DNA of 64,000 bases from Arenibacter aquaticus (GTDB lineage: Bacteria > Bacteroidota > Bacteroidia > Flavobacteriales > Flavobacteriaceae): the NCBI RefSeq assembly GCF_003957295.1, contig NZ_RQPJ01000003.1, positions 627,135-691,134 on the forward strand, in the 5' to 3' direction. Shown in pieces: positions 1 to 64,000 of the stretch; position 1 is the first letter of the stretch, and every line of letters begins with the position of its first letter. The position numbers and the translations under genes are program-made. The notes beneath the pieces are model-generated. The model was not told the origin of the DNA. It saw only the letters and a program-made list of their open reading frames with translations, and ran no database searches.

Positions 1-210
1 TCAGCCAAATCCTTTAAAATAAATGGACTAAAACAAGGTTGGGTCAAGGCACAACGAAAATGGACCAAAGTAACCGAGGATACCGGAGTTGGCAACCCTA
101 AACTCGCCGACAAAGAAAAGGGAAAGATGTTTTTTGAACAATCCGTAAAAAACATAGGTAGTTTTTTGGAAGATCTTCATCAAACTGATATAGATGATAT
201 TTATGAATAA
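1..210 (+). CDS. Creatininase-family amidohydrolase, C-terminal fragment
   Basis: An open frame runs from the window edge to a TAA at 208-210, giving the last 69 residues of a protein whose start lies outside. The segment VTEDTGVGNPKLADKEKG followed by FFEQSVKNI matches the usual C-terminal end of creatininase/MftE-like amidohydrolases, where a TGV-GNP-A-EKG stretch precedes a final helix. Only 37 bp separate it from the sialidase gene, so the two are probably co-transcribed. A second creatininase-family gene lies at 4264-4989. The assignment rests on this tail alone; the metal-binding part is not in the window. Confidence 0.6.
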   Translation, partial: SAKSFKINGLKQGWVKAQRKWTKVTEDTGVGNPKLADKEKGKMFFEQSVKNIGSFLEDLHQTDIDDIYE

Positions 211-247
211 CAAAAAATTTGGAAATTAATCAATTAAATTTTAAAAC

Positions 248-1387
248 ATGAAAAAAACTATTATTGGACTATTATTAATTACAGGGTCTTTCGCAATGGC
301 TCAAAAAAAGGTACATCAAATTGCCGAAGGCGTTAAGGTGCATCAAGACCTATTCAATTCAACAATGGCGGAAGGGGTCGCCTGCTACAGGATACCAGCA
401 ATTGTAACAGCCCCTAATGGAGATGTCATTGCGGCCATAGATGAAAGGGTTCCTTCTTGTGGTGATCTTAAATATAGTAAAGATATTAATATCGTGATCA
501 GAAGAAGTAGTGATAACGGAAAAACATGGACGCCAATTGAAACAGTGGTGGATCTCCCATTCGGTAAATCGGTATCTGATCCTTCAATTATTGTAGACGA
601 AGATACTAAAGAAATATTCATGTTTTACAATTATATGGATTTGGAAAACGAACGCGATATCTATTACTTCCATATGGTAAAAAGTTCTGACAACGGTAAG
701 ACTTGGAGCCAACCACAAGACATTACAAAACAGATTGCTAAAGAAGAATGGAAAAATGATTTTAAATTTATAACCTCTGGACGAGGAATTCAAACTAGCT
801 CAGGAAAATTATTACATACTATGGTAAATCTAAATAATGGATTACATCTCTTTGCAAGTGATGACCATGGAAAATCATGGTATTTAATAGATACTCCAAT
901 TAAACCGGCAAATGAATCCAAAGTAGTGGAATTAGCCGATGGAAGATGGATGATCAACTCTAGAGTGAACAAAAGCGGGATGCGATATACCCATATCTCC
1001 AATGACGAAGGAAAAACATGGACAACTTCTCCAGAACCAGAACTAATAGATCCTGGCTGTAATGGCAGTATAATAAGGTACACCTCCATTGAGCAAGGGT
1101 TTAAAAAAAATAGATTACTCTTTTCAAATGCAAAAATGGAAAAAGGAAGAAAGAACATGACCGTTCGAATTAGCTATGATGAAGGTACAACTTGGTCAAA
1201 AGGTAAAACTATTTATACCGGGGGTTCGGCTTATTCTTCTTTGACCGTTTTAGAGAATGGGGATATCGGATTGTTCTTTGAAAAAGATGGCTATAAAGAG
1301 AATCCATTTGTAAGTTTCTCTTTAAAATGGCTGACCGATGGTGATGATAAATGGAGAAAACCCTCATCAAAACAAAAAGGACATTAG
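248..1387 (+). CDS. Exported exo-alpha-sialidase (GH33, BNR/Asp-box)
   Basis: A 379-residue protein with a signal peptide (residues 1-19, ending AMAQ). It carries the sialidase YRIP motif at 47-50, which holds the first arginine of the substrate carboxylate triad. At least five Asp-boxes follow, the first being SSDNGKTW at 87-94, then SSDNGKTW, SDDHGKSW, SNDEGKTW and a degenerate SYDEGTTW. A YSSL stretch followed by a Glu-containing strand near residues 335-355 matches the nucleophile Tyr/Glu region. The family hydrolyses terminal sialic acids from glycans with a six-bladed propeller. The lack of a lipobox suggests a periplasmic or secreted enzyme. It follows the creatininase fragment closely and is convergent with the AraC gene. 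Substrate linkage cannot be judged from sequence. Confidence 0.88.
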   Translation: MKKTIIGLLLITGSFAMAQKKVHQIAEGVKVHQDLFNSTMAEGVACYRIPAIVTAPNGDVIAAIDERVPSCGDLKYSKDINIVIRRSSDNGKTWTPIETVVDLPFGKSVSDPSIIVDEDTKEIFMFYNYMDLENERDIYYFHMVKSSDNGKTWSQPQDITKQIAKEEWKNDFKFITSGRGIQTSSGKLLHTMVNLNNGLHLFASDDHGKSWYLIDTPIKPANESKVVELADGRWMINSRVNKSGMRYTHISNDEGKTWTTSPEPELIDPGCNGSIIRYTSIEQGFKKNRLLFSNAKMEKGRKNMTVRISYDEGTTWSKGKTIYTGGSAYSSLTVLENGDIGLFFEKDGYKENPFVSFSLKWLTDGDDKWRKPSSKQKGH

Positions 1388-1473
1388 TAAAGTCTATCCT
1401 AATAAAATATTAAGAATATTAATTGGGCTTGTATGATGGCTAACAACCTGTACAAGCCTTTGAACTATTTCAA

Positions 1474-2325
1474 TCAATCTAATCTTTTTAAGTACTCTCT
1501 TGGGCTACAGCCAATCACTAACTTAAACTGTTTATTAAAATTTGAGATACTCTGGAAACCACTCATGAAACCGACTTCGGCAATATTAAACTGCCCCTCA
1601 CCCAAAAGCCTACAGGCATACCCTGTACGGTACTCGTTTAAATAAGCAAAGAATGTTCTTCTTGTAATTTTTTTAAAATATCTACAAAAGCCCTGATTGG
1701 TCATATTAACAAGGCTAGCCACTTCCGTCAACGATATAACTTTGTTAAAATTTAAATGAACGTAATTATAGATCAAATTTATTTTACGATAATCATTTTC
1801 CTTGTAGGCAGGTATGTAAGCAGGGCTTGTTATGTATTCATATGTTGGTTTTCTCCCCAAAATCTCAAATATAGATAATATATCAATAACGTTTTGCATA
1901 GGATTAGTACCCCTATACACTCTAAACATTTTGTCAGCAATGACTGAAATATCATTGCCGGTAAACTTCAACCCTCGTGAGGACTTATTAAAAAGTAATC
2001 GCAATTGATCGAGCTCCTGTCCTTCTAACCACTCCCCCTTCCATAATCCACTGTTCAATTGTATTACCAAGGATTGAGAATACTTATTAATAGCATAAGT
2101 ACTTTCCCATGAATGAGGAAGATTAGGCCCTAATAAGAAAAGGTCTCCACTATTAAATGTAACTATTCGGTCACCAACAAAGCTTCTTCCACTTCCATTT
2201 TTTATATAGGTAAGCTCGTATTCCGGATGAAAATGAAACAATCCGTCAAATCGAGGAACTTCATTATTCTTTACAACAAAAAGACGTTCCTTATCTATTT
2301 CTATTTTTTGGTATAAAGGCTTCAT
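1474..2325 (-). CDS. AraC-family transcriptional regulator with N-terminal cupin
   Basis: The start chosen is the ATG at 2325 (MKPLYQKIEI), since the ATG 21 bp upstream adds only an unlikely short extension. The protein has 283 residues. An N-terminal cupin-like sensor (about 10-140) contains HFHPEYELTYI, typical of sugar-responsive AraC proteins. Two helix-turn-helix units fill the last 100 residues, with the recognisable ending FNKQFKLVIGCSPREYLK. It is divergent from the dioxygenase/reductase/creatininase cassette, and the intergenic region holds an inverted repeat (2388-2412). It therefore probably controls that cassette in response to a small sugar or acid. The ligand is unknown. Confidence 0.85.
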   Translation of the reverse strand: MKPLYQKIEIDKERLFVVKNNEVPRFDGLFHFHPEYELTYIKNGSGRSFVGDRIVTFNSGDLFLLGPNLPHSWESTYAINKYSQSLVIQLNSGLWKGEWLEGQELDQLRLLFNKSSRGLKFTGNDISVIADKMFRVYRGTNPMQNVIDILSIFEILGRKPTYEYITSPAYIPAYKENDYRKINLIYNYVHLNFNKVISLTEVASLVNMTNQGFCRYFKKITRRTFFAYLNEYRTGYACRLLGEGQFNIAEVGFMSGFQSISNFNKQFKLVIGCSPREYLKRLD

Positions 2326-2387
2326 TGTACTACAAAAATAACACAAGGAAATACTTAAACCTATTAGAAAAGTGAATATAGTAGCAC

Positions 2388-2412
2388 AATACTATCATAT
2401 TGATGTAGTATT
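2388..2412. promoter_or_regulatory. Inverted repeat in the AraC/dioxygenase intergenic region
   Basis: AATACTA (2388-2394) and TAGTATT (2406-2412) form a perfect 7-bp inverted repeat with an 11-bp spacer. The spacer contains a further imperfect dyad (TCA-TAT-TGA). It lies between the divergent AraC gene and the dioxygenase operon, so it is a reasonable candidate operator. No binding evidence can be taken from sequence alone. Confidence 0.4.
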
Positions 2413-2461
2413 ATGTCTATAAACAGGCCAATTTTGTAGTTATAACTTCAAATAAAACTTT

Positions 2462-3244
2462 ATGAAACACGTAGATGATTTAATGGACAAGACCTTTTGT
2501 AATAAGCTTAGACAAGATTTTTTAAAGGACGGATATATTTTATTCCCAAAATTTATTCAGAAGAATGAAATTGAGAAGATTAATCAGAGATTAGTGGAAT
2601 TAATTAATACTAAAATAAACGACATGCCTGCTAAAGATGTGTATTACGAAGACATCAATAATAAGGACACATTAAAGCAATTACAGCGACTATTTGAGTA
2701 CGATCCACTCTTTTACAATATGATGTTTGGTAGTAGGTTTCAGAAATTGGCATCCATACTTTTAGATGACAATGTGATAGGAAAAAACATTCAATACTTT
2801 AATAAACCTCCAAGAATAGGAAAACCCACTCCTCCGCATCAAGACGGTTATTATTTTATGTTAACACCAAATGAAGCCGTTACCATGTGGATGGCATTGG
2901 AGGATGTTAACAGTGAAAATGGATGCGTAAGGTATGTAAAAGGATCTCACAAATATGGAATACGTAGTCATGGAAGAACGGAAACCTTAGGCTTTTCCCA
3001 AGGAATAACAGATTATGGTTGCCCTAATGATCTTGAAAATGAGGTCTTTCATCCTACCCAGGCTGGTGATTTATTAGTACATCATTCATTAACCATACAT
3101 AGGGCAGATGGAAATAAAAGTAATCGTTCTAGAAAAGCCATGGGGTTCATTTACTACGCTGAGAAGGCACAAGTGGACAAGACAGCTCATGAAGAATATG
3201 CAAAAAATTTAGCATCTGAATTATCCAAACAGAAGAAAATTTAA
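2462..3244 (+). CDS. Phytanoyl-CoA dioxygenase (PhyH) family Fe(II)/2-oxoglutarate oxygenase
   Basis: A 260-residue cytosolic protein without a signal peptide. The iron-binding HxD motif is visible as H126-Q-D128 in PPHQDGYYF. The distal His is probably H213 in LTIHRADGNKSNRSR, and the arginine that binds 2-oxoglutarate lies just after it. The PhyH family hydroxylates or oxidatively cleaves small carboxylates and other metabolites, so the substrate cannot be named. It is the first gene of a tight cassette with an aldo/keto reductase (29 bp downstream) and a creatininase-family hydrolase, divergent from an AraC regulator. This context suggests stepwise oxidation and cleavage of a sugar-derived compound. 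Confidence 0.82.
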   Translation: MKHVDDLMDKTFCNKLRQDFLKDGYILFPKFIQKNEIEKINQRLVELINTKINDMPAKDVYYEDINNKDTLKQLQRLFEYDPLFYNMMFGSRFQKLASILLDDNVIGKNIQYFNKPPRIGKPTPPHQDGYYFMLTPNEAVTMWMALEDVNSENGCVRYVKGSHKYGIRSHGRTETLGFSQGITDYGCPNDLENEVFHPTQAGDLLVHHSLTIHRADGNKSNRSRKAMGFIYYAEKAQVDKTAHEEYAKNLASELSKQKKI

Positions 3245-3273
3245 AAACCATTAAACTTTAATTTGATAAATAT

Positions 3274-4257
3274 ATGCAGTTTAGAACATTCGGTAGAACT
3301 GATTGGAAAGTAAGTGAAATAGGTTTTGGTGGTTGGCAATTGGGAGGCACTTGGGGCAAAGTAGACGATCAAAACTCCATAGAAACTCTTTTATATGCGT
3401 TCGAAAACGGGATTAACTTTGTAGATACGGCCTTTGCCTACGGAAATGGTCATAGTGAAAAGGTGATCGGAAGAGCACTGGACCAATGGAATTCTGGAAA
3501 GATATATGTAGCTACCAAAATTACCCCTATATTAAATATAAGAAAATCTTTAAGTATTGAAGATTTCCCTTCTATTGAAGACTGTTATCCAAATTGGCAT
3601 ATCCGAGAAATTGTTGATGGCAGTTTGCAAAGGTTAAGAACAGAACGGCTGGATTTAATTCAGCTTCACCTATGGCTTGAAGATGGCATTACAAACCTTG
3701 AATGGCTAGATACGCTAAAAACACTTAAAAAGGAAGGTAAAATAGATAAGATAGGGGTATCCCTAGCTGACATTAGGCCGGAACAAGGTTTGGAATTAGC
3801 TAAAAGTGGTTTAGTAGACAGCATACAAGTTCTATTTAATATGTTTGAACAAGAACCTGCTGACTCCCTGTTTCCCGAAAGCTCTAAAACGGGCACGGCT
3901 ATCATCACTAGAGTACCATTAGATTCTGGTGCATTATCAGGATCTTGGACTGAAAAAACAATTTTGCAATGGTCAAAAAACGATAAACGTCATTCAATGT
4001 ATAAAGGCAATAGATTTAAAGAAACTTTGAACAGAGTAGAAAAATTAAAACAAATATGCTCGCCTTATTATTCTACACTTGCCGAAGCCGCCTTAAGATA
4101 CTCATTATACCCAAAAGAAGTATCAGTGGTTATTCCTGGTATGCGCAATAAACACGAAGTGGATCTTAATATAACCATTTCCGATGGAAATAAATTTAAT
4201 GAAAAACTTGTTGAATTGTTGAAGCCTTATAGATGGAAACATGAATTTTATAATTAA
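3274..4257 (+). CDS. Aldo/keto reductase
   Basis: A 327-residue TIM-barrel oxidoreductase. The catalytic tetrad is readable: D51 and Y56 in FVDTAFAYGNGHSE, K82 in YVATKI, and H132 in LIQLHLW. The family reduces sugar aldehydes or ketones, or oxidises the alcohols, with NADP(H). Its C-terminal half ends with the expected cofactor-binding stretch VVIPGMRN. It lies 29 bp after the dioxygenase and 6 bp before the creatininase-family gene, so the three should form one transcript. The closest characterised relatives in Bacteroidetes act on sugars, but the substrate here is unknown. Confidence 0.88.
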   Translation: MQFRTFGRTDWKVSEIGFGGWQLGGTWGKVDDQNSIETLLYAFENGINFVDTAFAYGNGHSEKVIGRALDQWNSGKIYVATKITPILNIRKSLSIEDFPSIEDCYPNWHIREIVDGSLQRLRTERLDLIQLHLWLEDGITNLEWLDTLKTLKKEGKIDKIGVSLADIRPEQGLELAKSGLVDSIQVLFNMFEQEPADSLFPESSKTGTAIITRVPLDSGALSGSWTEKTILQWSKNDKRHSMYKGNRFKETLNRVEKLKQICSPYYSTLAEAALRYSLYPKEVSVVIPGMRNKHEVDLNITISDGNKFNEKLVELLKPYRWKHEFYN

Positions 4258-4263
4258 TAACTA

Positions 4264-4989
4264 ATGACAGTAAAACCCCTAGAACATTTACAATTTGAAC
4301 GATTAAACCCCCTTGAAATCGACCAAGTCTTACAGCAAAATTCCCTGGTTTACATACCGTTAGGGGCTTTTGAATGGCATGGCCTACATTTACCTGTTGG
4401 CCTGGATAGTCTAACATCACATGGAATTTGTTTACGTGCAGCGGACAAAACTGGAGGACTGGTCATGCCTCCTTTTTACTATGGCATGTCTGGCAGTATT
4501 TGGCATCACCCACATACTATACTTATCGAGGACGAAGAAATTTTCTTAAAAATTTTAAAAACCACCTTAACCCGGTTAGAAACAATCGGAATAAAAAAAG
4601 TTGTCATTTTTACCGGTCATTTTTCTTTAAAGCAGTTAGAAGCACTAATCACCTTAAAGAAAGACTGGCTCAGTATTCAAAACTCTCTGGAGTTGTCAAT
4701 ATTTTCTATTAGCGATTGTCCGACAGTAAAAATAGAAGCCGATCATGGAGCTATATTTGAGACCTCAGTCCTGGCTGAAATAGATCCTAATCTAGTAAAA
4801 TTGGAAAATTTACCCCCAATAGACACTTACCCTGCTAATGATCCAGATGGCAATAGTAAAGGAGATCATAGGCGGGATCCGAATAATATTTTATTTGGCA
4901 TTTTTGGGGATGACCCTAGACATTACGATAAATTAACCGGTAAAGTGATAGTGAATAAGATTGTAGATTGGTTAATCCAATCAATTTGA
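4264..4989 (+). CDS. Creatininase-family metal-dependent amidohydrolase
   Basis: A 241-residue protein with the creatininase signature at residues 33-48: E37, H39, H42 and D48 within GAFEWHGLHLPVGLD, which supply the metal ligands. The second ligand region is divergent, FTGHFSLKQ instead of the usual NGHGGN. A later acidic stretch, DHGAIFETS, is retained. Family members hydrolyse cyclic or linear amides, or process peptides (MftE), so the substrate is open. It closes the dioxygenase/reductase cassette. Its stop is only 4 bp from the stop of the convergent GntR gene. It is distinct from the fragment at 1-210, so the region has two creatininase-type hydrolases. Confidence 0.78.
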   Translation: MTVKPLEHLQFERLNPLEIDQVLQQNSLVYIPLGAFEWHGLHLPVGLDSLTSHGICLRAADKTGGLVMPPFYYGMSGSIWHHPHTILIEDEEIFLKILKTTLTRLETIGIKKVVIFTGHFSLKQLEALITLKKDWLSIQNSLELSIFSISDCPTVKIEADHGAIFETSVLAEIDPNLVKLENLPPIDTYPANDPDGNSKGDHRRDPNNILFGIFGDDPRHYDKLTGKVIVNKIVDWLIQSI

Positions 4990-4993
4990 AATA

Positions 4994-5716
4994 TTATATC
5001 TTTTTTTTATAAATTCTATCAAAATGTGGTTCAAGGTGCCTCCTCATAGCTGTTCGAAAAGTATCAGGTGTGCCCACTTTTAAATTATCCATCAGCATTC
5101 TATGCGTAACAAATTGCCCACTTGAATATTCATATTCTTCTAAAAGAAGATCGGAATGATTAACGTAAACATACTCAAAAACTGGAAGAAGTAAATCTTG
5201 AAACTTTTTCAAAGTATCATTATTGGACATTTCATATAGTTTGCCGTGAAAAGCGACTTCTTTGTCCAATGCAAAAACAGACGTTTTAGAAGAGCTTTCT
5301 TCTTCCAATTCAACAATTTTTTCCAACTCTAACATGTCTTTCTCTGTTTTATGCTCGAATAAGAAATCAGCCATGCCCATTTCCATTATAAGTCTGAGCT
5401 CAAATAAATTTTTAAGGGTATCAGACCCAAGAAGTGTAGGATCGAGGATACGTTGAAAGTTATTCATTATATCAGGATTGGTCAAAACCATCCCCCTATG
5501 CTTTTTGGACTCTATTATACCGAGTGTACGTAACCTTAATAGCGCCTCTCTGACAACGGTCCTACTAACACCAAATGATTTTGCAAAATCCAATTCTTTA
5601 GGAATGGCATCACCAGCTTTAAGCCTATTTTCTTTAATATATTCAAGCAAACCTAATTCCACCTTATCAACTAATGAAGAGGTCTCAATAGGCTTAATTT
5701 TCGATAGTTTTTTCAT
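4994..5716 (-). CDS. GntR-family (FadR/FCD) transcriptional regulator
   Basis: A 240-residue regulator. Residues 13-80 form the winged helix (SFGVSRTVVREALLRLRTLG), and residues 95-230 are an all-helical FCD effector domain with the metal-site histidines of FHGKLYE, THRML and RRHLEPHFD. It is divergent from the epimerase gene. The repeated palindrome TTATGT-N3-ACATWW lies in this intergenic region and at two other promoters of the locus. Its GT-N3-AC core agrees with the known FadR-subfamily recognition pattern. Operators placed just after the -7 boxes suggest a repressor relieved by a sugar metabolite. The ligand may be a sialic acid or an N-acylhexosamine derivative, which is an inference. 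Confidence 0.88.
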   Translation of the reverse strand: MKKLSKIKPIETSSLVDKVELGLLEYIKENRLKAGDAIPKELDFAKSFGVSRTVVREALLRLRTLGIIESKKHRGMVLTNPDIMNNFQRILDPTLLGSDTLKNLFELRLIMEMGMADFLFEHKTEKDMLELEKIVELEEESSSKTSVFALDKEVAFHGKLYEMSNNDTLKKFQDLLLPVFEYVYVNHSDLLLEEYEYSSGQFVTHRMLMDNLKVGTPDTFRTAMRRHLEPHFDRIYKKKI

Positions 5717-5759
5717 CTAATTCTCTATAGTTTGTTTATGACTAGAAAAAGTAATTCTA

Positions 5760-5767
5760 CAAAATTA
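5760..5767 (-). promoter_or_regulatory. -7 promoter box of the GntR gene
   Basis: Reading the minus strand, this octamer is TAATTTTG, a perfect TAnnTTTG Bacteroidetes -7 element, 44 bp before the regulator's ATG at 5716. No clear TTG -33 box is present 20 bp upstream, where the candidate operator 5781-5795 lies instead. Confidence 0.5.
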
Positions 5768-5780
5768 CTATAGTTATCCA

Positions 5781-5795
5781 TTATGTCACACATTT
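5781..5795. promoter_or_regulatory. Candidate GntR operator, autoregulatory position
   Basis: TTATGT-CAC-ACATTT has the same half-sites and 3-bp spacing as the operators at 5861, 18729 and 19090. It lies upstream of the GntR -7 box, over the expected -33 region, so binding there would control the regulator's own gene. Confidence 0.55.
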
Positions 5796-5850
5796 TTTTT
5801 TAATGAATAAGTTAATTATATAAAATTATCCTAATATAATAAAAATTTAC

Positions 5851-5875
5851 TAAATTTGAATTATGTATAACATAA
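5851..5875 (+). promoter_or_regulatory. Epimerase promoter with overlapping GntR operator
   Basis: TAAATTTG (5851-5858) is a perfect -7 box. The 15-bp palindrome TTATGT-ATA-ACATAA (5861-5875) starts 10 bp after the start of the box and would cover the transcription start. The epimerase ATG at 5880 is then only about 15 nt into the message. The same spacing is seen at the susC and lrgA promoters. Confidence 0.7.
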
Positions 5876-5879
5876 TAAT

Positions 5880-7064
5880 ATGCGAATGGTTTATTCTGAG
5901 ATATATAAAAATGCATTATTTAACGATATAATCCCGTTCTGGGAAAAGCATTCACTAGATAATAACAATGGAGGTTACTTCACATGTTTGGACCGCAATG
6001 GCGACGTTTACGATACAGATAAGTTTGTTTGGCTGCAAGGTAGGCAAGCCTGGACTTTTTCTATGCTCTACAACAATGTAGACAGAAAAGACAATTGGTT
6101 GAAAACTGCAAAATTGGGAATCGATTTTATCAGGAAATATGGTATGGACAAAGACGGAAATTTCTATTTTTCGCTCACAAAATCGGGTAAGCCACTAGTT
6201 CAACCCTATAATATATTTTCAGACTGCTTTGCTGCTATGGCCTTTAGCCAATATGCCAAAGCTACCGGAGACCAAGAAATAAAATCCTTAGCAAAACAAA
6301 CCTATTTTAACATAATAAATAAAAAAGAAAACCCTAAAGGCGTATATGAAAAAAGTACCGACTATCGCCCCCTCAAAGGCTTTGCCTTGCCCATGATACT
6401 CTCAAATTTAGTTTTAGAATTAGAAGATGTTTTGGATTCAAAAGAAGTGGAGAAAACCATCAACTACAGTGTGAAGGAAGTAATGGAAGTGTTCTATCAA
6501 AAAGACTCAGGAATTATTTATGAATTTGTTACACCTGATGGAACTATTGAGGACAGTTTTAATGGTCGACTATTGAATCCAGGACATGGAATTGAAGCAA
6601 TGTGGTTTATGATAGATATCGGGGTAAGAAGCAAAAATGAAGACTTGATAAAAAAAGCTACAAAGGTTATTCTCAACATATTGGAATACAGCTGGGATGA
6701 GCAATATGCTGGCATATTCTATTTTATGGATGCAAAGGGCAAACCTATGCAACAACTAGAATGGGATCAGAAGTTATGGTGGGTACATTTAGAAACATTG
6801 GTAGCCTTGTTAAAAGCCTATGAACATACCCAAAACGAAGAAGTATGGAAATGGTTTCTAAAGGTTCACCGATACTCCTGGAGCCACTTCCCTGATCCTG
6901 AAAATGGGGAATGGTTTGGGTACTTGAATAGGCAAGGGAAACCTTTGAATAGCCTGAAAGGTGGCAAATGGAAAGGATGTTTTCATGTGCCAAGGGCAAT
7001 GTATCAGTGTTGGAAAAGCCTAGAACAAATTGAGTGTATCCAAAGTAGCAAGAAAGTCAAATAA
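5880..7064 (+). CDS. N-acylglucosamine 2-epimerase (AGE) family protein
   Basis: A 394-residue (alpha/alpha)6-barrel protein without a signal peptide. Family motifs visible are WLQGRQAWTFSML near residue 55, NPGHGIEAMWFM near 235, KLWWVHLETLVAL near 300 and KGCFHVPRAM near the end. Together these supply the conserved Arg, Trp and His residues of the active site. AGE enzymes interconvert N-acetylmannosamine and N-acetylglucosamine, the step after sialic acid lyase in Bacteroidetes. Some relatives act on other sugars. The ATG at 5886 is an alternative start. It is followed by the NanM/symporter gene after 196 bp. No lyase gene (nanA) is present in the window. Confidence 0.85.
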   Translation: MRMVYSEIYKNALFNDIIPFWEKHSLDNNNGGYFTCLDRNGDVYDTDKFVWLQGRQAWTFSMLYNNVDRKDNWLKTAKLGIDFIRKYGMDKDGNFYFSLTKSGKPLVQPYNIFSDCFAAMAFSQYAKATGDQEIKSLAKQTYFNIINKKENPKGVYEKSTDYRPLKGFALPMILSNLVLELEDVLDSKEVEKTINYSVKEVMEVFYQKDSGIIYEFVTPDGTIEDSFNGRLLNPGHGIEAMWFMIDIGVRSKNEDLIKKATKVILNILEYSWDEQYAGIFYFMDAKGKPMQQLEWDQKLWWVHLETLVALLKAYEHTQNEEVWKWFLKVHRYSWSHFPDPENGEWFGYLNRQGKPLNSLKGGKWKGCFHVPRAMYQCWKSLEQIECIQSSKKVK

Positions 7065-7260
7065 GATTTCTGTAATGTCCATAAATTATATAAGTAAATT
7101 GAATTCATTCTCATATTATAATTCAGTTGCTTATTAATTAAGACAAATTGACATTTCCTAAAATTTACAATATGACACTTGTATATGTTAAAAGATAATA
7201 TTTAGCACATAATTTATTCAATTACATTGTATTTATTAAAATCCAATTAAAAAACATTTC

Positions 7261-9882
7261 ATGAAGGTATATAGATCAATTTTTTGCTCATTTTTCCTTT
7301 TACTCCTTTCCTCATTGCTGTTCTCGCAAAACTCCACAAGCATAGACCTTACTTACGAGCCCGCGCTACCTCCATTGGCCAATGACAATGTATCCTTGGG
7401 ATACGCCGGTATGATGGGTGGTGTTCAGGATAACATTGTGATTGCGGCGGGTGGGGCCAATTTCCCAGCCGGGAAACCCTGGGAAGGGGGTACTAAAGAA
7501 TGGTATGACTCTATATATTACCTTGAGAATGGAACTTGGACTCTATCAAAAAAAACTTTACCAATACCATTGGCATATGGGGCATCTGTTTCTGTCCCTG
7601 GAGGAATACTATTTATTGGTGGCAACAACAAAAACCACATCAGCAACGAGGTGTTTCAGGTCTCATTTAACAAAAGCAAAAAAGAAATAGAACTGGAATA
7701 CTATCCTAATTTGCCCGAACCCTTGGCCTATACCAACGCAGTCTATACAGATGGTTATGTATATGTTGCTGGGGGAATGAATGAGGAGACAAGTTCAAAT
7801 TCCTTCTATCGGATTAACCTAGAAAATAAAGATCACTGGGAAAAGCTTCAAGATTTTCCAGGAGAACCCCGGGCCGTGCATTCCATGGCGGTACAGGAAA
7901 CTTCCACCTCCAAGAGCATTTTCTTAATAGGTGGAAGGAATCAAAAAAAAGACGAAGTATCTACCCATCTGACCAATTTTCTTTCCTATGATATCAAGAA
8001 AAGGCAATGGAAGAATGAAGGAGATTTGGTACTGAACGGCTCAAAAAAAGTAATCATGGGTGCCTCTGCAGAACCATCAGGATCCATGCATATCCTGGTC
8101 TATGGAGGGTCAGATAAAGTGTTGTTCGAGCAATTGGAATCATTGGCAATAGAGATTGAAACAGCAAAAAATGACAGTATTGCACAGTATTTAACAAAGA
8201 AAAAAAATCAAATTCTCATAAATCACCCAGGTTTTAGTAATGAAGTATTGGCTTATAATACTATGACTAACAAATGGTTTATTTTTGATACCTTAGACGT
8301 TAAACTTCCTGTTACCTCCCTAGGCATAAAAAAAGAGGACAGTTTCTTACTAGTTTCAGGAGAGGTCTCCCCGGGAATACGGACTCCGAAAATCTTTAAA
8401 TTTCAAGATACCGAGGCAACCCACGTTTTTGGAGTTCTTAATTATGTAGTGTTAATTTTATACCTACTAATTTCCTTATTCATTGGGGTTTATTTCGCAC
8501 GTAAACAAAAATCAACCGATGATTATTTTGTTGGCGGTGGTAGAATTCCATGGTGGGCTTCGGGATTAAGTGTCTTTGGCACACTTTTAAGCGCAATAAC
8601 TTTTATGGCCATACCAGCGAAATCATTCACAACGGATTGGTCTTTCTTTATGCTGAATATTGCAGCTATTGCAATAACACCAATTATTGCCTTCATTTTT
8701 ATTCCATTTTTTAATCAGTTACATATAGCAACGGCATACGAATATTTGGAGAAAAGATTCAACTATTTTGCCCGGGCATTTGGCAGTATTTCATTTATCA
8801 TTTTCCAATTGGGAAGAATAGGAATAGTGCTTTTGTTACCTTCATTGGCCATCTCTATAGTTACAGGTATCTCCGTAGAAACCTGTATTTTATTAATGGG
8901 GATATTATGTGTTCTTTACACCACTTTTGGTGGTATAGAAGCAGTAATTTGGACCGATGTATTGCAAGTAATTGTACTTTTGGGTGGTAGTATTGTCGCT
9001 ATAATCTGGATTCTAATGCATACAGATTCCTCCATAACTGAAATAATAGCCTATGCCTCCGAAAAGGAAAAGTTCAATATATTGAATTTCGACATCAATT
9101 TTACCGAATCCACATTTTGGGTAGTCTTTATAGGAGGATTAGCTTCTGCAATGGTCACACAAGGAACCGATCAAACTGTAGTTCAACGATTTTTAACCAG
9201 CAACAATATCAAGGACTCACAGAAGACATTATACACTAATGCATTTCTTACACTTCCCGCGACCATCATATTTTTTGGAATAGGCACATTATTATATATT
9301 TTTTACTCTGAAATGCCTGAGAAACTTTCTCCTGCAATTTCCAATAATGATTCGCTATTTCCTTGGTATATAGTAAAGGAGCTGCCTAAGGGCGTTTCGG
9401 GCTTACTAATTGCAGGTATCTTTTCGGCGGCAATGTCCAGTATCAGCAGCAGTTTAAATTCAGTTTCCACAGCATTTTGCAACGATTTGTTCAAACGGTA
9501 CAATCCTAATATACCGGATATAAAACTACTTAAGGTCGCTAGGATCATAACCGTTATTATAGGAATATTAGGAGTTATATTGGCCTTATGGATGGCAAAT
9601 TCGAATATTAAATCCTTATGGGACCAGTTTTATAGATTTCTAGGATTGTTTACTGGAGGATTGGGAGGTATGTTCTTATTAGGAATGCTTACCAAACGTG
9701 CCAATTCCACAGGTACAATAATAGGCTTGGTACTAAGTGCCTTATTATTATGGTATGTGAGTGTCTACACCCCAATAAATTTTCTTTTATACTCTTTAAT
9801 AGGGGTCGGTTCTTGCTTTATTTTTGGCTATATTTTTAGTCTAATCTTTAAAGATAAGACAAGTAGATCAACCCGCACCTAA
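7261..9882 (+). CDS. Permuted NanM-like kelch mutarotase fused to a sodium/solute symporter
   Basis: An 873-residue two-module protein. After a signal peptide (1-23, ending LLFSQ) come kelch repeats to about residue 385 (GGVQDNIVIAAGG, GGILFIGG, DGYVYVAGGM, SIFLIGGRN, ILVYGGS). These resemble the cyclically permuted family of the sialic acid mutarotase NanM/YjhT. From about 390 to the end is an SSS-family permease with roughly 13 membrane segments and the motifs DDYFVGGGRIPWWASGLS and GTDQTVVQRFL. The propeller would sit in the periplasm and hand an anomer directly to the sodium-driven carrier. In a sialidase locus, uptake of free sialic acid is the best guess. Confidence 0.85.
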   Translation: MKVYRSIFCSFFLLLLSSLLFSQNSTSIDLTYEPALPPLANDNVSLGYAGMMGGVQDNIVIAAGGANFPAGKPWEGGTKEWYDSIYYLENGTWTLSKKTLPIPLAYGASVSVPGGILFIGGNNKNHISNEVFQVSFNKSKKEIELEYYPNLPEPLAYTNAVYTDGYVYVAGGMNEETSSNSFYRINLENKDHWEKLQDFPGEPRAVHSMAVQETSTSKSIFLIGGRNQKKDEVSTHLTNFLSYDIKKRQWKNEGDLVLNGSKKVIMGASAEPSGSMHILVYGGSDKVLFEQLESLAIEIETAKNDSIAQYLTKKKNQILINHPGFSNEVLAYNTMTNKWFIFDTLDVKLPVTSLGIKKEDSFLLVSGEVSPGIRTPKIFKFQDTEATHVFGVLNYVVLILYLLISLFIGVYFARKQKSTDDYFVGGGRIPWWASGLSVFGTLLSAITFMAIPAKSFTTDWSFFMLNIAAIAITPIIAFIFIPFFNQLHIATAYEYLEKRFNYFARAFGSISFIIFQLGRIGIVLLLPSLAISIVTGISVETCILLMGILCVLYTTFGGIEAVIWTDVLQVIVLLGGSIVAIIWILMHTDSSITEIIAYASEKEKFNILNFDINFTESTFWVVFIGGLASAMVTQGTDQTVVQRFLTSNNIKDSQKTLYTNAFLTLPATIIFFGIGTLLYIFYSEMPEKLSPAISNNDSLFPWYIVKELPKGVSGLLIAGIFSAAMSSISSSLNSVSTAFCNDLFKRYNPNIPDIKLLKVARIITVIIGILGVILALWMANSNIKSLWDQFYRFLGLFTGGLGGMFLLGMLTKRANSTGTIIGLVLSALLLWYVSVYTPINFLLYSLIGVGSCFIFGYIFSLIFKDKTSRSTRT

Positions 9883-10965
9883 GAAAAGACATAAGCTCTG
9901 CACAGTATGAAATTCGAAAATAGAACCGAATCAGGTCCCAATAGAAAGCTACGACACTTATAAAATTTAATTATTGTGTCATAAAATGCAGTAAACAAAG
10001 GAATTGACAGTTACCATAATGGCAACAAAAATAATATTATATCGATTGCAATTGCAGCCAATTTTTTCCATTAAGAACCTTTGTAAGAAAGGTATTAAAT
10101 AAAAAAATACTATAAAATAATCCCAAATAAAGAAAATTTAAACCAACATACAATTAGGATGAACACCTAAATAACCTCACAACCACCTGAACCCCTATCC
10201 AATATAGCCTCTATTTCAAATATAAACTAATACCGAAAATATCGTGAGTATCCAACATAGGACGTAAAGAACTAGAAATAGACACAAAAACAGGATGTTC
10301 TCAATACTGCATCTTTCTGTACTAGTGGTTTGATCGCTACCAACGGCGAAGTATCCAAATTAGGACACAATAACTAAAAATTTTGGAAATACGGTGAAAA
10401 AAAACAGCCCTTGGCGCTGGAAGCTGAATTTTGAGCAAAAAATAAAATGGATACAGTTCTTTAACCACATACTGAATTTGAACTTAACATACATATCTAA
10501 AGGAGAGGATATTTCTCGTGTAAGCGCTACTTACAGTACAAGAGTTCTTTAACTATTTTGTTGACCCGCTTGGATCAAAATGGCTGCGTAACGGGAAAAA
10601 CTCTCATATCACTAATACCTTCTGGGAATTTCATTTTTATTTCAAATGGAAATAAGCCCTAGTCTAAACATGCAGTAAATTCAGAATTATCTGAAAATAA
10701 TCATTATTAGTAGAAACAAAATAATAGAATAACAATTAAAGAATGTGACCCAACTGTTTGTTAGTGCTTGATCTCATGTTAAAGACAATTACTTTTTTCG
10801 TGGGAGACAAACCTCAATTTACCTCCTTCCCTTGAATTAGACAGCAATACAAGACTATATAATTGGCCTTTGGCCTGGAAACCAAATCCCATCATACAAA
10901 TTAGAATATTCTCATAAATGTTCAATATCAATCAAATAACACAAACATCAAAATTTGCTCCTAGC
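9883..10965. other. Gene-free 1.08-kb spacer, possibly decayed coding DNA
   Basis: No credible open frame is present on either strand. Short in-frame stretches look protein-like, for example around 10290-10370 (ASFCTSGLIATNGEVSKLG) and 10545-10655, but are broken by stops and could not be assigned to a family. The spacer separates the convergent symporter and sulfatase genes. A decayed carbohydrate-utilisation gene is possible but unproven. Confidence 0.35.
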
Positions 10966-12477
10966 TCAATTAGAATTGAAATACCCGGGATAGCGCCATT
11001 TGAAGTTTTTGTTACGACTATAGGAATGGTTTGGAAAATGCTTATTTATAGAGTCAATTTCCTTGTTAAACCTCTTAAATTTTAAAGGATCAGCCAAAGG
11101 ATCCTTGGTTTCCTGCTGCCAGGTTTCTAAGGCGGACTTCATCCTGTATAAGATATCTTGAAACTCACTATCACCTGCTAGATTATAAAATTCGTAAGGA
11201 TCACTTTGTAGATCGTATAATTCATATTTAGGTGGATTTCTCCATGTTCTATAGGCATTGATTACCTCTGGTGATGCACTCTTAATTTCCGCTACTTCCG
11301 TTCCTGCATCAAAATGCCCATTTATATGTGTCTCATAAAAGGCATAATGAGGATTTTCCTTTCCATGCAACATGTTCAATATCAACTTAAATCTGTCATC
11401 CCTTACGCTTCTTCTCGGATAATATAATAAACTTGTGGATCCGTTACCCCCTGCAAATATATACTTCCTGTTATTCTTCACATGAGCTCCTTTCAATAAA
11501 GGCAATATCGACATACCTGGAAGATTTTTCGGGAAATCCGCTTCTGCAATATCAAGGAAGGTCGGTAATAGATCGATCGTATTAACTAATTCCATTTGAC
11601 GAACGTTCTTCGCCTCTAGGTTCGGATCTTTTATGATTAGTGGGACACGTAAACCCGCCTCATAGTTACTACATTTTCCTCTAGAGAATTGTGCTCCATG
11701 ATCTCCCAAATATATAATAATAGTATTTTCCGCTTTCCCCGAAGCTTTGAGCTTTTGTAGGAGCATCCCTACGGATTCGTCCAATCTGTTGATGCTATTA
11801 TAATAGTTAGCCGTATATTCCCTTAAGCGTTCACTATCAGCACCTATAAAGGGCAAGGAAGCATTCAAATCACTCCCATCCAAAGGATCTTTGGGCATCC
11901 CCTCAACTTGTTTTTGTAACGGGAAATGGGCATCGGGATAATTCACCATTAAAAAGAAGGGATTATCCGATCCCACAATGAAATCATATGCTTCCTCTGC
12001 ATATTCTTTCAGATCCTTCTTTCCAAAATTACTACCGGGGATTGCACTAAAATCGAAAGGAATTTCCTTTTCTGGGTTTACATGAAGCTTTCCTATAATA
12101 CCAGTGGAATATCCCGCTTCATTCAAATATTTTGGTAGAGTTTTTATGTTATCGTACATTTTAAACTTATGGGTAGCCAACCCTATCTGTCCATTTTGAT
12201 GTGGATATAACCCTGTAAAAATCACCGCCCGGGAAGGACTACACACACTATAAGGAACGAATGCCCGTTCGAACAACACTCCTTCCTTAGCCAAACCATC
12301 CAAATTGGGCGTGCTTACCTCCTTAACACCATAACAACCAAGGTCTGGACCGTTGTCCTCGGACACAATCAATAAAATATTAGGTCTTTGCCTATTTATT
12401 TCCTCGGCTGATTTACAACCAGATATAAATAATGAAAAAAAGGATAAAATCAAAATAGTCATTACTGATGTATTCAT
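10966..12477 (-). CDS. S1-family sulfatase, sulfamidase (SGSH)-like lipoprotein
   Basis: A 503-residue protein with a lipoprotein signal ending ISGC at C21. The sulfatase motif C79-S-P-S-R83 carries the cysteine converted to formylglycine. Metal ligands are seen in LLIVSEDNGPD and LGDHGAQ. The stretch after the motif (TGLYPHQNGQIGL, then TGIIGKLHVNPE and PFDFSA) closely follows human N-sulfoglucosamine sulfohydrolase, so this is probably an S1_8-type enzyme. It would remove N- or O-sulfate from an aminosugar glycan in the periplasm or at the surface. It is the last gene of the susC-susD-sulfatase-sulfatase operon, 10 bp after its partner. A formylglycine-generating enzyme is not in the window. 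Confidence 0.87.
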   Translation of the reverse strand: MNTSVMTILILSFFSLFISGCKSAEEINRQRPNILLIVSEDNGPDLGCYGVKEVSTPNLDGLAKEGVLFERAFVPYSVCSPSRAVIFTGLYPHQNGQIGLATHKFKMYDNIKTLPKYLNEAGYSTGIIGKLHVNPEKEIPFDFSAIPGSNFGKKDLKEYAEEAYDFIVGSDNPFFLMVNYPDAHFPLQKQVEGMPKDPLDGSDLNASLPFIGADSERLREYTANYYNSINRLDESVGMLLQKLKASGKAENTIIIYLGDHGAQFSRGKCSNYEAGLRVPLIIKDPNLEAKNVRQMELVNTIDLLPTFLDIAEADFPKNLPGMSILPLLKGAHVKNNRKYIFAGGNGSTSLLYYPRRSVRDDRFKLILNMLHGKENPHYAFYETHINGHFDAGTEVAEIKSASPEVINAYRTWRNPPKYELYDLQSDPYEFYNLAGDSEFQDILYRMKSALETWQQETKDPLADPLKFKRFNKEIDSINKHFPNHSYSRNKNFKWRYPGYFNSN

Positions 12478-12487
12478 AGGTCTATGT

Positions 12488-13891
12488 TTATTGTATTTTT
12501 ATATAAGGAGCTTCTTCCATAACCTCCTTGTGATAAGAAATCAATGCTTTTTTTAATTTTTTAAATATCCTTGGTTCAGATTTTGAAATATCCATCACTT
12601 GATATTGATCATGTTTGATATTGTACAATCTAAAATCTGTAAGTCCTGTACTTTTAATAACACTTACCTCTTTTGGGTGGAACCTCCCACCTTTATGAAA
12701 GTCACCCGCATCCCATTGTGCCCCTATAACAAAATCACCTTCCCTTAATAAAGATTGTGGTCCTCCCCATGGATCATAGAAATGCCAATGCAAAGACTTA
12801 TTTCTTTTTAATTTCTCATTATAAAAAATTGGACTTATATCCGTACCATCCAGAACGAGCTCTTTAGGCATTTCAATTCCTGCCAATTTGGAAAGTGTTG
12901 GAAAAATGTCAGTGTTAGAGATTGGTGTTGCGTTGATTTGTCCTGGCGCAATCTTCCCCTTCCACCTAAATATTCCTGGCACTCTTAGACCTCCCTCAAA
13001 CATATGGCGCTTATAGCCCTTGAAAGGACCTGCAGAGCCATGAGACTTATTAAAATAGCCATCGGGAGTATATTGCGCTGGACCATTATCCGAAGTAAAT
13101 ATAATCAAGGTGCTTTCTGACAACCCCAATTCATCCAATTTGTTTAATATTCTTCCAACCGCTCTATCCAAGTTAGCCACATTCGCATAATACTCAGCTT
13201 TCTTCCCCTGATCCAAATATTGTTCTACAAGATCTACCGGAGACATTATTGGTTCGTGTGGCTCAAGAAAAGCTATATACTGAAAAAAAGGGCGATCTGG
13301 GTCCCTTTTTTGTTCCAGCCAGCCTATTGCTTCATTTGCAACAATATCGGCTGCATAGCCCATAGTTGTAACTGCTTTCCCATTTCTAAAGAATCCTTCT
13401 GGGTCAAGGTGCCCTAGACTATACTGGCAACCAAACCAGTAATCAAAACCATGATCATTCGGTTGTGGTTGATTAGGGACATTGAACTTCCCATTTAAAT
13501 GCCACTTACCAATACTTGCTGTCTGGTATCCCTTTGTTTTCAAAATTGAAGCAATGGTCATTTCCTTTTTTGGCAAACACATAGTTGAGTCCGGGGCTAT
13601 CCAATCATATACTCCGGTCCTATAAGGCACCCTTCCTGTTAGCAATCCTGCCCTAGAAGGAGAACACATTGGAGATGAGGCATAGCAGTCCGTGAATTTT
13701 ATACCTTCTTCAGCCAATTTATCTAGATGGGGTGTCTTTATCATTGGGTGCCCGTAAATCCCAAGATCTCCGTACCCTAAATCATCAGCTAAAATAATCA
13801 CAAAGTTTGGCAAATTGGGAGTTTGAGCTTGCACCATGAGACTAGACAAACAATATCCAAGAATACAGAATACTATTTTAGATCTTTTCAT
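12488..13891 (-). CDS. S1-family arylsulfatase, exported
   Basis: A 467-residue protein with a signal peptide (1-22, ending MVQAQ). The formylglycine site is C76-S-P-S-R80 (SPMCSPSRAGLLTGRVPYRTG). Calcium ligands D36 and D37 lie in ILADDLGYGD, and a second metal and sulfate site lies in FTSDNGPAQY. The context GKWHLNGK and HGFDYWFG is typical of arylsulfatase A/GALNS-like S1 enzymes that act on sulfated hexosamines or galactose. It follows susD after a 107-bp gap that contains a terminator-like hairpin, and lies just upstream of the sulfamidase-like gene. The exact sulfate position attacked cannot be read from sequence. Confidence 0.87.
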   Translation of the reverse strand: MKRSKIVFCILGYCLSSLMVQAQTPNLPNFVIILADDLGYGDLGIYGHPMIKTPHLDKLAEEGIKFTDCYASSPMCSPSRAGLLTGRVPYRTGVYDWIAPDSTMCLPKKEMTIASILKTKGYQTASIGKWHLNGKFNVPNQPQPNDHGFDYWFGCQYSLGHLDPEGFFRNGKAVTTMGYAADIVANEAIGWLEQKRDPDRPFFQYIAFLEPHEPIMSPVDLVEQYLDQGKKAEYYANVANLDRAVGRILNKLDELGLSESTLIIFTSDNGPAQYTPDGYFNKSHGSAGPFKGYKRHMFEGGLRVPGIFRWKGKIAPGQINATPISNTDIFPTLSKLAGIEMPKELVLDGTDISPIFYNEKLKRNKSLHWHFYDPWGGPQSLLREGDFVIGAQWDAGDFHKGGRFHPKEVSVIKSTGLTDFRLYNIKHDQYQVMDISKSEPRIFKKLKKALISYHKEVMEEAPYIKIQ

Positions 13892-13924
13892 AAGTTACAC
13901 AGAATTATAATTTTATATATCATA

Positions 13925-13952
13925 AAAGAGGAAGGCCAGAAGCCCTCCCCTT
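13925..13952 (-). terminator. Attenuator-type hairpin between susD and the sulfatase genes
   Basis: On the minus strand an 11-bp stem (with G-U pairs) closes a 5-nt loop and is followed by TTTTATG. It is placed after susD and before the sulfatase start. Partial termination here would give more SusCD message than sulfatase message. Confidence 0.5.
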
Positions 13953-13998
13953 AAAACTAACTAACAACTAAACCAACTCAATATTTTCAACTAACTTC

Positions 13999-15480
13999 CT
14001 AATAGCCTGGATTTTGTTCAATTAATCCATTTAAATTGATCGTTCCCTGCGATATAGGGAACAACTTCTTGTGTTCCGACTCACCTACCAAGGTAGGCAC
14101 CAATTCAAATGCTTTTTCGAATCTTAAAAGATCATACCATCTTTTTCCCTCAAAAGACAATTCAAATAAACGCTCTTGTAATATGGCATCATCATTCTCT
14201 TCCATTGTTCCATTAATGAATTCATGTCCAGGATAATTTGCCCCATAGGCCCTTTGCCTAATAAGATTCATTTCATCTGTCGGGTCTTGGTTCAAAGCAT
14301 TTTTTGCTTCAGCAATCATCAATAAAACATCTGCATATCGGTACAGGATAACATCATCCATATACTTTCTAGTTCCGGCATCTACAAATCCTCTATACTT
14401 CAATACGGCAGAAGCATAGAATTGATCATAAACTCCGGCATTATCCGGGTTTTCAGTATTCATCAGAACAAAAGTTGCATTTTTCCGAGTATCATCATCA
14501 GCCCACTGATTTCTAAACAATTCCGATGGAGCCCACCTATTCAATCCTCCCCCTTCACCCAATAAAGCCTTGGCTGCAGGATCGCCATTGGCAGGGATTT
14601 GATCTCCTCGAATATACATGCCATCGTTAAAATTATTCCCAGATTCTAGGTCTTCGTAATGAATGGCCATTAAAATCTCCCTATTGCCTTTATTGCTATA
14701 TCTAAATATCTCGTCGTAATTACTTAATAGCTCCACATCAGCAGAATGAACACTTTCTAAGGCAGTCAGGGCGGTAGTAATGTCTGATGTACCACCTCCC
14801 ATTAGTTTTCCTGTCCATAAATAAACTTCACCCTTTAGGGCATTCACGGAAGGTTTAGACCATTGAGATCTCCCGTTGGAAAATGTATTATCAGGAAACA
14901 GCCCTAGTGCGGCATCAACATCTGATTTAACCAAATTCATAACCTCGGATACATTGTCACGTGCCTTAAAACTGTTTACTGGATCAAAACCTTCTGTTGG
15001 CTCAGTGTTCACAGGAGCATCACCCCATACCTTCGCTATGATGAAATAACAATAAGCCCTCATGGCATGTGCCTGAGCCAAAGCTATATTTTTATTTGCT
15101 TCCGAATCAAAATCGATAGAAGGAGCATATTTAATTATTAAATTTGCATCATGAATTACCGTATATAGATTCTTCCAGTCCGGGCCAGCTGCATCCCGAT
15201 CTAACGTATTCTCAAAATACCGCTCCCTTCCCTCAGAGGCTTGTAGTCCATAACTCAGCACTTCTGATCGTGCTTCTCCCCAAAAAAACAGATTGTCATT
15301 CGCATCTGATCGCAAGCGCACATACATTCCATTGACATAAGATTCAACATCTCCTTGATTCTTCCAATAAGAATTAGCTCCAATAACACTTTCAGGAGTC
15401 AAGTTTAAATCTTTTTCACAAGAGGCAACCAACAAAAAGAGTGGCAGCATACTCATCATTATAATTTTATATGTTTTCAT
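13999..15480 (-). CDS. SusD/RagB-family glycan-binding lipoprotein
   Basis: A 493-residue surface lipoprotein with signal and lipobox ending LVASC (C21). The SusD architecture is clear: an N-terminal SusD-like part with SYWKNQGDVESYVNGMY, the tetratricopeptide helix AQAHAMRAYCYFIIAKVWGD near 130-150, and a C-terminal RagB domain with DVILYRYADVLLMIAEAKN and the ending FEGKRWYDLLRFEKA. It forms the lid of a SusC transporter and captures oligosaccharide at the cell surface. It lies 32 bp after its susC partner. The operon is probably controlled by the GntR operator at 18729. Confidence 0.93.
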   Translation of the reverse strand: MKTYKIIMMSMLPLFLLVASCEKDLNLTPESVIGANSYWKNQGDVESYVNGMYVRLRSDANDNLFFWGEARSEVLSYGLQASEGRERYFENTLDRDAAGPDWKNLYTVIHDANLIIKYAPSIDFDSEANKNIALAQAHAMRAYCYFIIAKVWGDAPVNTEPTEGFDPVNSFKARDNVSEVMNLVKSDVDAALGLFPDNTFSNGRSQWSKPSVNALKGEVYLWTGKLMGGGTSDITTALTALESVHSADVELLSNYDEIFRYSNKGNREILMAIHYEDLESGNNFNDGMYIRGDQIPANGDPAAKALLGEGGGLNRWAPSELFRNQWADDDTRKNATFVLMNTENPDNAGVYDQFYASAVLKYRGFVDAGTRKYMDDVILYRYADVLLMIAEAKNALNQDPTDEMNLIRQRAYGANYPGHEFINGTMEENDDAILQERLFELSFEGKRWYDLLRFEKAFELVPTLVGESEHKKLFPISQGTINLNGLIEQNPGY

Positions 15481-15512
15481 ATTATCTGAATTTATATTTT
15501 TTTGGTTTCTTA

Positions 15513-18500
15513 TTACAATGAAACATTTAAGCCTAGTAAAAAGGTTTGTGGGTTTGGATATCTACCGCTGTCAATTCCTCCATCCTCAGGTAACAATCCT
15601 CTATAATTAGTTAAATATCCCAAGTTGCTTCCCGTCGCATATAAACGGAGATTTGTAATCCCTATTTTTTTAACCCCTGAAGTAATTGGCAGGCTATAGC
15701 TAAGGGTTATTTCTCTTAAGGCCAAATAATCACCTTTCTCATAAAAATCCGAATTCATGGCTTTACTTTGCCCCCCGCCTGTCCGGAAGTTATTATTTTG
15801 AGCCAATTGATCCGCCCAATAGTATCTCGGAATATCGGTAACATCACCCTCATTTTCCCAAGACCTTAGTACTTCCTTAGTAATTCCTATATCACCTTGC
15901 CATTGCCCTAGATAAACCCCATGCATTTCATTTTTAATAGTATGCCCTACCGAAAAATCGGTGCGTATCGTAAGACTAAGGTTTTTATAATTGAATGTGT
16001 TTGTAAAACCACCAGTCCAGTCAGGATATTCGTTACCTACATATACCCTATCTAAAGTATTTATAACACCATCATTGTTGACATCTTTAAATATGACATC
16101 ACCACCCTGCTTACTTTTATCTGACCCTGCAACCAACTCATCTATCGGCCCTGCCTGAGCTTCAGCTGTTGTAGAGTACACACCCAAAACCTCATAGGTA
16201 TACAGATCTCCCATGGTATAACCTTCCTGCAAGCCAGCCACCCACCTGGTCCCTCCGTTTTCAGGATCCGCCACCTCATAGCCTCCTATTCTATTATTTT
16301 CATTTCCATTTTCAGGCAATTTTGTTATGGTATTTTTATTATGAGAAAGGTTTAAGGCGGAGGACCATCCAAAATTCTCATTTTCAATAACACTTGCTCT
16401 TAACTCAAACTCAACTCCTTCATTATTAAGATCCCCTAAATTGGTTAGGATACTTGAAAACCCAGTAACTTTCGGCAAAGTAAAACTGGTAATTAAATTA
16501 TGAGTATCTCGATTATAATAATCAAATAACAAGGACACCCTTTTATTAAACAATCCTAAGTCAAATCCTATACCAACAGCTTCGGTTTGTTCCCACTGAA
16601 GAGCATCGTTGGACAGTGAGGAATTCAATACCGCAGCCTTTCCGTTATATTTACTTCCAACGCCATAAACCCCTTGATATTTATAATCTGATAGCTGACC
16701 GATGTTCCCTGTCACACCATAACTAGCTCTAAATTTTAAAGAACTAAAAGTAGTGGAGTTTTCATTCCAAAAATTTTCTCTATGAACATTCCAACCTGCG
16801 GAAATTCCTGGGAATGTCCCCCATTTATGATCCGCCCCCAAATTTGATGCACCGTCATGTCGAATACTAGCAGTCAAAAGATACTTTCTTTTGTAATCAT
16901 AATTAACTCTTCCAAAGAACCCTATGATGTTCCTTGTAGAAAATGAACTTGTCACATTCGTAGGTTCCGCGGAAGCATTTAAAGTTGAAATTAGATCAGA
17001 AGATGCCCCACGACCGTCCGCTCCTAAAATATATGCCTCTCTTGCTACTCGTGAAAACCCAGCCTTGGCATTTATGGAATGATCATCCTTTAGATTTTTA
17101 GCGTATGTAAAAACACCTTCTATTTGAGTAGTTACATCCTGTGCAAAATCTGCGCTGGCGTTTCTCGAATCATTAAATGATGTCGCGGTATTGAAATACG
17201 ATTTCTGAAAGGCATTATCCAAATCTTGTTCTTGAGAGTAAGAAAAAAATGGAGAAAATGTTAAATCCGAAAATATTTGGTAATCGGCACCTATAGAAAG
17301 TGCCAACCTATAATCTCTTCGTTCCTTATCAAACCTACCTAAATGATAAACTGGATTGCCTATACTCCTATTTTGACCGGGAGCCAGGGTGCCATCCTCA
17401 AACCTAAATTTGGCCGTTGGAGGCAATCCTAAAGACCTTTGAAATATTTGATTGGAGCTATATACTTGATTATTGTTTGAAGTACTGTAATTGACACGGC
17501 CCCAAACTTTGAAATTATCCCTAATATTAAATCCACCGTACATTTTGGCTGTATATCGCTCATAATCAGTTCTAAGAGCAACCCCTTCACTATTAAAATA
17601 ACCAACACTAACATCATACTCAGCACCCTCGGTGCTACCCGAAAAAGAAAGATGATGGTTTGTAGTTATTCCCGTATTAAATAATTTTTCCTGCCAATCG
17701 GTGTCCTTAAAAATTATAGTCTTAGTTGGATCCAACGGATCGGGCATACTCTCCCACCCTTCATTCAACTTATGGTCATTTACTCCAGGTTGTAAGTATT
17801 GTGTTGTAAAACTGGTATTATTCGTTAAATCATTACCAATTCCAGCTCCTACAGGCAAATCCAATCTTGAAAGGCGCTCCGGATGCTTTTCCCCTGTCGC
17901 TGCCAACCCTAGTCTACCATAATAAATATAATCACGAGCTGAAACCAAATCATATGTTTTACCAATTTGAGACATACCCGTGGTCATACTATAATTTATT
18001 TTTGGCTTACCTTTTCCTGTTTTGGTAGTCACTATAATAACGCCATTAGATGCTCGAGACCCGTAAATAGAAGCAGCAGCAGCATCCTTCAAAACTTGAA
18101 CAGATTCGATATCCGCCGGGTTCAAATCATCCATATTATTCCTAATGAGACCATCTATAATATAAAGTGGCCCAGCACCATCAGGGTTATTGATTGAAGT
18201 CCCTCCACGAATTATTATACGAGTACCTGCACCGGGCTGACCTGATGTCTGTTGTGCCCTGATACCAGAAACAGTACCTTGAAGAGCCTGTGTTGCATTA
18301 GCAAAGGGCACATTTTCCAAGACTTTAGTATCTACTTTTGAAATAGACGAAGTTAATGTTTCCCTGGATTGAGATCCATATCCCACAACCACAACTTCGT
18401 CCAGTTCAGATGCATCCTCAACCAGAGTAACATTAATTACAGATTGATTACCAACAAGGACTTCTTGTTGTGTAAAACCAAGGTAACTGAAGACCAATAC

Positions 18501-18716
18501 ATCCCCCAAGGCAGCGTTTATAGAATAATTCCCATCAAAATCACTCTGAACCCCGTTTGTGGTATTTTTCACAAGGACATTAGCACCGGGCAAAGGCTGC
18601 CCCGAATCATCTGAAATGGTTCCAGTTACAGTTTTTTCTTGCGCGTAAGCCCCCGTAATCAATAGAAGGGCCATAAAGGCGAGCAAAGAACTTAAAAATT
18701 TGTTTTTTCGTATCAT
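15513..18716 (-). CDS. SusC/RagA-family TonB-dependent outer-membrane transporter
   Basis: A 1067-residue protein with a signal peptide (about 1-25, ending AYAQ). A CarboxypepD_reg-like Ig fold follows (about 28-110, VTGTISDDSGQPLPGANVLVKNT), then a TonB box and plug containing RIIIRGGTSINNPDGAGPLYIIDG and the hallmark SIYGSRASNGVIIVTTKTG. The remainder is a 22-strand barrel ending in an aromatic-rich strand (TFLLGLNVSL). It imports oligosaccharide across the outer membrane with TonB energy. There is no N-terminal STN domain, unlike the second SusC here, so it is not expected to signal to an anti-sigma factor. That agrees with its GntR-type promoter. Confidence 0.94.
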   Translation of the reverse strand: MIRKNKFLSSLLAFMALLLITGAYAQEKTVTGTISDDSGQPLPGANVLVKNTTNGVQSDFDGNYSINAALGDVLVFSYLGFTQQEVLVGNQSVINVTLVEDASELDEVVVVGYGSQSRETLTSSISKVDTKVLENVPFANATQALQGTVSGIRAQQTSGQPGAGTRIIIRGGTSINNPDGAGPLYIIDGLIRNNMDDLNPADIESVQVLKDAAAASIYGSRASNGVIIVTTKTGKGKPKINYSMTTGMSQIGKTYDLVSARDYIYYGRLGLAATGEKHPERLSRLDLPVGAGIGNDLTNNTSFTTQYLQPGVNDHKLNEGWESMPDPLDPTKTIIFKDTDWQEKLFNTGITTNHHLSFSGSTEGAEYDVSVGYFNSEGVALRTDYERYTAKMYGGFNIRDNFKVWGRVNYSTSNNNQVYSSNQIFQRSLGLPPTAKFRFEDGTLAPGQNRSIGNPVYHLGRFDKERRDYRLALSIGADYQIFSDLTFSPFFSYSQEQDLDNAFQKSYFNTATSFNDSRNASADFAQDVTTQIEGVFTYAKNLKDDHSINAKAGFSRVAREAYILGADGRGASSDLISTLNASAEPTNVTSSFSTRNIIGFFGRVNYDYKRKYLLTASIRHDGASNLGADHKWGTFPGISAGWNVHRENFWNENSTTFSSLKFRASYGVTGNIGQLSDYKYQGVYGVGSKYNGKAAVLNSSLSNDALQWEQTEAVGIGFDLGLFNKRVSLLFDYYNRDTHNLITSFTLPKVTGFSSILTNLGDLNNEGVEFELRASVIENENFGWSSALNLSHNKNTITKLPENGNENNRIGGYEVADPENGGTRWVAGLQEGYTMGDLYTYEVLGVYSTTAEAQAGPIDELVAGSDKSKQGGDVIFKDVNNDGVINTLDRVYVGNEYPDWTGGFTNTFNYKNLSLTIRTDFSVGHTIKNEMHGVYLGQWQGDIGITKEVLRSWENEGDVTDIPRYYWADQLAQNNNFRTGGGQSKAMNSDFYEKGDYLALREITLSYSLPITSGVKKIGITNLRLYATGSNLGYLTNYRGLLPEDGGIDSGRYPNPQTFLLGLNVSL

Positions 18717-18728
18717 ACCAGTTAGTTA

Positions 18729-18776
18729 TTATGTATTACATAAGTCAATATTATAAATAAAAATTCATTAAACCAA
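18729..18776 (-). promoter_or_regulatory. susC promoter with GntR operator
   Basis: Read on the minus strand: a TTG -33 element (complement of 18774-18776), a 20-bp spacer, a -7 box TAATATTG (complement of 18746-18753), then the palindrome TTATGT-AAT-ACATAA (complement of 18729-18743), starting 10 bp after the start of the box. The susC ATG at 18716 follows 12 bp later. Confidence 0.7.
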
Positions 18777-19056
18777 ATAATGAGAGTAGTTTACAATTAA
18801 ACTATTCAACCAAATTACTCCTCGATACTAATAGCTCTTATGGCCAAAAGATCAAGAAAATAATTCAATTTACTTTCAACACCAACAATATCAAAAACAG
18901 GGCAACGTCAACCCAAATAACTAATTAACAGCATTTTATAGGGATTTAGCGTTGTTACAAAGGTATGCAACAGCCATCTAAAAAATTCAAAAATGGAAAT
19001 AACATCAACTCCAACTATTCAACTTTATCAGCAATAAATGGTATTTCAGATTTTTT

Positions 19057-19104
19057 TTGGAAATAACGATTCATTAGTGTAAAATTGCATTATGTATAAC
19101 ATTT
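19057..19104 (+). promoter_or_regulatory. lrgA promoter with GntR operator
   Basis: A TTG -33 element (19057-19059), a 20-bp spacer, a -7-like box TAAAATTG (19080-19087, one mismatch) and the operator TTATGT-ATA-ACATTT (19090-19104) have the same spacing as the susC promoter. The lrgA start is 153 bp downstream of the operator. Confidence 0.68.
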
Positions 19105-19257
19105 TAAGTTGACAATATGCTATCATCCCTGAACATACATAAAGGAGACCTTAAAATGATCTGCTATGAATCGTAAAAAAAATAATATGAAAATTGCGAT
19201 CTCACATATCGCCTACTTCTATGGTTCATAATATTAATTAAGAATGAATAATTAAAA

Positions 19258-19596
19258 ATGTTTAAAGCAGTTTTGTATATATTTCTATTCCTTGTTTTTG
19301 GGGAATTAATAGTTTACTTACTACATATTCCAATAGCAGGTAATCTTGTTGGTATGATAACTATTTTCATCGCCCTAAAGTTGAAAGTCATAAAGTTGAA
19401 AGATGTTAAACCCGCATCTGATCAATTTATAAAATATATGGTCTTATTTTTCGTGCCCTATGGAGTGGGCTTGATGACCTTACATGATATTCTGAAGATT
19501 CATTGGCTAGCAATTGTTGTGAGTACAATTATAAGTACAGTTCTAACCTTATATATAACAGGTCTAATTCTACAAAAATTCAGAAAGGATGCGTGA
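19258..19596 (+). CDS. lrgA: CidA/LrgA-family membrane protein
   Basis: A 112-residue protein with four predicted membrane helices (about 4-24, 28-44, 60-82 and 86-106). It carries the LrgA/CidA core IPIAGNLVGMI and the charged loop before FIKYMVLFFVPYGVGLM. The family was first seen as holin-like. Later work on plant PLGG1 and Bacillus PftAB showed that LrgAB pairs can carry glycolate/glycerate or pyruvate. It overlaps lrgB by 8 bp, so the two are translated together. Its place upstream of a sialidase under the shared GntR operator favours a transport role over cell lysis. The substrate is inferred only. Confidence 0.88.
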   Translation: MFKAVLYIFLFLVFGELIVYLLHIPIAGNLVGMITIFIALKLKVIKLKDVKPASDQFIKYMVLFFVPYGVGLMTLHDILKIHWLAIVVSTIISTVLTLYITGLILQKFRKDA

Positions 19597-20281
19597 GATC
19601 TATCAACAACCCCTATTTGGTATATTTATGACGCTGGTAGTTTTTTACTTGGCACAAATAATTAGTCGCAAATGGAAATTTGTACTATGTAATCCAGTTT
19701 TACTTTCGGTTGTTAGTATAATTTGCTTTTTAGTAGTTTTTAAAATTGATTTTGAAGATTATAATATTGGCGGCCAATATCTAGGTTTTTTATTAGGGCC
19801 TGTCGTCGTGTCCCTAGGGGTACTGTTCTATGAAAAATATGAACAGATAAAAGAAAACATAATACCCTTTACATCTGCCGTTTTTATCGGAGGGACTATG
19901 AGTATTCTTTCTGTTTGCAGTATAGCAGTAGTTTTAAATGCTTCGGAACCAGTTATAAGATCATTGGCACCCAAATCGGTCACCACCCCAATAGCACTGG
20001 AAATTGCCATATCCATTAACGGGATACCTTATATAGCTGCCGGTATGGTAATAGCCGTTGGAATATTTGGTAACGCCTTCGGACCAACCATTTTACGCAA
20101 TCTAGGAATAAGGGACAAAAAAGCCATTGGTGCGGCCCTTGGAACCGCCGCTCATGGTATAGGCACGGCAAGAGCTCTTGAAGAAGGAAAGTTACCTGGG
20201 GCCTATGGAGGATTGGCAATGTGCATAAACGGGTTATTGACAGCCATTATTACACCCTACATAATAAAATTATTCTTTTAG
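19589..20281 (+). CDS. lrgB: LrgB/CidB-family membrane protein
   Basis: A 230-residue integral membrane protein. Signature stretches are FLLGPVVVSLGVLFYEKYEQIKEN, LAPKSVTTPIALEIA near residue 130, and the glycine-rich GAALGTAAHGIGTARALEEG near 190-210. The start overlaps lrgA by 8 bp. LrgB forms the transport unit with LrgA, with plant glycolate/glycerate and bacterial pyruvate carriers as the characterised precedents. Sialic acid lyase releases pyruvate, and N-glycolyl sialic acid can release glycolate, so either could be the cargo here. The sialidase ATG follows 23 bp after its stop. Confidence 0.9.
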   Translation: MREIYQQPLFGIFMTLVVFYLAQIISRKWKFVLCNPVLLSVVSIICFLVVFKIDFEDYNIGGQYLGFLLGPVVVSLGVLFYEKYEQIKENIIPFTSAVFIGGTMSILSVCSIAVVLNASEPVIRSLAPKSVTTPIALEIAISINGIPYIAAGMVIAVGIFGNAFGPTILRNLGIRDKKAIGAALGTAAHGIGTARALEEGKLPGAYGGLAMCINGLLTAIITPYIIKLFF

Positions 20282-20304
20282 TACACCAATTAATTTATAT
20301 AAAC

Positions 20305-23112
20305 ATGAAAAATTACATTTTAAAAGGGGTTATTCTCTTTTTTTATATCACCACCACACATTTCTGGGGACAACAAAACACATCGGCAAAACAATCCCCG
20401 GTTTTTGGAATCAGTACGGTATTTGATCCACAGACCGATAATATGGGCTATCATAATTATCGTATCCCTTCCCTTTTGGTTACAAAAAAAGAGTCGGTCT
20501 TAGCTATTATGGAAGGCCGTAAAGATATGAACCACGATCATGCCAAGAACGATTTGGTTTTAAAACGAAGTATTGATAATGGAAAAACGTGGTCGTCTCC
20601 CAAAATAATTGTTTCAGCCGGGAACAATGTGGTAATGAATCCCGTCATGGTGCAATCGGATACGGGTACCATTATTTTAACCTACATCTATTTTCCTGAG
20701 AAAAGACATAGCAGCAACCGATCACATGGTGTAAAACAAGTGGAACCGGGATTGAAAGGCGACAACATAGAAAAAGTCTATATGACTAGAAGTGAGGATG
20801 ATGGGGTAAGCTGGTCAACCCCAGAAGAAATTACACATATTGCAAAATCTAACAAATACAGTTTACACGCTATTAGTGGTCCTGGTGTGGGACTTTCTCT
20901 AAAAAATGGGAAGTTCAAAAGTCGAATTATAATACCAATGTCCGAAACATTTTTACGAAAAGGAGTGAAAACTTCAAATAACTACGCCCTTTATTCCGAT
21001 GATAATGGAAATAGTTGGAAACACAGTAAATCGATACCAGCCTCCCTAAATGGAAAAACTGGGGGCAACGAAATACAAATGGTAGAGCTGGAAGATGGAG
21101 TGGTCATGGCTTCTATTAGAGATAAAGGTCATCGGCTGATATCCAAGAGTTATGATGGAGGAAAAACATGGAGTAGACTATCAGCACATCCTGACCTGAT
21201 CGATACCGGCTGTATGTCACCCCTATTGCGATATCGATTTAAAAATGGTAACATTCCAGGAGTATTGATCCATGTAGGAGTTACAGGTCGGTTAGATGGC
21301 AATAAAAGAGGAAAATCTATAATTGCCTTGAGCTATGATGACGGAGAGACTTGGCCTGTTCAAAAGACACTGTACACAGGGAAATTTGACTATTCTTCCT
21401 TAGCCATTTTACCTGACGGAAAAATTGGTATGCTGGCAGAATATGATTTTGACGGGGATAGAGCCAAAATTAAATTGGCAAAATTCAATTTGGAATGGAT
21501 CAAAGATCCTAATGCAATCACCCTGTCCTTAGAAAAAAAAATAATAAAACCTGATATCTATTTCAAAACGCATCCTGATCATGTGATTCCCGCAGCAATG
21601 GTAATTCAAAAGTTTCAAGTACAAATGGAAACTAAGAGCCATGGCTCGCAGGACGACCTTAGTTACCAATTCGAACTGATAGATGCCCAAGGCAATGCAA
21701 AATTAACAAACCATAAAAATTTAAATACATTCTCCTCTTCCAATAAGAATTTTTTTGTTGCAGATTGGTATGGTCCCAATGTGATAAAGGTGGCAGCAAA
21801 AAACAATAAAGGTGTGACGGTAGCTTCCATTTTGGATACGATTTTCGTTCATTTTTCACATAACCAGATGGCCGGGGGCGATATTAAAAAACTAAGCAAA
21901 AAGTACCAGGGCAAAGAATATATATCTGGAAAAATTATTAACGACTCCTTAGTTTATACGGGAATGCGCTTTTTCCCTTCTGACATTTCTAAGGGAGACC
22001 CTAGTTATGAAGGAACTAAATTTGGAGCCTACCAGACCAAAGAACCACGTGTACTCGCACTAGACAATGGAGTTTTGGTAGCTTCTTATCATTATCAAGT
22101 TAAGGGAGTCAATGATGCCCCTCCGGGCCTTACCCTAGTAATAACAAGAAGTTTGGACGGTGGCAAAACATGGATAGACGATCAGATCCTGATGCAAAAT
22201 ACTAATGGGGTAGTTGCCTATAGCTCCATGGTTCAATGGGGCAATGAAGTACATTGCTATTTTGCTGGCGGCCATAGTTCACATCCCCATGCAAATAAAT
22301 ACAAGGGCGTATATAGAACGGTAAGTAAAGATCAGGGCAAAACTTGGTCACAACCAGAAGCAATGAAGAAAATGACTAAATTACTTACCTCCAAAATAGA
22401 TACTATAGCCCCAAACCAATCACCTACTACCAATGCGCTATCTATTCCTGATATGGAATGGAAGGGCAAAAAAGGAGATGCTTACATTGTTCCTTTTTAT
22501 GTTGATCCGGTAAAATTTTTAATCACCTTAGACGGAGGGAAATCTTGGGATGTATTCTATGATGTATTAAATTACCCGGAATATGAGGGGGAGCTCAATG
22601 AAATTTCCTGGGTACTACTGGAAGATAGAACCATATATGTTGTTTCTAGGCGACAAAGCAAAACCGGCTATAAGAACGAAATGCTATTTGACCTCGAAGG
22701 TAATCCTACATTTATAGGTCAAACCCGCAAAAACCACAAAGCTAGAAGATGCCATCAAGGAGCCGTAAAAGTGCCAGAAGGACCGTTTAAAGGAAGGGTT
22801 GCCGTTGCCAGTAATTTTAGTGATGACCGAGAAGAAGCTACCATTGCAATTTCAGATACAGATATGGCTCAAAAATTCACAACCAAATTCCTTACTACCA
22901 ACGCCGCTTGGGGATACTGCCATATCGACTGGAACCCAAAACTAAAAGGTTTTGTTCTAGTAGGAGAATCGGAGCCATTCGACAAAAATGAACAAGTAGT
23001 AAATATGGATGATGGACCAGATAGAAATGAACGATTTTCTTTAGAGTTTTTCGCTTTTAGTCCGGAGTTTTACGACACTTTAATTGAGGCTGATATTCAT
23101 ACAAATTACTAG
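20305..23112 (+). CDS. Two-propeller exported sialidase (GH33 plus second BNR domain)
   Basis: The start chosen is the ATG at 20305 (MKNYILKGVI), because it opens a signal peptide ending at about residue 22; an in-frame ATG at 20221 lies inside lrgB. The product has 935 residues. Domain one (about 30-400) has YRIP at 52-55, Asp-boxes beginning with SIDNGKTW at 89-96 and the YSSLAILPDGKIG nucleophile region, so it should be an active sialidase. Domain two (about 560-930) has further Asp-boxes (SLDGGKTW, SKDQGKTW, LDGGKSW) but EPRVL in place of YRIP. It may be a divergent enzyme or a glycan-binding propeller. The gene is in one operon with lrgAB. Confidence 0.85.
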   Translation: MKNYILKGVILFFYITTTHFWGQQNTSAKQSPVFGISTVFDPQTDNMGYHNYRIPSLLVTKKESVLAIMEGRKDMNHDHAKNDLVLKRSIDNGKTWSSPKIIVSAGNNVVMNPVMVQSDTGTIILTYIYFPEKRHSSNRSHGVKQVEPGLKGDNIEKVYMTRSEDDGVSWSTPEEITHIAKSNKYSLHAISGPGVGLSLKNGKFKSRIIIPMSETFLRKGVKTSNNYALYSDDNGNSWKHSKSIPASLNGKTGGNEIQMVELEDGVVMASIRDKGHRLISKSYDGGKTWSRLSAHPDLIDTGCMSPLLRYRFKNGNIPGVLIHVGVTGRLDGNKRGKSIIALSYDDGETWPVQKTLYTGKFDYSSLAILPDGKIGMLAEYDFDGDRAKIKLAKFNLEWIKDPNAITLSLEKKIIKPDIYFKTHPDHVIPAAMVIQKFQVQMETKSHGSQDDLSYQFELIDAQGNAKLTNHKNLNTFSSSNKNFFVADWYGPNVIKVAAKNNKGVTVASILDTIFVHFSHNQMAGGDIKKLSKKYQGKEYISGKIINDSLVYTGMRFFPSDISKGDPSYEGTKFGAYQTKEPRVLALDNGVLVASYHYQVKGVNDAPPGLTLVITRSLDGGKTWIDDQILMQNTNGVVAYSSMVQWGNEVHCYFAGGHSSHPHANKYKGVYRTVSKDQGKTWSQPEAMKKMTKLLTSKIDTIAPNQSPTTNALSIPDMEWKGKKGDAYIVPFYVDPVKFLITLDGGKSWDVFYDVLNYPEYEGELNEISWVLLEDRTIYVVSRRQSKTGYKNEMLFDLEGNPTFIGQTRKNHKARRCHQGAVKVPEGPFKGRVAVASNFSDDREEATIAISDTDMAQKFTTKFLTTNAAWGYCHIDWNPKLKGFVLVGESEPFDKNEQVVNMDDGPDRNERFSLEFFAFSPEFYDTLIEADIHTNY

Positions 23113-23182
23113 CCTGCTATTCGTATTCAATTGAATTTAAACTAGTTTTATAAAACTAAAAGAAACTACTTTTAAAAAAATT

Positions 23183-23216
23183 AAAAAATATCGAGGGCGG
23201 ACCCTCGATATTTTTT
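23183..23216. terminator. Bidirectional terminator
   Basis: The stem TCGAGGG/CCCTCGA (23191-23197 and 23202-23208) has a 4-nt loop and is flanked by A6TA and TAT6. It can end transcription from both the two-propeller sialidase (+) and the convergent lipoprotein sialidase (-). Confidence 0.85.
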
Positions 23217-23341
23217 AATTTACACACTTAGTGAGATAGTCCCTATTAAACACTTTATAAGATTGTCCCTAGTTATCAACGACCTCTTTACGATTAACAT
23301 ACAACATAAAATATTCATAATTTTCATCCTATGGTATTTAG

Positions 23342-24694
23342 TTAATTTTTAAATCCAAAGTCAGCTCCATCAGTAAGCCAACCTAATGTAAACCGTCTAA
23401 ACATAAGAGCGCTATTATTAAATCCACTGCTATTTGTACCCTCATAAATACAACCTAGAGAACCATCGGGCAACGTAAGCACTTGACTATATCCAAAATA
23501 TACAGTATCATCAACTAGCTGCTTAGTTAGCCATGAACCCCCTTCATCATAACTAATACTTATATTACCGCCAAATCTATTATTACCAACATTTTTTGTC
23601 GATGAATAGATTAACCTGCTTGTTTGGTTTCCGTATTCACTAGAATATCTTCGCGCATTTTGATTACACCGTACATACGGAAACCGTGAGTTAGCCCACC
23701 CAAGACCCTCGTGGGAATTGTCATCTAAATCATAAACTAATTGTTGTTTAAATGATACTTCCTTGCTTGGCCTCGTAATTATCCTTATTTTGTTTCTGGA
23801 ATCGCTCTCTAATTCTATTAGAGTAATTTCTTCAGGAATGTCCGGTCTTTGTTCCACATTCATAATGTCATGCTCTAACCAAGTATCCGTTGCAAAATCA
23901 TAATGTAATATTACCATCCTAGTTTTTGTATTGTACCCCGTAATGCCACCTAAAATGAAATCCCCATTATAAAGGTTTTCTCCCATTATTTGTATCCCAT
24001 TATTAGGGCGCATCCTAACATTAACACTTTCGGATGAATAAATTACCGGTCCAGATTGATGATGCTCAGACCAGGTAATTCCATCATCAAAGCTCTGCAT
24101 TATAAGCATTCCATTTTGATGGGTTCCTAAAATTTGAATGCGTCCGTCATGTTTTTTATCCGCAACAATAGCAATGGCTCCAAAATCCGTATTATTATCT
24201 CCGTCATATATTACTTTAGTATCCCACGTTTCTCCAAAGTCTGTACTTCTGCTTATTAATACATGATCCCAATCTCTATCGGTCCCAGGTGGAACTGCTG
24301 GATTATCTCCCAACCGTCCTTCTGACACTACTATAATTGTTCCACTTTTCGTTACTTCAGCTACAGGAATTCGAACCCTATAATATTCCTTATCCACACT
24401 ATATGAAGTTCTATTGCCTTGTACAATTCTAACCGCATCAAGGTTCCCATCTTTTTTGATTCCATAAGTTAAACTATCATCTAAGCCTTTCCAGGTATGT
24501 GTATCCCAGCTATACGAAATACCATCAGTATTAAAATCAATTTCGTCTGGGACTTCTGTATTGTCTCCCATAGAAGGCATTTCGTCTGACCTACTTGAAC
24601 ATTGGAGAAAAGCAGCAAATAATAACGGTAAAAACACCCTATTAATCCTTATAAATAACATATTAAATTTGTTTAAAAACCAATTATTAATCAT
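23342..24694 (-). CDS. Sialidase-like BNR lipoprotein (GH33)
   Basis: A 450-residue protein; an internal ATG at 24661 (MLFIRINRVF) is an equally good start. The signal ends FLQC, giving a lipid-anchored protein. It has RIP in YYRVRIPVAEV, Asp-boxes (STDFGETW, SFDDGITW, SYDEGGSW) and a late YSQVLTLPDGSLGCIYEG stretch that supplies the Tyr and Glu of the sialidase site. The D in DWDHVLISRS is in the right place for the acid/base. It lies 30 bp after the second susD and is probably a surface enzyme that trims glycans for that SusCD pair. It is divergent from the other two sialidases in the window. Confidence 0.83.
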   Translation of the reverse strand: MINNWFLNKFNMLFIRINRVFLPLLFAAFLQCSSRSDEMPSMGDNTEVPDEIDFNTDGISYSWDTHTWKGLDDSLTYGIKKDGNLDAVRIVQGNRTSYSVDKEYYRVRIPVAEVTKSGTIIVVSEGRLGDNPAVPPGTDRDWDHVLISRSTDFGETWDTKVIYDGDNNTDFGAIAIVADKKHDGRIQILGTHQNGMLIMQSFDDGITWSEHHQSGPVIYSSESVNVRMRPNNGIQIMGENLYNGDFILGGITGYNTKTRMVILHYDFATDTWLEHDIMNVEQRPDIPEEITLIELESDSRNKIRIITRPSKEVSFKQQLVYDLDDNSHEGLGWANSRFPYVRCNQNARRYSSEYGNQTSRLIYSSTKNVGNNRFGGNISISYDEGGSWLTKQLVDDTVYFGYSQVLTLPDGSLGCIYEGTNSSGFNNSALMFRRFTLGWLTDGADFGFKN

Positions 24695-24724
24695 AAAATA
24701 AGTAACATCTGAATTATATATTTA

Positions 24725-26809
24725 CTAGTACCCATCTGTTTGATCTAAATTGGGGTTTCTGGTTAATGTGGACCTACTAAGCGGACTATACCAGGGCATT
24801 TTGCCATACAGATACTTATTAGAAGCCAAATCTTCCAAAATTAATCTTACAGTATCACCACCTCCAAATCTTAACATCTGAAACCAACGTTTTCCTTCTC
24901 CCATTGTTTCAAATAAGTATTCTTTAACAAGAGCTGCAGTAACCGTGGTTGGATCTAGAGTGATATTAGTACTAATACCAGCCCTGTCCCTTACTTCTTT
25001 AATTGCATCAATTGCATTTTGTAAATTCCCTAATAAAAGCTGAGCTTCTGCTTCCATTAATTTAAGTTCCCCAGCTCTATAAAGTATAATATCGCTAATA
25101 TAATTTCTATTTCCAGAGCTTGCATCAAACTCCCCTCTATATTTATAGGCTATTCCTCCTAATTCAGTTCCATCAGAATCAAACAATAATTTAAATGTTT
25201 GTTCCGCTCGTGGATCAGCATCAGCTAATAATGCCTTGCAAACTTCTGGTTTATACGTAACATAATTAAAACTTACACTGTTATTTCCAGGATTTACATC
25301 ATCTTGAGAAGATATAAGAACATAAGAACTTGTTTGTATTCTAATGTTGTCTAAAATATGGATCCTTACTCCTCCTGTTGAAAAGCGTATCCAAATTGGA
25401 TTTCCCTGCCCCGCAATTGGGTTTGCAATGTTAATTTCATGAAGCTTTGTGTTTGCCGCATAACCTGCATCAATAACAATACTCCCAAACGGACTCCAGT
25501 TAGATCCTAAATTAGTTGACACTTCAAAATCTACTGTTCTTTCCACATCACTATAGCTACTAGTATTACCAGCAAGTTTAGCCAATAAGCCAACATATTT
25601 AATATCCTTCATATGTGAAGGAAGTTTTATTAAAACATTCTCAGAGGCGTTAACCCTGGCATAACCATTACCAACACTGTTAAAAGGTGAATTTAGTTCA
25701 TTACCTTCTAATGAATTTCCTCCACCGTCATTATCCCAACCAAGCGCACCATTAGTTTCTGGACCTATCCAAGTACCATTCAATAAGGTTCCACCCGCCC
25801 ATGCATTATAGGAGTTTCCTGTTTGATTTGCAGAATTAGTAAAACTACCTGTTTCGAAAGAAATATAAGTCTCTTCTTTGTTTCCTCCAGTTGTAACCGA
25901 CTCTAATTGCTCATATCTATCTGCACTCACATACATTCTACTTGCCAAAGGTTTAGTAGTTAAACCCTCATCAAGATTATATGGCATAGCCCATACAATT
26001 TCTTGATTTTTTTTATTAGATGTATCAAATATGTCTTTAAAACTATTTATTAAGTTAACTTGTCCAGAGTCAAAGCATTCGTTTATGGCATCTAGTGCAA
26101 CTTGTGCATTTTGAGAAATGTTTTCCCTTAGAAGTCCTGCTTTAGTTAATGCCACTTCAGCTTTCATCGCTAAAAGCGCTGGACGAGACATATAGTATTT
26201 ATCTTGAATCTCATTTTTTGACATTAATGATAAACCAACCTCAATATCCCGATCAATTAAGGCATATACCTCGGATAAAGGAGAGCGGGCTATTTGCAAT
26301 GCCGCCACATCAGAATAGTTCTGAATATGTTCATCAACAATTGGAGCATCACCCCAAGTACGGGCAATAAGAAAATAACAATATGCTCTTAAACCATATG
26401 CCATACCCAGTGTCATATTTTTCTCTTCTTCATTGGAAAAATCTATTGAGGGAACAAAATGTAAAATAGCATTAGCTTCAGATATGACTCTATAAATCGG
26501 ATCCCATTGTGCGCCAGAGTTTTCTGAATTCAGTCGATTTTCAAAATAAAATTGATACCCATCACCATGCGTTACTTCAAAACCATAGTTATAAGCCTCT
26601 CCTCTCATGTCTCCCCATTGAAAATAATCAAATGGCATAATGTTTCGCAATCTATTATGCATGCCACCAAGTGCAGCTGTTGCATCATTTTCGTTTTTCC
26701 AAAATGAATTGTCAGTAACTCCATTAACAGGGGATTGATCTAAATCAGAAGTACACCCAACGAGCAATAGAATTATTACAAGTTGTACATAATTTATATA
26801 TTTTTTCAT
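24725..26809 (-). CDS. SusD-like lipoprotein with a nested domain of about 200 residues
   Basis: A 694-residue protein, about 200 longer than usual for SusD. Lipobox LLLVGC at C19, the SusD N-terminal part (SFWKNENDATAALGGM) and the helix GLRAYCYFLIARTWGDAP at 139-156 are normal. The RagB C-terminal part resumes near 520 (ALLADADPRAEQTFKLL, then ILYRAGELKLMEAEAQLL). Between about 312 and 510 lies an inserted beta-rich, Gly/Asn/Ser-rich segment with FETGSFTN and VDFEVSTNLGSNWSPF, like a carbohydrate-binding jelly roll. The frame is unbroken, so this is a domain insertion. It pairs with the STN-type SusC 38 bp upstream. Confidence 0.88.
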   Translation of the reverse strand: MKKYINYVQLVIILLLVGCTSDLDQSPVNGVTDNSFWKNENDATAALGGMHNRLRNIMPFDYFQWGDMRGEAYNYGFEVTHGDGYQFYFENRLNSENSGAQWDPIYRVISEANAILHFVPSIDFSNEEEKNMTLGMAYGLRAYCYFLIARTWGDAPIVDEHIQNYSDVAALQIARSPLSEVYALIDRDIEVGLSLMSKNEIQDKYYMSRPALLAMKAEVALTKAGLLRENISQNAQVALDAINECFDSGQVNLINSFKDIFDTSNKKNQEIVWAMPYNLDEGLTTKPLASRMYVSADRYEQLESVTTGGNKEETYISFETGSFTNSANQTGNSYNAWAGGTLLNGTWIGPETNGALGWDNDGGGNSLEGNELNSPFNSVGNGYARVNASENVLIKLPSHMKDIKYVGLLAKLAGNTSSYSDVERTVDFEVSTNLGSNWSPFGSIVIDAGYAANTKLHEINIANPIAGQGNPIWIRFSTGGVRIHILDNIRIQTSSYVLISSQDDVNPGNNSVSFNYVTYKPEVCKALLADADPRAEQTFKLLFDSDGTELGGIAYKYRGEFDASSGNRNYISDIILYRAGELKLMEAEAQLLLGNLQNAIDAIKEVRDRAGISTNITLDPTTVTAALVKEYLFETMGEGKRWFQMLRFGGGDTVRLILEDLASNKYLYGKMPWYSPLSRSTLTRNPNLDQTDGY

Positions 26810-26846
26810 TTTATTAATGTTTTTAAGAATTAGAATATTCTGCTAT

Positions 26847-29800
26847 TTAAAATGTTAGATTCACACCCAATGTAAAAGTTCTTGGCAAGGGGTACTGGAA
26901 GCTATTTTGATCACTTGTCCCACCCTTTTCTGGTTGGTATCCAGGGTATGCTGTGAAATAATATAAATTTTGACCAGTTCCGTAAATTTCAACGCCAGTT
27001 ATTGGAGTTTTATTCAACCACTTTTTTGGCATGGTATAGTTCAAGGTTACATCTCTAATACATAGATAATCTCCTTTATAATACATATCTGAACTTCCTC
27101 TATTCCAGTTACCCATAGGGTCTCCTTGATAATATTGCGCTATACTAGTTTTAGTGTTTGTAGGTGTCCACATATTATTCATACTCGGCATCATTGCAAT
27201 GTTTGCAGTATATCTACCATTGCGGTATCTGGTCTCATAATCATAAACCATATGACCTAGAGCATAATCCATATTTAATCTAAGATTAAAATTTTTATAC
27301 GTGAATGTATTTATTACCCCACCATAATGAGGTGCTCTAGAACGACCAATGTATATTCTATCTAAGGAATTAATTACCTTATCACCGTTAAGGTCTGCCC
27401 ATCTAACATCTCCTCCTCCTTTATTTACTCTATCTGCAATTGTAACTACGTTATCTCCATTAGTATCTATAACTTGATAATCTGTACCCATTACAAATCT
27501 ACCAGCTCCTCCATTTGCCCTTGTATCAATAATGCCATCATCAACTACCTCTTGCCAATTTTCATAAATTCCATCATGTTTGTAGGCATAGATCAACCCT
27601 AATTCTTGACCTTCTTGGTACCCACCTACCCAAATTGTGTTGTCTGTGTTATTTGGATCAACAACCTCTATACCTCCAATTCTATTGTTTTCAACCCCAT
27701 TATCTGGAAGTTTCAGGACTGCGGTCTTGTTATAAGAATAGTTTGCTCCAAACTCCCAATTAAAGTTTTGTCCGTTAATAATGTGAACATTTACACCTAA
27801 TTCAACCCCCTTATTTCCTAATTCAGCAAAGTTTGTCGTTATACTTGAATAACCTGTATTTGCAGGCAAGCTTAAACTTTGCAAAAGATCGGTAGTTTCT
27901 CGTTTGTAATAATCCGCCAATAATGTGATTCTGTTATCAAATAAACCAATATCCAACCCAGCGTCAAACGTTCTAGTTGTCTCCCATTTTAAACCACTGT
28001 TCGCCAATCCTGTCTTATAAACTACTCCTTGTCCCCCATAAACTCCTGCACCATAGCCACCTTGAAAAGTATACAAACCAAGATTATTGTTATTCCCTGT
28101 TTCTCCAAATGAGGCCCGAATTTTTAGAGTATTCAAAATGTTTGAAAAGAAAGATGAATTGAAGAAACCTTCATTATGAATATTCCAACCCGCTGACACA
28201 CCTTTAAAAACCCCCCATTTATTATCGTCACCAAAACGAGAGGATCCATCTCTTCGTACACTTGCTTGGAATAAATAGCGTTTATCATAATCGTAAATTA
28301 ACCTTGAAGCAAACCCAATTAAGACATCTTTTGTTGTTGTACTTGTTGGAACCTGAAATGCTTCTGCACCTCCATTTAATGTTTTTATTACATCGGTAGG
28401 AGATCCTTGTGACGCAGCATTGGAATAAAAATAATCTAACGAACGGTAAGACGCTAGAGCAGTTGCGGCAATATTGTGCTTTTCATTAAAAGTTTTATTA
28501 TAAGACAAAACACCATCGAATTGTTTAATCCAATTTATTGCAGTAACTGTTCGCTTAATCCTATCAGAATTCAAAGTAGTTCCATTTAAATAGGCATCGT
28601 TAGATGAATTCTCTAATGTTTCAACATGATAAATAGATCCTTTAGGAGAAAAATTTAATTCTGGAGTTATATCCCAGTTAAATCCCAAAAGCGCTGTCCA
28701 TCTAGTTTTACGCTGGTCTCGAATAAGATGCTCATTTACATAGTCCGGATTAGCCATAAGTTGATTTACCCCTGGTGCTAAAGAGCCATCCCCAAAAGTA
28801 TATTTTGTACTTGGAGCAATATTTGGAGACCTTAAAATGGCATTGCGCAAATGTACGCCTGAACTATAATTACTCGAAGAGAAACCTGAGGGTTGGTCTT
28901 TCATTTCATGAGAAATATCAAACTTTCCAAAAACTTTAAAATGATCCGTGATTTTTCTGTCTGAATTTAAAACAGCTGTAAATAAATCATATTGTGTATT
29001 TACTAAAACACCTTTATCATTTAATAATCCAGCGTTTAAATAAAACGAGCCTTTTTCATCTGCACCAGAAAAGCTCAAATTATTTTCTTGTCTAATACCA
29101 ACACTATAATTTATATCATACCAGTCCATATCCTTAAAAAGGATATCCCTACCTGTTACAGGATCAGCCATTTTAGACCACCCCTGCGACAATAAATATC
29201 TATTATCATCATTCAAAAGCATTGTTGTATATAAAGTATTGGAGCTTAAATTATTGCCGGTCCCATAACTATCAGCATTATCCAAGGAACTTAATGAAGC
29301 CGCTCTTGCATCACCTCCGAATGAGTTAATTACACTATTGCCTAATAAAATGCTGTTTAATTGACCGATTCGGGCTGTACGAATATAATCCTCACCACCT
29401 ATAGGTCTAAATTTTTCATTCCTAAATGCTGAAAACCCTGACCTACTTCGAAATATTATTGAAGACTTCCCAACATCACCAGTCTTAGTTGTTATTATTA
29501 TTACGCCATTAGACCCCCTTGCTCCATAAATAGCTGTAGAAGTAGCATCTTTCAATACCTGTATGGTTTTTATATTGTCTGAACGCAAACCATTTATTTC
29601 TCCTCTTTCAACTCCATCAACAATATAAAGTGGAGAACTTCCTCCTGAAATAGAGCTTCCTCCACGTAATACTATTTGTGGGCCAGAACCAGGCTGACCC
29701 GAAGTATTTATAACGGTTAAACCCGGCACCTTACCTTGGAGCGCTTGAGTTACATTAGCATATACGAGATTATTTATATCTTTAGTATTTACTTTTGATA

Positions 29801-30485
29801 TTGAACTTGTAACCGTTTCCCGAGATTGGGTACCGTAACCCACAACTACAACTTCCTCCAGTCCTGCAGCACTTTCCTTTAAAACTATTTTAATATTGGA
29901 TTGCTCAGTAATGGCAACCTCATTGGTTGCAAAACCAATATAGGAAACTACTAAAATAGCACTGTCATTGTCAACAGAAATTGAAAAATTTCCATCAAAA
30001 TCCGCCTGAGTACCATTAGTCGTTCCTTTTTCAAGGATGTTTGCACCAGGTAATGGTTGACCGTCCATATCCAATACCGTTCCTGAAATAGTTAAGGTTT
30101 GCTGCTTTTTGAAGGACGGACCGGTGGCAATAATAACTATTTTATTACCTTTAAGATCTAACTTGAAGTCCTTTCCTGCAAAACAAGTTTCCAATAATCT
30201 ATTCGCTCGAATGAAACCCTTTTTTAATTGAACTTTAGGTAGATTTTTAAATAAATCCTCTTGGTATATAAAAGTGTATTCGGTCTGTTCCCTTAACAAG
30301 TCAAAAACATCATCGATAGACACCATTTGATCTTTATCAATATGAATCTTGGTGCTTTGTGAGAAAATTTCACCCGTAGTGAACCCAAAGGTAGAAGTAC
30401 AAAGTAAGAATATAAATACTCTCATGGAGAACAGTAGTAACCCTTTCCGCTGACGGAAAAGAATGTTAATAAATTTAATTTTCAT
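26847..30485 (-). CDS. SusC-family TonB-dependent transporter with N-terminal STN domain
   Basis: The start chosen is the ATG at 30485 (MKIKFINILF), 27 bp inside the longest frame, giving 1212 residues. After the signal peptide an STN (secretin/TonB short N-terminal) domain spans about 45-115 (VFDLLREQTEYTFIYQEDLF), followed by a CarboxypepD_reg-like domain (SGTVLDMDGQPLPGANILE). The plug has IVLRGGSSISGGSSPLYIVDG and IYGARGSNGVIIITTKTG, and a 22-strand barrel ends TFTLGVNLTF. STN domains contact FecR-type anti-sigma factors, and fecR is 97 bp upstream. Substrate binding should therefore induce the system through the ECF sigma factor at 31875. Confidence 0.93.
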   Translation of the reverse strand: MKIKFINILFRQRKGLLLFSMRVFIFLLCTSTFGFTTGEIFSQSTKIHIDKDQMVSIDDVFDLLREQTEYTFIYQEDLFKNLPKVQLKKGFIRANRLLETCFAGKDFKLDLKGNKIVIIATGPSFKKQQTLTISGTVLDMDGQPLPGANILEKGTTNGTQADFDGNFSISVDNDSAILVVSYIGFATNEVAITEQSNIKIVLKESAAGLEEVVVVGYGTQSRETVTSSISKVNTKDINNLVYANVTQALQGKVPGLTVINTSGQPGSGPQIVLRGGSSISGGSSPLYIVDGVERGEINGLRSDNIKTIQVLKDATSTAIYGARGSNGVIIITTKTGDVGKSSIIFRSRSGFSAFRNEKFRPIGGEDYIRTARIGQLNSILLGNSVINSFGGDARAASLSSLDNADSYGTGNNLSSNTLYTTMLLNDDNRYLLSQGWSKMADPVTGRDILFKDMDWYDINYSVGIRQENNLSFSGADEKGSFYLNAGLLNDKGVLVNTQYDLFTAVLNSDRKITDHFKVFGKFDISHEMKDQPSGFSSSNYSSGVHLRNAILRSPNIAPSTKYTFGDGSLAPGVNQLMANPDYVNEHLIRDQRKTRWTALLGFNWDITPELNFSPKGSIYHVETLENSSNDAYLNGTTLNSDRIKRTVTAINWIKQFDGVLSYNKTFNEKHNIAATALASYRSLDYFYSNAASQGSPTDVIKTLNGGAEAFQVPTSTTTKDVLIGFASRLIYDYDKRYLFQASVRRDGSSRFGDDNKWGVFKGVSAGWNIHNEGFFNSSFFSNILNTLKIRASFGETGNNNNLGLYTFQGGYGAGVYGGQGVVYKTGLANSGLKWETTRTFDAGLDIGLFDNRITLLADYYKRETTDLLQSLSLPANTGYSSITTNFAELGNKGVELGVNVHIINGQNFNWEFGANYSYNKTAVLKLPDNGVENNRIGGIEVVDPNNTDNTIWVGGYQEGQELGLIYAYKHDGIYENWQEVVDDGIIDTRANGGAGRFVMGTDYQVIDTNGDNVVTIADRVNKGGGDVRWADLNGDKVINSLDRIYIGRSRAPHYGGVINTFTYKNFNLRLNMDYALGHMVYDYETRYRNGRYTANIAMMPSMNNMWTPTNTKTSIAQYYQGDPMGNWNRGSSDMYYKGDYLCIRDVTLNYTMPKKWLNKTPITGVEIYGTGQNLYYFTAYPGYQPEKGGTSDQNSFQYPLPRTFTLGVNLTF

Positions 30486-30581
30486 AAATTTGAATTTTGG
30501 TTGGTTAAACATTAATGATCAATCGATTCATAAAGGGGATTAAAGCACAGTACTGTCCAGGTATAACTTAATTCCCTTTCT

Positions 30582-31763
30582 TTATTTTAGCATAATTCTT
30601 TTTTCTTTTATCTCATACGCTTTAATATAATTAGTGGTTAAAATATTGTTTAATATTTCCTCAATAGTTTCGTCCTTCCTTAATACGCCATTAAATTTCA
30701 CAGCCTTAAGTTCAGGCCTTGAAAATAATATGTCTACATCATACCAACGGGAAAGCACCTTAGCAATCTCTTCTAAGGACTTACCCTTAAAACTAAAGAG
30801 ACCCCTTCTCCAAGAAATTTCATCATTGATATTTACAGGTTTAACGATAATACTATTATTATTTATGTCCAAAGTAGACTGCTGGTTTGGCGCAAGTACT
30901 TTCTTATTTGTAGAGGTATTTATCACTACTTCACCTTCGACCAAGGTCGTATAAACATTGGTTTCATCTCTATATGCTTTTAGATTAAACTCTGTTCCCA
31001 GTACTTCTATCACCTGTGAAGTGTTCAATACCTCGAAAGTCGCCCCATCATGCAATGAACTTGGAGATACTTCAAAATACGCTTCACCATAGACCAGTTC
31101 TACTTCTCTTGTTTCCCCTTCTTTGAAAGCCACGGGATACTTCATACGACTTTCCGAATTAAGCCACACCAAAGTTCCATCTGACAATTTTATATGAAAT
31201 TGACCTCCTCTAGGAATGGTTAAAAAATTATAAGCAACTTCGGCATTTTCTGATTGTGAAGTATCATATATCAATTCTTTCCCATTACTTTGTATTCTAT
31301 TTGTACGAATTGTTTTTCCTTTTTCCAAATCAATATTTGATCCATCTTCTAAAGTTAGAATAGCCTTATCAGTTCCAACTTCAATTACATTATCAATGGT
31401 TAATGGGGCCTCTATATTTTTTTTTAATTCTTCAGATTTATTGTCAAGAATCCCATTTTCTAGAATATATCCACTAGCAACAAACACTAATATTACTGCA
31501 GCATATTTGACATAGTTTAGGGTTTTTCTCTTGATTCGGTCTTTCCTTTCCTGTTCTATAAATTTTAATAGCCGCTTTTTGGAATTATCAGTACCAAATC
31601 TTTTCATATTAACATTGATTGCATAATTGATTTTAACATATTTTACAAACTTCTCCTTATTAGAAGGATTTTCAATCCACCGTGAAAGCAAATCCAACTC
31701 AGAAAGGGATACTTGTCTAGTGAAGTATTTGGCAATCAGATTTTGTATTTTTTTAGACATCAT
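30582..31763 (-). CDS. FecR-family anti-sigma factor
   Basis: A 393-residue single-pass protein (an ATG at 31760 is an equal start). The cytoplasmic part (1-85) would hold the sigma factor. A membrane helix follows (about 84-102, AAVILVFVASGYIL). The periplasmic FecR domain contains FLTIPRGGQFHIKLSDGTLVWLN and GEAYFEVSP, and a DUF4974-type C-terminus ends LNNILTTNYIKAYEIKEKRI. It should relay occupancy of the STN-type SusC to the divergent ECF sigma factor. In most such systems the sigma gene is upstream in the same direction, while here it is divergent with a 111-bp gap. Confidence 0.9.
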   Translation of the reverse strand: MMSKKIQNLIAKYFTRQVSLSELDLLSRWIENPSNKEKFVKYVKINYAINVNMKRFGTDNSKKRLLKFIEQERKDRIKRKTLNYVKYAAVILVFVASGYILENGILDNKSEELKKNIEAPLTIDNVIEVGTDKAILTLEDGSNIDLEKGKTIRTNRIQSNGKELIYDTSQSENAEVAYNFLTIPRGGQFHIKLSDGTLVWLNSESRMKYPVAFKEGETREVELVYGEAYFEVSPSSLHDGATFEVLNTSQVIEVLGTEFNLKAYRDETNVYTTLVEGEVVINTSTNKKVLAPNQQSTLDINNNSIIVKPVNINDEISWRRGLFSFKGKSLEEIAKVLSRWYDVDILFSRPELKAVKFNGVLRKDETIEEILNNILTTNYIKAYEIKEKRIMLK

Positions 31764-31874
31764 ATATTCAATTCCGTAATTAAAACGCTATTATTTTACA
31801 CAACCCTTGCTTTTATGTTGATTATTTTTATTCTTTTGTCAAAAATTCTATGTTACAATTATAATTTTCAAATT

Positions 31875-32471
31875 ATGAAAATCGACCATTTTAACGAAAA
31901 GACTTTGATCAATGGCTTAAAAAATGGGGAATCCTTGGCGTATACCCAATTGGTAGAAACCTACCATAATAGGTTATGTAATTATGCCAATGAACTTATA
32001 AGTGATACTGATCTATCGGAAGATATTGTTCAGAATGTATATATTAAAATATGGAAAAAGCGCAAAAACTTAAAGGATGATGTTGACCTCAAGAACTACC
32101 TATACAAATCTGTTTACAACGGGTTTATTGATTATTACAGAAGAAATAGACCTGTTTTTTCATTGGAAAAATTACATATAGACACCTTGGTCGCATTTGT
32201 TCAGGAAGAATCGGAAAATTCTGTGGAAAGACTTATTTCTCAGGTAAAAATTGAAATTGAAAACCTTCCACCAAAATGCAAACGGTCCTTTGTTTTGAGC
32301 AAGCAGGAAGGTCTTTCCAATATTGAAATTGCAGAACATTTAAATATTTCCACAAAAACTGTTGAAGGTCATATTACAAAAGCATTTTCCATTTTACGCA
32401 AGACCCTGGACGCTAAATTAAATGGAGTCTTCCTATTACTTTTTGGAATGGACTTAAAACAGAAGGCTTAA
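31875..32471 (+). CDS. ECF-family RNA polymerase sigma factor (FecI-like)
   Basis: The start chosen is the ATG at 31875 (MKIDHFNEKT); the open frame extends 54 codons upstream, but that part overlaps fecR on the other strand and is not protein-like for this family. The 198-residue product has sigma region 2 (YTQLVETYHNRLCNYANELI, then DIVQNVYIKIWKKR) and region 4 (SKQEGLSNIEIAEHLNISTK, then TVEGHITKAFSILRK). It is the partner of the divergent FecR and should activate the susC/susD/sialidase operon 30485-23342. Confidence 0.9.
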   Translation: MKIDHFNEKTLINGLKNGESLAYTQLVETYHNRLCNYANELISDTDLSEDIVQNVYIKIWKKRKNLKDDVDLKNYLYKSVYNGFIDYYRRNRPVFSLEKLHIDTLVAFVQEESENSVERLISQVKIEIENLPPKCKRSFVLSKQEGLSNIEIAEHLNISTKTVEGHITKAFSILRKTLDAKLNGVFLLLFGMDLKQKA

Positions 32472-33267
32472 CGATTATAGTATTTTCCACTTTAAAGCAA
32501 TATTAAATTACCAGCCCCTTCTATAAATTAGTGTAAAAATTGTATTCAGCATTATGGCCCTTATGTAATAGGTAAGAAGAGTAAATAGTTATAGATGGAA
32601 AAAGACAGATTCTTTTCACTAAAAACTGGACAGAACATATCCTGGGACATGAATTTTCCCGGAATTTTTTTATGGCTTATTTTGGAAGCTAATTTTCGTC
32701 CGGGTTAAAAGGGATTTTGGCGTTTTAGTGAGGGTCGGGCATACCTTTCCCGTCGGAGTTTCGGTTCGATGGTCCCTAAGTCATCCTTTGCAAAGCAATG
32801 CCCGACTTCCGCCTACCGATCTCCAGGGCATTTGCCGTATGGGTGCCGAAGAAAACCCATCTATAAGATTTCGGTAGCTATGATCCGGACTCTAATCATT
32901 TCAAATTCTTTTAAATCAGCTCCTTACGATCTATAAAAAAAGGGATCAGACTTTAGATAAAAGTCCAACCCTAGTTATTTTTAACATACACAGTTTACGG
33001 GATAGTGTCTTTCCTTGTCTCTTAAAACCTTCTCCTAAAAAAATAATAGCTACAATTTTTGTTTGGCCTGCAACATCAATATTTGTGACTATTATAGTGA
33101 TAAGTGTAGACCCTAGAAAAACAAAGGCATCCGTCCTAATAGCAACTTTAGTACCATAGTAATTTCTGTCCATCCCATTAAAAAACCTAATAAAACAGCT
33201 AAGTCAAACCTATGCAATAGCGTTAATTCAGTTTGTTTATCCATTTGTAAGTTAACGTTTAACGTGA
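32472..33267. other. Non-coding spacer with a structured GC-richer patch
   Basis: No convincing gene is present; a 75-codon frame on the minus strand (32946-33173) has no family features. A patch at about 32690-32890 is richer in G+C than its surroundings and contains an inverted repeat (see 32734-32806). The spacer divides the glycan locus from the metal-efflux block. Confidence 0.4.
32734..32806. repeat. 9-bp inverted repeat pair in the spacer
   Basis: GTCGGGCAT (32734-32742) and ATGCCCGAC (32798-32806) are perfect inverted copies 55 bp apart. A CTTTGCAAAG palindrome lies just inside the right arm. It could be a structured RNA, a dispersed repeat or the scar of an element end. Confidence 0.45.
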
Positions 33268-33684
33268 TTAAACCCCATTGCATTTTTCACAAATGCCTTT
33301 TACCGTAAGGTTCATATCTATTGATATATAACCTTTGGGAAGGTTGATTTGAGGGATTTTATAATCTGTCAAGCATACCGTTTCTTGGCATATGTTGCAT
33401 CTAAAATGTAGGTGCAGGTCATTATTTTCCTCAGAAGTAGAATGATTTTCACAAATAGCGTATTTTATGATACCAGTGCCATCTTCTATCGAATGTACCA
33501 ATCCGATTTCTTCAAATGTTTTTATAGTCCGATAGAGCGTACTTCGCCCCGAGGTTTTAAAGTCTTTTTCCAGTTCGCCTAAGCTTATGGCATTTTCTCT
33601 ATTCACCAATAATTTATATACCAATAATCGCATTGCAGTAGGGCGAACCCCTTTATCTTCCAGTATTTTTACAATTTGTTCCAT
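33268..33684 (-). CDS. Fur-family metalloregulator (Zur-like)
   Basis: A 138-residue regulator. A winged helix covers about 1-80 (GVRPTAMRLLVYKLL, then SGRSTLYRTIKTFEEIGLVH). The dimerisation part has LHLHFRCNICQETVCL and ends GICEKCNG, giving the two CxxC pairs of a structural zinc site. It lies 187 bp downstream of the CzcB-type gene in the same direction, so a zinc or other divalent-metal response is more likely than iron. Fur-family members repress with bound metal, and the operator was not identified. Confidence 0.88.
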   Translation of the reverse strand: MEQIVKILEDKGVRPTAMRLLVYKLLVNRENAISLGELEKDFKTSGRSTLYRTIKTFEEIGLVHSIEDGTGIIKYAICENHSTSEENNDLHLHFRCNICQETVCLTDYKIPQINLPKGYISIDMNLTVKGICEKCNGV

Positions 33685-33871
33685 TTTATCAAGTGTTACC
33701 TGTAATGATTGATAATCCTTAGCATTTTATTTCATATTGCTAGTGAATTCATTTCTATCATTTTCCCTATTTCATGAATTGCTTTTTGAATGGGCCTGCC
33801 GTTTTATCCCGTTTTTGGAATAACATAGAACAGACCCTTATCAACCAATCAAAATCAATTATTATATTTTA

Positions 33872-35113
33872 TTAATGACTATGTGATGTTTCGCTTTTTT
33901 GCATTTCAGATATCAGGTAGTAGGCATTGTTGAATACGACTTGGGCATCCTCGGCAAGCGGTTCCAATAGTTTTATTTCTACCCAACCATCTTCAGTTAT
34001 TCCTTTACGGACTTCAATAGGTTTTAACTCCCATTCAACCTTACCATCTTCCAAATGTTCTTGTGCTATAAAAATGAACGGCTTTCCACCTTCTTCTATA
34101 ATGGCATCTTCTGGTAAAGCCGTCACCGGTGCCTCACCAGTCCTTATTTTTCCATTGATATACATTCCCGGAATGAGGAAATCTTCTTTTTTATCGATTT
34201 CCGCGTGTATGTGTACGGCCTTGGGGTTCTGTTCAAACTGTTTTCCTACGGAATAAATTTCACCGGTAAGGTTGCTATTGGGAACCGACTCTAACGTAAA
34301 AGAAATTTTTTGTCCCTTTTTAACCTTATGGATGTCCTTTTCAAAAACCATTAGATCCGCATGAATATGCTCATTATCCACAATTTCAAACATAGGCGTT
34401 TGTGGTGCTACATATTGCCCCATTTGAACTTTTACTTTCTCTATATAACCAGCAATAGGGCTTGTTACAGGAACATATTCGTAAATTTCACCTCTCCTTA
34501 TTTTTGAGGCACTAATATTCAATTGACGTAACTGCGATTCATAACCTTTTACCTCTGCTTTAATCGATTGGTATTCAGACTCCGTTTGTTGAAATATCTT
34601 TCCTGAGCCTACCTTTTCTTCATATAACCGTTTTTGGCGTTCGTATTCTTTTTCCAAAAACTGCATCCTGTTATAGGTTTTTATATAATTGGTCTGGACT
34701 TGGGACAGGTTTGGGTGGGAAAGGTATGCCAAGGTCTGTCCTTTACGCACTTTATCTCCTTCTATAACCTTGATGCTACTTACGTTACCACCCAAAATAG
34801 CAGTTACCGTAGCTTCATACTGAGGTGGCACCTCCAATTGTCCGTTAGCTTTAACAACACCTGAAAGCGATTTTGTTGGTAAAGCAGCTACTTTAATGCC
34901 CAAACTATTGAATTTTAGCTCGGATAAATGCGCTGCTTCGCCTTCTTCAAAAATCTCTTCGTTTTCTTCGTGTTCCTCTCCTTCTTTACGGTCATGGGTT
35001 TCTTCTGTTTTTGAGGCTTCCTCCCCTACCGCTTGTTCTGTTTCTTCCTTGCAGCCCATAATAAGGGCAAGCACTAGAGACAGCATTAAAATCATTATTA
35101 TTTGCGTTTTCAT
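33872..35113 (-). CDS. CzcB-type RND efflux periplasmic adaptor lipoprotein
   Basis: A 413-residue membrane-fusion protein with lipobox ALIMGC (C21). An acidic/His-rich linker (about 25-60, HDRKEGEEHEENEE) and a His-rich tail (SETSHSH) suggest metal capture. The biotinyl-lipoyl-like half-motifs (GGNVSSIKVIEGDKVRKGQ, and SPIAGYIEKVKVQMGQYV) flank an alpha-helical hairpin at about 130-200. A beta-barrel domain follows (TLESVPNSNLTGEIYSVG). It links the inner-membrane pump to the outer-membrane channel. It is 13 bp downstream of the pump gene. Confidence 0.92.
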   Translation of the reverse strand: MKTQIIMILMLSLVLALIMGCKEETEQAVGEEASKTEETHDRKEGEEHEENEEIFEEGEAAHLSELKFNSLGIKVAALPTKSLSGVVKANGQLEVPPQYEATVTAILGGNVSSIKVIEGDKVRKGQTLAYLSHPNLSQVQTNYIKTYNRMQFLEKEYERQKRLYEEKVGSGKIFQQTESEYQSIKAEVKGYESQLRQLNISASKIRRGEIYEYVPVTSPIAGYIEKVKVQMGQYVAPQTPMFEIVDNEHIHADLMVFEKDIHKVKKGQKISFTLESVPNSNLTGEIYSVGKQFEQNPKAVHIHAEIDKKEDFLIPGMYINGKIRTGEAPVTALPEDAIIEEGGKPFIFIAQEHLEDGKVEWELKPIEVRKGITEDGWVEIKLLEPLAEDAQVVFNNAYYLISEMQKSETSHSH

Positions 35114-35126
35114 CTTATTATTTGTC

Positions 35127-38100
35127 TTAATTTTTATTTGGATTCTTCAGGTAATATTCTAGTTGGTTACGACTGTCCAAGTAGCTGTTGAAAGCTTCCC
35201 AGGCACTTATTTCTATGCGGATAACATCTCTAATATTTTGTAAGAAAGCCACATAGTCGATAGCACCTTCCTTAAAGGCCAATATAGTACCTCTTCGCTG
35301 TTCTTTGGCCAATGGAAGTGCTTTGTTTTTATAATAATCCCACGAGTTTTGCCATTTTATAAAATCTTCACGCCTATTTTCATAGGCTGTTTTTAACTTT
35401 AGCTTTTCGGTGTGAAAATTCTCTTCTGCTATTTTCTTGTCAATTTTTGCCTTTTGCGCTCTTCCTAAATTGGCACCGAAAAGCAATGGAATTTGTATAC
35501 CCATTTGATATTGATAAAATCCTGATTGACCGTTAATTTGCTGCCTGCCGTATTGTACCTGGAACTTTGGCAAAAATTCAGATTTTTGTACCCTGGTAAC
35601 TGCCTTAGCTACCTGTATTTGTTGCCTTGAGGCTTGAAGTAGCGGATGGTTCTCCAAGGGTGTCGCGCTATAATCCAACGGAGCTTCTAAAGATTCCAAT
35701 GAAGCATTTGGTACACCGTACAACGTATCACTGGCAAACCATTGGTTTAACTGTTGCAATGCTTTGTGGTATTCCCTAAAAGCCTGTTCTATTTGAATTT
35801 TGACCTCATTGGCTTGATTGGATGTTGCCAAATATTCCAAATTGGAAGTAGCTTCGGTTTTATACTTGATTCTGGCCGCTCTCTCAATATCCTGAAAAAC
35901 GGAATCCATGTGTTTATATACCAAAAATGTTTTTCGTTTTGTGTACACATTTGCCCAAGCCCTGCTTACCTCTCGTTCCACTTCCAGGGCAGTTAGGTTG
36001 ACAAGGTTTTCCGCCAAATGGATACGTTCCTTTTGCAACTTTAATTTGGGAACGATCCCAAACACATTGATTTCCTGCTGTTGCACCCCGATGGTATTGG
36101 ACACACCATTTTCTCCATTGCCTACTTCTTCCTTTCCAGTAAATATTTGGGTACTTCCAAAATCAAAGGCAGTTTTTCGCATCGCTTTCTCTCCTTCAAT
36201 TCCAAGCTTTGCGGCTTTTAAACTAGGGTAATTGGCAATGGCCATTTTCTTGGCTTTTTCCAGGCTTATCGTTGGCAAACTATCCTGTAGGATTACTTTG
36301 TTTTCCAATGTACCTTCTTGAGCAGAAGCTGGAATGGCAAAACCCAATATGCATCCTATGATTATAACGATAGCTATAGCACTTGGTTTTAACGAAGAAA
36401 GCTTCTTTTTACTTTTGTTTTCTTCCCGTTTTTCAATGAATGTATATAAAATTGGAAGTACAATCAGTGTTAGTAAAGTCGCCGTTAGCATACCTCCTAT
36501 GACAACGGTTGCCAATGGTCGTTGTACTTCGGCACCGGCCGATGATGAAAATGCCATAGGCATAAAGCCTAAAATATCTGTAGTTGCTGTTAACATAATG
36601 GGGCGTATTCTTTCTTTTGTTCCTGTTAATATTCTTTCCCGTATGCTTGTTACACCTTCTTCCTTTAAGGAGTTAAATCGGTTTATAAGCACCAATCCGT
36701 TCAGAACGGCAACCCCAAACAACACTATAAACCCAACACCCGCAGAAATACTGAATGGCAAATCCCGTAACCATAGGGCAAATATGCCGCCGATGGCCGC
36801 CAATGGAATAGCGATGTATATCATTATGGATTGTGAAAACGATTTTAGGGCAAAATACAGGAGCACAAAGATCAAGAACAGTGCTATGGGCACTACGATG
36901 GTCAACCGTTCTTTGGCCCGTACCAGGTTTTCAAACTCACCGCCATAGGTAATATAATACCCCGGTGGCAGATCCAACTCGGCATCTAGTTTCTGTTGAA
37001 TATCGGTTACCACGGATTCTACATCACGCCCTCTTGTATTTATGCCCACGTAGGTCCTACGAAAGGTATTGTCACGGGATATCTGCATAGGTCCCGGCAC
37101 ATAGCTTATGTCCGCCACTTCTTTGATGGGAACTTGGGTGCCATCGGGCAAATCGACATATAAAGCGCGTAAATTTTCGATGCTTTTACGGTGCTCCTCA
37201 TCAAATCGGATAACCATATCAAAGCGTTTTTCCCCTTCAAAAATGACACCTGCATTACCACCGGCAAATGCGGCACTTATGTAACTGTTTACTTTCTCAA
37301 TATCCAGCCCGTACTGTGCCATCTTTTTTCGATTGTACATTACGGTCATCTGTGGCAAGCCTGATGTTCGCTCTGGATTGACATCACCCACGCCTGGAAC
37401 GGTTTGGATAATAGCCGCCATTTCTTCTGCCTTTTTGGAAAGGACTTCTAAATCTTCGCCATACAATTTTACGGCAACGTCTTCCCGAACTCCTGTTAGC
37501 AGCTCGTTAAAACGCAATTCCACAGGTTGGCTAAATACTAGGTTTACCCCTGTAAGTTCACTATCCAGTTTATCCTTGATTTTATCGGTGAGTTCTTCTT
37601 TTGATTTTGCCGAAGTCCATTTGTACATATCTTTTTCCAAGATGATGAACATATCGGCAATATCCATCGGCATCGGGTCGGTAGGGATATCGGCAACACC
37701 AATTCTGGCAACTGCTGTCTTTACTTCTGGAAAGTTCTTGAGAAGTACGCTTTCTATTTTGTTTGATACATCGATAGCTTCTGTTAATCCTGTTCCCGGC
37801 CTTAAGAGTGCTTGCATGGCAAGGTCTCCTTCGTCCAATTGAGGTACAAATTCGCCTCCCATTCTTGAGAACACAAATCCTGAAACAAGAAGTAAAACTA
37901 CAGCTGCTCCTACAACTAAGGATTTTACTTTTAATGCTCCTTTTAAAAGCGGTAGATAGGCTTTTTGGATGCCCCCTATAATATTATCACTGATTTTTTC
38001 CAGCCAACTTTCGAATTTCCCGAACCAATTGTTTTTGTTTTTTACGGGTTTCATAAATAGAGCGGACATCATCGGAACATAGGTCAGGCAGAGGAAAATG

Positions 38101-39566
38101 GCACCTAGCATGGCAAACCCAAAGGTAAACGCCATAGGACGGAACATCTTTCCTTCAACTCCTGTTAAAAAAAGAATAGGAGCAAAAACGATTAGAATGA
38201 TGATTTGCCCAAAAAAGGCAGAGCCCATCATGGTACTTCCTGCATCATAGGCGACTTTATCCATGACGCCTTGATTGAATTTTAGCTTTCCGGAACGTAT
38301 TCGTTTTTGAATTTCATAAACCGTCCCTTCTATGATAATTACCGCTCCGTCTATAATAATTCCAAAATCGATAGCTCCCAAGCTCATTAGGTTGGCCCAA
38401 ACACCAAATTGTTTCATCAAGATAAAAGCAAAGAGCAACGATAGGGGTATGGTTGTGGCGGTTATCAATCCGCCCCTTAAACTTCCCAATAAAAAGACCA
38501 ATGCAAAAATGACAATAAGTGCGCCTTCCAAAAGGTTTTGTGTTACGGTACTGGTAGTTCGTTCTATGAGATTGCTTCTATCCAAAAAGGGTTTGATTTC
38601 CAACCCTTCAGGTAAAGACTTTTCAACGTTTTGCATTCTTTCCTGAACATTGGCAATCACTTTATTAGGATTGGCTTCTTTCATCATTAACACCATTCCG
38701 CCAACGGCTTCACGACCATCTTGGGTAAAGGCTCCGTAACGTACTTGGTTTCCAAATTGTACTTTTTCCGCAGCATCTCCTATTGTAATCGGGAGTCCAT
38801 TTTCATTTTTTATGGAGATGGCCATGATATCACCCAAAGACCTTATGAGTCCTTCCCCTCGGATGAAGTTTGCCATTTTGTTTTTTTCAATATAGGCACC
38901 TCCTGTATTGACATTGTTCCTTTCTAAAGCGGCAAATACCTCGGATATGGAAACACCTATGGCATTTAGCTTTTCGGGGTTTATGGCTATTTCGTATTGT
39001 TTTATATGACCTCCAAATGAGTTGACTTCCACAACACCATCCAACAGGGTCATTTGGCGTTTTACGATCCAATCCTGGATGGTACGTAAATCGGTAGGGG
39101 AGTATTTGCTTTCAAAACCCTTTTTGGGTTTTATGGTATATTGGTATATTTCCCCTAACCCGGTAGTAATTGGTCCCATGGAAGGATTCCCGAATTTTTC
39201 TGGGATGCTTTCCCTAACCTCGTTCAGCTTCTCCTGTACCAATTGTCTGGGTTTGTAAATGCCCATGTCATCATCGAATACGATGGTCACTACGGAAAGT
39301 CCAAAACGGGAAATGGAACGGATTTCGGTTACATTGGGCAAGTTGCCCATGGCCAGTTCCACGGGATAGGTCACGAATTGTTCGATATCTTCGGTAGCGA
39401 GGTTTTCAGATACGGTGATGACCTGTACCTGGTTGTTTGTGATATCTGGCACCGACCCCAGATTTACGGTAGACATGGACCAAATACCGGTTATGATAAG
39501 AGCCAATGTCAGTAGTCCAACAATAAATTTATTATTGATGGAGAATACAATGATTTTATTTATCAT
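35127..39566 (-). CDS. CzcA-type heavy-metal RND pump fused to a CzcC/TolC-like channel
   Basis: A 1479-residue fusion. Residues 1-1045 form an HME-RND pump with 12 membrane helices. DFGIIIDGAVIIIEG near 400 holds the acidic residues typical of divalent-cation (Zn/Co/Cd) pumps rather than the copper/silver type. After a short linker, a hydrophobic segment with a signal-like end (AIAIVIIIGCILGFAIPASA, about 1062-1081) precedes a TolC-like outer-membrane factor (1085-1479, SLEKAKKMAIANYPSLKAAK and a long helical hairpin). Cleavage after ASA would release the outer-membrane part; such fusions recur in Bacteroidetes. It is co-directional with the adaptor gene. Confidence 0.92.
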   Translation of the reverse strand: MINKIIVFSINNKFIVGLLTLALIITGIWSMSTVNLGSVPDITNNQVQVITVSENLATEDIEQFVTYPVELAMGNLPNVTEIRSISRFGLSVVTIVFDDDMGIYKPRQLVQEKLNEVRESIPEKFGNPSMGPITTGLGEIYQYTIKPKKGFESKYSPTDLRTIQDWIVKRQMTLLDGVVEVNSFGGHIKQYEIAINPEKLNAIGVSISEVFAALERNNVNTGGAYIEKNKMANFIRGEGLIRSLGDIMAISIKNENGLPITIGDAAEKVQFGNQVRYGAFTQDGREAVGGMVLMMKEANPNKVIANVQERMQNVEKSLPEGLEIKPFLDRSNLIERTTSTVTQNLLEGALIVIFALVFLLGSLRGGLITATTIPLSLLFAFILMKQFGVWANLMSLGAIDFGIIIDGAVIIIEGTVYEIQKRIRSGKLKFNQGVMDKVAYDAGSTMMGSAFFGQIIILIVFAPILFLTGVEGKMFRPMAFTFGFAMLGAIFLCLTYVPMMSALFMKPVKNKNNWFGKFESWLEKISDNIIGGIQKAYLPLLKGALKVKSLVVGAAVVLLLVSGFVFSRMGGEFVPQLDEGDLAMQALLRPGTGLTEAIDVSNKIESVLLKNFPEVKTAVARIGVADIPTDPMPMDIADMFIILEKDMYKWTSAKSKEELTDKIKDKLDSELTGVNLVFSQPVELRFNELLTGVREDVAVKLYGEDLEVLSKKAEEMAAIIQTVPGVGDVNPERTSGLPQMTVMYNRKKMAQYGLDIEKVNSYISAAFAGGNAGVIFEGEKRFDMVIRFDEEHRKSIENLRALYVDLPDGTQVPIKEVADISYVPGPMQISRDNTFRRTYVGINTRGRDVESVVTDIQQKLDAELDLPPGYYITYGGEFENLVRAKERLTIVVPIALFLIFVLLYFALKSFSQSIMIYIAIPLAAIGGIFALWLRDLPFSISAGVGFIVLFGVAVLNGLVLINRFNSLKEEGVTSIRERILTGTKERIRPIMLTATTDILGFMPMAFSSSAGAEVQRPLATVVIGGMLTATLLTLIVLPILYTFIEKREENKSKKKLSSLKPSAIAIVIIIGCILGFAIPASAQEGTLENKVILQDSLPTISLEKAKKMAIANYPSLKAAKLGIEGEKAMRKTAFDFGSTQIFTGKEEVGNGENGVSNTIGVQQQEINVFGIVPKLKLQKERIHLAENLVNLTALEVEREVSRAWANVYTKRKTFLVYKHMDSVFQDIERAARIKYKTEATSNLEYLATSNQANEVKIQIEQAFREYHKALQQLNQWFASDTLYGVPNASLESLEAPLDYSATPLENHPLLQASRQQIQVAKAVTRVQKSEFLPKFQVQYGRQQINGQSGFYQYQMGIQIPLLFGANLGRAQKAKIDKKIAEENFHTEKLKLKTAYENRREDFIKWQNSWDYYKNKALPLAKEQRRGTILAFKEGAIDYVAFLQNIRDVIRIEISAWEAFNSYLDSRNQLEYYLKNPNKN

Positions 39567-39689
39567 GTAATAAAAAGATTAATTCAGTTAAACTTTTCGC
39601 CGAAGTTTGTATGGGACAAAATCAACGAAATGAAGATGATGACCTATCGGGATAGGTCAACAGAGGATATAGTTATCCTAAAAACTGAA

Positions 39690-40004
39690 TTAAACCTGGG
39701 GTGGTTGTAGTAGGGAAAGGGTAAATTCTTTACTAACGTTATCGAAATGGATACAGGGCTCCAAAGAAATCTCAGGTGTTAAAGGTTTAAAATTTGGAAT
39801 CCCAAAATCTATAGTATGCCCATGACAACAGTGGCATGTGCAAAATGGACTGCACAGGTCAGAACTATAATTTTCGGAATGGTCAGTATGACCATCCAAA
39901 ACAATTTCCACTTGACTGTCATTGATAGGAAAACCCGTATCACTACAAGGTAGTACATTAAGTGCTAGAATATAAAATGATAATATTAGTGGTACTATTT
40001 TCAC
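39690..40004 (-). CDS. Small Cys/His-rich exported protein, DUF6660-like
   Basis: A GTG start at 40004 is chosen (VKIVPLILSF, read as Met), because it begins a typical signal peptide of about 18 residues ending LNVLPC. An ATG at 40058 would add an unlikely leader. The mature part holds DGHTDHSENYSSDLCSPF followed by CTCHCCHGH, a cluster of His and Cys fit for binding metal. Such small proteins are common upstream of CzcA-type pumps in Flavobacteria. It is 123 bp upstream of the pump gene, in the same direction. Metal binding is inferred from composition and context. Confidence 0.7.
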   Translation of the reverse strand: MKIVPLILSFYILALNVLPCSDTGFPINDSQVEIVLDGHTDHSENYSSDLCSPFCTCHCCHGHTIDFGIPNFKPLTPEISLEPCIHFDNVSKEFTLSLLQPPQV

Positions 40005-40124
40005 AATACAAAAATATAAAATTAACAATGCACAGCTTGTGCAAAGGGGTCCTATCAATTCAATACCATTTTGTTCTTTTCGCTAAATGTTCTTATAACT
40101 AAGCCTTAATTTCAAAGATTCATA

Positions 40125-40784
40125 TCACTGATGTGCTCTCATGAATACGTTCAAAACTTCAAGCACCACCATCGCCAACCCAGTAACACTCTCCTTCCTC
40201 CTACTATGCTCCGCCTCTTCCCTGTTAGACAAAAAGCCGAGTTCCAATAGCACGGCCGAGCAAATATTTTTTGTTTCCCTAAGCACTTGAAAATTGGCAT
40301 ATTTTAATCCACGTATTTTGAAATCCAAGGAACCACGGAATTCCTTCAACATTCTTTGAGCCAATTCTTCAGACTTGAATAGAAGCTCCTTATCGGTACT
40401 TGCGTCTGGACGCGGTACATACACTTCTATTCCTTGGGCAGATTTTCTGGTAGCCTGATTGCAATGGATAGAGATAAAAACATCAGGCTTTAATGACTTG
40501 GCCAATTTTGTTCTATCCCCTAATGAAATCAAGGTATCATTGTATCGAGTCAGATAGAACTCGATTTCATTATCGAACAGTTCTTTGTTCAAGCGAATCA
40601 TTTCTTTTACGACCTCCAGAACAATGTCCTTTTCCTTTATTCCATTAACTCCAAAAGCCCCCGAATCCACTCCCCCATGCCCCGGGTCAATGACTACTAT
40701 TCTACCTCCACTTTCCTGAGCATGAGTGATAATCCCTAACAGGGCAAAGCAAATCCATAGGCAAACTATCCGAAAACGTTTCAT
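40125..40784 (-). CDS. N-acetylmuramoyl-L-alanine amidase (Amidase_3)
   Basis: A 219-residue exported protein with a signal peptide (about 1-22, ending THAQ). Zinc ligands are H in VIDPGHGG, E in KEKDIVLE and H in FISIHCNQ. The catalytic Glu lies in LLELGFLSNREEAE. The family cuts the amide between muramic acid and the stem peptide. It is divergent from the tra operon, sharing a 203-bp intergenic region with an inverted repeat, so it probably opens peptidoglycan for assembly of the transfer channel. A chromosomal housekeeping amidase would usually be larger or carry extra repeats. Confidence 0.9.
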   Translation of the reverse strand: MKRFRIVCLWICFALLGIITHAQESGGRIVVIDPGHGGVDSGAFGVNGIKEKDIVLEVVKEMIRLNKELFDNEIEFYLTRYNDTLISLGDRTKLAKSLKPDVFISIHCNQATRKSAQGIEVYVPRPDASTDKELLFKSEELAQRMLKEFRGSLDFKIRGLKYANFQVLRETKNICSAVLLELGFLSNREEAEHSRRKESVTGLAMVVLEVLNVFMRAHQ

Positions 40785-40851
40785 AAATTCAATTTTTTAA
40801 TTGCGTGTTGCACAATTTTCATCCTTTCCTTGGGTTCGTCACGAATCCGTA

Positions 40852-40881
40852 AAATTTTAACGCGCTCGGCTGTTAAAATTT
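40852..40881. promoter_or_regulatory. 10-bp inverted repeat between amidase and tra operon
   Basis: AAATTTTAAC (40852-40861) and GTTAAAATTT (40872-40881) are perfect inverted copies with a 10-bp spacer, so the dyad spans two helical turns. It lies in the divergent promoter region of the amidase and the transfer genes and could be an operator for an element-encoded regulator. Confidence 0.45.
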
Positions 40882-40987
40882 ATATGATTCCCATCGTTAT
40901 ACCAGATCCTTTAGAAATTCCTTAACGAATAATCCGATGCCTCTCCTCAAAAATGGAATTTGAGGGACATCACATAAATATCATATC

Positions 40988-41275
40988 ATGAAAAAACCGA
41001 TCAAAGTATTTGCCATTGCCCTATTGACCTCCCTATCGGCCCATTCTCAAATTGGGGGTATAGAAGATTCTGTCAACGATGTTTCGGACACCATTAGGGC
41101 CATTTTTCCAATTATCCTTGGGGTCATCTTTCTTATTGGCTTCCTGTTCAATGCAGGCCATTTTTTTGGCGAGAACTCCGATCTAAAAAAAGGGATTACC
41201 CGGGTATTGGTCTTTGTCCTTATAGCCGGAGCGGTAGTGGGCATCTTTACGTATCTAATAGGAATTGTGGTATAA
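40988..41275 (+). CDS. traE: TraE-like (DUF4134) small membrane protein, VirB2-type pilin candidate
   Basis: A 95-residue protein with a signal peptide (1-20, ending SAHSQ) and two membrane helices (about 39-58 and 70-92). This is the layout of TraE/DUF4134 proteins, thought to be the pilin-like subunit of Bacteroidetes type IV secretion. It is the first gene of the tra operon. Its stop codon shares a base with the next start (TAATG), so translation should be coupled. Confidence 0.82.
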   Translation: MKKPIKVFAIALLTSLSAHSQIGGIEDSVNDVSDTIRAIFPIILGVIFLIGFLFNAGHFFGENSDLKKGITRVLVFVLIAGAVVGIFTYLIGIVV

Positions 41276-41559
41276 TGCAAAAATTCGAGGTATATAGGAA
41301 CATCAGAAAAAAGGCCATGATATTTGGACTGTCCGTCCCTTTCTTCGCCCTCCAAATGACCTGCCTCATAGCCTCCTTAATGGTCATTATTTTTTCCTTT
41401 AACCTGTTTGTTATCATTCTGGCGTCCACTTTTAACAGCGCAGTCTATGTGATATTGACACGGGTCTCCCAAAATCCGCTTCACATCATTATCACGAGCA
41501 TATTTCCCAAAATCATAAGCAACAAAAAATCCACCCTGTTAGACTATGAAAAAGATTAA
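41275..41559 (+). CDS. traF: TraF-like (DUF4133) membrane protein, VirB3-type
   Basis: A 94-residue protein with an N-terminal charged segment (MQKFEVYRNIRKKAMIFGL) and two closely spaced membrane helices at about 14-34 and 37-58. It matches TraF/DUF4133 in size, topology and position directly before the VirB4-type ATPase. It overlaps traG by 14 bp. The role is assembly of the transfer channel in the inner membrane. Confidence 0.78.
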   Translation: MQKFEVYRNIRKKAMIFGLSVPFFALQMTCLIASLMVIIFSFNLFVIILASTFNSAVYVILTRVSQNPLHIIITSIFPKIISNKKSTLLDYEKD

Positions 41560-43960
41560 TCTCGTTGCCCAACACCCCATCCTCCATATCCGGTCCAATT
41601 TGGTCTTTGCCAACAATGGCAACGTAGTTCTATGTTATAAAGGACAACTTCCGGAAATCCACTCTCTCTCCGAAAAGGATTTTGAGGACCTGCACAATAC
41701 TTGGCTCCAGGCCCTTAAATCCTTGCCCATCGGGTGTGTGGTCCACAAACAAGATGTTTATCAAAAAAAACGCTTCTCATCAAAAAAATTGCCCGATACC
41801 ACCTTTTTGGCCAAGGCTACCCATGAGTATTTCAAAGGTCGGGAGTATATGGAACATGAGTGTTTTCTGTTTTTCATATTGGCCAGGAACAAAGCCCTGA
41901 ACAACCCAATCTATGTAAACCCTTTTCGGAATGTTCCAGCTAGTATCCACTCGGATATGGACACACAGTTAAATGCCTTTGTGGAAGCGGTAAATGATTC
42001 GGTTTCCTTTATAAACAATGGCCGTAAAATGCAGTTTGCCCCTTTGACCGAAAATGAAATTCTATCCATGACCGACTACTACTTCAATGGTTTCAACGAG
42101 GGTTTTGACACCGACATTCTTTTGGAAAGTTCCAATGTCAACATAGGAGAGCATTATTTTGATGTTCTGGCCGTAAACAGCGAATTATGTTTTGGGGGAG
42201 TCGTCCAAAGCAGTAGGCCCAATGAAAAATTCACCTCGGACGATTTCTCCTTTCATCAGGGGTTTATAGATGGTTTAGGGCTCGCCCTTAATGAGAATCA
42301 CATCGTCAACCATATCATCTACCTTGACGACAAACACAAATGGCGCAAGGTTCTGGAAAAAAGAATCGAGGAATTGAAAAAAAGCTCCAATTTCGGTTCC
42401 CAGAACAAGGTTTCGCTGTCCAAGGTCCAACAGATCCTAGACCAGATCAATGCTGATGAAAGTTCCCGAATTGTCCGCGGTCAACTCAATATTATCTATT
42501 GGGATCACGGATTGGCTAACCTTCGTAATATAGGATCAAAGATCAGGAGCGAATTCAAGGAACTTGACATTACCCCTTATTACCCTAAAGGCGAGGAACG
42601 CAAGAATTACTTCCTAAATAGTTATTTCTGCCACTCCTCCAATTTTTCAGATCAAGACCTTTATGTGACCGACCTAAAACATGCCCTATGCCTGTATATA
42701 AACACTACCAATTATAAATCGGACCCTTCAGGGATCCTATTTAACGATCGCGTCCATAACATTCCTATTATCAAGGATGTTTGGGACGAAGGAAAAAAGC
42801 GTATCAAGGCACGGAACTTTGCCATTTTCGCCCCTACCGGGGAAGGAAAATCATTTCTGGCCAATAATATCCTAAGGCAATACTTCGAGGCGGGAGTCCG
42901 TCTGGTCATTATCGATCTAGGAGGCTCCTATACAAAATTTGCCAAGCTCTATCCCGAACACTTCACCATTCTAAGATATGAAAGCGGCAAGAACCTGGGC
43001 ATCAACCCTTTTTTCGTGGAAAGTCAAAAGGACATGGACCCAGATCGTCTGGAGGACCTGGCCATGTTCATTTTTGAACTGCTGGGGACAGGCAACAAGG
43101 TGAGTAAGGCACACCAGGTCTCCCTTAAAAAAATCCTTCAATGCTACTATAAACTCGTGCATAAAGGCCATTCCCTGGACAGCTTTTATCGCTTTATGGA
43201 GAACAACCAAAAGGATTTATTGGACCAGCTTAAAATACAGTCCGATTATTTCAACATACCTGCCTTCCTGCACATTATGTCCGAATTTGTTGAGGATGGA
43301 CTCTATAGTTTCTTGTTCAACGTTAGCGAAGACCAATCCTTTCATATTGAGGACAAACGTCTGATCGTTTTTGAACTGGACGAGATCAAGGACAACAAGG
43401 AAATTCTCTCCGTGATGTTGAAACTGATCAAGTCGGCCATACAGGCTACCATATGGAAGAACCGTGCAGAAAGGGGCATCATATTGTTCGATGAATTTGC
43501 AAAACAGTTAAAATTCGACAACGTCTTGGAAAGTGTTGAATTTTACTATCAGGCCATCCGAAAACAGAACGGGGCCATAGGTATCATCCTCCAATCCATA
43601 AACCAACTGCCCAACAGTTCCACCTCGGCCAGTATCCTTGAAAACACCCAGGTAATTTATAGCCTCAACAATGAAAAAGGCTATGCCGAACTAAAAAGTA
43701 GGCTCAACCTTTCAAGCCATGACCACAATCAGTTGAAATCGATCAGAAACAACCTTACCGGCCCTAAAAAATATACAGAGGTTTTTATCAAAATAGGAAG
43801 GGAGAGCAACATTTTTAGGCTGGAGGTTCCCCCAGAGGTCCATGCCGCCTATCTAACGGATGGCGAAGAAAACGCGGCCATAATGTCCCTGTATAAAAAG
43901 ACCCAGAATATGGAGACCGCTATTAAAGAGTATATAGAACTAAAAAAAGTAACATCATGA
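41546..43960 (+). CDS. traG: TraG, VirB4-type conjugation ATPase
   Basis: An 804-residue protein. The Walker A motif is APTGEGKSF near residues 427-435 and Walker B is GIILFDEFAKQ near 645. The N-terminal 400 residues are the TraG/VirB4 domain, beginning LVAQHPILHIRSNLVFANNG. The sequence LVIIDLGGSYTKFAKLY after Walker A is typical of this group. It powers assembly and transfer at the inner membrane. It overlaps both neighbours (traF by 14 bp, traI by 4 bp). Confidence 0.94.
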   Translation: MKKINLVAQHPILHIRSNLVFANNGNVVLCYKGQLPEIHSLSEKDFEDLHNTWLQALKSLPIGCVVHKQDVYQKKRFSSKKLPDTTFLAKATHEYFKGREYMEHECFLFFILARNKALNNPIYVNPFRNVPASIHSDMDTQLNAFVEAVNDSVSFINNGRKMQFAPLTENEILSMTDYYFNGFNEGFDTDILLESSNVNIGEHYFDVLAVNSELCFGGVVQSSRPNEKFTSDDFSFHQGFIDGLGLALNENHIVNHIIYLDDKHKWRKVLEKRIEELKKSSNFGSQNKVSLSKVQQILDQINADESSRIVRGQLNIIYWDHGLANLRNIGSKIRSEFKELDITPYYPKGEERKNYFLNSYFCHSSNFSDQDLYVTDLKHALCLYINTTNYKSDPSGILFNDRVHNIPIIKDVWDEGKKRIKARNFAIFAPTGEGKSFLANNILRQYFEAGVRLVIIDLGGSYTKFAKLYPEHFTILRYESGKNLGINPFFVESQKDMDPDRLEDLAMFIFELLGTGNKVSKAHQVSLKKILQCYYKLVHKGHSLDSFYRFMENNQKDLLDQLKIQSDYFNIPAFLHIMSEFVEDGLYSFLFNVSEDQSFHIEDKRLIVFELDEIKDNKEILSVMLKLIKSAIQATIWKNRAERGIILFDEFAKQLKFDNVLESVEFYYQAIRKQNGAIGIILQSINQLPNSSTSASILENTQVIYSLNNEKGYAELKSRLNLSSHDHNQLKSIRNNLTGPKKYTEVFIKIGRESNIFRLEVPPEVHAAYLTDGEENAAIMSLYKKTQNMETAIKEYIELKKVTS

Positions 43961-44538
43961 AAAAGAAAATCAGAATACTGGGAATTGCGCTTGCCTTTGT
44001 CCTTTTAAGGCCAGCAGGCGCTGCCTGCCAGGGTATGCCGGTCTATGATAACACCAATTTTATCTCCATGACCAAATCTCTTATAGAATCTGCCAAACAG
44101 ACTTCTGAGCTATTAAAGACGGTGGAATTTTTAAAAGAGCAGAAAGAGAACATAATGAAGGTCAGCGATGTGGTAAAACAGCTCAGGGTCGTAAAGAATA
44201 TGGCGGACAACAATCGCCGTATGATCGATATCGTAAACAGGGACCTAAGGGAAATCTTGAACTCCCCTTTTATAAAGGCCGAGGAGGTCTCAAGAGTATC
44301 CAACTCCTTTAATGCTATCATAGAAAATTCACTGAGCGACCTAGATTTTATAGAACAGATCCTTTCCAACGACTATCTAAAGATGACCGATGCAGAGCGC
44401 ACTGTCCTGTTAAAGGAAAAGGAAATGAAGTCCCTTGAAATGGTGGCCGAGATCGAGGCCAAGACTAGGAGATATCGTGAGGTAATCGCATTTAGGGAAA
44501 TGCAGGATATTATCAACAGCAGGGAAATAAAATATTGA
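43957..44538 (+). CDS. traI: TraI-like (DUF4141) exported protein, VirB5-type
   Basis: A 193-residue protein with a signal peptide (about 1-24, ending GAACQG) and a mostly helical mature part. The stretch FIKAEEVSRVSNSFNAIIEN, followed by LKMTDAERTVLLKEKEM, resembles the LSMTDKER stretch of TraI/DUF4141 proteins. In CTnDOT-like operons this gene also lies between traG and traJ. It overlaps traG by 4 bp. It is probably a periplasmic or pilus-tip component. Confidence 0.75.
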   Translation: MKKKIRILGIALAFVLLRPAGAACQGMPVYDNTNFISMTKSLIESAKQTSELLKTVEFLKEQKENIMKVSDVVKQLRVVKNMADNNRRMIDIVNRDLREILNSPFIKAEEVSRVSNSFNAIIENSLSDLDFIEQILSNDYLKMTDAERTVLLKEKEMKSLEMVAEIEAKTRRYREVIAFREMQDIINSREIKY

Positions 44539-44541
44539 AAC

Positions 44542-45384
44542 ATGTCAGGAATAGTTTTAAGCATAGGGCTCGAATATGTAGATACGGTCTTCCAAACCAT
44601 TAAGAACAGTGATTTTGCACAATACACCATCACCGGGATGAAGACCCTGGCCATTCTGTTCTTCCTGATCAACATACTCAAAAAATACAATGAGGGCATT
44701 GCAAATAATGAGGGGTATACATGGGGGCTGACCCCCTCAGTACTGGCCAAGAATTTTGCTGTGGTCATACTGGTCATTTTTTCCACACAGGTGCTGGGGA
44801 TTTTCGACACTATTTTGGTGGCCATTGAGGCCCAATATCGCGACACCGCCCCTGCATTGCTTCCCTTGCAACTTCAGGATATAGACTTGGAACAGGACGT
44901 AGGCCCGATAGAGGCTGCAAAAAAGGCAATGGCCCTAATATACGAAACCTTGATAACTCCTTTGTACGGGCTAAAAATACTGGCATTTATTTTAGGGGTG
45001 TTCCTTTGGCTCATGGACCTATTTATCTATCCATTGTTTCTGGCCGAGCGTTTTTTTCTGATGGGGATCATGCAGGCCTTTTTCCCACTTGTGATCAGCC
45101 TTGCCGTATTTGAAAAGTTTAGGGCCTTGGCCTACAACTACTTTAAATTATATACCGGCATCTATATGTTGGTCCCGGCGTTTTTCCTTGTCAATGTCTT
45201 TGTCAACAATCTGTACACCGAGGTGAACGGCAATTTTTGGACCACTCTTTTTGGTTCGGATTGGGGGAGCCGTTACTATGCACCTTTAGTAAATCTGGGA
45301 TCTATCGGGTTCATTGTATTCTTAAAATTCAAATTGTACCGTAGGGCCATAGCCTTTACCATTAGGCTCTTCAGTGGGGCCTAA
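44542..45384 (+). CDS. traJ: TraJ-like polytopic membrane protein, VirB6-type
   Basis: A 280-residue protein with about six membrane helices (the clearest at 31-45, 70-92, 145-170, 172-195, 207-225 and 250-265). Position and topology match TraJ, which is the VirB6-like channel scaffold. The periplasmic-type stretch LLPLQLQDIDLEQDVG separates helices two and three. It starts 3 bp after the traI stop. Confidence 0.82.
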   Translation: MSGIVLSIGLEYVDTVFQTIKNSDFAQYTITGMKTLAILFFLINILKKYNEGIANNEGYTWGLTPSVLAKNFAVVILVIFSTQVLGIFDTILVAIEAQYRDTAPALLPLQLQDIDLEQDVGPIEAAKKAMALIYETLITPLYGLKILAFILGVFLWLMDLFIYPLFLAERFFLMGIMQAFFPLVISLAVFEKFRALAYNYFKLYTGIYMLVPAFFLVNVFVNNLYTEVNGNFWTTLFGSDWGSRYYAPLVNLGSIGFIVFLKFKLYRRAIAFTIRLFSGA

Positions 45385-45427
45385 CCAGCATCTAAACTAA
45401 ATCCAGTGTCAAAATAAAAGTACCATC

Positions 45428-46042
45428 ATGAAAACACCTTACAAAAATATCCACAACTTGCTAAGCCTTAACCGGCATATTGTGTGGTCCCTAGTGATAG
45501 GCACCACGGCAACCTGTATAATAGCCTTATTTTCCGTCTTAAAAATGCACAGGGAAATACTTCACAATGCCTTTGTTGTCAATAACAATGGAAGTGTAAT
45601 ACCATTGAAATGGGTGGCACAAAAAGAAAACCTGACCGTGGAGGCATTGTCCCATTTGGAGCTTTTCCATACCTATTTCTACAACATTGACGCCAGCAAT
45701 TATAAAAATAATTTGGGGAAGGCCCTATGGTTGGGGGACAGTTCGGTGGATGGGCTATATCGCCAAAAAAATGCGGACGGGGTATATAATCGGCTATTGC
45801 AATATTCCTTGGTGCAAAAGGTCATCCAAATCGACTCCAGGTTAGAGCTATCCTCCAAACCCTATACCTTCACCACCACTACCATCTTTGAAATCAACAG
45901 GGGAACCGTAACGGATACCTACGAACTGGTCAGCACTGGACAACTGATCCATGTAGATCGCAACTTCCCCAAAAACACCCATGGGCTTTTGATCACAAAC
46001 TATTTTGAAAAGACCTTAAAAAAATTACATCATGAAAATTGA
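45428..46042 (+). CDS. traK: TraK-like protein, VirB8-type
   Basis: A 204-residue bitopic protein with one membrane helix near residues 20-40 and a periplasmic NTF2-like domain. The stretch LTVEALSHLELFHTYFYNID, followed by ALWLGDSSVDGLYRQ, matches TraK of Bacteroidetes elements. It overlaps traM by 11 bp. It should be an inner-membrane assembly factor. Confidence 0.88.
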   Translation: MKTPYKNIHNLLSLNRHIVWSLVIGTTATCIIALFSVLKMHREILHNAFVVNNNGSVIPLKWVAQKENLTVEALSHLELFHTYFYNIDASNYKNNLGKALWLGDSSVDGLYRQKNADGVYNRLLQYSLVQKVIQIDSRLELSSKPYTFTTTTIFEINRGTVTDTYELVSTGQLIHVDRNFPKNTHGLLITNYFEKTLKKLHHEN

Positions 46043-46955
46043 AAAAAATAAAATCCTGTTCTCTTCTATATTGCTGGTCATTACATTGTTCATCATTGCC
46101 TACGCCATGATGGTGTTGGACAGTGGAGAGGATGGCAAGGAGCTGTTAAAGCAGACAGAGGTGCCAAAATTGGAACAACAGCAGGAAACGTATACCTCCA
46201 AATTGGAAGCCGTGGATAATATTGAGGAGGCGCGCACCACCAATGCACCTAGTATTTACGATGAACGAATGTTGGATTCCAATAATGTTTTCAACCCTGA
46301 TCTTAGCGATAAGGAAAAACAGCGCAAAGTGGACAGTATTTATGAACAAGGCAGGATTAGGTATAGTTCGACAATGACTAAAAACAACATCACCACCCAA
46401 ATACGGCCAAAAAAGGCCTTAATGCCAACACCCAATGAACCGGAGACTGAAGAGCCCCCATTTACTAGGGAAATGGCATTGGAACACCAACTGTTTTTTG
46501 CCTCGGCCCCACAGGCCACCTTAAAAAACTACATTGAAGAGGAAACAAATATCCACGTGCAAGTTGATGGCGACCAAGTGGTGAGGGCAAATAGCCGTTT
46601 GCAATTACGTTTATTGGAGGATATACAGCTGGGTTCCACTACGATCCCCAAGAACACTCTAATCTATGGTCTTGTGAGTTTCAAACCCAATAGAGCACTT
46701 CTCAAAATTGACAATATTGATCATATGCCCGTAAAAATGAAGGCCATTGATCTACAGGATGGATTGGAGGGCATCTATGTGGAGAACAGCTTCAGGGGTG
46801 AGGTAAAAAGGGAAATAGCCAGTGATATAGTAGAAGACATAAATGTTGTTGGCCTTCCACAATTAAGGGGTGTAAAAAACATCTTTCAGCGCAGTAATAG
46901 GAAGGTAAAAGTAAAAGTGGCCGACCATTACCAACTCATTTTAAAGGCCTATTAA
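46032..46955 (+). CDS. traM: TraM-like protein, VirB10-type
   Basis: A 307-residue protein with a single N-terminal membrane helix (8-28, ILFSSILLVITLFIIAYAMM) and a charged, Pro-rich linker. Its C-terminal domain includes FFASAPQATLKNYIEE, IPKNTLIYGLVSF and a final DHYQLILKAY, as in TraM. The family spans the envelope and links the two membranes. It overlaps traK and lies 21 bp before traN. Confidence 0.88.
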   Translation: MKIEKNKILFSSILLVITLFIIAYAMMVLDSGEDGKELLKQTEVPKLEQQQETYTSKLEAVDNIEEARTTNAPSIYDERMLDSNNVFNPDLSDKEKQRKVDSIYEQGRIRYSSTMTKNNITTQIRPKKALMPTPNEPETEEPPFTREMALEHQLFFASAPQATLKNYIEEETNIHVQVDGDQVVRANSRLQLRLLEDIQLGSTTIPKNTLIYGLVSFKPNRALLKIDNIDHMPVKMKAIDLQDGLEGIYVENSFRGEVKREIASDIVEDINVVGLPQLRGVKNIFQRSNRKVKVKVADHYQLILKAY

Positions 46956-46976
46956 ACCATCTCTAATAATATTATT

Positions 46977-47795
46977 ATGAAAAAATTAATAACCCTAAGC
47001 AGTATTCTCATTGTTACTGCCCATGTATATCCACAAAAGGATAGAACAATCGATACCATTTATACCAACGATCAAAAGATTGTTTCCTTGTTTTTTCCCG
47101 ACCCCATTCGACAGGGTATAACTGGAACTCCCAATTATACTTTCAGTTATAATCGTGAAAAAGAGCAGTCTTTTGGATTGCTTCAGTCCACCACTGGGGA
47201 AGAAAGCAATCTCCTGGTCATTACCAGCCGTGGCAAAGTGTATTCCTATATACTGCGCCACTCCCAGAAACTGGAAAAACTCCATTACTTCATCGATTCC
47301 ACGGAAAGCATAGGTCATGAACATAAAAGTTCACACCCCAATACAGGTACTTCAACCAAAACTATCCAGAAGAGCAAAACAGATTCTTTGGGCAAGGAAA
47401 TATATTCTAAACTCTGTAGTCAATTGCTCGGAAACCCAAGGTCCTATAACCAAATAAAGTATAGGGACGGGCTTACGATCCGTATGGCGAAAAGTGTTTA
47501 TTATGCCAACGAGGTATACGTGGTATTTGAAATAGAAAACAATTCCAAAATCGACTTCGAGATCAACACCTTGAACCTGTATACAGTAAATGGCAACAAT
47601 AAACGCAAGTCGTCCTATCAAAAGCTTCTACTTTCCCCAATTTATGAGTATAAAATTCCAGCATTAGTTCCAAAAGGCCAGAGTGTTCAATTTGTATGTG
47701 TATATCCCAAATTTACTTTGGGCAAAAATGAAAAGCTTATGGTCACATTGAAAGAACTGAATGGGGCTAGGGATGTGGTGGCCAAATGGAAGTGA
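46977..47795 (+). CDS. traN: TraN-like (DUF4138) outer-envelope protein, VirB9-type
   Basis: A 272-residue protein with a signal peptide (about 1-18) and the DUF4138 features TIYTNDQKIVSLFFPDPI, LLVITSRGKVYSYILR and YYANEVYVVFEIENNSKIDF. TraN corresponds functionally to VirB9 and closes the recognised transfer operon. No TraO, TraP or TraQ gene follows; instead the DNA turns AT-rich and holds accessory genes. Confidence 0.88.
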   Translation: MKKLITLSSILIVTAHVYPQKDRTIDTIYTNDQKIVSLFFPDPIRQGITGTPNYTFSYNREKEQSFGLLQSTTGEESNLLVITSRGKVYSYILRHSQKLEKLHYFIDSTESIGHEHKSSHPNTGTSTKTIQKSKTDSLGKEIYSKLCSQLLGNPRSYNQIKYRDGLTIRMAKSVYYANEVYVVFEIENNSKIDFEINTLNLYTVNGNNKRKSSYQKLLLSPIYEYKIPALVPKGQSVQFVCVYPKFTLGKNEKLMVTLKELNGARDVVAKWK

Positions 47796-48147
47796 ACACC
47801 CTTAAGTAAAGTTAGAAAATAGGGATTCAGAGCAATGTTAACATGATAAAACAAGAATCATCAACCTTTTGTCTAGTTTAATTTTAAGATAGAATTTTAG
47901 TTTAGATCCACATTCATAGTAGCTAATCGAAATTTAAACTAGCTAAGAATTCTAATTTATAGTCTATTTTGTTATATTTAAATCAATTATAACTTCCTGT
48001 TTGCTCTATTTCTCGTTAGAGAATATACAACTCCATTAAACCATTAAGAATAAATCAAATTTGGGTACTATAAAATCCAAATTTAGATGTGGTAAATATT
48101 AAATTTCTTCTGATGAGTATTTTTACTAAATTTAAATAAATTTATTT
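47796..48147. other. AT-rich spacer after the tra operon
   Basis: No gene is seen. Base composition falls sharply in G+C against the tra genes and stays low through the following two plus-strand genes, which suggests an insertion of foreign DNA at the end of the transfer operon. Confidence 0.4.
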
Positions 48148-48915
48148 ATGGAAGTTCATTTTGACAACATAAAGGAAAATATTATTAATGAAATAAACTG
48201 TGCCAAATTTTCAATTTATGTATGTGTTGCTTGGGTGAGTGAGAACTTTATTATAAAAGAGCTTACCAATTGTTTGAAGTTAGGGATTCAAGTTGAGCTT
48301 TTAGTGAATTATGACGATAAATTCGATTATTCTAAGCATAAATTTGAAGACTTTATTTCGAATGGCGGCAGATTATTTTTATTTGACACAAATACAAAGT
48401 TGATGCATAACAAATTTTGTATTCTTGACTTATCCACGACTATCACAGGTTCATTCAATTGGACCTATTCAGGAACAAAACATGAAGAAAACATAATTAT
48501 TGAAAGAAAGAATATTGATTATGCCCATTTGTTTGCGAAACAATTTGTTAAATTAAAAAGGCAATCCACATTATTTTCCAACTTTTTCACTGGAAATGCT
48601 GATTTGTATCGTCATGTCAAGGTAAGCTATGAAACAAAAGAAAGTAGTCATCCAGGTCTACATTCGTTAACTTTAGTGTTTAGGGAAGGTTCAAAAGAAT
48701 TTACTACTACAGTATTGAAAAGTAAATTCGAAGAAGCTCTTGGTCATAAAAATTATCCAAGGGAAATCTTAGGTTTCTGGAAATTAACGACAGAGTATTT
48801 CTCAGACCAGTTTACTGGTGAGCAAATGTTAGAGTTTTATGAATTTATTTGTGTTGAAAATAGGTTTAAAGGAATTTTGAGGGTAGATTTAGATGACAAA
48901 TTTGGACGTAAATAG
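48148..48915 (+). CDS. Phospholipase D-like protein with one HKD motif
   Basis: A 255-residue soluble protein. The HKD motif is H87-N-K89, D94 with G101-S-F-N104 after it, all as expected for the PLD superfamily. Only one motif is present, so an active enzyme would need to dimerise, as Nuc-type nucleases do. The C-terminal 120 residues are unassigned. It has a lower G+C content than the tra genes, which suggests recent gain. PLD-like proteins of this kind act as nucleases or lipid hydrolases in mobile elements and defence, so the role is open. Confidence 0.75.
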   Translation: MEVHFDNIKENIINEINCAKFSIYVCVAWVSENFIIKELTNCLKLGIQVELLVNYDDKFDYSKHKFEDFISNGGRLFLFDTNTKLMHNKFCILDLSTTITGSFNWTYSGTKHEENIIIERKNIDYAHLFAKQFVKLKRQSTLFSNFFTGNADLYRHVKVSYETKESSHPGLHSLTLVFREGSKEFTTTVLKSKFEEALGHKNYPREILGFWKLTTEYFSDQFTGEQMLEFYEFICVENRFKGILRVDLDDKFGRK

Positions 48916-49193
48916 CTTTTATACAAATATTTAAAAAAATATCATTATCTAAAAAACAGTTCCCTTAGAATTAAATGACGACCTTTAAGTAAAATAAGAC
49001 TTATTGTGGGTGAAATGCGATTCTTAGAAGGTTAGGTGAGGATAATATTTTATCCGCTTATGAAATTAAGAAACTCAGCACAGTCGTTTTGGAAACTTCA
49101 ACCTTAAAAAGAGTTGACCAATTATGGTAAAAGTTTATTTAAACTTTAGTTTGATAGATTAACTGTATAAGTAAAATAACTAAAAATTATATC

Positions 49194-49478
49194 ATGAATC
49201 CCTATGATGTTTTAATGGTTTTTGTAGGTTTCGTTTTAGGCATAATAGTATCAATTATAATTGCCTATCATTCAAATAAATTGGCGGACAAGGCACTGAA
49301 AAGGGCTGTCAATACAATTGTCAAAGAATTACCGAAAGCTACTGCTACGGCAGTAGAAACCAATCAAAAAGAAAAAATTGGAATTAATATTTTGTCTCTT
49401 GCTTTAAATCTCATAACAACCGAAAAAGCTATTAATTTTCTCAAAGGGATAAATAAGAAAGAAAAAGAGCAAGGATGA
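49194..49478 (+). CDS. Small membrane-anchored hypothetical protein
   Basis: A 94-residue protein with one N-terminal membrane helix (about 6-26, VLMVFVGFVLGIIVSIIIAY) and a charged C-terminal tail rich in Lys. No family was recognised. It lies 278 bp after the PLD-like gene, in the same AT-rich insertion and direction. It may be cargo or part of a two-gene module. The frame has normal coding character, but its function is unknown. Confidence 0.5.
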   Translation: MNPYDVLMVFVGFVLGIIVSIIIAYHSNKLADKALKRAVNTIVKELPKATATAVETNQKEKIGINILSLALNLITTEKAINFLKGINKKEKEQG

Positions 49479-49533
49479 AGACATATTCCAATTAACGAAA
49501 ATAATAGTTTGCCTCCCAAATATTATTTCTATT

Positions 49534-50316
49534 TCAATTCCCTGCCTCCCCATACAACTCCCTTCCCCACTCTGCCAAATCCCTTTCAGGATAATCTGGG
49601 TTGTGGAACAAGCTTTCAAATTCCCCCAACAGTTCCTTCACCGCTTTTTTATCCGTGATACGGATACGGGTCTCATAGTTGTTTCTGGTTCCATTGGCGG
49701 TAAAATTCAAGGAGCCCAGATAGGCAATCTCATCATCGATCAGATAGAGTTTTCCGTGAATAAATGGATGCGAATAGGAGTTGCTCTCAGGAGTCAAGAA
49801 TACTCTAAAAGGAAATAGTTGCCGATAGGAATAAAGGTAAATTGTAGTATTCTTGATCCTTTTGGAGTAGTTACGGATCAAAAACCATAGCAATAGCAAA
49901 GGTATTCCCGTCCATAGTACCATTCTATCTTGTAATTTAAAGGCCATTACAAAAAGTACCGCGATCATTGTCCATAATAAAATGTACAGTAAGCGCTTTC
50001 TGAGAATCAATTTCGACCGCAGTGCCTTTGCTTCTTCATCAATAAATATGTCCTGAATTATCAATTGGTGTATATTCCTTTGCCAGTCCCCATAGAAATC
50101 CGCTATATCATCCATTGTTATCAGTTGTACATCAATATCCCTATGGTGTAGATCGATCAATTTTCTCACCAGAGCAGCAGACATATAGGGCGACATCACT
50201 TTTACGGAACGTTTTGCATTTTGGAGTTCTTCCATTAATTTCCTTCCTGCTCCCGTCCCGACATAAACATCACATATGGCCTTGTTATAATACATAGTAC
50301 CGGCATTTATGAACAC
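49534..50316 (-). CDS. Membrane-embedded phospholipase D-like protein
   Basis: A 260-residue protein (an ATG at 50295, MYYNKAICDV, is a possible later start). A PLD-like N-terminal half has VYVGTGAGRKLMEELQNAKR. Two membrane helices sit in the middle (about 110-126 and 132-148). The only HKD motif is H187-G-K189, D194 followed by G201-S-L-N204. The helices split the PLD fold, placing the active half on one side of the membrane. It is the first of a long run of minus-strand genes with the coupling protein. A role in transfer, surface exclusion or host-cell modification is possible, but none is shown. Confidence 0.75.
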   Translation of the reverse strand: MFINAGTMYYNKAICDVYVGTGAGRKLMEELQNAKRSVKVMSPYMSAALVRKLIDLHHRDIDVQLITMDDIADFYGDWQRNIHQLIIQDIFIDEEAKALRSKLILRKRLLYILLWTMIAVLFVMAFKLQDRMVLWTGIPLLLLWFLIRNYSKRIKNTTIYLYSYRQLFPFRVFLTPESNSYSHPFIHGKLYLIDDEIAYLGSLNFTANGTRNNYETRIRITDKKAVKELLGEFESLFHNPDYPERDLAEWGRELYGEAGN

Positions 50317-50392
50317 CCATTAAGTTACGAAATCGCCCTTTCAAAATAAAGTGAAATTCAGATATAGATAATTAGTTATCAACAAATTGCAC

Positions 50393-51994
50393 TTACTTGG
50401 ATTTTAATTTCAGGAACCTTCTGACGTCCAAATGGATCTTTTCAAAATTCTCTTTTATTGCTCCTGCCCCTGCAGTGAATTTGGCATCCGGAAGGTCTTT
50501 GGTGATGTTGGGCAATGGAAATTTTACTTTTTTGTCCTTACCGTCGGCAAAGGCGATGAACTCCCCTTCCCTCAACCTAAAGAATTTCTCGGCCCTTACC
50601 TTGCTCACCTCACGTTCCCCCCTTGTGATCCTGGTATCAAATTTCAGAATATTCTCCCCCCTACTAACACTTCTTGTGGGCCGTTTTACGATCTCGAAAA
50701 AACGTTCATAATACCTGGCCGTATCCGGATCGTTTGCCTTTCCGAAGAATTGGTAGGATAGGTTGCTCAAAATGGCGCGACTTGCCTTATCGCCGTACAT
50801 CATATCATTTTGGATCTTGTCCTGCAGCACATAAATAGTGGCAATATCATAACTTCTTAGGGTGGCAGGGATTCTGTGCATATTGAGGAGGCGAATGGTT
50901 GGGGCCTCTTCCATCAAGACAAAAGAAGGATTTCGTCCGCGTATACTGATCTGTTTGGTGATGGTGTGCATAATGGTCGCGATAACCGGGGAGTACGCGG
51001 TTTCGTATTGGGGATTATTCACTATGGAAACCACGCAGGGGTGCTTGGGGTTGTTGATGTCCAATGGCACCTCGTCGGCTGAAAGTGCCATAAATATGCG
51101 TTGGGTGCTTATTTTTTTAAGGGCATTGGCCAAGGTGGCCATTACCCCAGCTGTCTGGCGTTCGGAATCCTTACCGGAGATAAAGGCATCGGCCATGGCT
51201 TTGGCCGTATAATCGGAACTCAGGAACTTGATAAGGTTAGGGGTATCCAGATACTGATAGATGGCAATGAGATGTGGCAGGGTACAATAGTTCCCATAGT
51301 CTGTCTTCAACTTCCATATCAAACCGCCCAATAGCCCTTCCACGGCATCGTTAAAGAATTTGGAGGAGCCCATGGCAACGGATTCGCGCTGCTCCAACAG
51401 ATTTTCCAGAAGCACCCTGGAGACCTCGTTAACACTTTCCTCATCCTTCATATACCTTGGCGCTATGGGATTCACCCGGCCATGGATATCGTCAAAAGAA
51501 ATGATATGGAAGGGAATGTTGGCCTCCTTATAAAGGGGGTAGGCCATTTCCGTGATCTCAAAATCCTTGTAGTCATGGATGACCCCTGAAAATCCATGTT
51601 TACAGAAATGTTCCAAAAAACCGTAAACCACGCTTTGGGTTTTACCGCTTCCCGCAGCACCAATAATGGAAGCCCCTCGACGGATATTTCCAAGTACCAA
51701 GTTTCCGTTCAAGAGGTTGAACTTCACCCTGAAACGTTCCGGCTCCTTAGCGGTGCTAAAATCATAGTTGAAACCTATAAAAAGTAACAGGTTCAATAGC
51801 TGCAACGGCAACAACCACCATATCATTAGCTTGGCAAAAACCAGCCACCCGTGCAGCGATTGTAAAGCCCCTCCCAATACCACCATTATCAGGACATTTT
51901 GGACGAAGGGATACTTTCCGTGCTTATAGGAGGTGTACATGATGGACATGGCAACAACATAGATACCAATGGAAATTAGAACGGTATGGTTCAT
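50393..51994 (-). CDS. VirD4/TraG-type coupling ATPase (T4CP)
   Basis: A 533-residue inner-membrane ATPase. Three membrane helices occur in the first 75 residues, then Walker A GAAGSGKT at 112-119 and Walker B in SFVLMEEAPTIRL near 360. The TraM-recognition/TraD-like part includes IATIYVLQDKIQND, the usual alternative to IVLQSxxQL. It connects the relaxase-DNA complex to the TraG-powered channel. It is co-directional with the relaxase gene, 40 bp downstream of it. Confidence 0.9.
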   Translation of the reverse strand: MNHTVLISIGIYVVAMSIMYTSYKHGKYPFVQNVLIMVVLGGALQSLHGWLVFAKLMIWWLLPLQLLNLLLFIGFNYDFSTAKEPERFRVKFNLLNGNLVLGNIRRGASIIGAAGSGKTQSVVYGFLEHFCKHGFSGVIHDYKDFEITEMAYPLYKEANIPFHIISFDDIHGRVNPIAPRYMKDEESVNEVSRVLLENLLEQRESVAMGSSKFFNDAVEGLLGGLIWKLKTDYGNYCTLPHLIAIYQYLDTPNLIKFLSSDYTAKAMADAFISGKDSERQTAGVMATLANALKKISTQRIFMALSADEVPLDINNPKHPCVVSIVNNPQYETAYSPVIATIMHTITKQISIRGRNPSFVLMEEAPTIRLLNMHRIPATLRSYDIATIYVLQDKIQNDMMYGDKASRAILSNLSYQFFGKANDPDTARYYERFFEIVKRPTRSVSRGENILKFDTRITRGEREVSKVRAEKFFRLREGEFIAFADGKDKKVKFPLPNITKDLPDAKFTAGAGAIKENFEKIHLDVRRFLKLKSK

Positions 51995-52034
51995 CTCAAA
52001 TTAATTTTACCAAGTTTTGTATAGCTCCCTATTT

Positions 52035-53060
52035 TCATAATCCAATGGTACTTGAGGATTTGGCCACATCAACGGTCTTTTTAAATTGTTTGATCGCTTT
52101 CAGGGCTACTTCCACTTTGTTCGTGGGAATATTGAGCCTTGGTACCTGTACCCCTGCGGTCCCTAAAATTTTAAAGGCGGCGCTCCTCTCATTGACAGGC
52201 AATCCCAAGAGGTGGGCAAAATATTTTTTCGGATCCTTAACAAAGGCCTTGTGGGCACTATAGGATTCAACATAGTTCCTATTGTATTTGAACAAGGTAT
52301 CGAACCTCTTTTCTGCAGCTGCATAAAACCGGTCCCTATTAAAACCTCGCTTTACTATTTTGCCGTTCAGGACAGTCTCAGACTCCCTGTATTTGCTTCC
52401 TGGGGAAAGGCTGTACCTGTTGGAAATATCCTTTCTGCTTACAATTATATGTACATGGGTCTGTAGACCAGGCTTTTTCATTCCCTGGGCCACTACTTCC
52501 CCATTGATCCGGTGCGGGATATTTTTATTGAGTCTGGCTATTTTCTTCTTAATGGACTTTACATCTGTAGTAAGCTCGCCACGTTCCACCTTTCTGAGGT
52601 CGTGTTCCAATTTTACGATCTTGGCCCGGTAGGGTTGGTTTTCCTTGACTTCTTTATCGAAACCCTTAAAAGTGCGCTCATACTCCACCTTGGCATAATA
52701 TTTAATGTTGTTTACGGACACCGGTCTATCCCTATAGAAAGACGCAGCATAATCTTTCATGACTTCGCGGACATATTGTTTAAGGAGTTTTGGATCGTTA
52801 TTGATATGCTTTAATTCCCGCTTGCTGGGATTGATGGTAATAGAAAAGAATTTGGGTTCCCGCTTTTTAAGTTTTGCCGTATTGCCATCTATTTCCTTGA
52901 TCACCTTTTCTGGATCAATCCGGTCATGTCTACGACCAAAAAAATGCTCTTGAAGTTCGGGTTGTTTTCCTTCGTTTTCTTTTTGCAGATAGGCCACAAA
53001 ATCGGAACAGCTCTGGGAAAAGGTTTCGTTAAGATGCTGTTTGGTGATACTTATATACAT
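52035..53060 (-). CDS. MobB-like relaxase (DUF5712 family)
   Basis: A 341-residue protein matching the DUF5712/MobB group: N-terminal MYISITKQHLNETFSQSCSD, a central coiled-coil-rich part, and QTHVHIIVSRKD near residues 205-216, which supplies the HxH metal site of an HUH-type relaxase. Its SLSPGSKYRESETVLNGKIV stretch also fits the family. It would nick DNA at oriT and lead the strand through the coupling protein. It lies 4 bp after the accessory mobilisation gene. Confidence 0.85.
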   Translation of the reverse strand: MYISITKQHLNETFSQSCSDFVAYLQKENEGKQPELQEHFFGRRHDRIDPEKVIKEIDGNTAKLKKREPKFFSITINPSKRELKHINNDPKLLKQYVREVMKDYAASFYRDRPVSVNNIKYYAKVEYERTFKGFDKEVKENQPYRAKIVKLEHDLRKVERGELTTDVKSIKKKIARLNKNIPHRINGEVVAQGMKKPGLQTHVHIIVSRKDISNRYSLSPGSKYRESETVLNGKIVKRGFNRDRFYAAAEKRFDTLFKYNRNYVESYSAHKAFVKDPKKYFAHLLGLPVNERSAAFKILGTAGVQVPRLNIPTNKVEVALKAIKQFKKTVDVAKSSSTIGL

Positions 53061-53064
53061 AGTC

Positions 53065-53619
53065 CTAATGTTTAGCTATTTTAGTTTTTAGTTTCTCGAA
53101 TTCCTCTACGCTCATTTCCAATTGTAACCGCGGTTTTCCAAAACCACCCTTCACCAATTGCACCTTGTTCAATAGGTCAATAAATTGAAGTCTCAATTGC
53201 CCATAATCCCGTTTAAGATCGGTATGCTCCCTTTCCATTTCTATGGCCCTTTCCACCTTTTTAAAGAACATCTCTTTTTCGGGGTCGGCTTCCTTCCCCT
53301 CCATCAGTAAAGGAGCCTGTCCACTTTTCTTTTGTGGGGAGGATTCGAACAGCAGTTCCAGCATGGTCTTGGTCGGGAGTACCCCGTGCGTTTCAATGTT
53401 CTTCATCATGGCGGCCATGGCATTGAATCTTTTCTTGATCAGGTTGGCAATGGTCCTACCATTGGGGCCGAAAGATTCCTTTGGGGAAATCTCGTTATAA
53501 ACAAAAAAATCCAACATTGTTTGTAACGCTTCCGTATGGGTTTTGAACAACCGCTTCGAGAATTTCTGGAACTGCCGTGCCGTATCAATTTTAAACCGTA
53601 TGTTGCTGAAAGTTTCCAA
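53065..53619 (-). CDS. BfmA/BtgA-like mobilisation accessory protein
   Basis: A 184-residue protein with an N-terminal ribbon-helix-helix-like part (FKIDTARQFQKFSKRLFKTH) and the stretch EISPKESFGPNGRTIANLIK that marks BfmA/BtgA proteins. A long helical C-terminal part is rich in charged residues. It should bind oriT and recruit the relaxase encoded just downstream. The upstream spacer (53620-53840) is where the origin is expected. Confidence 0.78.
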   Translation of the reverse strand: METFSNIRFKIDTARQFQKFSKRLFKTHTEALQTMLDFFVYNEISPKESFGPNGRTIANLIKKRFNAMAAMMKNIETHGVLPTKTMLELLFESSPQKKSGQAPLLMEGKEADPEKEMFFKKVERAIEMEREHTDLKRDYGQLRLQFIDLLNKVQLVKGGFGKPRLQLEMSVEEFEKLKTKIAKH

Positions 53620-54179
53620 AATAGTTGTCTAAATTTTTTATTGCCGCAAATTCTGTCGTGTTTATTGGGGTTTTCGCGCCGTTTGTCGCAAAACTCTTTG
53701 TGTCTAATCCTCAATTATTGAAACATTCAAATTTAAACAACTAATAATCAGTTAATTACAATAAAAACAAACTAAACAACGTCGCAACGCGTGTTGTCCT
53801 CTTGCTATTCCTTTTTTTCGCCGGGGCGAAAAATTTTTATGTCTTAGATGAAGTTAGTGGGTCCAGTTTCCTTCCTGTGGCCCGTGGAAAATTTTAAGAG
53901 TAATGAAGTAGGATTTTTGAAGAATTTCCAATGGAATCGAAGAAATCATGAGAATGTTTTAAACCGGACGATTCCCCCAACATGGAGCCATGGGATCAAA
54001 AAACAAAAGGACCTCAGATCCCAAAAGTCATTAGCCTTAAAAATTGAAGATCAAATGGATTAAGGCCTTACCAAATACCCTTAAGGCAATGTGTTAAAAA
54101 TTACCTAATTGTTCCATTGAACAATCCATATTTATCTATTTTCGCCCTTCTCTGTTTACTAGTTTATGGTAATGTAGAA
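53620..54179. other. Intergenic region with candidate oriT dyads
   Basis: Two dyads lie at 53785-53833: CAAC-GCGT-GTTG (53785-53796) and the stem TTTTTCGCC/GGCGAAAAA (53814-53822 and 53825-53833). Origins of transfer usually lie upstream of mobilisation genes and have such dyads. A 71-codon frame at 53848-54063 (+) is not convincing as a gene. Confidence 0.4.
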
Positions 54180-54212
54180 AAAGAGGGCGGTTCTTGGTGG
54201 TGCGCCCTCTTT
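54180..54212 (-). terminator. Terminator after the DUF6876-like gene
   Basis: A 10-bp perfect stem (54180-54189 with 54203-54212) with a 13-nt loop is followed on the minus strand by a T-run. It lies just past the stop codon of the minus-strand gene at 54218. Its core AGAGGGCG recurs in the ssb terminator at 54635. Confidence 0.75.
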
Positions 54213-54217
54213 GTTGT

Positions 54218-54598
54218 TCAATACTCGCTTGGCAGCATCAGGGTATTGTCCACAAAGAACAATCTAATTTCTTCCAAGGGAAAGTCGGTCACATGATAGT
54301 TGTGGGTCTCAAAGATGTTCCCATTGCCATCGCTGTAATCAATTTTGGCCCCATATCCCCTAACTTCCCTTTCCTCTTCCGAAAACTTTTTGAAGTCGAT
54401 GGTAATAAACCGACTTTTATCCATCAGGCTTTTGGCGATTACCGAGGTATCGGTGACTAACCAAAAGCATTCACCGGCCTGGGCAAGATATTTTATGCCC
54501 TCCGTAAATCTAGTATTTAGAAGGGGCATTTTAAAAAGTCTTAGCGAACCGTTAAAATGTTGTAACCCTTTCTTTAATTCTATATGTTTGGCATCCAT
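54218..54598 (-). CDS. DUF6876-like conserved conjugative-element protein
   Basis: A 126-residue soluble protein with NTRFTEGIKYLAQAGECFWL near residue 30 and FITIDFKKFSEEE near 75. This pattern is seen in DUF6876 proteins that recur in Bacteroidetes conjugative elements near ssb. The function is unknown. It has its own terminator and lies downstream of ssb in the same direction. Confidence 0.7.
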   Translation of the reverse strand: MDAKHIELKKGLQHFNGSLRLFKMPLLNTRFTEGIKYLAQAGECFWLVTDTSVIAKSLMDKSRFITIDFKKFSEEEREVRGYGAKIDYSDGNGNIFETHNYHVTDFPLEEIRLFFVDNTLMLPSEY

Positions 54599-54634
54599 TA
54601 TCGATATAGTTTTATTTGATAGTGAAAAAACAAT

Positions 54635-54666
54635 AAGAGGGCGTTTAATTTCGGGGACGCCCTCTT
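54635..54666 (-). terminator. Terminator after ssb
   Basis: A 9-bp stem (54635-54643 with 54658-54666) and 14-nt loop, extended by AAT/ATT, is followed on the minus strand by TTATTGTTTTTTC. It ends the ssb transcript. Confidence 0.75.
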
Positions 54667-54681
54667 TATTGTATTACTCCT

Positions 54682-55020
54682 TTAGGACCTACCTCCCAAT
54701 AATAAGATCTCATCGGCGACCACTTCGGTCACATAGCGGGTAGTACCGTCCTTGGATTCGTAGTTCCTGTTCTTAAGTTTTCCGGCCAGGCCGATTTCCT
54801 TTCCCTTGGCGGCGTACTTCTCCACAATCTCTGCGGTCTTTCCCCAAGCAACAATACTGTGCCAGTCCGTATCCTGCACCTTCTCTCCTTTTTTGTTTTT
54901 GTAGTGCTCATTGGTGGCCAACTGGAATCGGGCCAATTTTTTGCCACTTTCAAGATTGGTGACCACAGGGTCTTCCCCTATGTTCCCGATCAACTGTACA
55001 TGATTTCTTAATTTACTCAT
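54682..55020 (-). CDS. ssb: Single-stranded DNA-binding protein
   Basis: A 112-residue OB-fold protein. LRNHVQLIGNIGEDPVVTNL and GKKLARFQLATNEHYKNKKG, then DTDWHSIVAWGKTAEIVEKY, are typical SSB motifs. There is no acidic C-terminal tail for partner binding, so this is a short element-encoded SSB that probably coats the transferred strand and does not replace chromosomal SSB. It is flanked by a structured spacer upstream and a terminator downstream. Confidence 0.93.
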   Translation of the reverse strand: MSKLRNHVQLIGNIGEDPVVTNLESGKKLARFQLATNEHYKNKKGEKVQDTDWHSIVAWGKTAEIVEKYAAKGKEIGLAGKLKNRNYESKDGTTRYVTEVVADEILLLGGRS

Positions 55021-55702
55021 AATTGAAAAAGATTATGTCCATGCTACTATGGACGGTTAATAATTGATTTTAAATGATTTACTTATTATATCCCGCACGT
55101 TTTCCTTGGCTGCGAGGTGCAGCCTATTTTGATTTTTTTGTGACGTTTTATTTTTAATGCTTGGATTTGATTTCATGACTTTCTGTTTTTGATTTACTTC
55201 CCATAGAGCTCTCACTGTTACCTTTTTTGATGCCATGCCGATACAATATTCGATCTTGGCAAGACGTATAAATAAGATCTCGCCTTGGGGCGGGACTGGT
55301 TTATGCCGTCGAAAAGAGCGAATGTTGTTGATTCGCTATCGTAAAAAAGGTACGGGAGCTCGGATAGTGGGGATACAAAAGCCGTTCATGGAAGAATGCC
55401 AAGGCCTATAAAACGGCGCAAAATGCATATATGGGATTCCTCTTAGGTGCTAATCTAGCAAAACCGATAGTTCCAATATTGGCAGATATCATTATTTAGA
55501 TGGAAGGCCAGGCGGACTTGGGCAAGGGGTTCCGGGAAAGGCATTGCAGGATACGTAAGGACTCCCATGGAACCCTTGTTCGTGTCCAAGACATGCCCGA
55601 GGCGCTTTGCCCTGCACCCGTTTTTCAGGGAGCCGGGTAATGGGCCGCAGGTTCTGCCCCAGGGGACCAACATAGTTCAATTAGTTGTTCAGGTCGCCCA
55701 TC
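55021..55702. other. Long spacer upstream of ssb, with hairpin
   Basis: No intact gene is seen. GGCTGC/GCAGCC (55108-55113 and 55119-55124) form a hairpin followed by a T-rich run on the plus strand. Several short frames on both strands between 55455 and 55700 do not look real. A coding remnant is noted separately at 55368-55499. Confidence 0.4.
55368..55499 (+). pseudogene. Possible C-terminal gene remnant
   Basis: An in-frame stretch of 43 codons without a start, ending in TAG, reads WGYKSRSWKNAKAYKTAQNA followed by a hydrophobic segment and stop. It begins just after a stop codon and looks protein-like, so it could be a decayed gene end. No family was recognised, and chance is possible. 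Confidence 0.2.
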
Positions 55703-56815
55703 TCATATACCATGGAACTCTCCCCAGATCAATGGGTGCGCACTGGCCGCATGTGAACTATTATTTAAACTGGAGTAAACCTCCCATTTTGTATTTCTAT
55801 CGGGCCACATTCCTTTTCTATTAAGCCCACAAGAGCTCAGAAGCAGTTTCATTTCATAGGAAAGCAGCATATAATCCTTTTGTCGGATATTCACTCCCAT
55901 TCGGTAGGCTCCCAATCGAAAATAGTCCGCCCTATTGCCAAAATCTTTTTGCGCTCTGTATTCGGGTTGCTTGGAAACATCCTCTAGATCAGTTTCCCTA
56001 AGTAGGGGCGTCAGACAATCACTGAAGGACACATCGTTCAAGGTCCCACATACCATGATCAGTTCCTTTCCTTCAGCCTTCATTTTTTCATAGATGGTGG
56101 CTAGCTTTTGTGCTTGTTTCTTTCTTTTGGTATCCTTTTCCACTGCAAATTGCACGGATAGGATATATATTTTAAGGCCTTGGGGTGTGCTAATGACATA
56201 TTCCTGACAATCTGTTTCGAACAAGGGGTCCTGCTTACTGTCCAAGTCTGTCCCATGACTTTTCAACGAATCCAAAAGATAACCGTTCTTGGTCAATATT
56301 GCCATTCCCCTGCCCCGGGCATCGTTTCCTTCCAGAACAAGGATCTGTTCATAGGCGGCGATATCAAATTCCCCTAATCGTCTTATATTGAAATCCATCA
56401 ATGATGCTCTGTCCTCCACTTCCTGTAGAATAAGGACATCGGCATCGGTTTCCGCAATAAGCCTAGCTTTGTTCTCCGTAGCTGTATGGGATATGGCCAC
56501 ACTTTGTAGTGCGACCCAACCGTTCCAATTGGTCAAATGAGTAGCCCGTGGTTCATTGGCAAATCCCCCTTGTTTTAAAAACAATTTCCCCTGTCTTTTC
56601 CTAAGGACCCCATAGGGTCGATGATCGATTTTATCAAATCCCAGCAAAAAGCTGAGTTCTCGGATGCGTGCAATATCGTTTTCACTTTTATGCAGTCTAT
56701 GCAACAAGCTGTCCAGCTCGGACACCCAATCGGACACATTTTTGTTCTTCCGCTTAGCCAACAGATCCTTGTCCCGATGGTATAGATTTTCGATATTGAA
56801 GGTGGCTATTTTCAT
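55703..56815 (-). CDS. Endonuclease/exonuclease/phosphatase-family protein with altered active-site motifs
   Basis: The start chosen is the ATG at 56815 (MKIATFNIEN), since EEP proteins begin close to this strand. The product has 370 residues. N7 and E9 (FNIEN), the LILQEVEDRA motif and the GRGMAIL strand are kept. Two expected motifs differ: GDxND appears as GTLND, and the SDH near the C-terminus appears as SAHPLIW, losing two catalytic aspartates. The fold is therefore clear but activity is uncertain. Related nuclease genes recur in this part of Bacteroidetes conjugative elements. Confidence 0.75.
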   Translation of the reverse strand: MKIATFNIENLYHRDKDLLAKRKNKNVSDWVSELDSLLHRLHKSENDIARIRELSFLLGFDKIDHRPYGVLRKRQGKLFLKQGGFANEPRATHLTNWNGWVALQSVAISHTATENKARLIAETDADVLILQEVEDRASLMDFNIRRLGEFDIAAYEQILVLEGNDARGRGMAILTKNGYLLDSLKSHGTDLDSKQDPLFETDCQEYVISTPQGLKIYILSVQFAVEKDTKRKKQAQKLATIYEKMKAEGKELIMVCGTLNDVSFSDCLTPLLRETDLEDVSKQPEYRAQKDFGNRADYFRLGAYRMGVNIRQKDYMLLSYEMKLLLSSCGLNRKGMWPDRNTKWEVYSSLNNSSHAASAHPLIWGEFHGI

Positions 56816-56912
56816 ATGTCTAGATTTAATTATACTGTTTGCGTTGTGATACTCGCCTTTAAACATTCCTTTGTTATATCAGTTATCATGTTTTATTTCA
56901 TAGTCCGTGATA

Positions 56913-57596
56913 TTAGATCCGTTTATCTTTGGTATACCTGTCAAAAGAAATCAGGTTGAACATTTGGCGCATCCTACTGCGCACCCTGCTACCGTACCTA
57001 TCTTCCAATTCCTCTGCATTGAGGTTGGTAGTGATATGGGTAAGGATCTTGGTTTTTTGGAACAGGTCATGTCTGGAGACCAATATCTCCCCCATTACGT
57101 TGCAATCGTCCCCAAAATACCTTCCCCTGGGTTCCACCCCTAGGTCGTCAAAACAATAGCACCGACCGTTCCCATAGTCCTCGATGATCTTATAACCAAT
57201 GTGGTTAAATGCGAAGGTGATATTGCGCGCAGGAATAATTTCATAGGTCTTTTTGTGCGGCACGATATGGCGAACGAGCCGCATCATACTGGTCTTGCCA
57301 CATCCAACCGGACCTGTCAGTAGTATTCCCTTCTTAAGGTCTATCTGCATTTTTTTACAGCTTTCGGAGTCCTGTACCAGGTAGCTAGATAGTTTTAAAA
57401 AAGTAAGTTTGTCCTCTTTTTTTATTTCAAACTTCTCACCGAAGAGGGACTTCCCTTTTGCATTCAGATAGGCAAGTACTTTATAAAAATCATAATCGAT
57501 CCGTTTGCCATCAAATTTTCCGAGGCAAAATTCAGTACCGCCCTCCACTAGGATATGGGGGCGTGGATTCGTAGTGTTATCACAAGGGTTCTCCAT
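56913..57596 (-). CDS. DnaC-like AAA+ ATPase (helicase loader type)
   Basis: A 227-residue ATPase with Walker A GPVGCGKT at 95-102, Walker B CYCFDDLG near 146-153, a sensor-like THITTNLNAEE and an arginine-rich C-terminal stretch (YGSRVRSRMRQMF). It resembles DnaC/IstB helicase loaders. It overlaps the upstream replication-type gene by 17 bp, so the pair probably starts element DNA replication. Confidence 0.85.
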   Translation of the reverse strand: MENPCDNTTNPRPHILVEGGTEFCLGKFDGKRIDYDFYKVLAYLNAKGKSLFGEKFEIKKEDKLTFLKLSSYLVQDSESCKKMQIDLKKGILLTGPVGCGKTSMMRLVRHIVPHKKTYEIIPARNITFAFNHIGYKIIEDYGNGRCYCFDDLGVEPRGRYFGDDCNVMGEILVSRHDLFQKTKILTHITTNLNAEELEDRYGSRVRSRMRQMFNLISFDRYTKDKRI

Positions 57597-58254
57597 AATC
57601 CTTTTGTATTGAGGTATCTAAATAATCTTCTGTTGCTCTGTTGTGGGACCTTGAAGCCATAGCTTTTTCCTCTTTCATATCCTTCGCCCTGATCATCCAG
57701 CTTTGTGCCGTGGCCTTCCAGTCTACGATGGTAGACTTCCCCCCTACCTTCCACCCTATCCCCTGATAATGGTTAAAAAATTTGTCCGCTTCATTGACCG
57801 GCCAACTATTTTTCTTAAAAAATTCCATAACCTCATCAATAGTTTTTGGTCGGCCTTTTCCCAAATGTTTATTTTCTGTTTTATTATGTTTATTATTGTT
57901 TATATATGATACCAGCGCCAGTCTAGGACCAGTTTCATGCTTGTCCACCACTTGTCCAGGACTTGTCCCAAAAATGGGCATCATAATTCGGCTTCCTTTA
58001 AATCGGTTATAAGAGGGTTGGTAGGCGATATATTTCCAATCGTTCAAATTGCTCAAACACCTATGGTAGGTCGACTTTGATCCTATTTTGGAAAGCGACA
58101 TGGTTTCTTCCCGGTCTACCAAGAAGCTTTCGGGAAACCTGTTAAGGTTCCAGTATTGGAACAGAGCCATATAAAGGCTTATATGGGAGGGATTGAGCCT
58201 TGAATCTTTTGAGAACAGTTGAAATACCGCATTAAGGTGTCGTATGTAGTTCAT
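57580..58254 (-). CDS. Replication-initiation-type helix-turn-helix protein
   Basis: A 224-residue protein. The N-terminal part (about 1-90: LNPSHISLYMALFQYWNLNR, then SKSTYHRCLSNLNDWKYI) looks like a winged helix of phage- or plasmid-type replication proteins. The C-terminal part (DKFFNHYQGIGWKVGGKSTI) resembles DnaD/DnaB-like helical tails. It is flanked by the DnaC-like loader gene and an HTH gene with overlaps, so it belongs to the element replication set. Exact role is inferred. Confidence 0.7.
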   Translation of the reverse strand: MNYIRHLNAVFQLFSKDSRLNPSHISLYMALFQYWNLNRFPESFLVDREETMSLSKIGSKSTYHRCLSNLNDWKYIAYQPSYNRFKGSRIMMPIFGTSPGQVVDKHETGPRLALVSYINNNKHNKTENKHLGKGRPKTIDEVMEFFKKNSWPVNEADKFFNHYQGIGWKVGGKSTIVDWKATAQSWMIRAKDMKEEKAMASRSHNRATEDYLDTSIQKDYGEPL

Positions 58255-58541
58255 TTTTTATCTTTTGAATGTTGCACCAGGTTTTCCATTAAGATTTTTT
58301 CAATTTGATCGGCCTCATAAAAAATAAGCCCACCAATCTTGGTATAGGACAGCGTACCGTTATCCCTTAATTTCTGCAAGGTCCCGGAACTAATATTGAG
58401 CTTATCCATTACCTGGGTACTCTTGAGCCATTCTTTTTTAATGACCTTCGCCTGATTTTCTCGCAAGAGTTCCCTGATCTCTTCGAATAACTCTGCTTTG
58501 AATTCCTTTAAATCGTCTGTAGTGATGATAGCTGTTGGCAT
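58251..58541 (-). CDS. Excisionase-type helix-turn-helix protein
   Basis: The start chosen is the ATG at 58541 (MPTAIITTDDL), because the 24 residues upstream look unrelated to the family. The 96-residue product has an HTH_17-type fold (WLKSTQVMDKLNISSGTLQK followed by LRDNGTLSYTKIGGLIFY), as in small DNA-bending excisionases. It overlaps the replication-type gene by 4 bp (ATGA). It may control excision or transcription of the element. Confidence 0.82.
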   Translation of the reverse strand: MPTAIITTDDLKEFKAELFEEIRELLRENQAKVIKKEWLKSTQVMDKLNISSGTLQKLRDNGTLSYTKIGGLIFYEADQIEKILMENLVQHSKDKK

Positions 58542-58649
58542 ATAAGTGAATTTTATAGACAATGTGGTACTTGACATGACGTCGACTTTGTCTAGGTTCA
58601 ATTTATATGGCAAAAATCAAAAGCATTGAACAAACAACTTCACAAGGCG

Positions 58650-58801
58650 TTCGTAGTTACGGGGCATTTTAACAAACTATAATTTGGATCTATTTAATGG
58701 AATTTAGGGTCGCCGAAGTACTAAAAAGCAATTGGTTCCCAACAAAATGAAGCGATATTTTCATAAAAGTCCGTATCCGTAACCTCTTCGTAGTTACGAA
58801 G
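58650..58801. repeat. Repeated TTCGTAGTTACG motif with palindrome
   Basis: The 12-mer TTCGTAGTTACG occurs at 58650-58661 and 58787-58798, 137 bp apart on one strand. The second copy sits inside the palindrome CTTCGTA-GT-TACGAAG (58786-58801), which extends with AACC/GGTT. Both lie between the HTH gene and rteC, so they are candidate binding sites. Confidence 0.4.
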
Positions 58802-58832
58802 GTTTTTTGATCAATAAAGAAGTGTTCAAAGT

Positions 58833-59678
58833 TTAGAAACTATCATCCTCTCCCATTTTTTCATTGAATCTTGTGACCAAGTCCTCCAGAAATCGGGACC
58901 TTCCTCCTTTACGGGCCTTGATTTCAGAATAGGTCTTGTATAGGTTATCAAGATTTATATTGAACACCGATTCAAAAACAGCTGCTATAGCCTTGACATT
59001 TCCGCTGCCATCGTTAATGGCATTCACGGCATGTAAGGCATAAATAAGTTCGGTAAGGGCTGTTTTTGATGCATTCCAGGTCAATGATTTCTTGGTCCTT
59101 GCCCCTTGGAGGTCCCTATGTTTTTGTGCCCGCAACAGTTTGATACGTTCCTGCAGGTATATTATGAAAATGTTCAACCCTTTTATCCGTGCCCAAAGCA
59201 TATCATGGGATGTAAAAAACTTGGGGTCCAGATAACATGCTTCTGGAAGGGAATATAGGGGAAATACCTGATTGGAGCGGGTAAAGTACTGTATGTCCAG
59301 ATAACTGAGCCCTTCCTCCATATAGTGTACAAAGTCCCAGTTTCTATTAAAGAACTTATTGATGCGGTTTATTTTCTTTTCCAAAAAGTTCAATTGGTTG
59401 CTAAGACCGATCTTGGGCATTAAGAGTTCACAGGACCTCACTTCGCTAAAATAAACCAAATACCCCAATGGTTCGGACTTTACGGTTTTGAAAAAATGTA
59501 CCTCCTCTTCCAAGGTCTTAAAGTCTTTTTTTTCCACCAAACTTCTAAGTAGGTAAAGGGTATTGTTACATAAATGGATGCCCTCGTTACATTTTTTTAG
59601 ACTGTTTATTTTTTCAGGCTCTAACATTAAGAGCTTCTCCTTAAAGCCAAGGATCACTTTTTTAAATCTGAGGTTCAT
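58833..59678 (-). CDS. rteC: RteC-family regulator
   Basis: A 281-residue protein with the RteC pattern: EPLGYLVYFSEVRSCELLMP near residue 75, LDIQYFTRSNQ near 130, and the C-terminal LTWNASKTALTELIYALHAV followed by NGSGNVKAIA-type and FNINLDNLYKTYSEIKARK-like stretches. In CTnDOT, RteC activates the excision genes. This gene lies divergent from the genes after 59.7 kb, with a 356-bp promoter region between. It supports the call of a Bacteroidetes conjugative transposon. Confidence 0.9.
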   Translation of the reverse strand: MNLRFKKVILGFKEKLLMLEPEKINSLKKCNEGIHLCNNTLYLLRSLVEKKDFKTLEEEVHFFKTVKSEPLGYLVYFSEVRSCELLMPKIGLSNQLNFLEKKINRINKFFNRNWDFVHYMEEGLSYLDIQYFTRSNQVFPLYSLPEACYLDPKFFTSHDMLWARIKGLNIFIIYLQERIKLLRAQKHRDLQGARTKKSLTWNASKTALTELIYALHAVNAINDGSGNVKAIAAVFESVFNINLDNLYKTYSEIKARKGGRSRFLEDLVTRFNEKMGEDDSF

Positions 59679-59763
59679 CCTGCAATCATTTTAAGTTAGG
59701 TTTAATGACCAACTAGGATAAGAGGTTCGGATATACATTTGGGGCCGACCCTGTAAACACATG

Positions 59764-59870
59764 AACTATTTATGATAGTCCTATGGCATAAGGTATAAAA
59801 TAACATCAAATAGTGTAATGTACCTTTGAATAGTTTTTAGCAACGTATATATTTCACATTAAACTATACA
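59764..59870. promoter_or_regulatory. Promoter region with repeated AACTATT motifs
   Basis: AACTATT (59764-59770) and its exact inverse AATAGTT (59829-59835) flank a perfect -7 box TACCTTTG (59821-59828). Weaker copies are AAATAGT (59808-59814) and AAACTAT (59861-59867). The cluster lies between rteC and the DUF7793 gene and is a candidate site for a regulator. No good -33 element was found. Confidence 0.4.
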
Positions 59871-60034
59871 AAATCAAATACTTATACACATTACAATTCT
59901 ATTTGTCCTAAAAAAATCCCTTACAGATACGAAATACTCCCGCTTAGATATCTTTTTAACATTTTGTACGAATTTTCTTTTAGATGTAATAGTAAAAATT
60001 AGTATTTTAAAAGGCAATTGTTATTGGGCAAGCC

Positions 60035-60421
60035 ATGAAAAAGTATATTGAAAATAATTTTGCCTCCTTTAAAATGGACAGGGGCATACTCCACATTGCC
60101 TACAAAGAAAATTTATGCCTTTCTCTAAAAGCTGCCAAGGAAGTGGTTTCCCAGCGTCTCAAGATACAGCATGGCAGGGCCTATCCCATTGTTTGTGATA
60201 TGCGGGGCATTAAGGATGTCACTGTGGATGCCAAGGAATACCTTGTAACGGAAGGCTCCGTACTGATATCGGCCCTGGCCATGATTACCAAGACTCCCCT
60301 CTCCCTTCTATACACTGAAATTTATACCCTAGAAACTCCCCCCATTACAATAAGAAGGTTTACGGACGAATCCAGGGCCCTGGAATTTTTGCGTCCCTTT
60401 GTTGAATTAAACGATTTCTAA
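60035..60421 (+). CDS. DUF7793 (STAS-like) protein
   Basis: A 128-residue soluble protein with the alpha/beta pattern of STAS/SpoIIAA-like domains: GILHIAYKENLCLSLKAAKE, PIVCDMRGIKDVTVDAKEYL and PPITIRRFTDESRALEFLRP. It matches DUF7793 in length and motifs. The phosphorylated Ser of anti-sigma antagonists is not evident. It lies 46 bp before the HAMP-PAS-AraC regulator and could modulate it through protein contact. This role is inferred. Confidence 0.72.
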   Translation: MKKYIENNFASFKMDRGILHIAYKENLCLSLKAAKEVVSQRLKIQHGRAYPIVCDMRGIKDVTVDAKEYLVTEGSVLISALAMITKTPLSLLYTEIYTLETPPITIRRFTDESRALEFLRPFVELNDF

Positions 60422-60467
60422 TTGAATACCAGCACAAAACAGACGAAAGCATCAAATTACCAAAACT

Positions 60468-61457
60468 ATGGACACATTTACAAACAGGCAAAGACTGCAA
60501 AAAATAAACCATCACCTATTGGAAATGGTAAAAGGCAATTTCTCTCTACGTATAGAGCGCAGTGACAAGAAGGACGAATTGGAGGCCTTGGCGGCCGCTA
60601 TCAATTTCCTGACCGAGGAAATACAGGAATCGGTCCTACACCATGGCTATAAAAATCCGGACAATATCTTTGCCCTGACCGATCAAATGGTTTTTATTTT
60701 AAATCGGTCGTATCGGATCTTACAGACCAATAACAGCGTAAAAAGGTTTCTACAATTTAAACAACGGGATATCTTGCACAATGAATTCGAGCAACTATTA
60801 TCCGCGGATTCCCTTAAGAATTGGAGGGAAACAGTAGAAAAATTGGAGGAGCAACAGGAACAGGAAGCTAGGCTACGGTTATCTTTCAAAACAGAAAAAG
60901 GGCTATTGTTACCGGCAGACTGCAAGCTTATATTCTTTAGAGGGAATGGGGTATTACAGGATAAAATTTTAGTTTCATCTTCCCATATTTTACCATCCCC
61001 AAAAAACTACGAACTGGTATCCCTAAGAAATGATGAATTCTCTAAAAAGATGATTCAACCAAGGGCCCTACACAAGAAGCATCACCTATATTCCTCAGAT
61101 ATTGAAAGTATACGTGCGGCACGGGAATTTATCATGGACCATATACAGGGTCCCGTTCCCTTGATAGAAATTGCCCATAGTGTGGGCATCAATGAGTATA
61201 AGCTAAAAAGAGGATTTAAGGAATTGTACGGATCAACTGTTTTCCAGTTCATAAAGGACCAGCGGCTAAGGAAAGCCCGTGTATTGGTACTATATACCAA
61301 TAAATCCATTAGCGCTATTGCCAAATTGGTAGGCTTTAAAAAGGGCAACCATTTATCACGGGAGTTTAAGAAACTATATGGACATAGTCCCACCCAACTG
61401 CGTATCCTCAATATTGATCATTACACCAACAATTTTAACACAGACACTTCAAATTAA
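60468..61457 (+). CDS. Soluble HAMP-PAS-AraC transcriptional regulator
   Basis: A 329-residue protein without membrane segments. Residues 14-56 form a HAMP-like helical pair (LLEMVKGNFSLRIERSDKKD). A PAS-type sensor follows (about 65-185, DQMVFILNRSYRILQTNNSV), and two AraC helix-turn-helix units lie at about 212-315 (PLIEIAHSVGINEYKLKRGF, then FKKGNHLSREFKKLYGHSPT). HAMP without a membrane helix is unusual for an AraC protein. It sits between the STAS-like gene and the MauE/DUF6520/M16 genes, so it is likely to control those. Confidence 0.82.
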   Translation: MDTFTNRQRLQKINHHLLEMVKGNFSLRIERSDKKDELEALAAAINFLTEEIQESVLHHGYKNPDNIFALTDQMVFILNRSYRILQTNNSVKRFLQFKQRDILHNEFEQLLSADSLKNWRETVEKLEEQQEQEARLRLSFKTEKGLLLPADCKLIFFRGNGVLQDKILVSSSHILPSPKNYELVSLRNDEFSKKMIQPRALHKKHHLYSSDIESIRAAREFIMDHIQGPVPLIEIAHSVGINEYKLKRGFKELYGSTVFQFIKDQRLRKARVLVLYTNKSISAIAKLVGFKKGNHLSREFKKLYGHSPTQLRILNIDHYTNNFNTDTSN

Positions 61458-61541
61458 TCCCTCTTAGAGCCAATTTATCATTTTTAGATACTTTGGTTCC
61501 AATAATTTTACACCATTGAATATCAAAACAGTACAAATGAT

Positions 61542-62042
61542 ATGAAATGGCACCAAAAACATAGGGAAACAATTGTAGCGGTCATCAGCCTGCTGTTCAT
61601 TGTTCTTTTTGCCTATGCCGGGCTTACCAAACTCCTGGAAGGGCATATGTTCTATGACAACATCAGGAACTCCCCCGTACTTGGGGGCAGGGCCATGGCT
61701 TCCTTCGCCTCTTGGGCCATACCGCTATCGGAACTGGCCGTTGCCCTGTTATTGATTTGGAAAAAAACGAGATTGATGGGTCTTTATGGAGCAGGCATCC
61801 TAATGCTCCTTTTTACCGGCTACACCCTGGCCATTGTATTTTTTGCCCCTTATCTCCCCTGTTCCTGTGGAGGGGTGATATCACTGTTGAGCTGGGAGCA
61901 GCATTCAATTTTAAACTTATTGCTACTATTACTGGCCCTACATGGTATCATATCCTCCCACATGGACAGAAAAAGAATGCGGCGATTAAAACCATCAAAG
62001 ACTTATAAATCTTATAACATTAAAAAAAACAGGAAAATGTAG
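61542..62042 (+). CDS. MauE/DoxX-family membrane protein
   Basis: A 166-residue protein with four membrane helices (about 10-30, 55-72, 78-97 and 118-137). The N-terminal FAYAGLTKLLEGHMFYDNIR is the usual MauE/DoxX start, and LPCSCGGVISLLSWEQH between helices three and four gives the CxCGG motif linked to redox or disulfide chemistry. It lies 90 bp upstream of the small DUF6520 peptide gene, which has two cysteines, and may supply a redox function for it. Confidence 0.83.
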   Translation: MKWHQKHRETIVAVISLLFIVLFAYAGLTKLLEGHMFYDNIRNSPVLGGRAMASFASWAIPLSELAVALLLIWKKTRLMGLYGAGILMLLFTGYTLAIVFFAPYLPCSCGGVISLLSWEQHSILNLLLLLLALHGIISSHMDRKRMRRLKPSKTYKSYNIKKNRKM

Positions 62043-62131
62043 AATGATATTTTGTTGCAACAAGAGCAGGGGAAAGACCGAAAACCTGTATAAAAGAGTA
62101 GGCACTTTTTATTAATTAAAATTACAGTATC

Positions 62132-62428
62132 ATGAAAAAGTTAAAATTAATATTACCGATGTTGGCATTTGTTTTTGCCATTGCACTGTCGTTTGCGTTT
62201 GTGAGCACTACGTCCGAGGATTATTACGCTACCGGATTTATTCAGATAGGCACTACCTGGTACGAGGTGGATATGGATTGTTCTCCTGGAGAAGAGCTCT
62301 GTAAAGTAACTCTTGAAGGTGACGAAACTGAAACCAAATATCAAGTTTATGACGATGAGAATGGAAATCCTTTAGAAAGCACATCACCTTTTCCAGAGGA
62401 AATTCCCGATCCAAGATTAAATCCATAA
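62132..62428 (+). CDS. DUF6520-like small secreted peptide
   Basis: A 98-residue protein with a signal peptide (about 1-25, LKLILPMLAFVFAIALSFAF) and a mature part of about 70 residues. This part has two cysteines (CSPGEELC), a Trp/Tyr strand (IQIGTTWYEVDMD) and an acidic, Pro-rich tail. The sequence matches DUF6520 in length, start and Cys spacing. Its function is unknown; the neighbours are a MauE/DoxX protein and an M16 peptidase, which would fit processing or redox maturation. A strong hairpin follows the gene. Confidence 0.8.
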   Translation: MKKLKLILPMLAFVFAIALSFAFVSTTSEDYYATGFIQIGTTWYEVDMDCSPGEELCKVTLEGDETETKYQVYDDENGNPLESTSPFPEEIPDPRLNP

Positions 62429-62444
62429 GGATGGTTTAATAAAA

Positions 62445-62474
62445 TAGGTACCGGAAAATACCCTCCGGTACCTA
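62445..62474. terminator. Bidirectional hairpin terminator
   Basis: An 11-bp perfect stem TAGGTACCGGA (62445-62455) with its inverse (62464-62474) and an 8-nt loop lies between the convergent DUF6520 and M16 genes. There is no long T-run on either side, so it may be a weak or factor-assisted terminator. Confidence 0.6.
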
Positions 62475-62520
62475 ATGACCTTACTATTTACCTTGGCCAT
62501 TAATCCCATTAGTTGTTTAT

Positions 62521-64000
62521 TTATTGATAAGTGAATTCAAAAAGATGCTCCTCCTTTAAATATTTCCTAGCAACTTCCTGAATATCCCTTATACTCAATG
62601 ATCTTAGAAATTGTTCTACTTCCAATGGGCTTACATAGGGCTCATTATATCTAAAGTGATGATAATTGGTAGATCGTGGTATATTTAATAGGCCTGGTTT
62701 GTCCACTACATTGTCCAAAATTTCATGGGCAAATTGCCCCTTCTTCACTTCTTCCACCATCTCCTTGCACATCTTCTGCAACATTTCCAATTCTTCCGGA
62801 ATGCAATCCAGAGACATTCTGAATTCGTATTGCATCAATTCCCTATTATAAGTGGCTCCCGCATTCATTATATACAATGATGCATTTTTTAAGAAGCGTA
62901 GTTCTTTGATCCTATAATTCATCAAATAGCCCAAGGTTTCCATTCTTAATTGCTCTTTCCAATCCATGGGGTCATTTAGCTTGGCCATGTACCTCAAGGA
63001 ATATTTAACGCTTTTCATCTTATAGGCCGCCGACATTTCTGATACATAAAACTTCTTGTACACAGGTCCCTTGGGCAGGGTATGAGCTACTGGATGCCTA
63101 GAAATACAAGTATCTCCACTGTTTTGGTTGGGCAGGTTGCCTAGGTATTTTTGAAGTAGTGGCAGGACCTTCCTAATCGGGAAGTTCCCGCTCACAATAA
63201 AGGTGTAATCCCTTGCATTCCCATATAATTGTCTATATATACGGTATGCTTTATACATGTCTGTTCCAAAAATTCCCTGAAACCTTCTCGTTCCCTGTGG
63301 TATAATGGAAGGGTCCTCCACATACTCCTTTATAGATTCAAAAAAATCAAGGGATAAAGGGCTATATGTAGGATCCTGAAATCGTTTTTTTTCTTGGGTG
63401 TGCCAATCCTCAAAAGCTTCCCTGTCCATTCTTGGGTCCGTAAAATATAGGAATACCAATTGTAACATGTTTTCCAGGTCTTCCAATTCCGCATCGGCCC
63501 TAATGCCAGTTTCCCTATAATCGATATATGGATGAACCCCTTGCCAAAAACTTGTCCCGGAAAGAAATCGTTCCAGTGCAAACTTGTCATAATCCCCAAC
63601 CCCAGCATTTTTAACAATATTGGCAGCATTGATTGCGGAGAACTTATCGGTTTTGGGAAAGCATGCCGCACCCTTTGGGCTAAAACCATGGAGTTGAATC
63701 CGAGGGTCATTTGAAGGGCTCGTATCCAAAACGACCTTTGTTCCATTGGCCAGCATAAATTTCCTTGCACCCCAATCAGTTGTCCCCATATCTGTATACC
63801 TTACTTTTTCCAAAGTGGAGGTCTCCTTTTTGGTGATTAACCTGGCCGGAGTTTTTGGGAGTTCTATCGGTTCCATATCCTCTCCTATTGTCTGCATTAT
63901 CCAATTTCGGACCTCCGTTTCCCTATGGTGCACGGGGACATCACCACTCTGTTGCAAAACCGTTACCGCGATATCGCTGGGCACATCGGATATGTACTGT
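62521..64000 (-). CDS. M16 (PqqL-type) zinc peptidase, C-terminal part
   Basis: The reading frame continues in phase past the window edge without a stop, so the ATG at 63984 is probably not the true start and the N-terminal half, with the HxxEH zinc motif, is outside. The visible 493 residues are the second half of an insulinase-type protease: FMLANGTKVVLDTSPSNDPR, IQLHGFSPKGAACFPKTDKF, GVGDYDKFALERFLSG and LEDLENMLQLVFLYFTDPRM. It would act in the periplasm on peptides. It is convergent with the small secreted peptide gene, so peptide processing is a possible link. Confidence 0.85.
   Translation of the reverse strand, partial: QYISDVPSDIAVTVLQQSGDVPVHHRETEVRNWIMQTIGEDMEPIELPKTPARLITKKETSTLEKVRYTDMGTTDWGARKFMLANGTKVVLDTSPSNDPRIQLHGFSPKGAACFPKTDKFSAINAANIVKNAGVGDYDKFALERFLSGTSFWQGVHPYIDYRETGIRADAELEDLENMLQLVFLYFTDPRMDREAFEDWHTQEKKRFQDPTYSPLSLDFFESIKEYVEDPSIIPQGTRRFQGIFGTDMYKAYRIYRQLYGNARDYTFIVSGNFPIRKVLPLLQKYLGNLPNQNSGDTCISRHPVAHTLPKGPVYKKFYVSEMSAAYKMKSVKYSLRYMAKLNDPMDWKEQLRMETLGYLMNYRIKELRFLKNASLYIMNAGATYNRELMQYEFRMSLDCIPEELEMLQKMCKEMVEEVKKGQFAHEILDNVVDKPGLLNIPRSTNYHHFRYNEPYVSPLEVEQFLRSLSIRDIQEVARKYLKEEHLFEFTYQ

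Follow-up and report, generated by a model that had tools for sequence, protein, structure and literature searches.

In Escherichia coli, sialic-acid genes (the sialoregulon) are repressed by NanR, a protein with GntR and FCD domains whose operator lies downstream of the polymerase site (PMC8012715). In Bacteroides, the use of sialic acid and N-acetylglucosamine is predicted to be controlled by a protein also named NanR (BT0433), which belongs instead to the ROK family (PMC3878776), whereas the regulator described below is a GntR protein. The siaC locus of Capnocytophaga canimorsus brings together gntR-like, N-acylglucosamine epimerase and sialidase genes, and no operator was found in the accessible portion of its description (PMC2533406). 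A further likeness is offered by AusR of the marine flavobacterium Zobellia galactanivorans, a local GntR repressor of a susCD-type system; some Zobellia carry the repressor gene in duplicate. AusR differs in serving alginate loci, and the likeness is one of description rather than of binding motif. All four accounts are drawn from excerpts of the published work.

The window analysed here is a stretch of 64,000 nucleotides from Arenibacter aquaticus (contig NZ_RQPJ01000003.1, positions 627,135 to 691,134), and its features are collected in Table 1. We file its locus under the FCD-type GntR repressor regulons of sialic-acid catabolism, a known kind of system. A search of open-licence PMC papers found nothing on the operator described below, nor on its binding by a GntR protein.

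Palindromes of the window and the genome

Judged by gene content, the window holds a sialic-acid utilisation (nan) locus. Genes for a DHDPS/NanA-type lyase, an N-acylglucosamine 2-epimerase (AGE), a NanM-symporter (NanM-SSF) and BNR-repeat proteins occur together both here, on contig C9, and in a paralogous locus of the same genome on contig C4. The best match of the lyase is N-acetylneuraminate lyase, yet at a score below the cutoff (160 vs 281 bits, NCBIfam). The same-strand nanA run begins 5' of the window at C9:619666, behind an operator at C9:619638, and ends in the gene at 248–1387; it encodes the NanA-type lyase, SASA/GDSL esterases, a sialidase-like protein, a sulfatase and a creatininase-type hydrolase. 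The C4 locus contains susCD, nanA, an epimerase gene, a sialidase-like gene, PhyH, a GntR paralogue, a creatininase-type gene and a second NanM-symporter gene. In both copies, the NanM-type mutarotase and the sodium:solute symporter form one protein of 873 residues (window 7261–9882; L015:5276–7897). The window regulator has an N-terminal GntR winged helix (PF00392, 55 bits, cutoff 27) and a C-terminal FCD domain (PF07729, 50.5 bits, cutoff 24.3). The GTG start at 20221 of the sialidase-like gene downstream of lrgB overlaps lrgB, and the true start probably lies later. Four sulfatases are encoded in or beside the regulon (window 10966–13891; L012:9917–11659; L013:10082–11581); our guess is that they reflect sulfated sialoglycans as food, perhaps from marine animals.

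Table 1. Features of the window, in order of position (numbered from the first letter of the window).
Feature	Position	Strand	Basis or remark
BNR-repeat sialidase-like protein, last gene of nanA run	248–1387	+	Domain match and flanking-region genes
GntR/FCD regulator, proposed repressor	4994–5716	-	Pfam GntR and FCD above cutoffs; C4 paralogue 69% identical
Possible -7 box of gntR, TAATTTTG	5760–5767 (read 5767–5760)	-	By eye
Operator 1, at gntR promoter	5781–5795		Exact match
-7 box of epimerase gene, TAAATTTG	5851–5858	+	6/6 fixed letters
Operator 2, at epimerase promoter	5861–5875		Exact match, full palindrome
N-acylglucosamine 2-epimerase (AGE)	5880–7064	+	Pfam; NCBIfam NF052547, 651 bits, cutoff 600
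Degenerate operator before NanM-symporter gene	7198–7212		1 mismatch on -, 2 on +
NanM-type mutarotase fused to sodium:solute symporter	7261–9882	+	Pfam; C4 paralogue 62% identical
Sulfatase	10966–12477	-	Pfam
Sulfatase	12488–13891	-	Pfam
SusD-type protein	13999–15480	-	Pfam
SusC-type TonB-dependent receptor	15513–18716	-	Pfam
Operator 3, at susC promoter	18729–18743		Exact match, full palindrome
-7-like box of susC, TAATATTG, first base 18753	18746–18753	-	5/6 letters; TTG with 20-bp spacer
-7-like box of lrgA, TAAAATTG	19080–19087	+	5/6 letters; TTG with 20-bp spacer
Operator 4, at lrgA promoter	19090–19104		Exact match
LrgA	19258–19596	+	Pfam
LrgB	19589–20281	+	Pfam
BNR-repeat sialidase-like protein, 3' of lrgB	20221–23112	+	ORF listing and domain match

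An earlier, sequence-only reading of this DNA had reported the palindrome TTATGT-N3-ACATWW at 5781, 5861, 18729 and 19090. Exact matches stand at all four positions and make up the whole set in the window, with six strand matches in total; two of the four are full palindromes. One hundred dinucleotide-preserving shuffles of the window gave a mean of 0.07 exact matches and a maximum of 2, and the four-site pattern is not due to chance. When two mismatches are allowed, the window contains 51 matches against 48.6 by chance, which is no excess, so only near-exact sites are informative.

Across the 5.23-Mb genome, the exact pattern occurs at 11 distinct places with 16 strand matches, against 4 strand matches for a reversed-pattern control. 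Nine of the 11 places fall in the two nan loci: six on C9 (the four in the window, 619638 before the nanA run and 612671 before a sulfatase gene) and three on C4 (293912, 304224 and 305215). The remaining two, C10:321280 and C16:282335, both lie within other ORFs, so the motif is not equally common near unrelated genes, a check that the sequence-only reading had put forward. With one mismatch allowed, the whole genome gave 32 forward matches against 33 for the control. A weak site was accepted only if a nan gene or the equivalent place in the paralogous locus spoke for it. Two were accepted: C4:299007, located 29 bp 5' of the C4 nanA gene, and the degenerate site at 7198, located 63 bp 5' of the NanM-symporter gene; the C4 paralogue of the latter gene is preceded by an exact site at a distance of 61 bp. 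The C4 NanM-symporter gene also contains a one-mismatch site (C4:306663), which was left uncounted.

The two GntR proteins of this genome share 69% identity, and their DNA-reading segments have the same sequence, GVSRTVVREA. A tree of 50 GntR rows places them in two supported clades, each of which includes Arenibacter rows (7 rows, support 100/100; 10 rows, 100/99). Arenibacter certesii also has two gntR copies (L018 and L023), both in the clade of the window protein. The operators of the two loci appear alike, which makes cross-regulation between them by the GntR paralogues likely.

Conservation, promoter position and proposed repression

We compared 48 loci of relatives that carry the GntR gene (937 kb, 87% coding); these loci are related by descent, and neither their counts nor their geometry rows are independent. 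The ATGT-N3-ACAT core occurs in them 144 times, with 132 of the sites intergenic, against 9–50 occurrences each (0–11 intergenic) for 11 other half-site permutations and 9–26 for spacers N0–N2 and N4–N7. Operators of FCD-subfamily GntR proteins are typically short palindromes with a GT-N3-AC core, and the present core has this form at the sequence level, being enriched only with the N3 spacer. Conservation in related loci, a second check proposed from the sequence, is borne out: 44 of the 48 loci have the core no more than 300 bp upstream of gntR, and 26 of 30 further loci have it within 1.5 kb of the gene. The further loci, two of which are those of this genome, come from the 29 of 299 family genomes with a GntR gene at E 1e-20 or better. 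Upstream of gntR, the core is missing from L042, at a contig end, and from three of five Capnocytophaga loci in the first set; in the second set it is missing within 1.5 kb from L080, L090, L093 and L094 (identities 62, 48, 42 and 33%). The divergent region between gntR and the epimerase gene has one core site in 31 of 34 such regions of relatives and none in three, and the window has two. Gene-site pairs within 450 bp in the 48 loci involve GntR (44), NanA (40), SusC (35), AGE (31), unlabelled ORFs (17), NanM-SSF (16), creatininase-type (7), BNR (4) and AraC-type (1) genes; nine core sites fall within genes only, and a single one lacks any neighbour.

In the Capnocytophaga loci L062, L064 and L065, gntR and the epimerase gene are kept and the palindrome upstream of gntR is gone. 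An altered recognition helix was rejected as the cause of this loss: the proteins from these loci read SRTAVREA or SRTAIREA, and those of L052, L055, L060 and L061 read SRTAVREA yet keep the site.

At the level of whole genomes, WTATGTNNNACATAW occurs at 113 places in 28 other genomes with the GntR gene, against 72 for the reversed control, among the matches listed. In 28 genomes that lack the gene, taken in listing order rather than at random, it occurs at 39 places against 67 for the control. The excess of WTATGTNNNACATAW goes with the GntR gene. These counts bear on the idea that another regulator binds the palindrome, either an AraC-type protein (encoded at 1474–2346 or L013:3569–4426) or a FadR-type paralogue from elsewhere, with the GntR gene a mere neighbour. 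AraC-type genes are present in the window locus, but only five AraC-type ORFs are labelled in the 48 loci, and for this rarity an AraC-type binder was rejected. With the core standing before gntR in nearly all of those loci and the pattern showing no excess in GntR-less genomes, we regard a different regulator as very improbable.

We give practically no credence to a reading of the palindromes as chance, as a by-product of AT-rich intergenic sequence, or as an RNA hairpin or attenuator. Relaxed forms of the motif do stay at chance or control level in the window and the genome, as described above; the exact sites, however, outnumber those of shuffles and of permuted palindromes, an excess confined to the three-base spacer. 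Where a promoter box is seen, moreover, the site begins at about -2 and would not be wholly transcribed.

The sequence-only reading had proposed that the operator starts 10 bp after the start of the -7 box at the epimerase, susC and lrgA promoters, and this holds for all three. The TTG and 20-bp spacer said to be common to susC and lrgA are also present, with the TTG 23 bp before the box start in both; the epimerase promoter has no upstream TTG within the stretch examined. The reading had claimed this geometry for three sites only and assigned the fourth to the promoter of the GntR gene, which is accurate: the best gntR box, chosen by eye, lies downstream of the operator at 5781 and would put it at about -40 to -26. 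The primary sigma factor of Flavobacterium psychrophilum reads TAnnTTTG at -12 to -5, according to an excerpt of its description (PMC9723704), so an operator 10 bp after the box start spans about -2 to +13, over the transcription start. The lrgA leader would be about 166 bases long if transcription starts near 19092 (window 19105–19257); by first start codons, the leaders of the epimerase and susC genes are about 17 and 25 bases.

Within the genome, a -7 box is found at -10 from the operator in 5 of 10 gene-directed rows. The rule fails at the window gntR gene, the C9 sulfatase gene, C4 susC (4/6 letters), C4 gntR and the C4 NanM-symporter gene. For the relatives we examined 118 gene-directed pairs, formed by AGE, SusC, NanA, NanM-SSF and creatininase-type genes and exclusive of gntR and unlabelled genes. 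A box with at least five of six letters stands at -10 in 50 of the 118 pairs, compared with an average of 2.7 per offset; a box with all six letters stands there in 32, compared with 0.85. By gene, the box is found in 30 of 31 AGE, 13 of 35 NanA and 7 of 30 SusC pairs, and in none of the 15 NanM-SSF and 7 creatininase-type pairs. At a loose cut of four letters, offset +1, which lies inside the palindrome, scores 71 and offset -10 scores 69, so only the stricter cuts inform. The proposed promoter rule is real, as seen at three of the four window sites and in the relatives, but half of the rows from this genome depart from it, and it describes a favoured arrangement rather than a law. The term "code" is too strong for a single type of operator that favours one position.

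Some GntR proteins are activators, and the same GntR protein could in principle bind these sites mainly to activate transcription, or to do both. The gntR operator lies upstream of its likely box, a position open to an activator too, and the sites at NanM-symporter and creatininase-type genes lack a box at -10. At the epimerase genes of relatives, however, the operator is fixed 10 bp after the box and over the start site, which suits a repressor. We consider activation unlikely.

On the evidence of sequence, we hold it highly probable that the palindrome is the operator of the FCD-type GntR repressor of the window and of its C4 paralogue, covering transcription starts and repressing the nan genes until a ligand releases the protein. 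The operator that both proteins are proposed to bind consists of TTATGT or ATATGT, a three-base spacer and the mirror half. A GntR dimer just downstream of the -7 box would cover the transcription start and would keep off the promoters of the epimerase gene, susCD and the sulfatase genes, lrgAB and the sialidase-like gene, the nanA operon and the C4 nan genes. Release of the repressor would follow when a ligand derived from imported sialic acid enters the FCD pocket. Candidates for this effector are Neu5Ac, modified sialic acids and sugars further down the pathway. The operator of gntR itself would overlap the -33 region, an arrangement that would permit autoregulation, and the paralogues, with a common recognition segment and operator, may each act on both loci. 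The claim of one repressor regulon is supported by the clustering of sites in nan loci and by their conservation with gntR, with the amendment that the regulon is larger than four sites and would have two paralogous repressors. The DNA rule provides a candidate operator and regulon for sialic-acid use in Flavobacteriaceae. It also yields predictions of regulon membership, for sulfatases, creatininase-type hydrolases and LrgAB among others, and the roles of these proteins in sialoglycan use become testable. Two paralogous repressors with one operator in one genome would be a handy test of cross-regulation between duplicated utilisation loci.

LrgAB and the creatininase-type gene

LrgAB is the least expected member of the regulon, and it recurs in other nan loci. 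LrgB is present in 18 of the 299 family genomes (E 1e-15 or better), eight of which also have the GntR gene; in five of these eight, this genome included, lrgB and gntR share a contig at a distance of no more than 15 kb. Of these five, all but this genome (L114–L117) have lrgAB in a same-strand run led by the operator-adjacent epimerase gene. Among the 48 loci of relatives, lrgAB adjoins the epimerase gene in two, both from Arenibacter (L056 and L063), and in most nan loci examined lrgAB is not within reach. Of the 299 genomes, 65 have a creatininase-type gene (E 1e-40 or better), as do 12 of the 18 with lrgB, and in eight of the 18 (L114–L120 and L122) this gene lies within 2.5 kb of lrgB. 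It is possible that this gene and lrgAB form a small functional unit of their own. Around the pair in L119, L120 and L122, a 20-kb stretch has no other recognised nan gene, and in L118 the pair has a pectic acid lyase and a sialidase-like gene among its neighbours. Its occurrence away from nan genes and near a pectic acid lyase suggests that the pair may serve other substrates.

The NanA reaction releases pyruvate. LrgAB of Streptococcus mutans and PftAB of Bacillus subtilis are described as pyruvate transport systems in the excerpts available (PMC6790026, PMC5626966). The proteins described here belong to the same LrgA and LrgB families (Pfam), and differ in standing behind a sialic-acid operator and within nan runs of relatives. 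With relatives that carry pyruvate and a pathway that frees it, the transport of a pathway product by LrgAB is a fair guess, against which stand the genomes where the pair lies apart from recognised nan genes or beside a pectic acid lyase. More tentatively, and with somewhat more doubt than confidence, we suggest that LrgAB and the creatininase-type amidohydrolase jointly handle metabolites of sialic-acid catabolism, as a module controlled by the same operator. The freed acid moved by LrgAB would be the pyruvate of the NanA reaction or, where sialic acids are modified, glycolate or a similar acid, and two paralogous repressors would gate both loci through one operator. If this is true, the holin-like family gains a defined catabolic role in Bacteroidota. 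In open-licence PMC papers we found nothing on LrgAB in connection with sialic acid.

Comparison with E. coli NanR

Among solved structures, the best single-sequence match of the window GntR protein is NanR (6on4, E 1.6e-11); with a two-sequence profile, 6az6 (another GntR chain) and 9jpj outscore NanR. The best NCBIfam match is likewise NanR (NF003011), at 94.5 bits and far below the cutoff of 260 for that curated family. The 32-residue N-terminal extension of E. coli NanR is not apparent here (240 vs 263 residues, with the alignment starting at 7 vs 24). Polar contacts of E. coli NanR with Neu5Ac are made by Arg128, Asn165, Asp172, His176, Arg203, His214, Asn215, Ser218, Gln221 and His244, as given in excerpts of PMC8012715. 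In a weak alignment read by hand, Arg128, His176 and His244 are identical in the window protein, Asp172 is replaced by Glu and six contacts differ. The same excerpts describe the E. coli operator as (GGTATA)3, bound by three NanR dimers (PMC8012715), whereas the sites described here are single palindromes, and inspection by eye finds no tandem GGTATA at the four window sites. The candidate operator of Flavobacteriaceae contrasts with both described arrangements, that of Bacteroides, where the predicted regulator is an unrelated ROK protein, and that of E. coli, where a GntR protein uses another operator.
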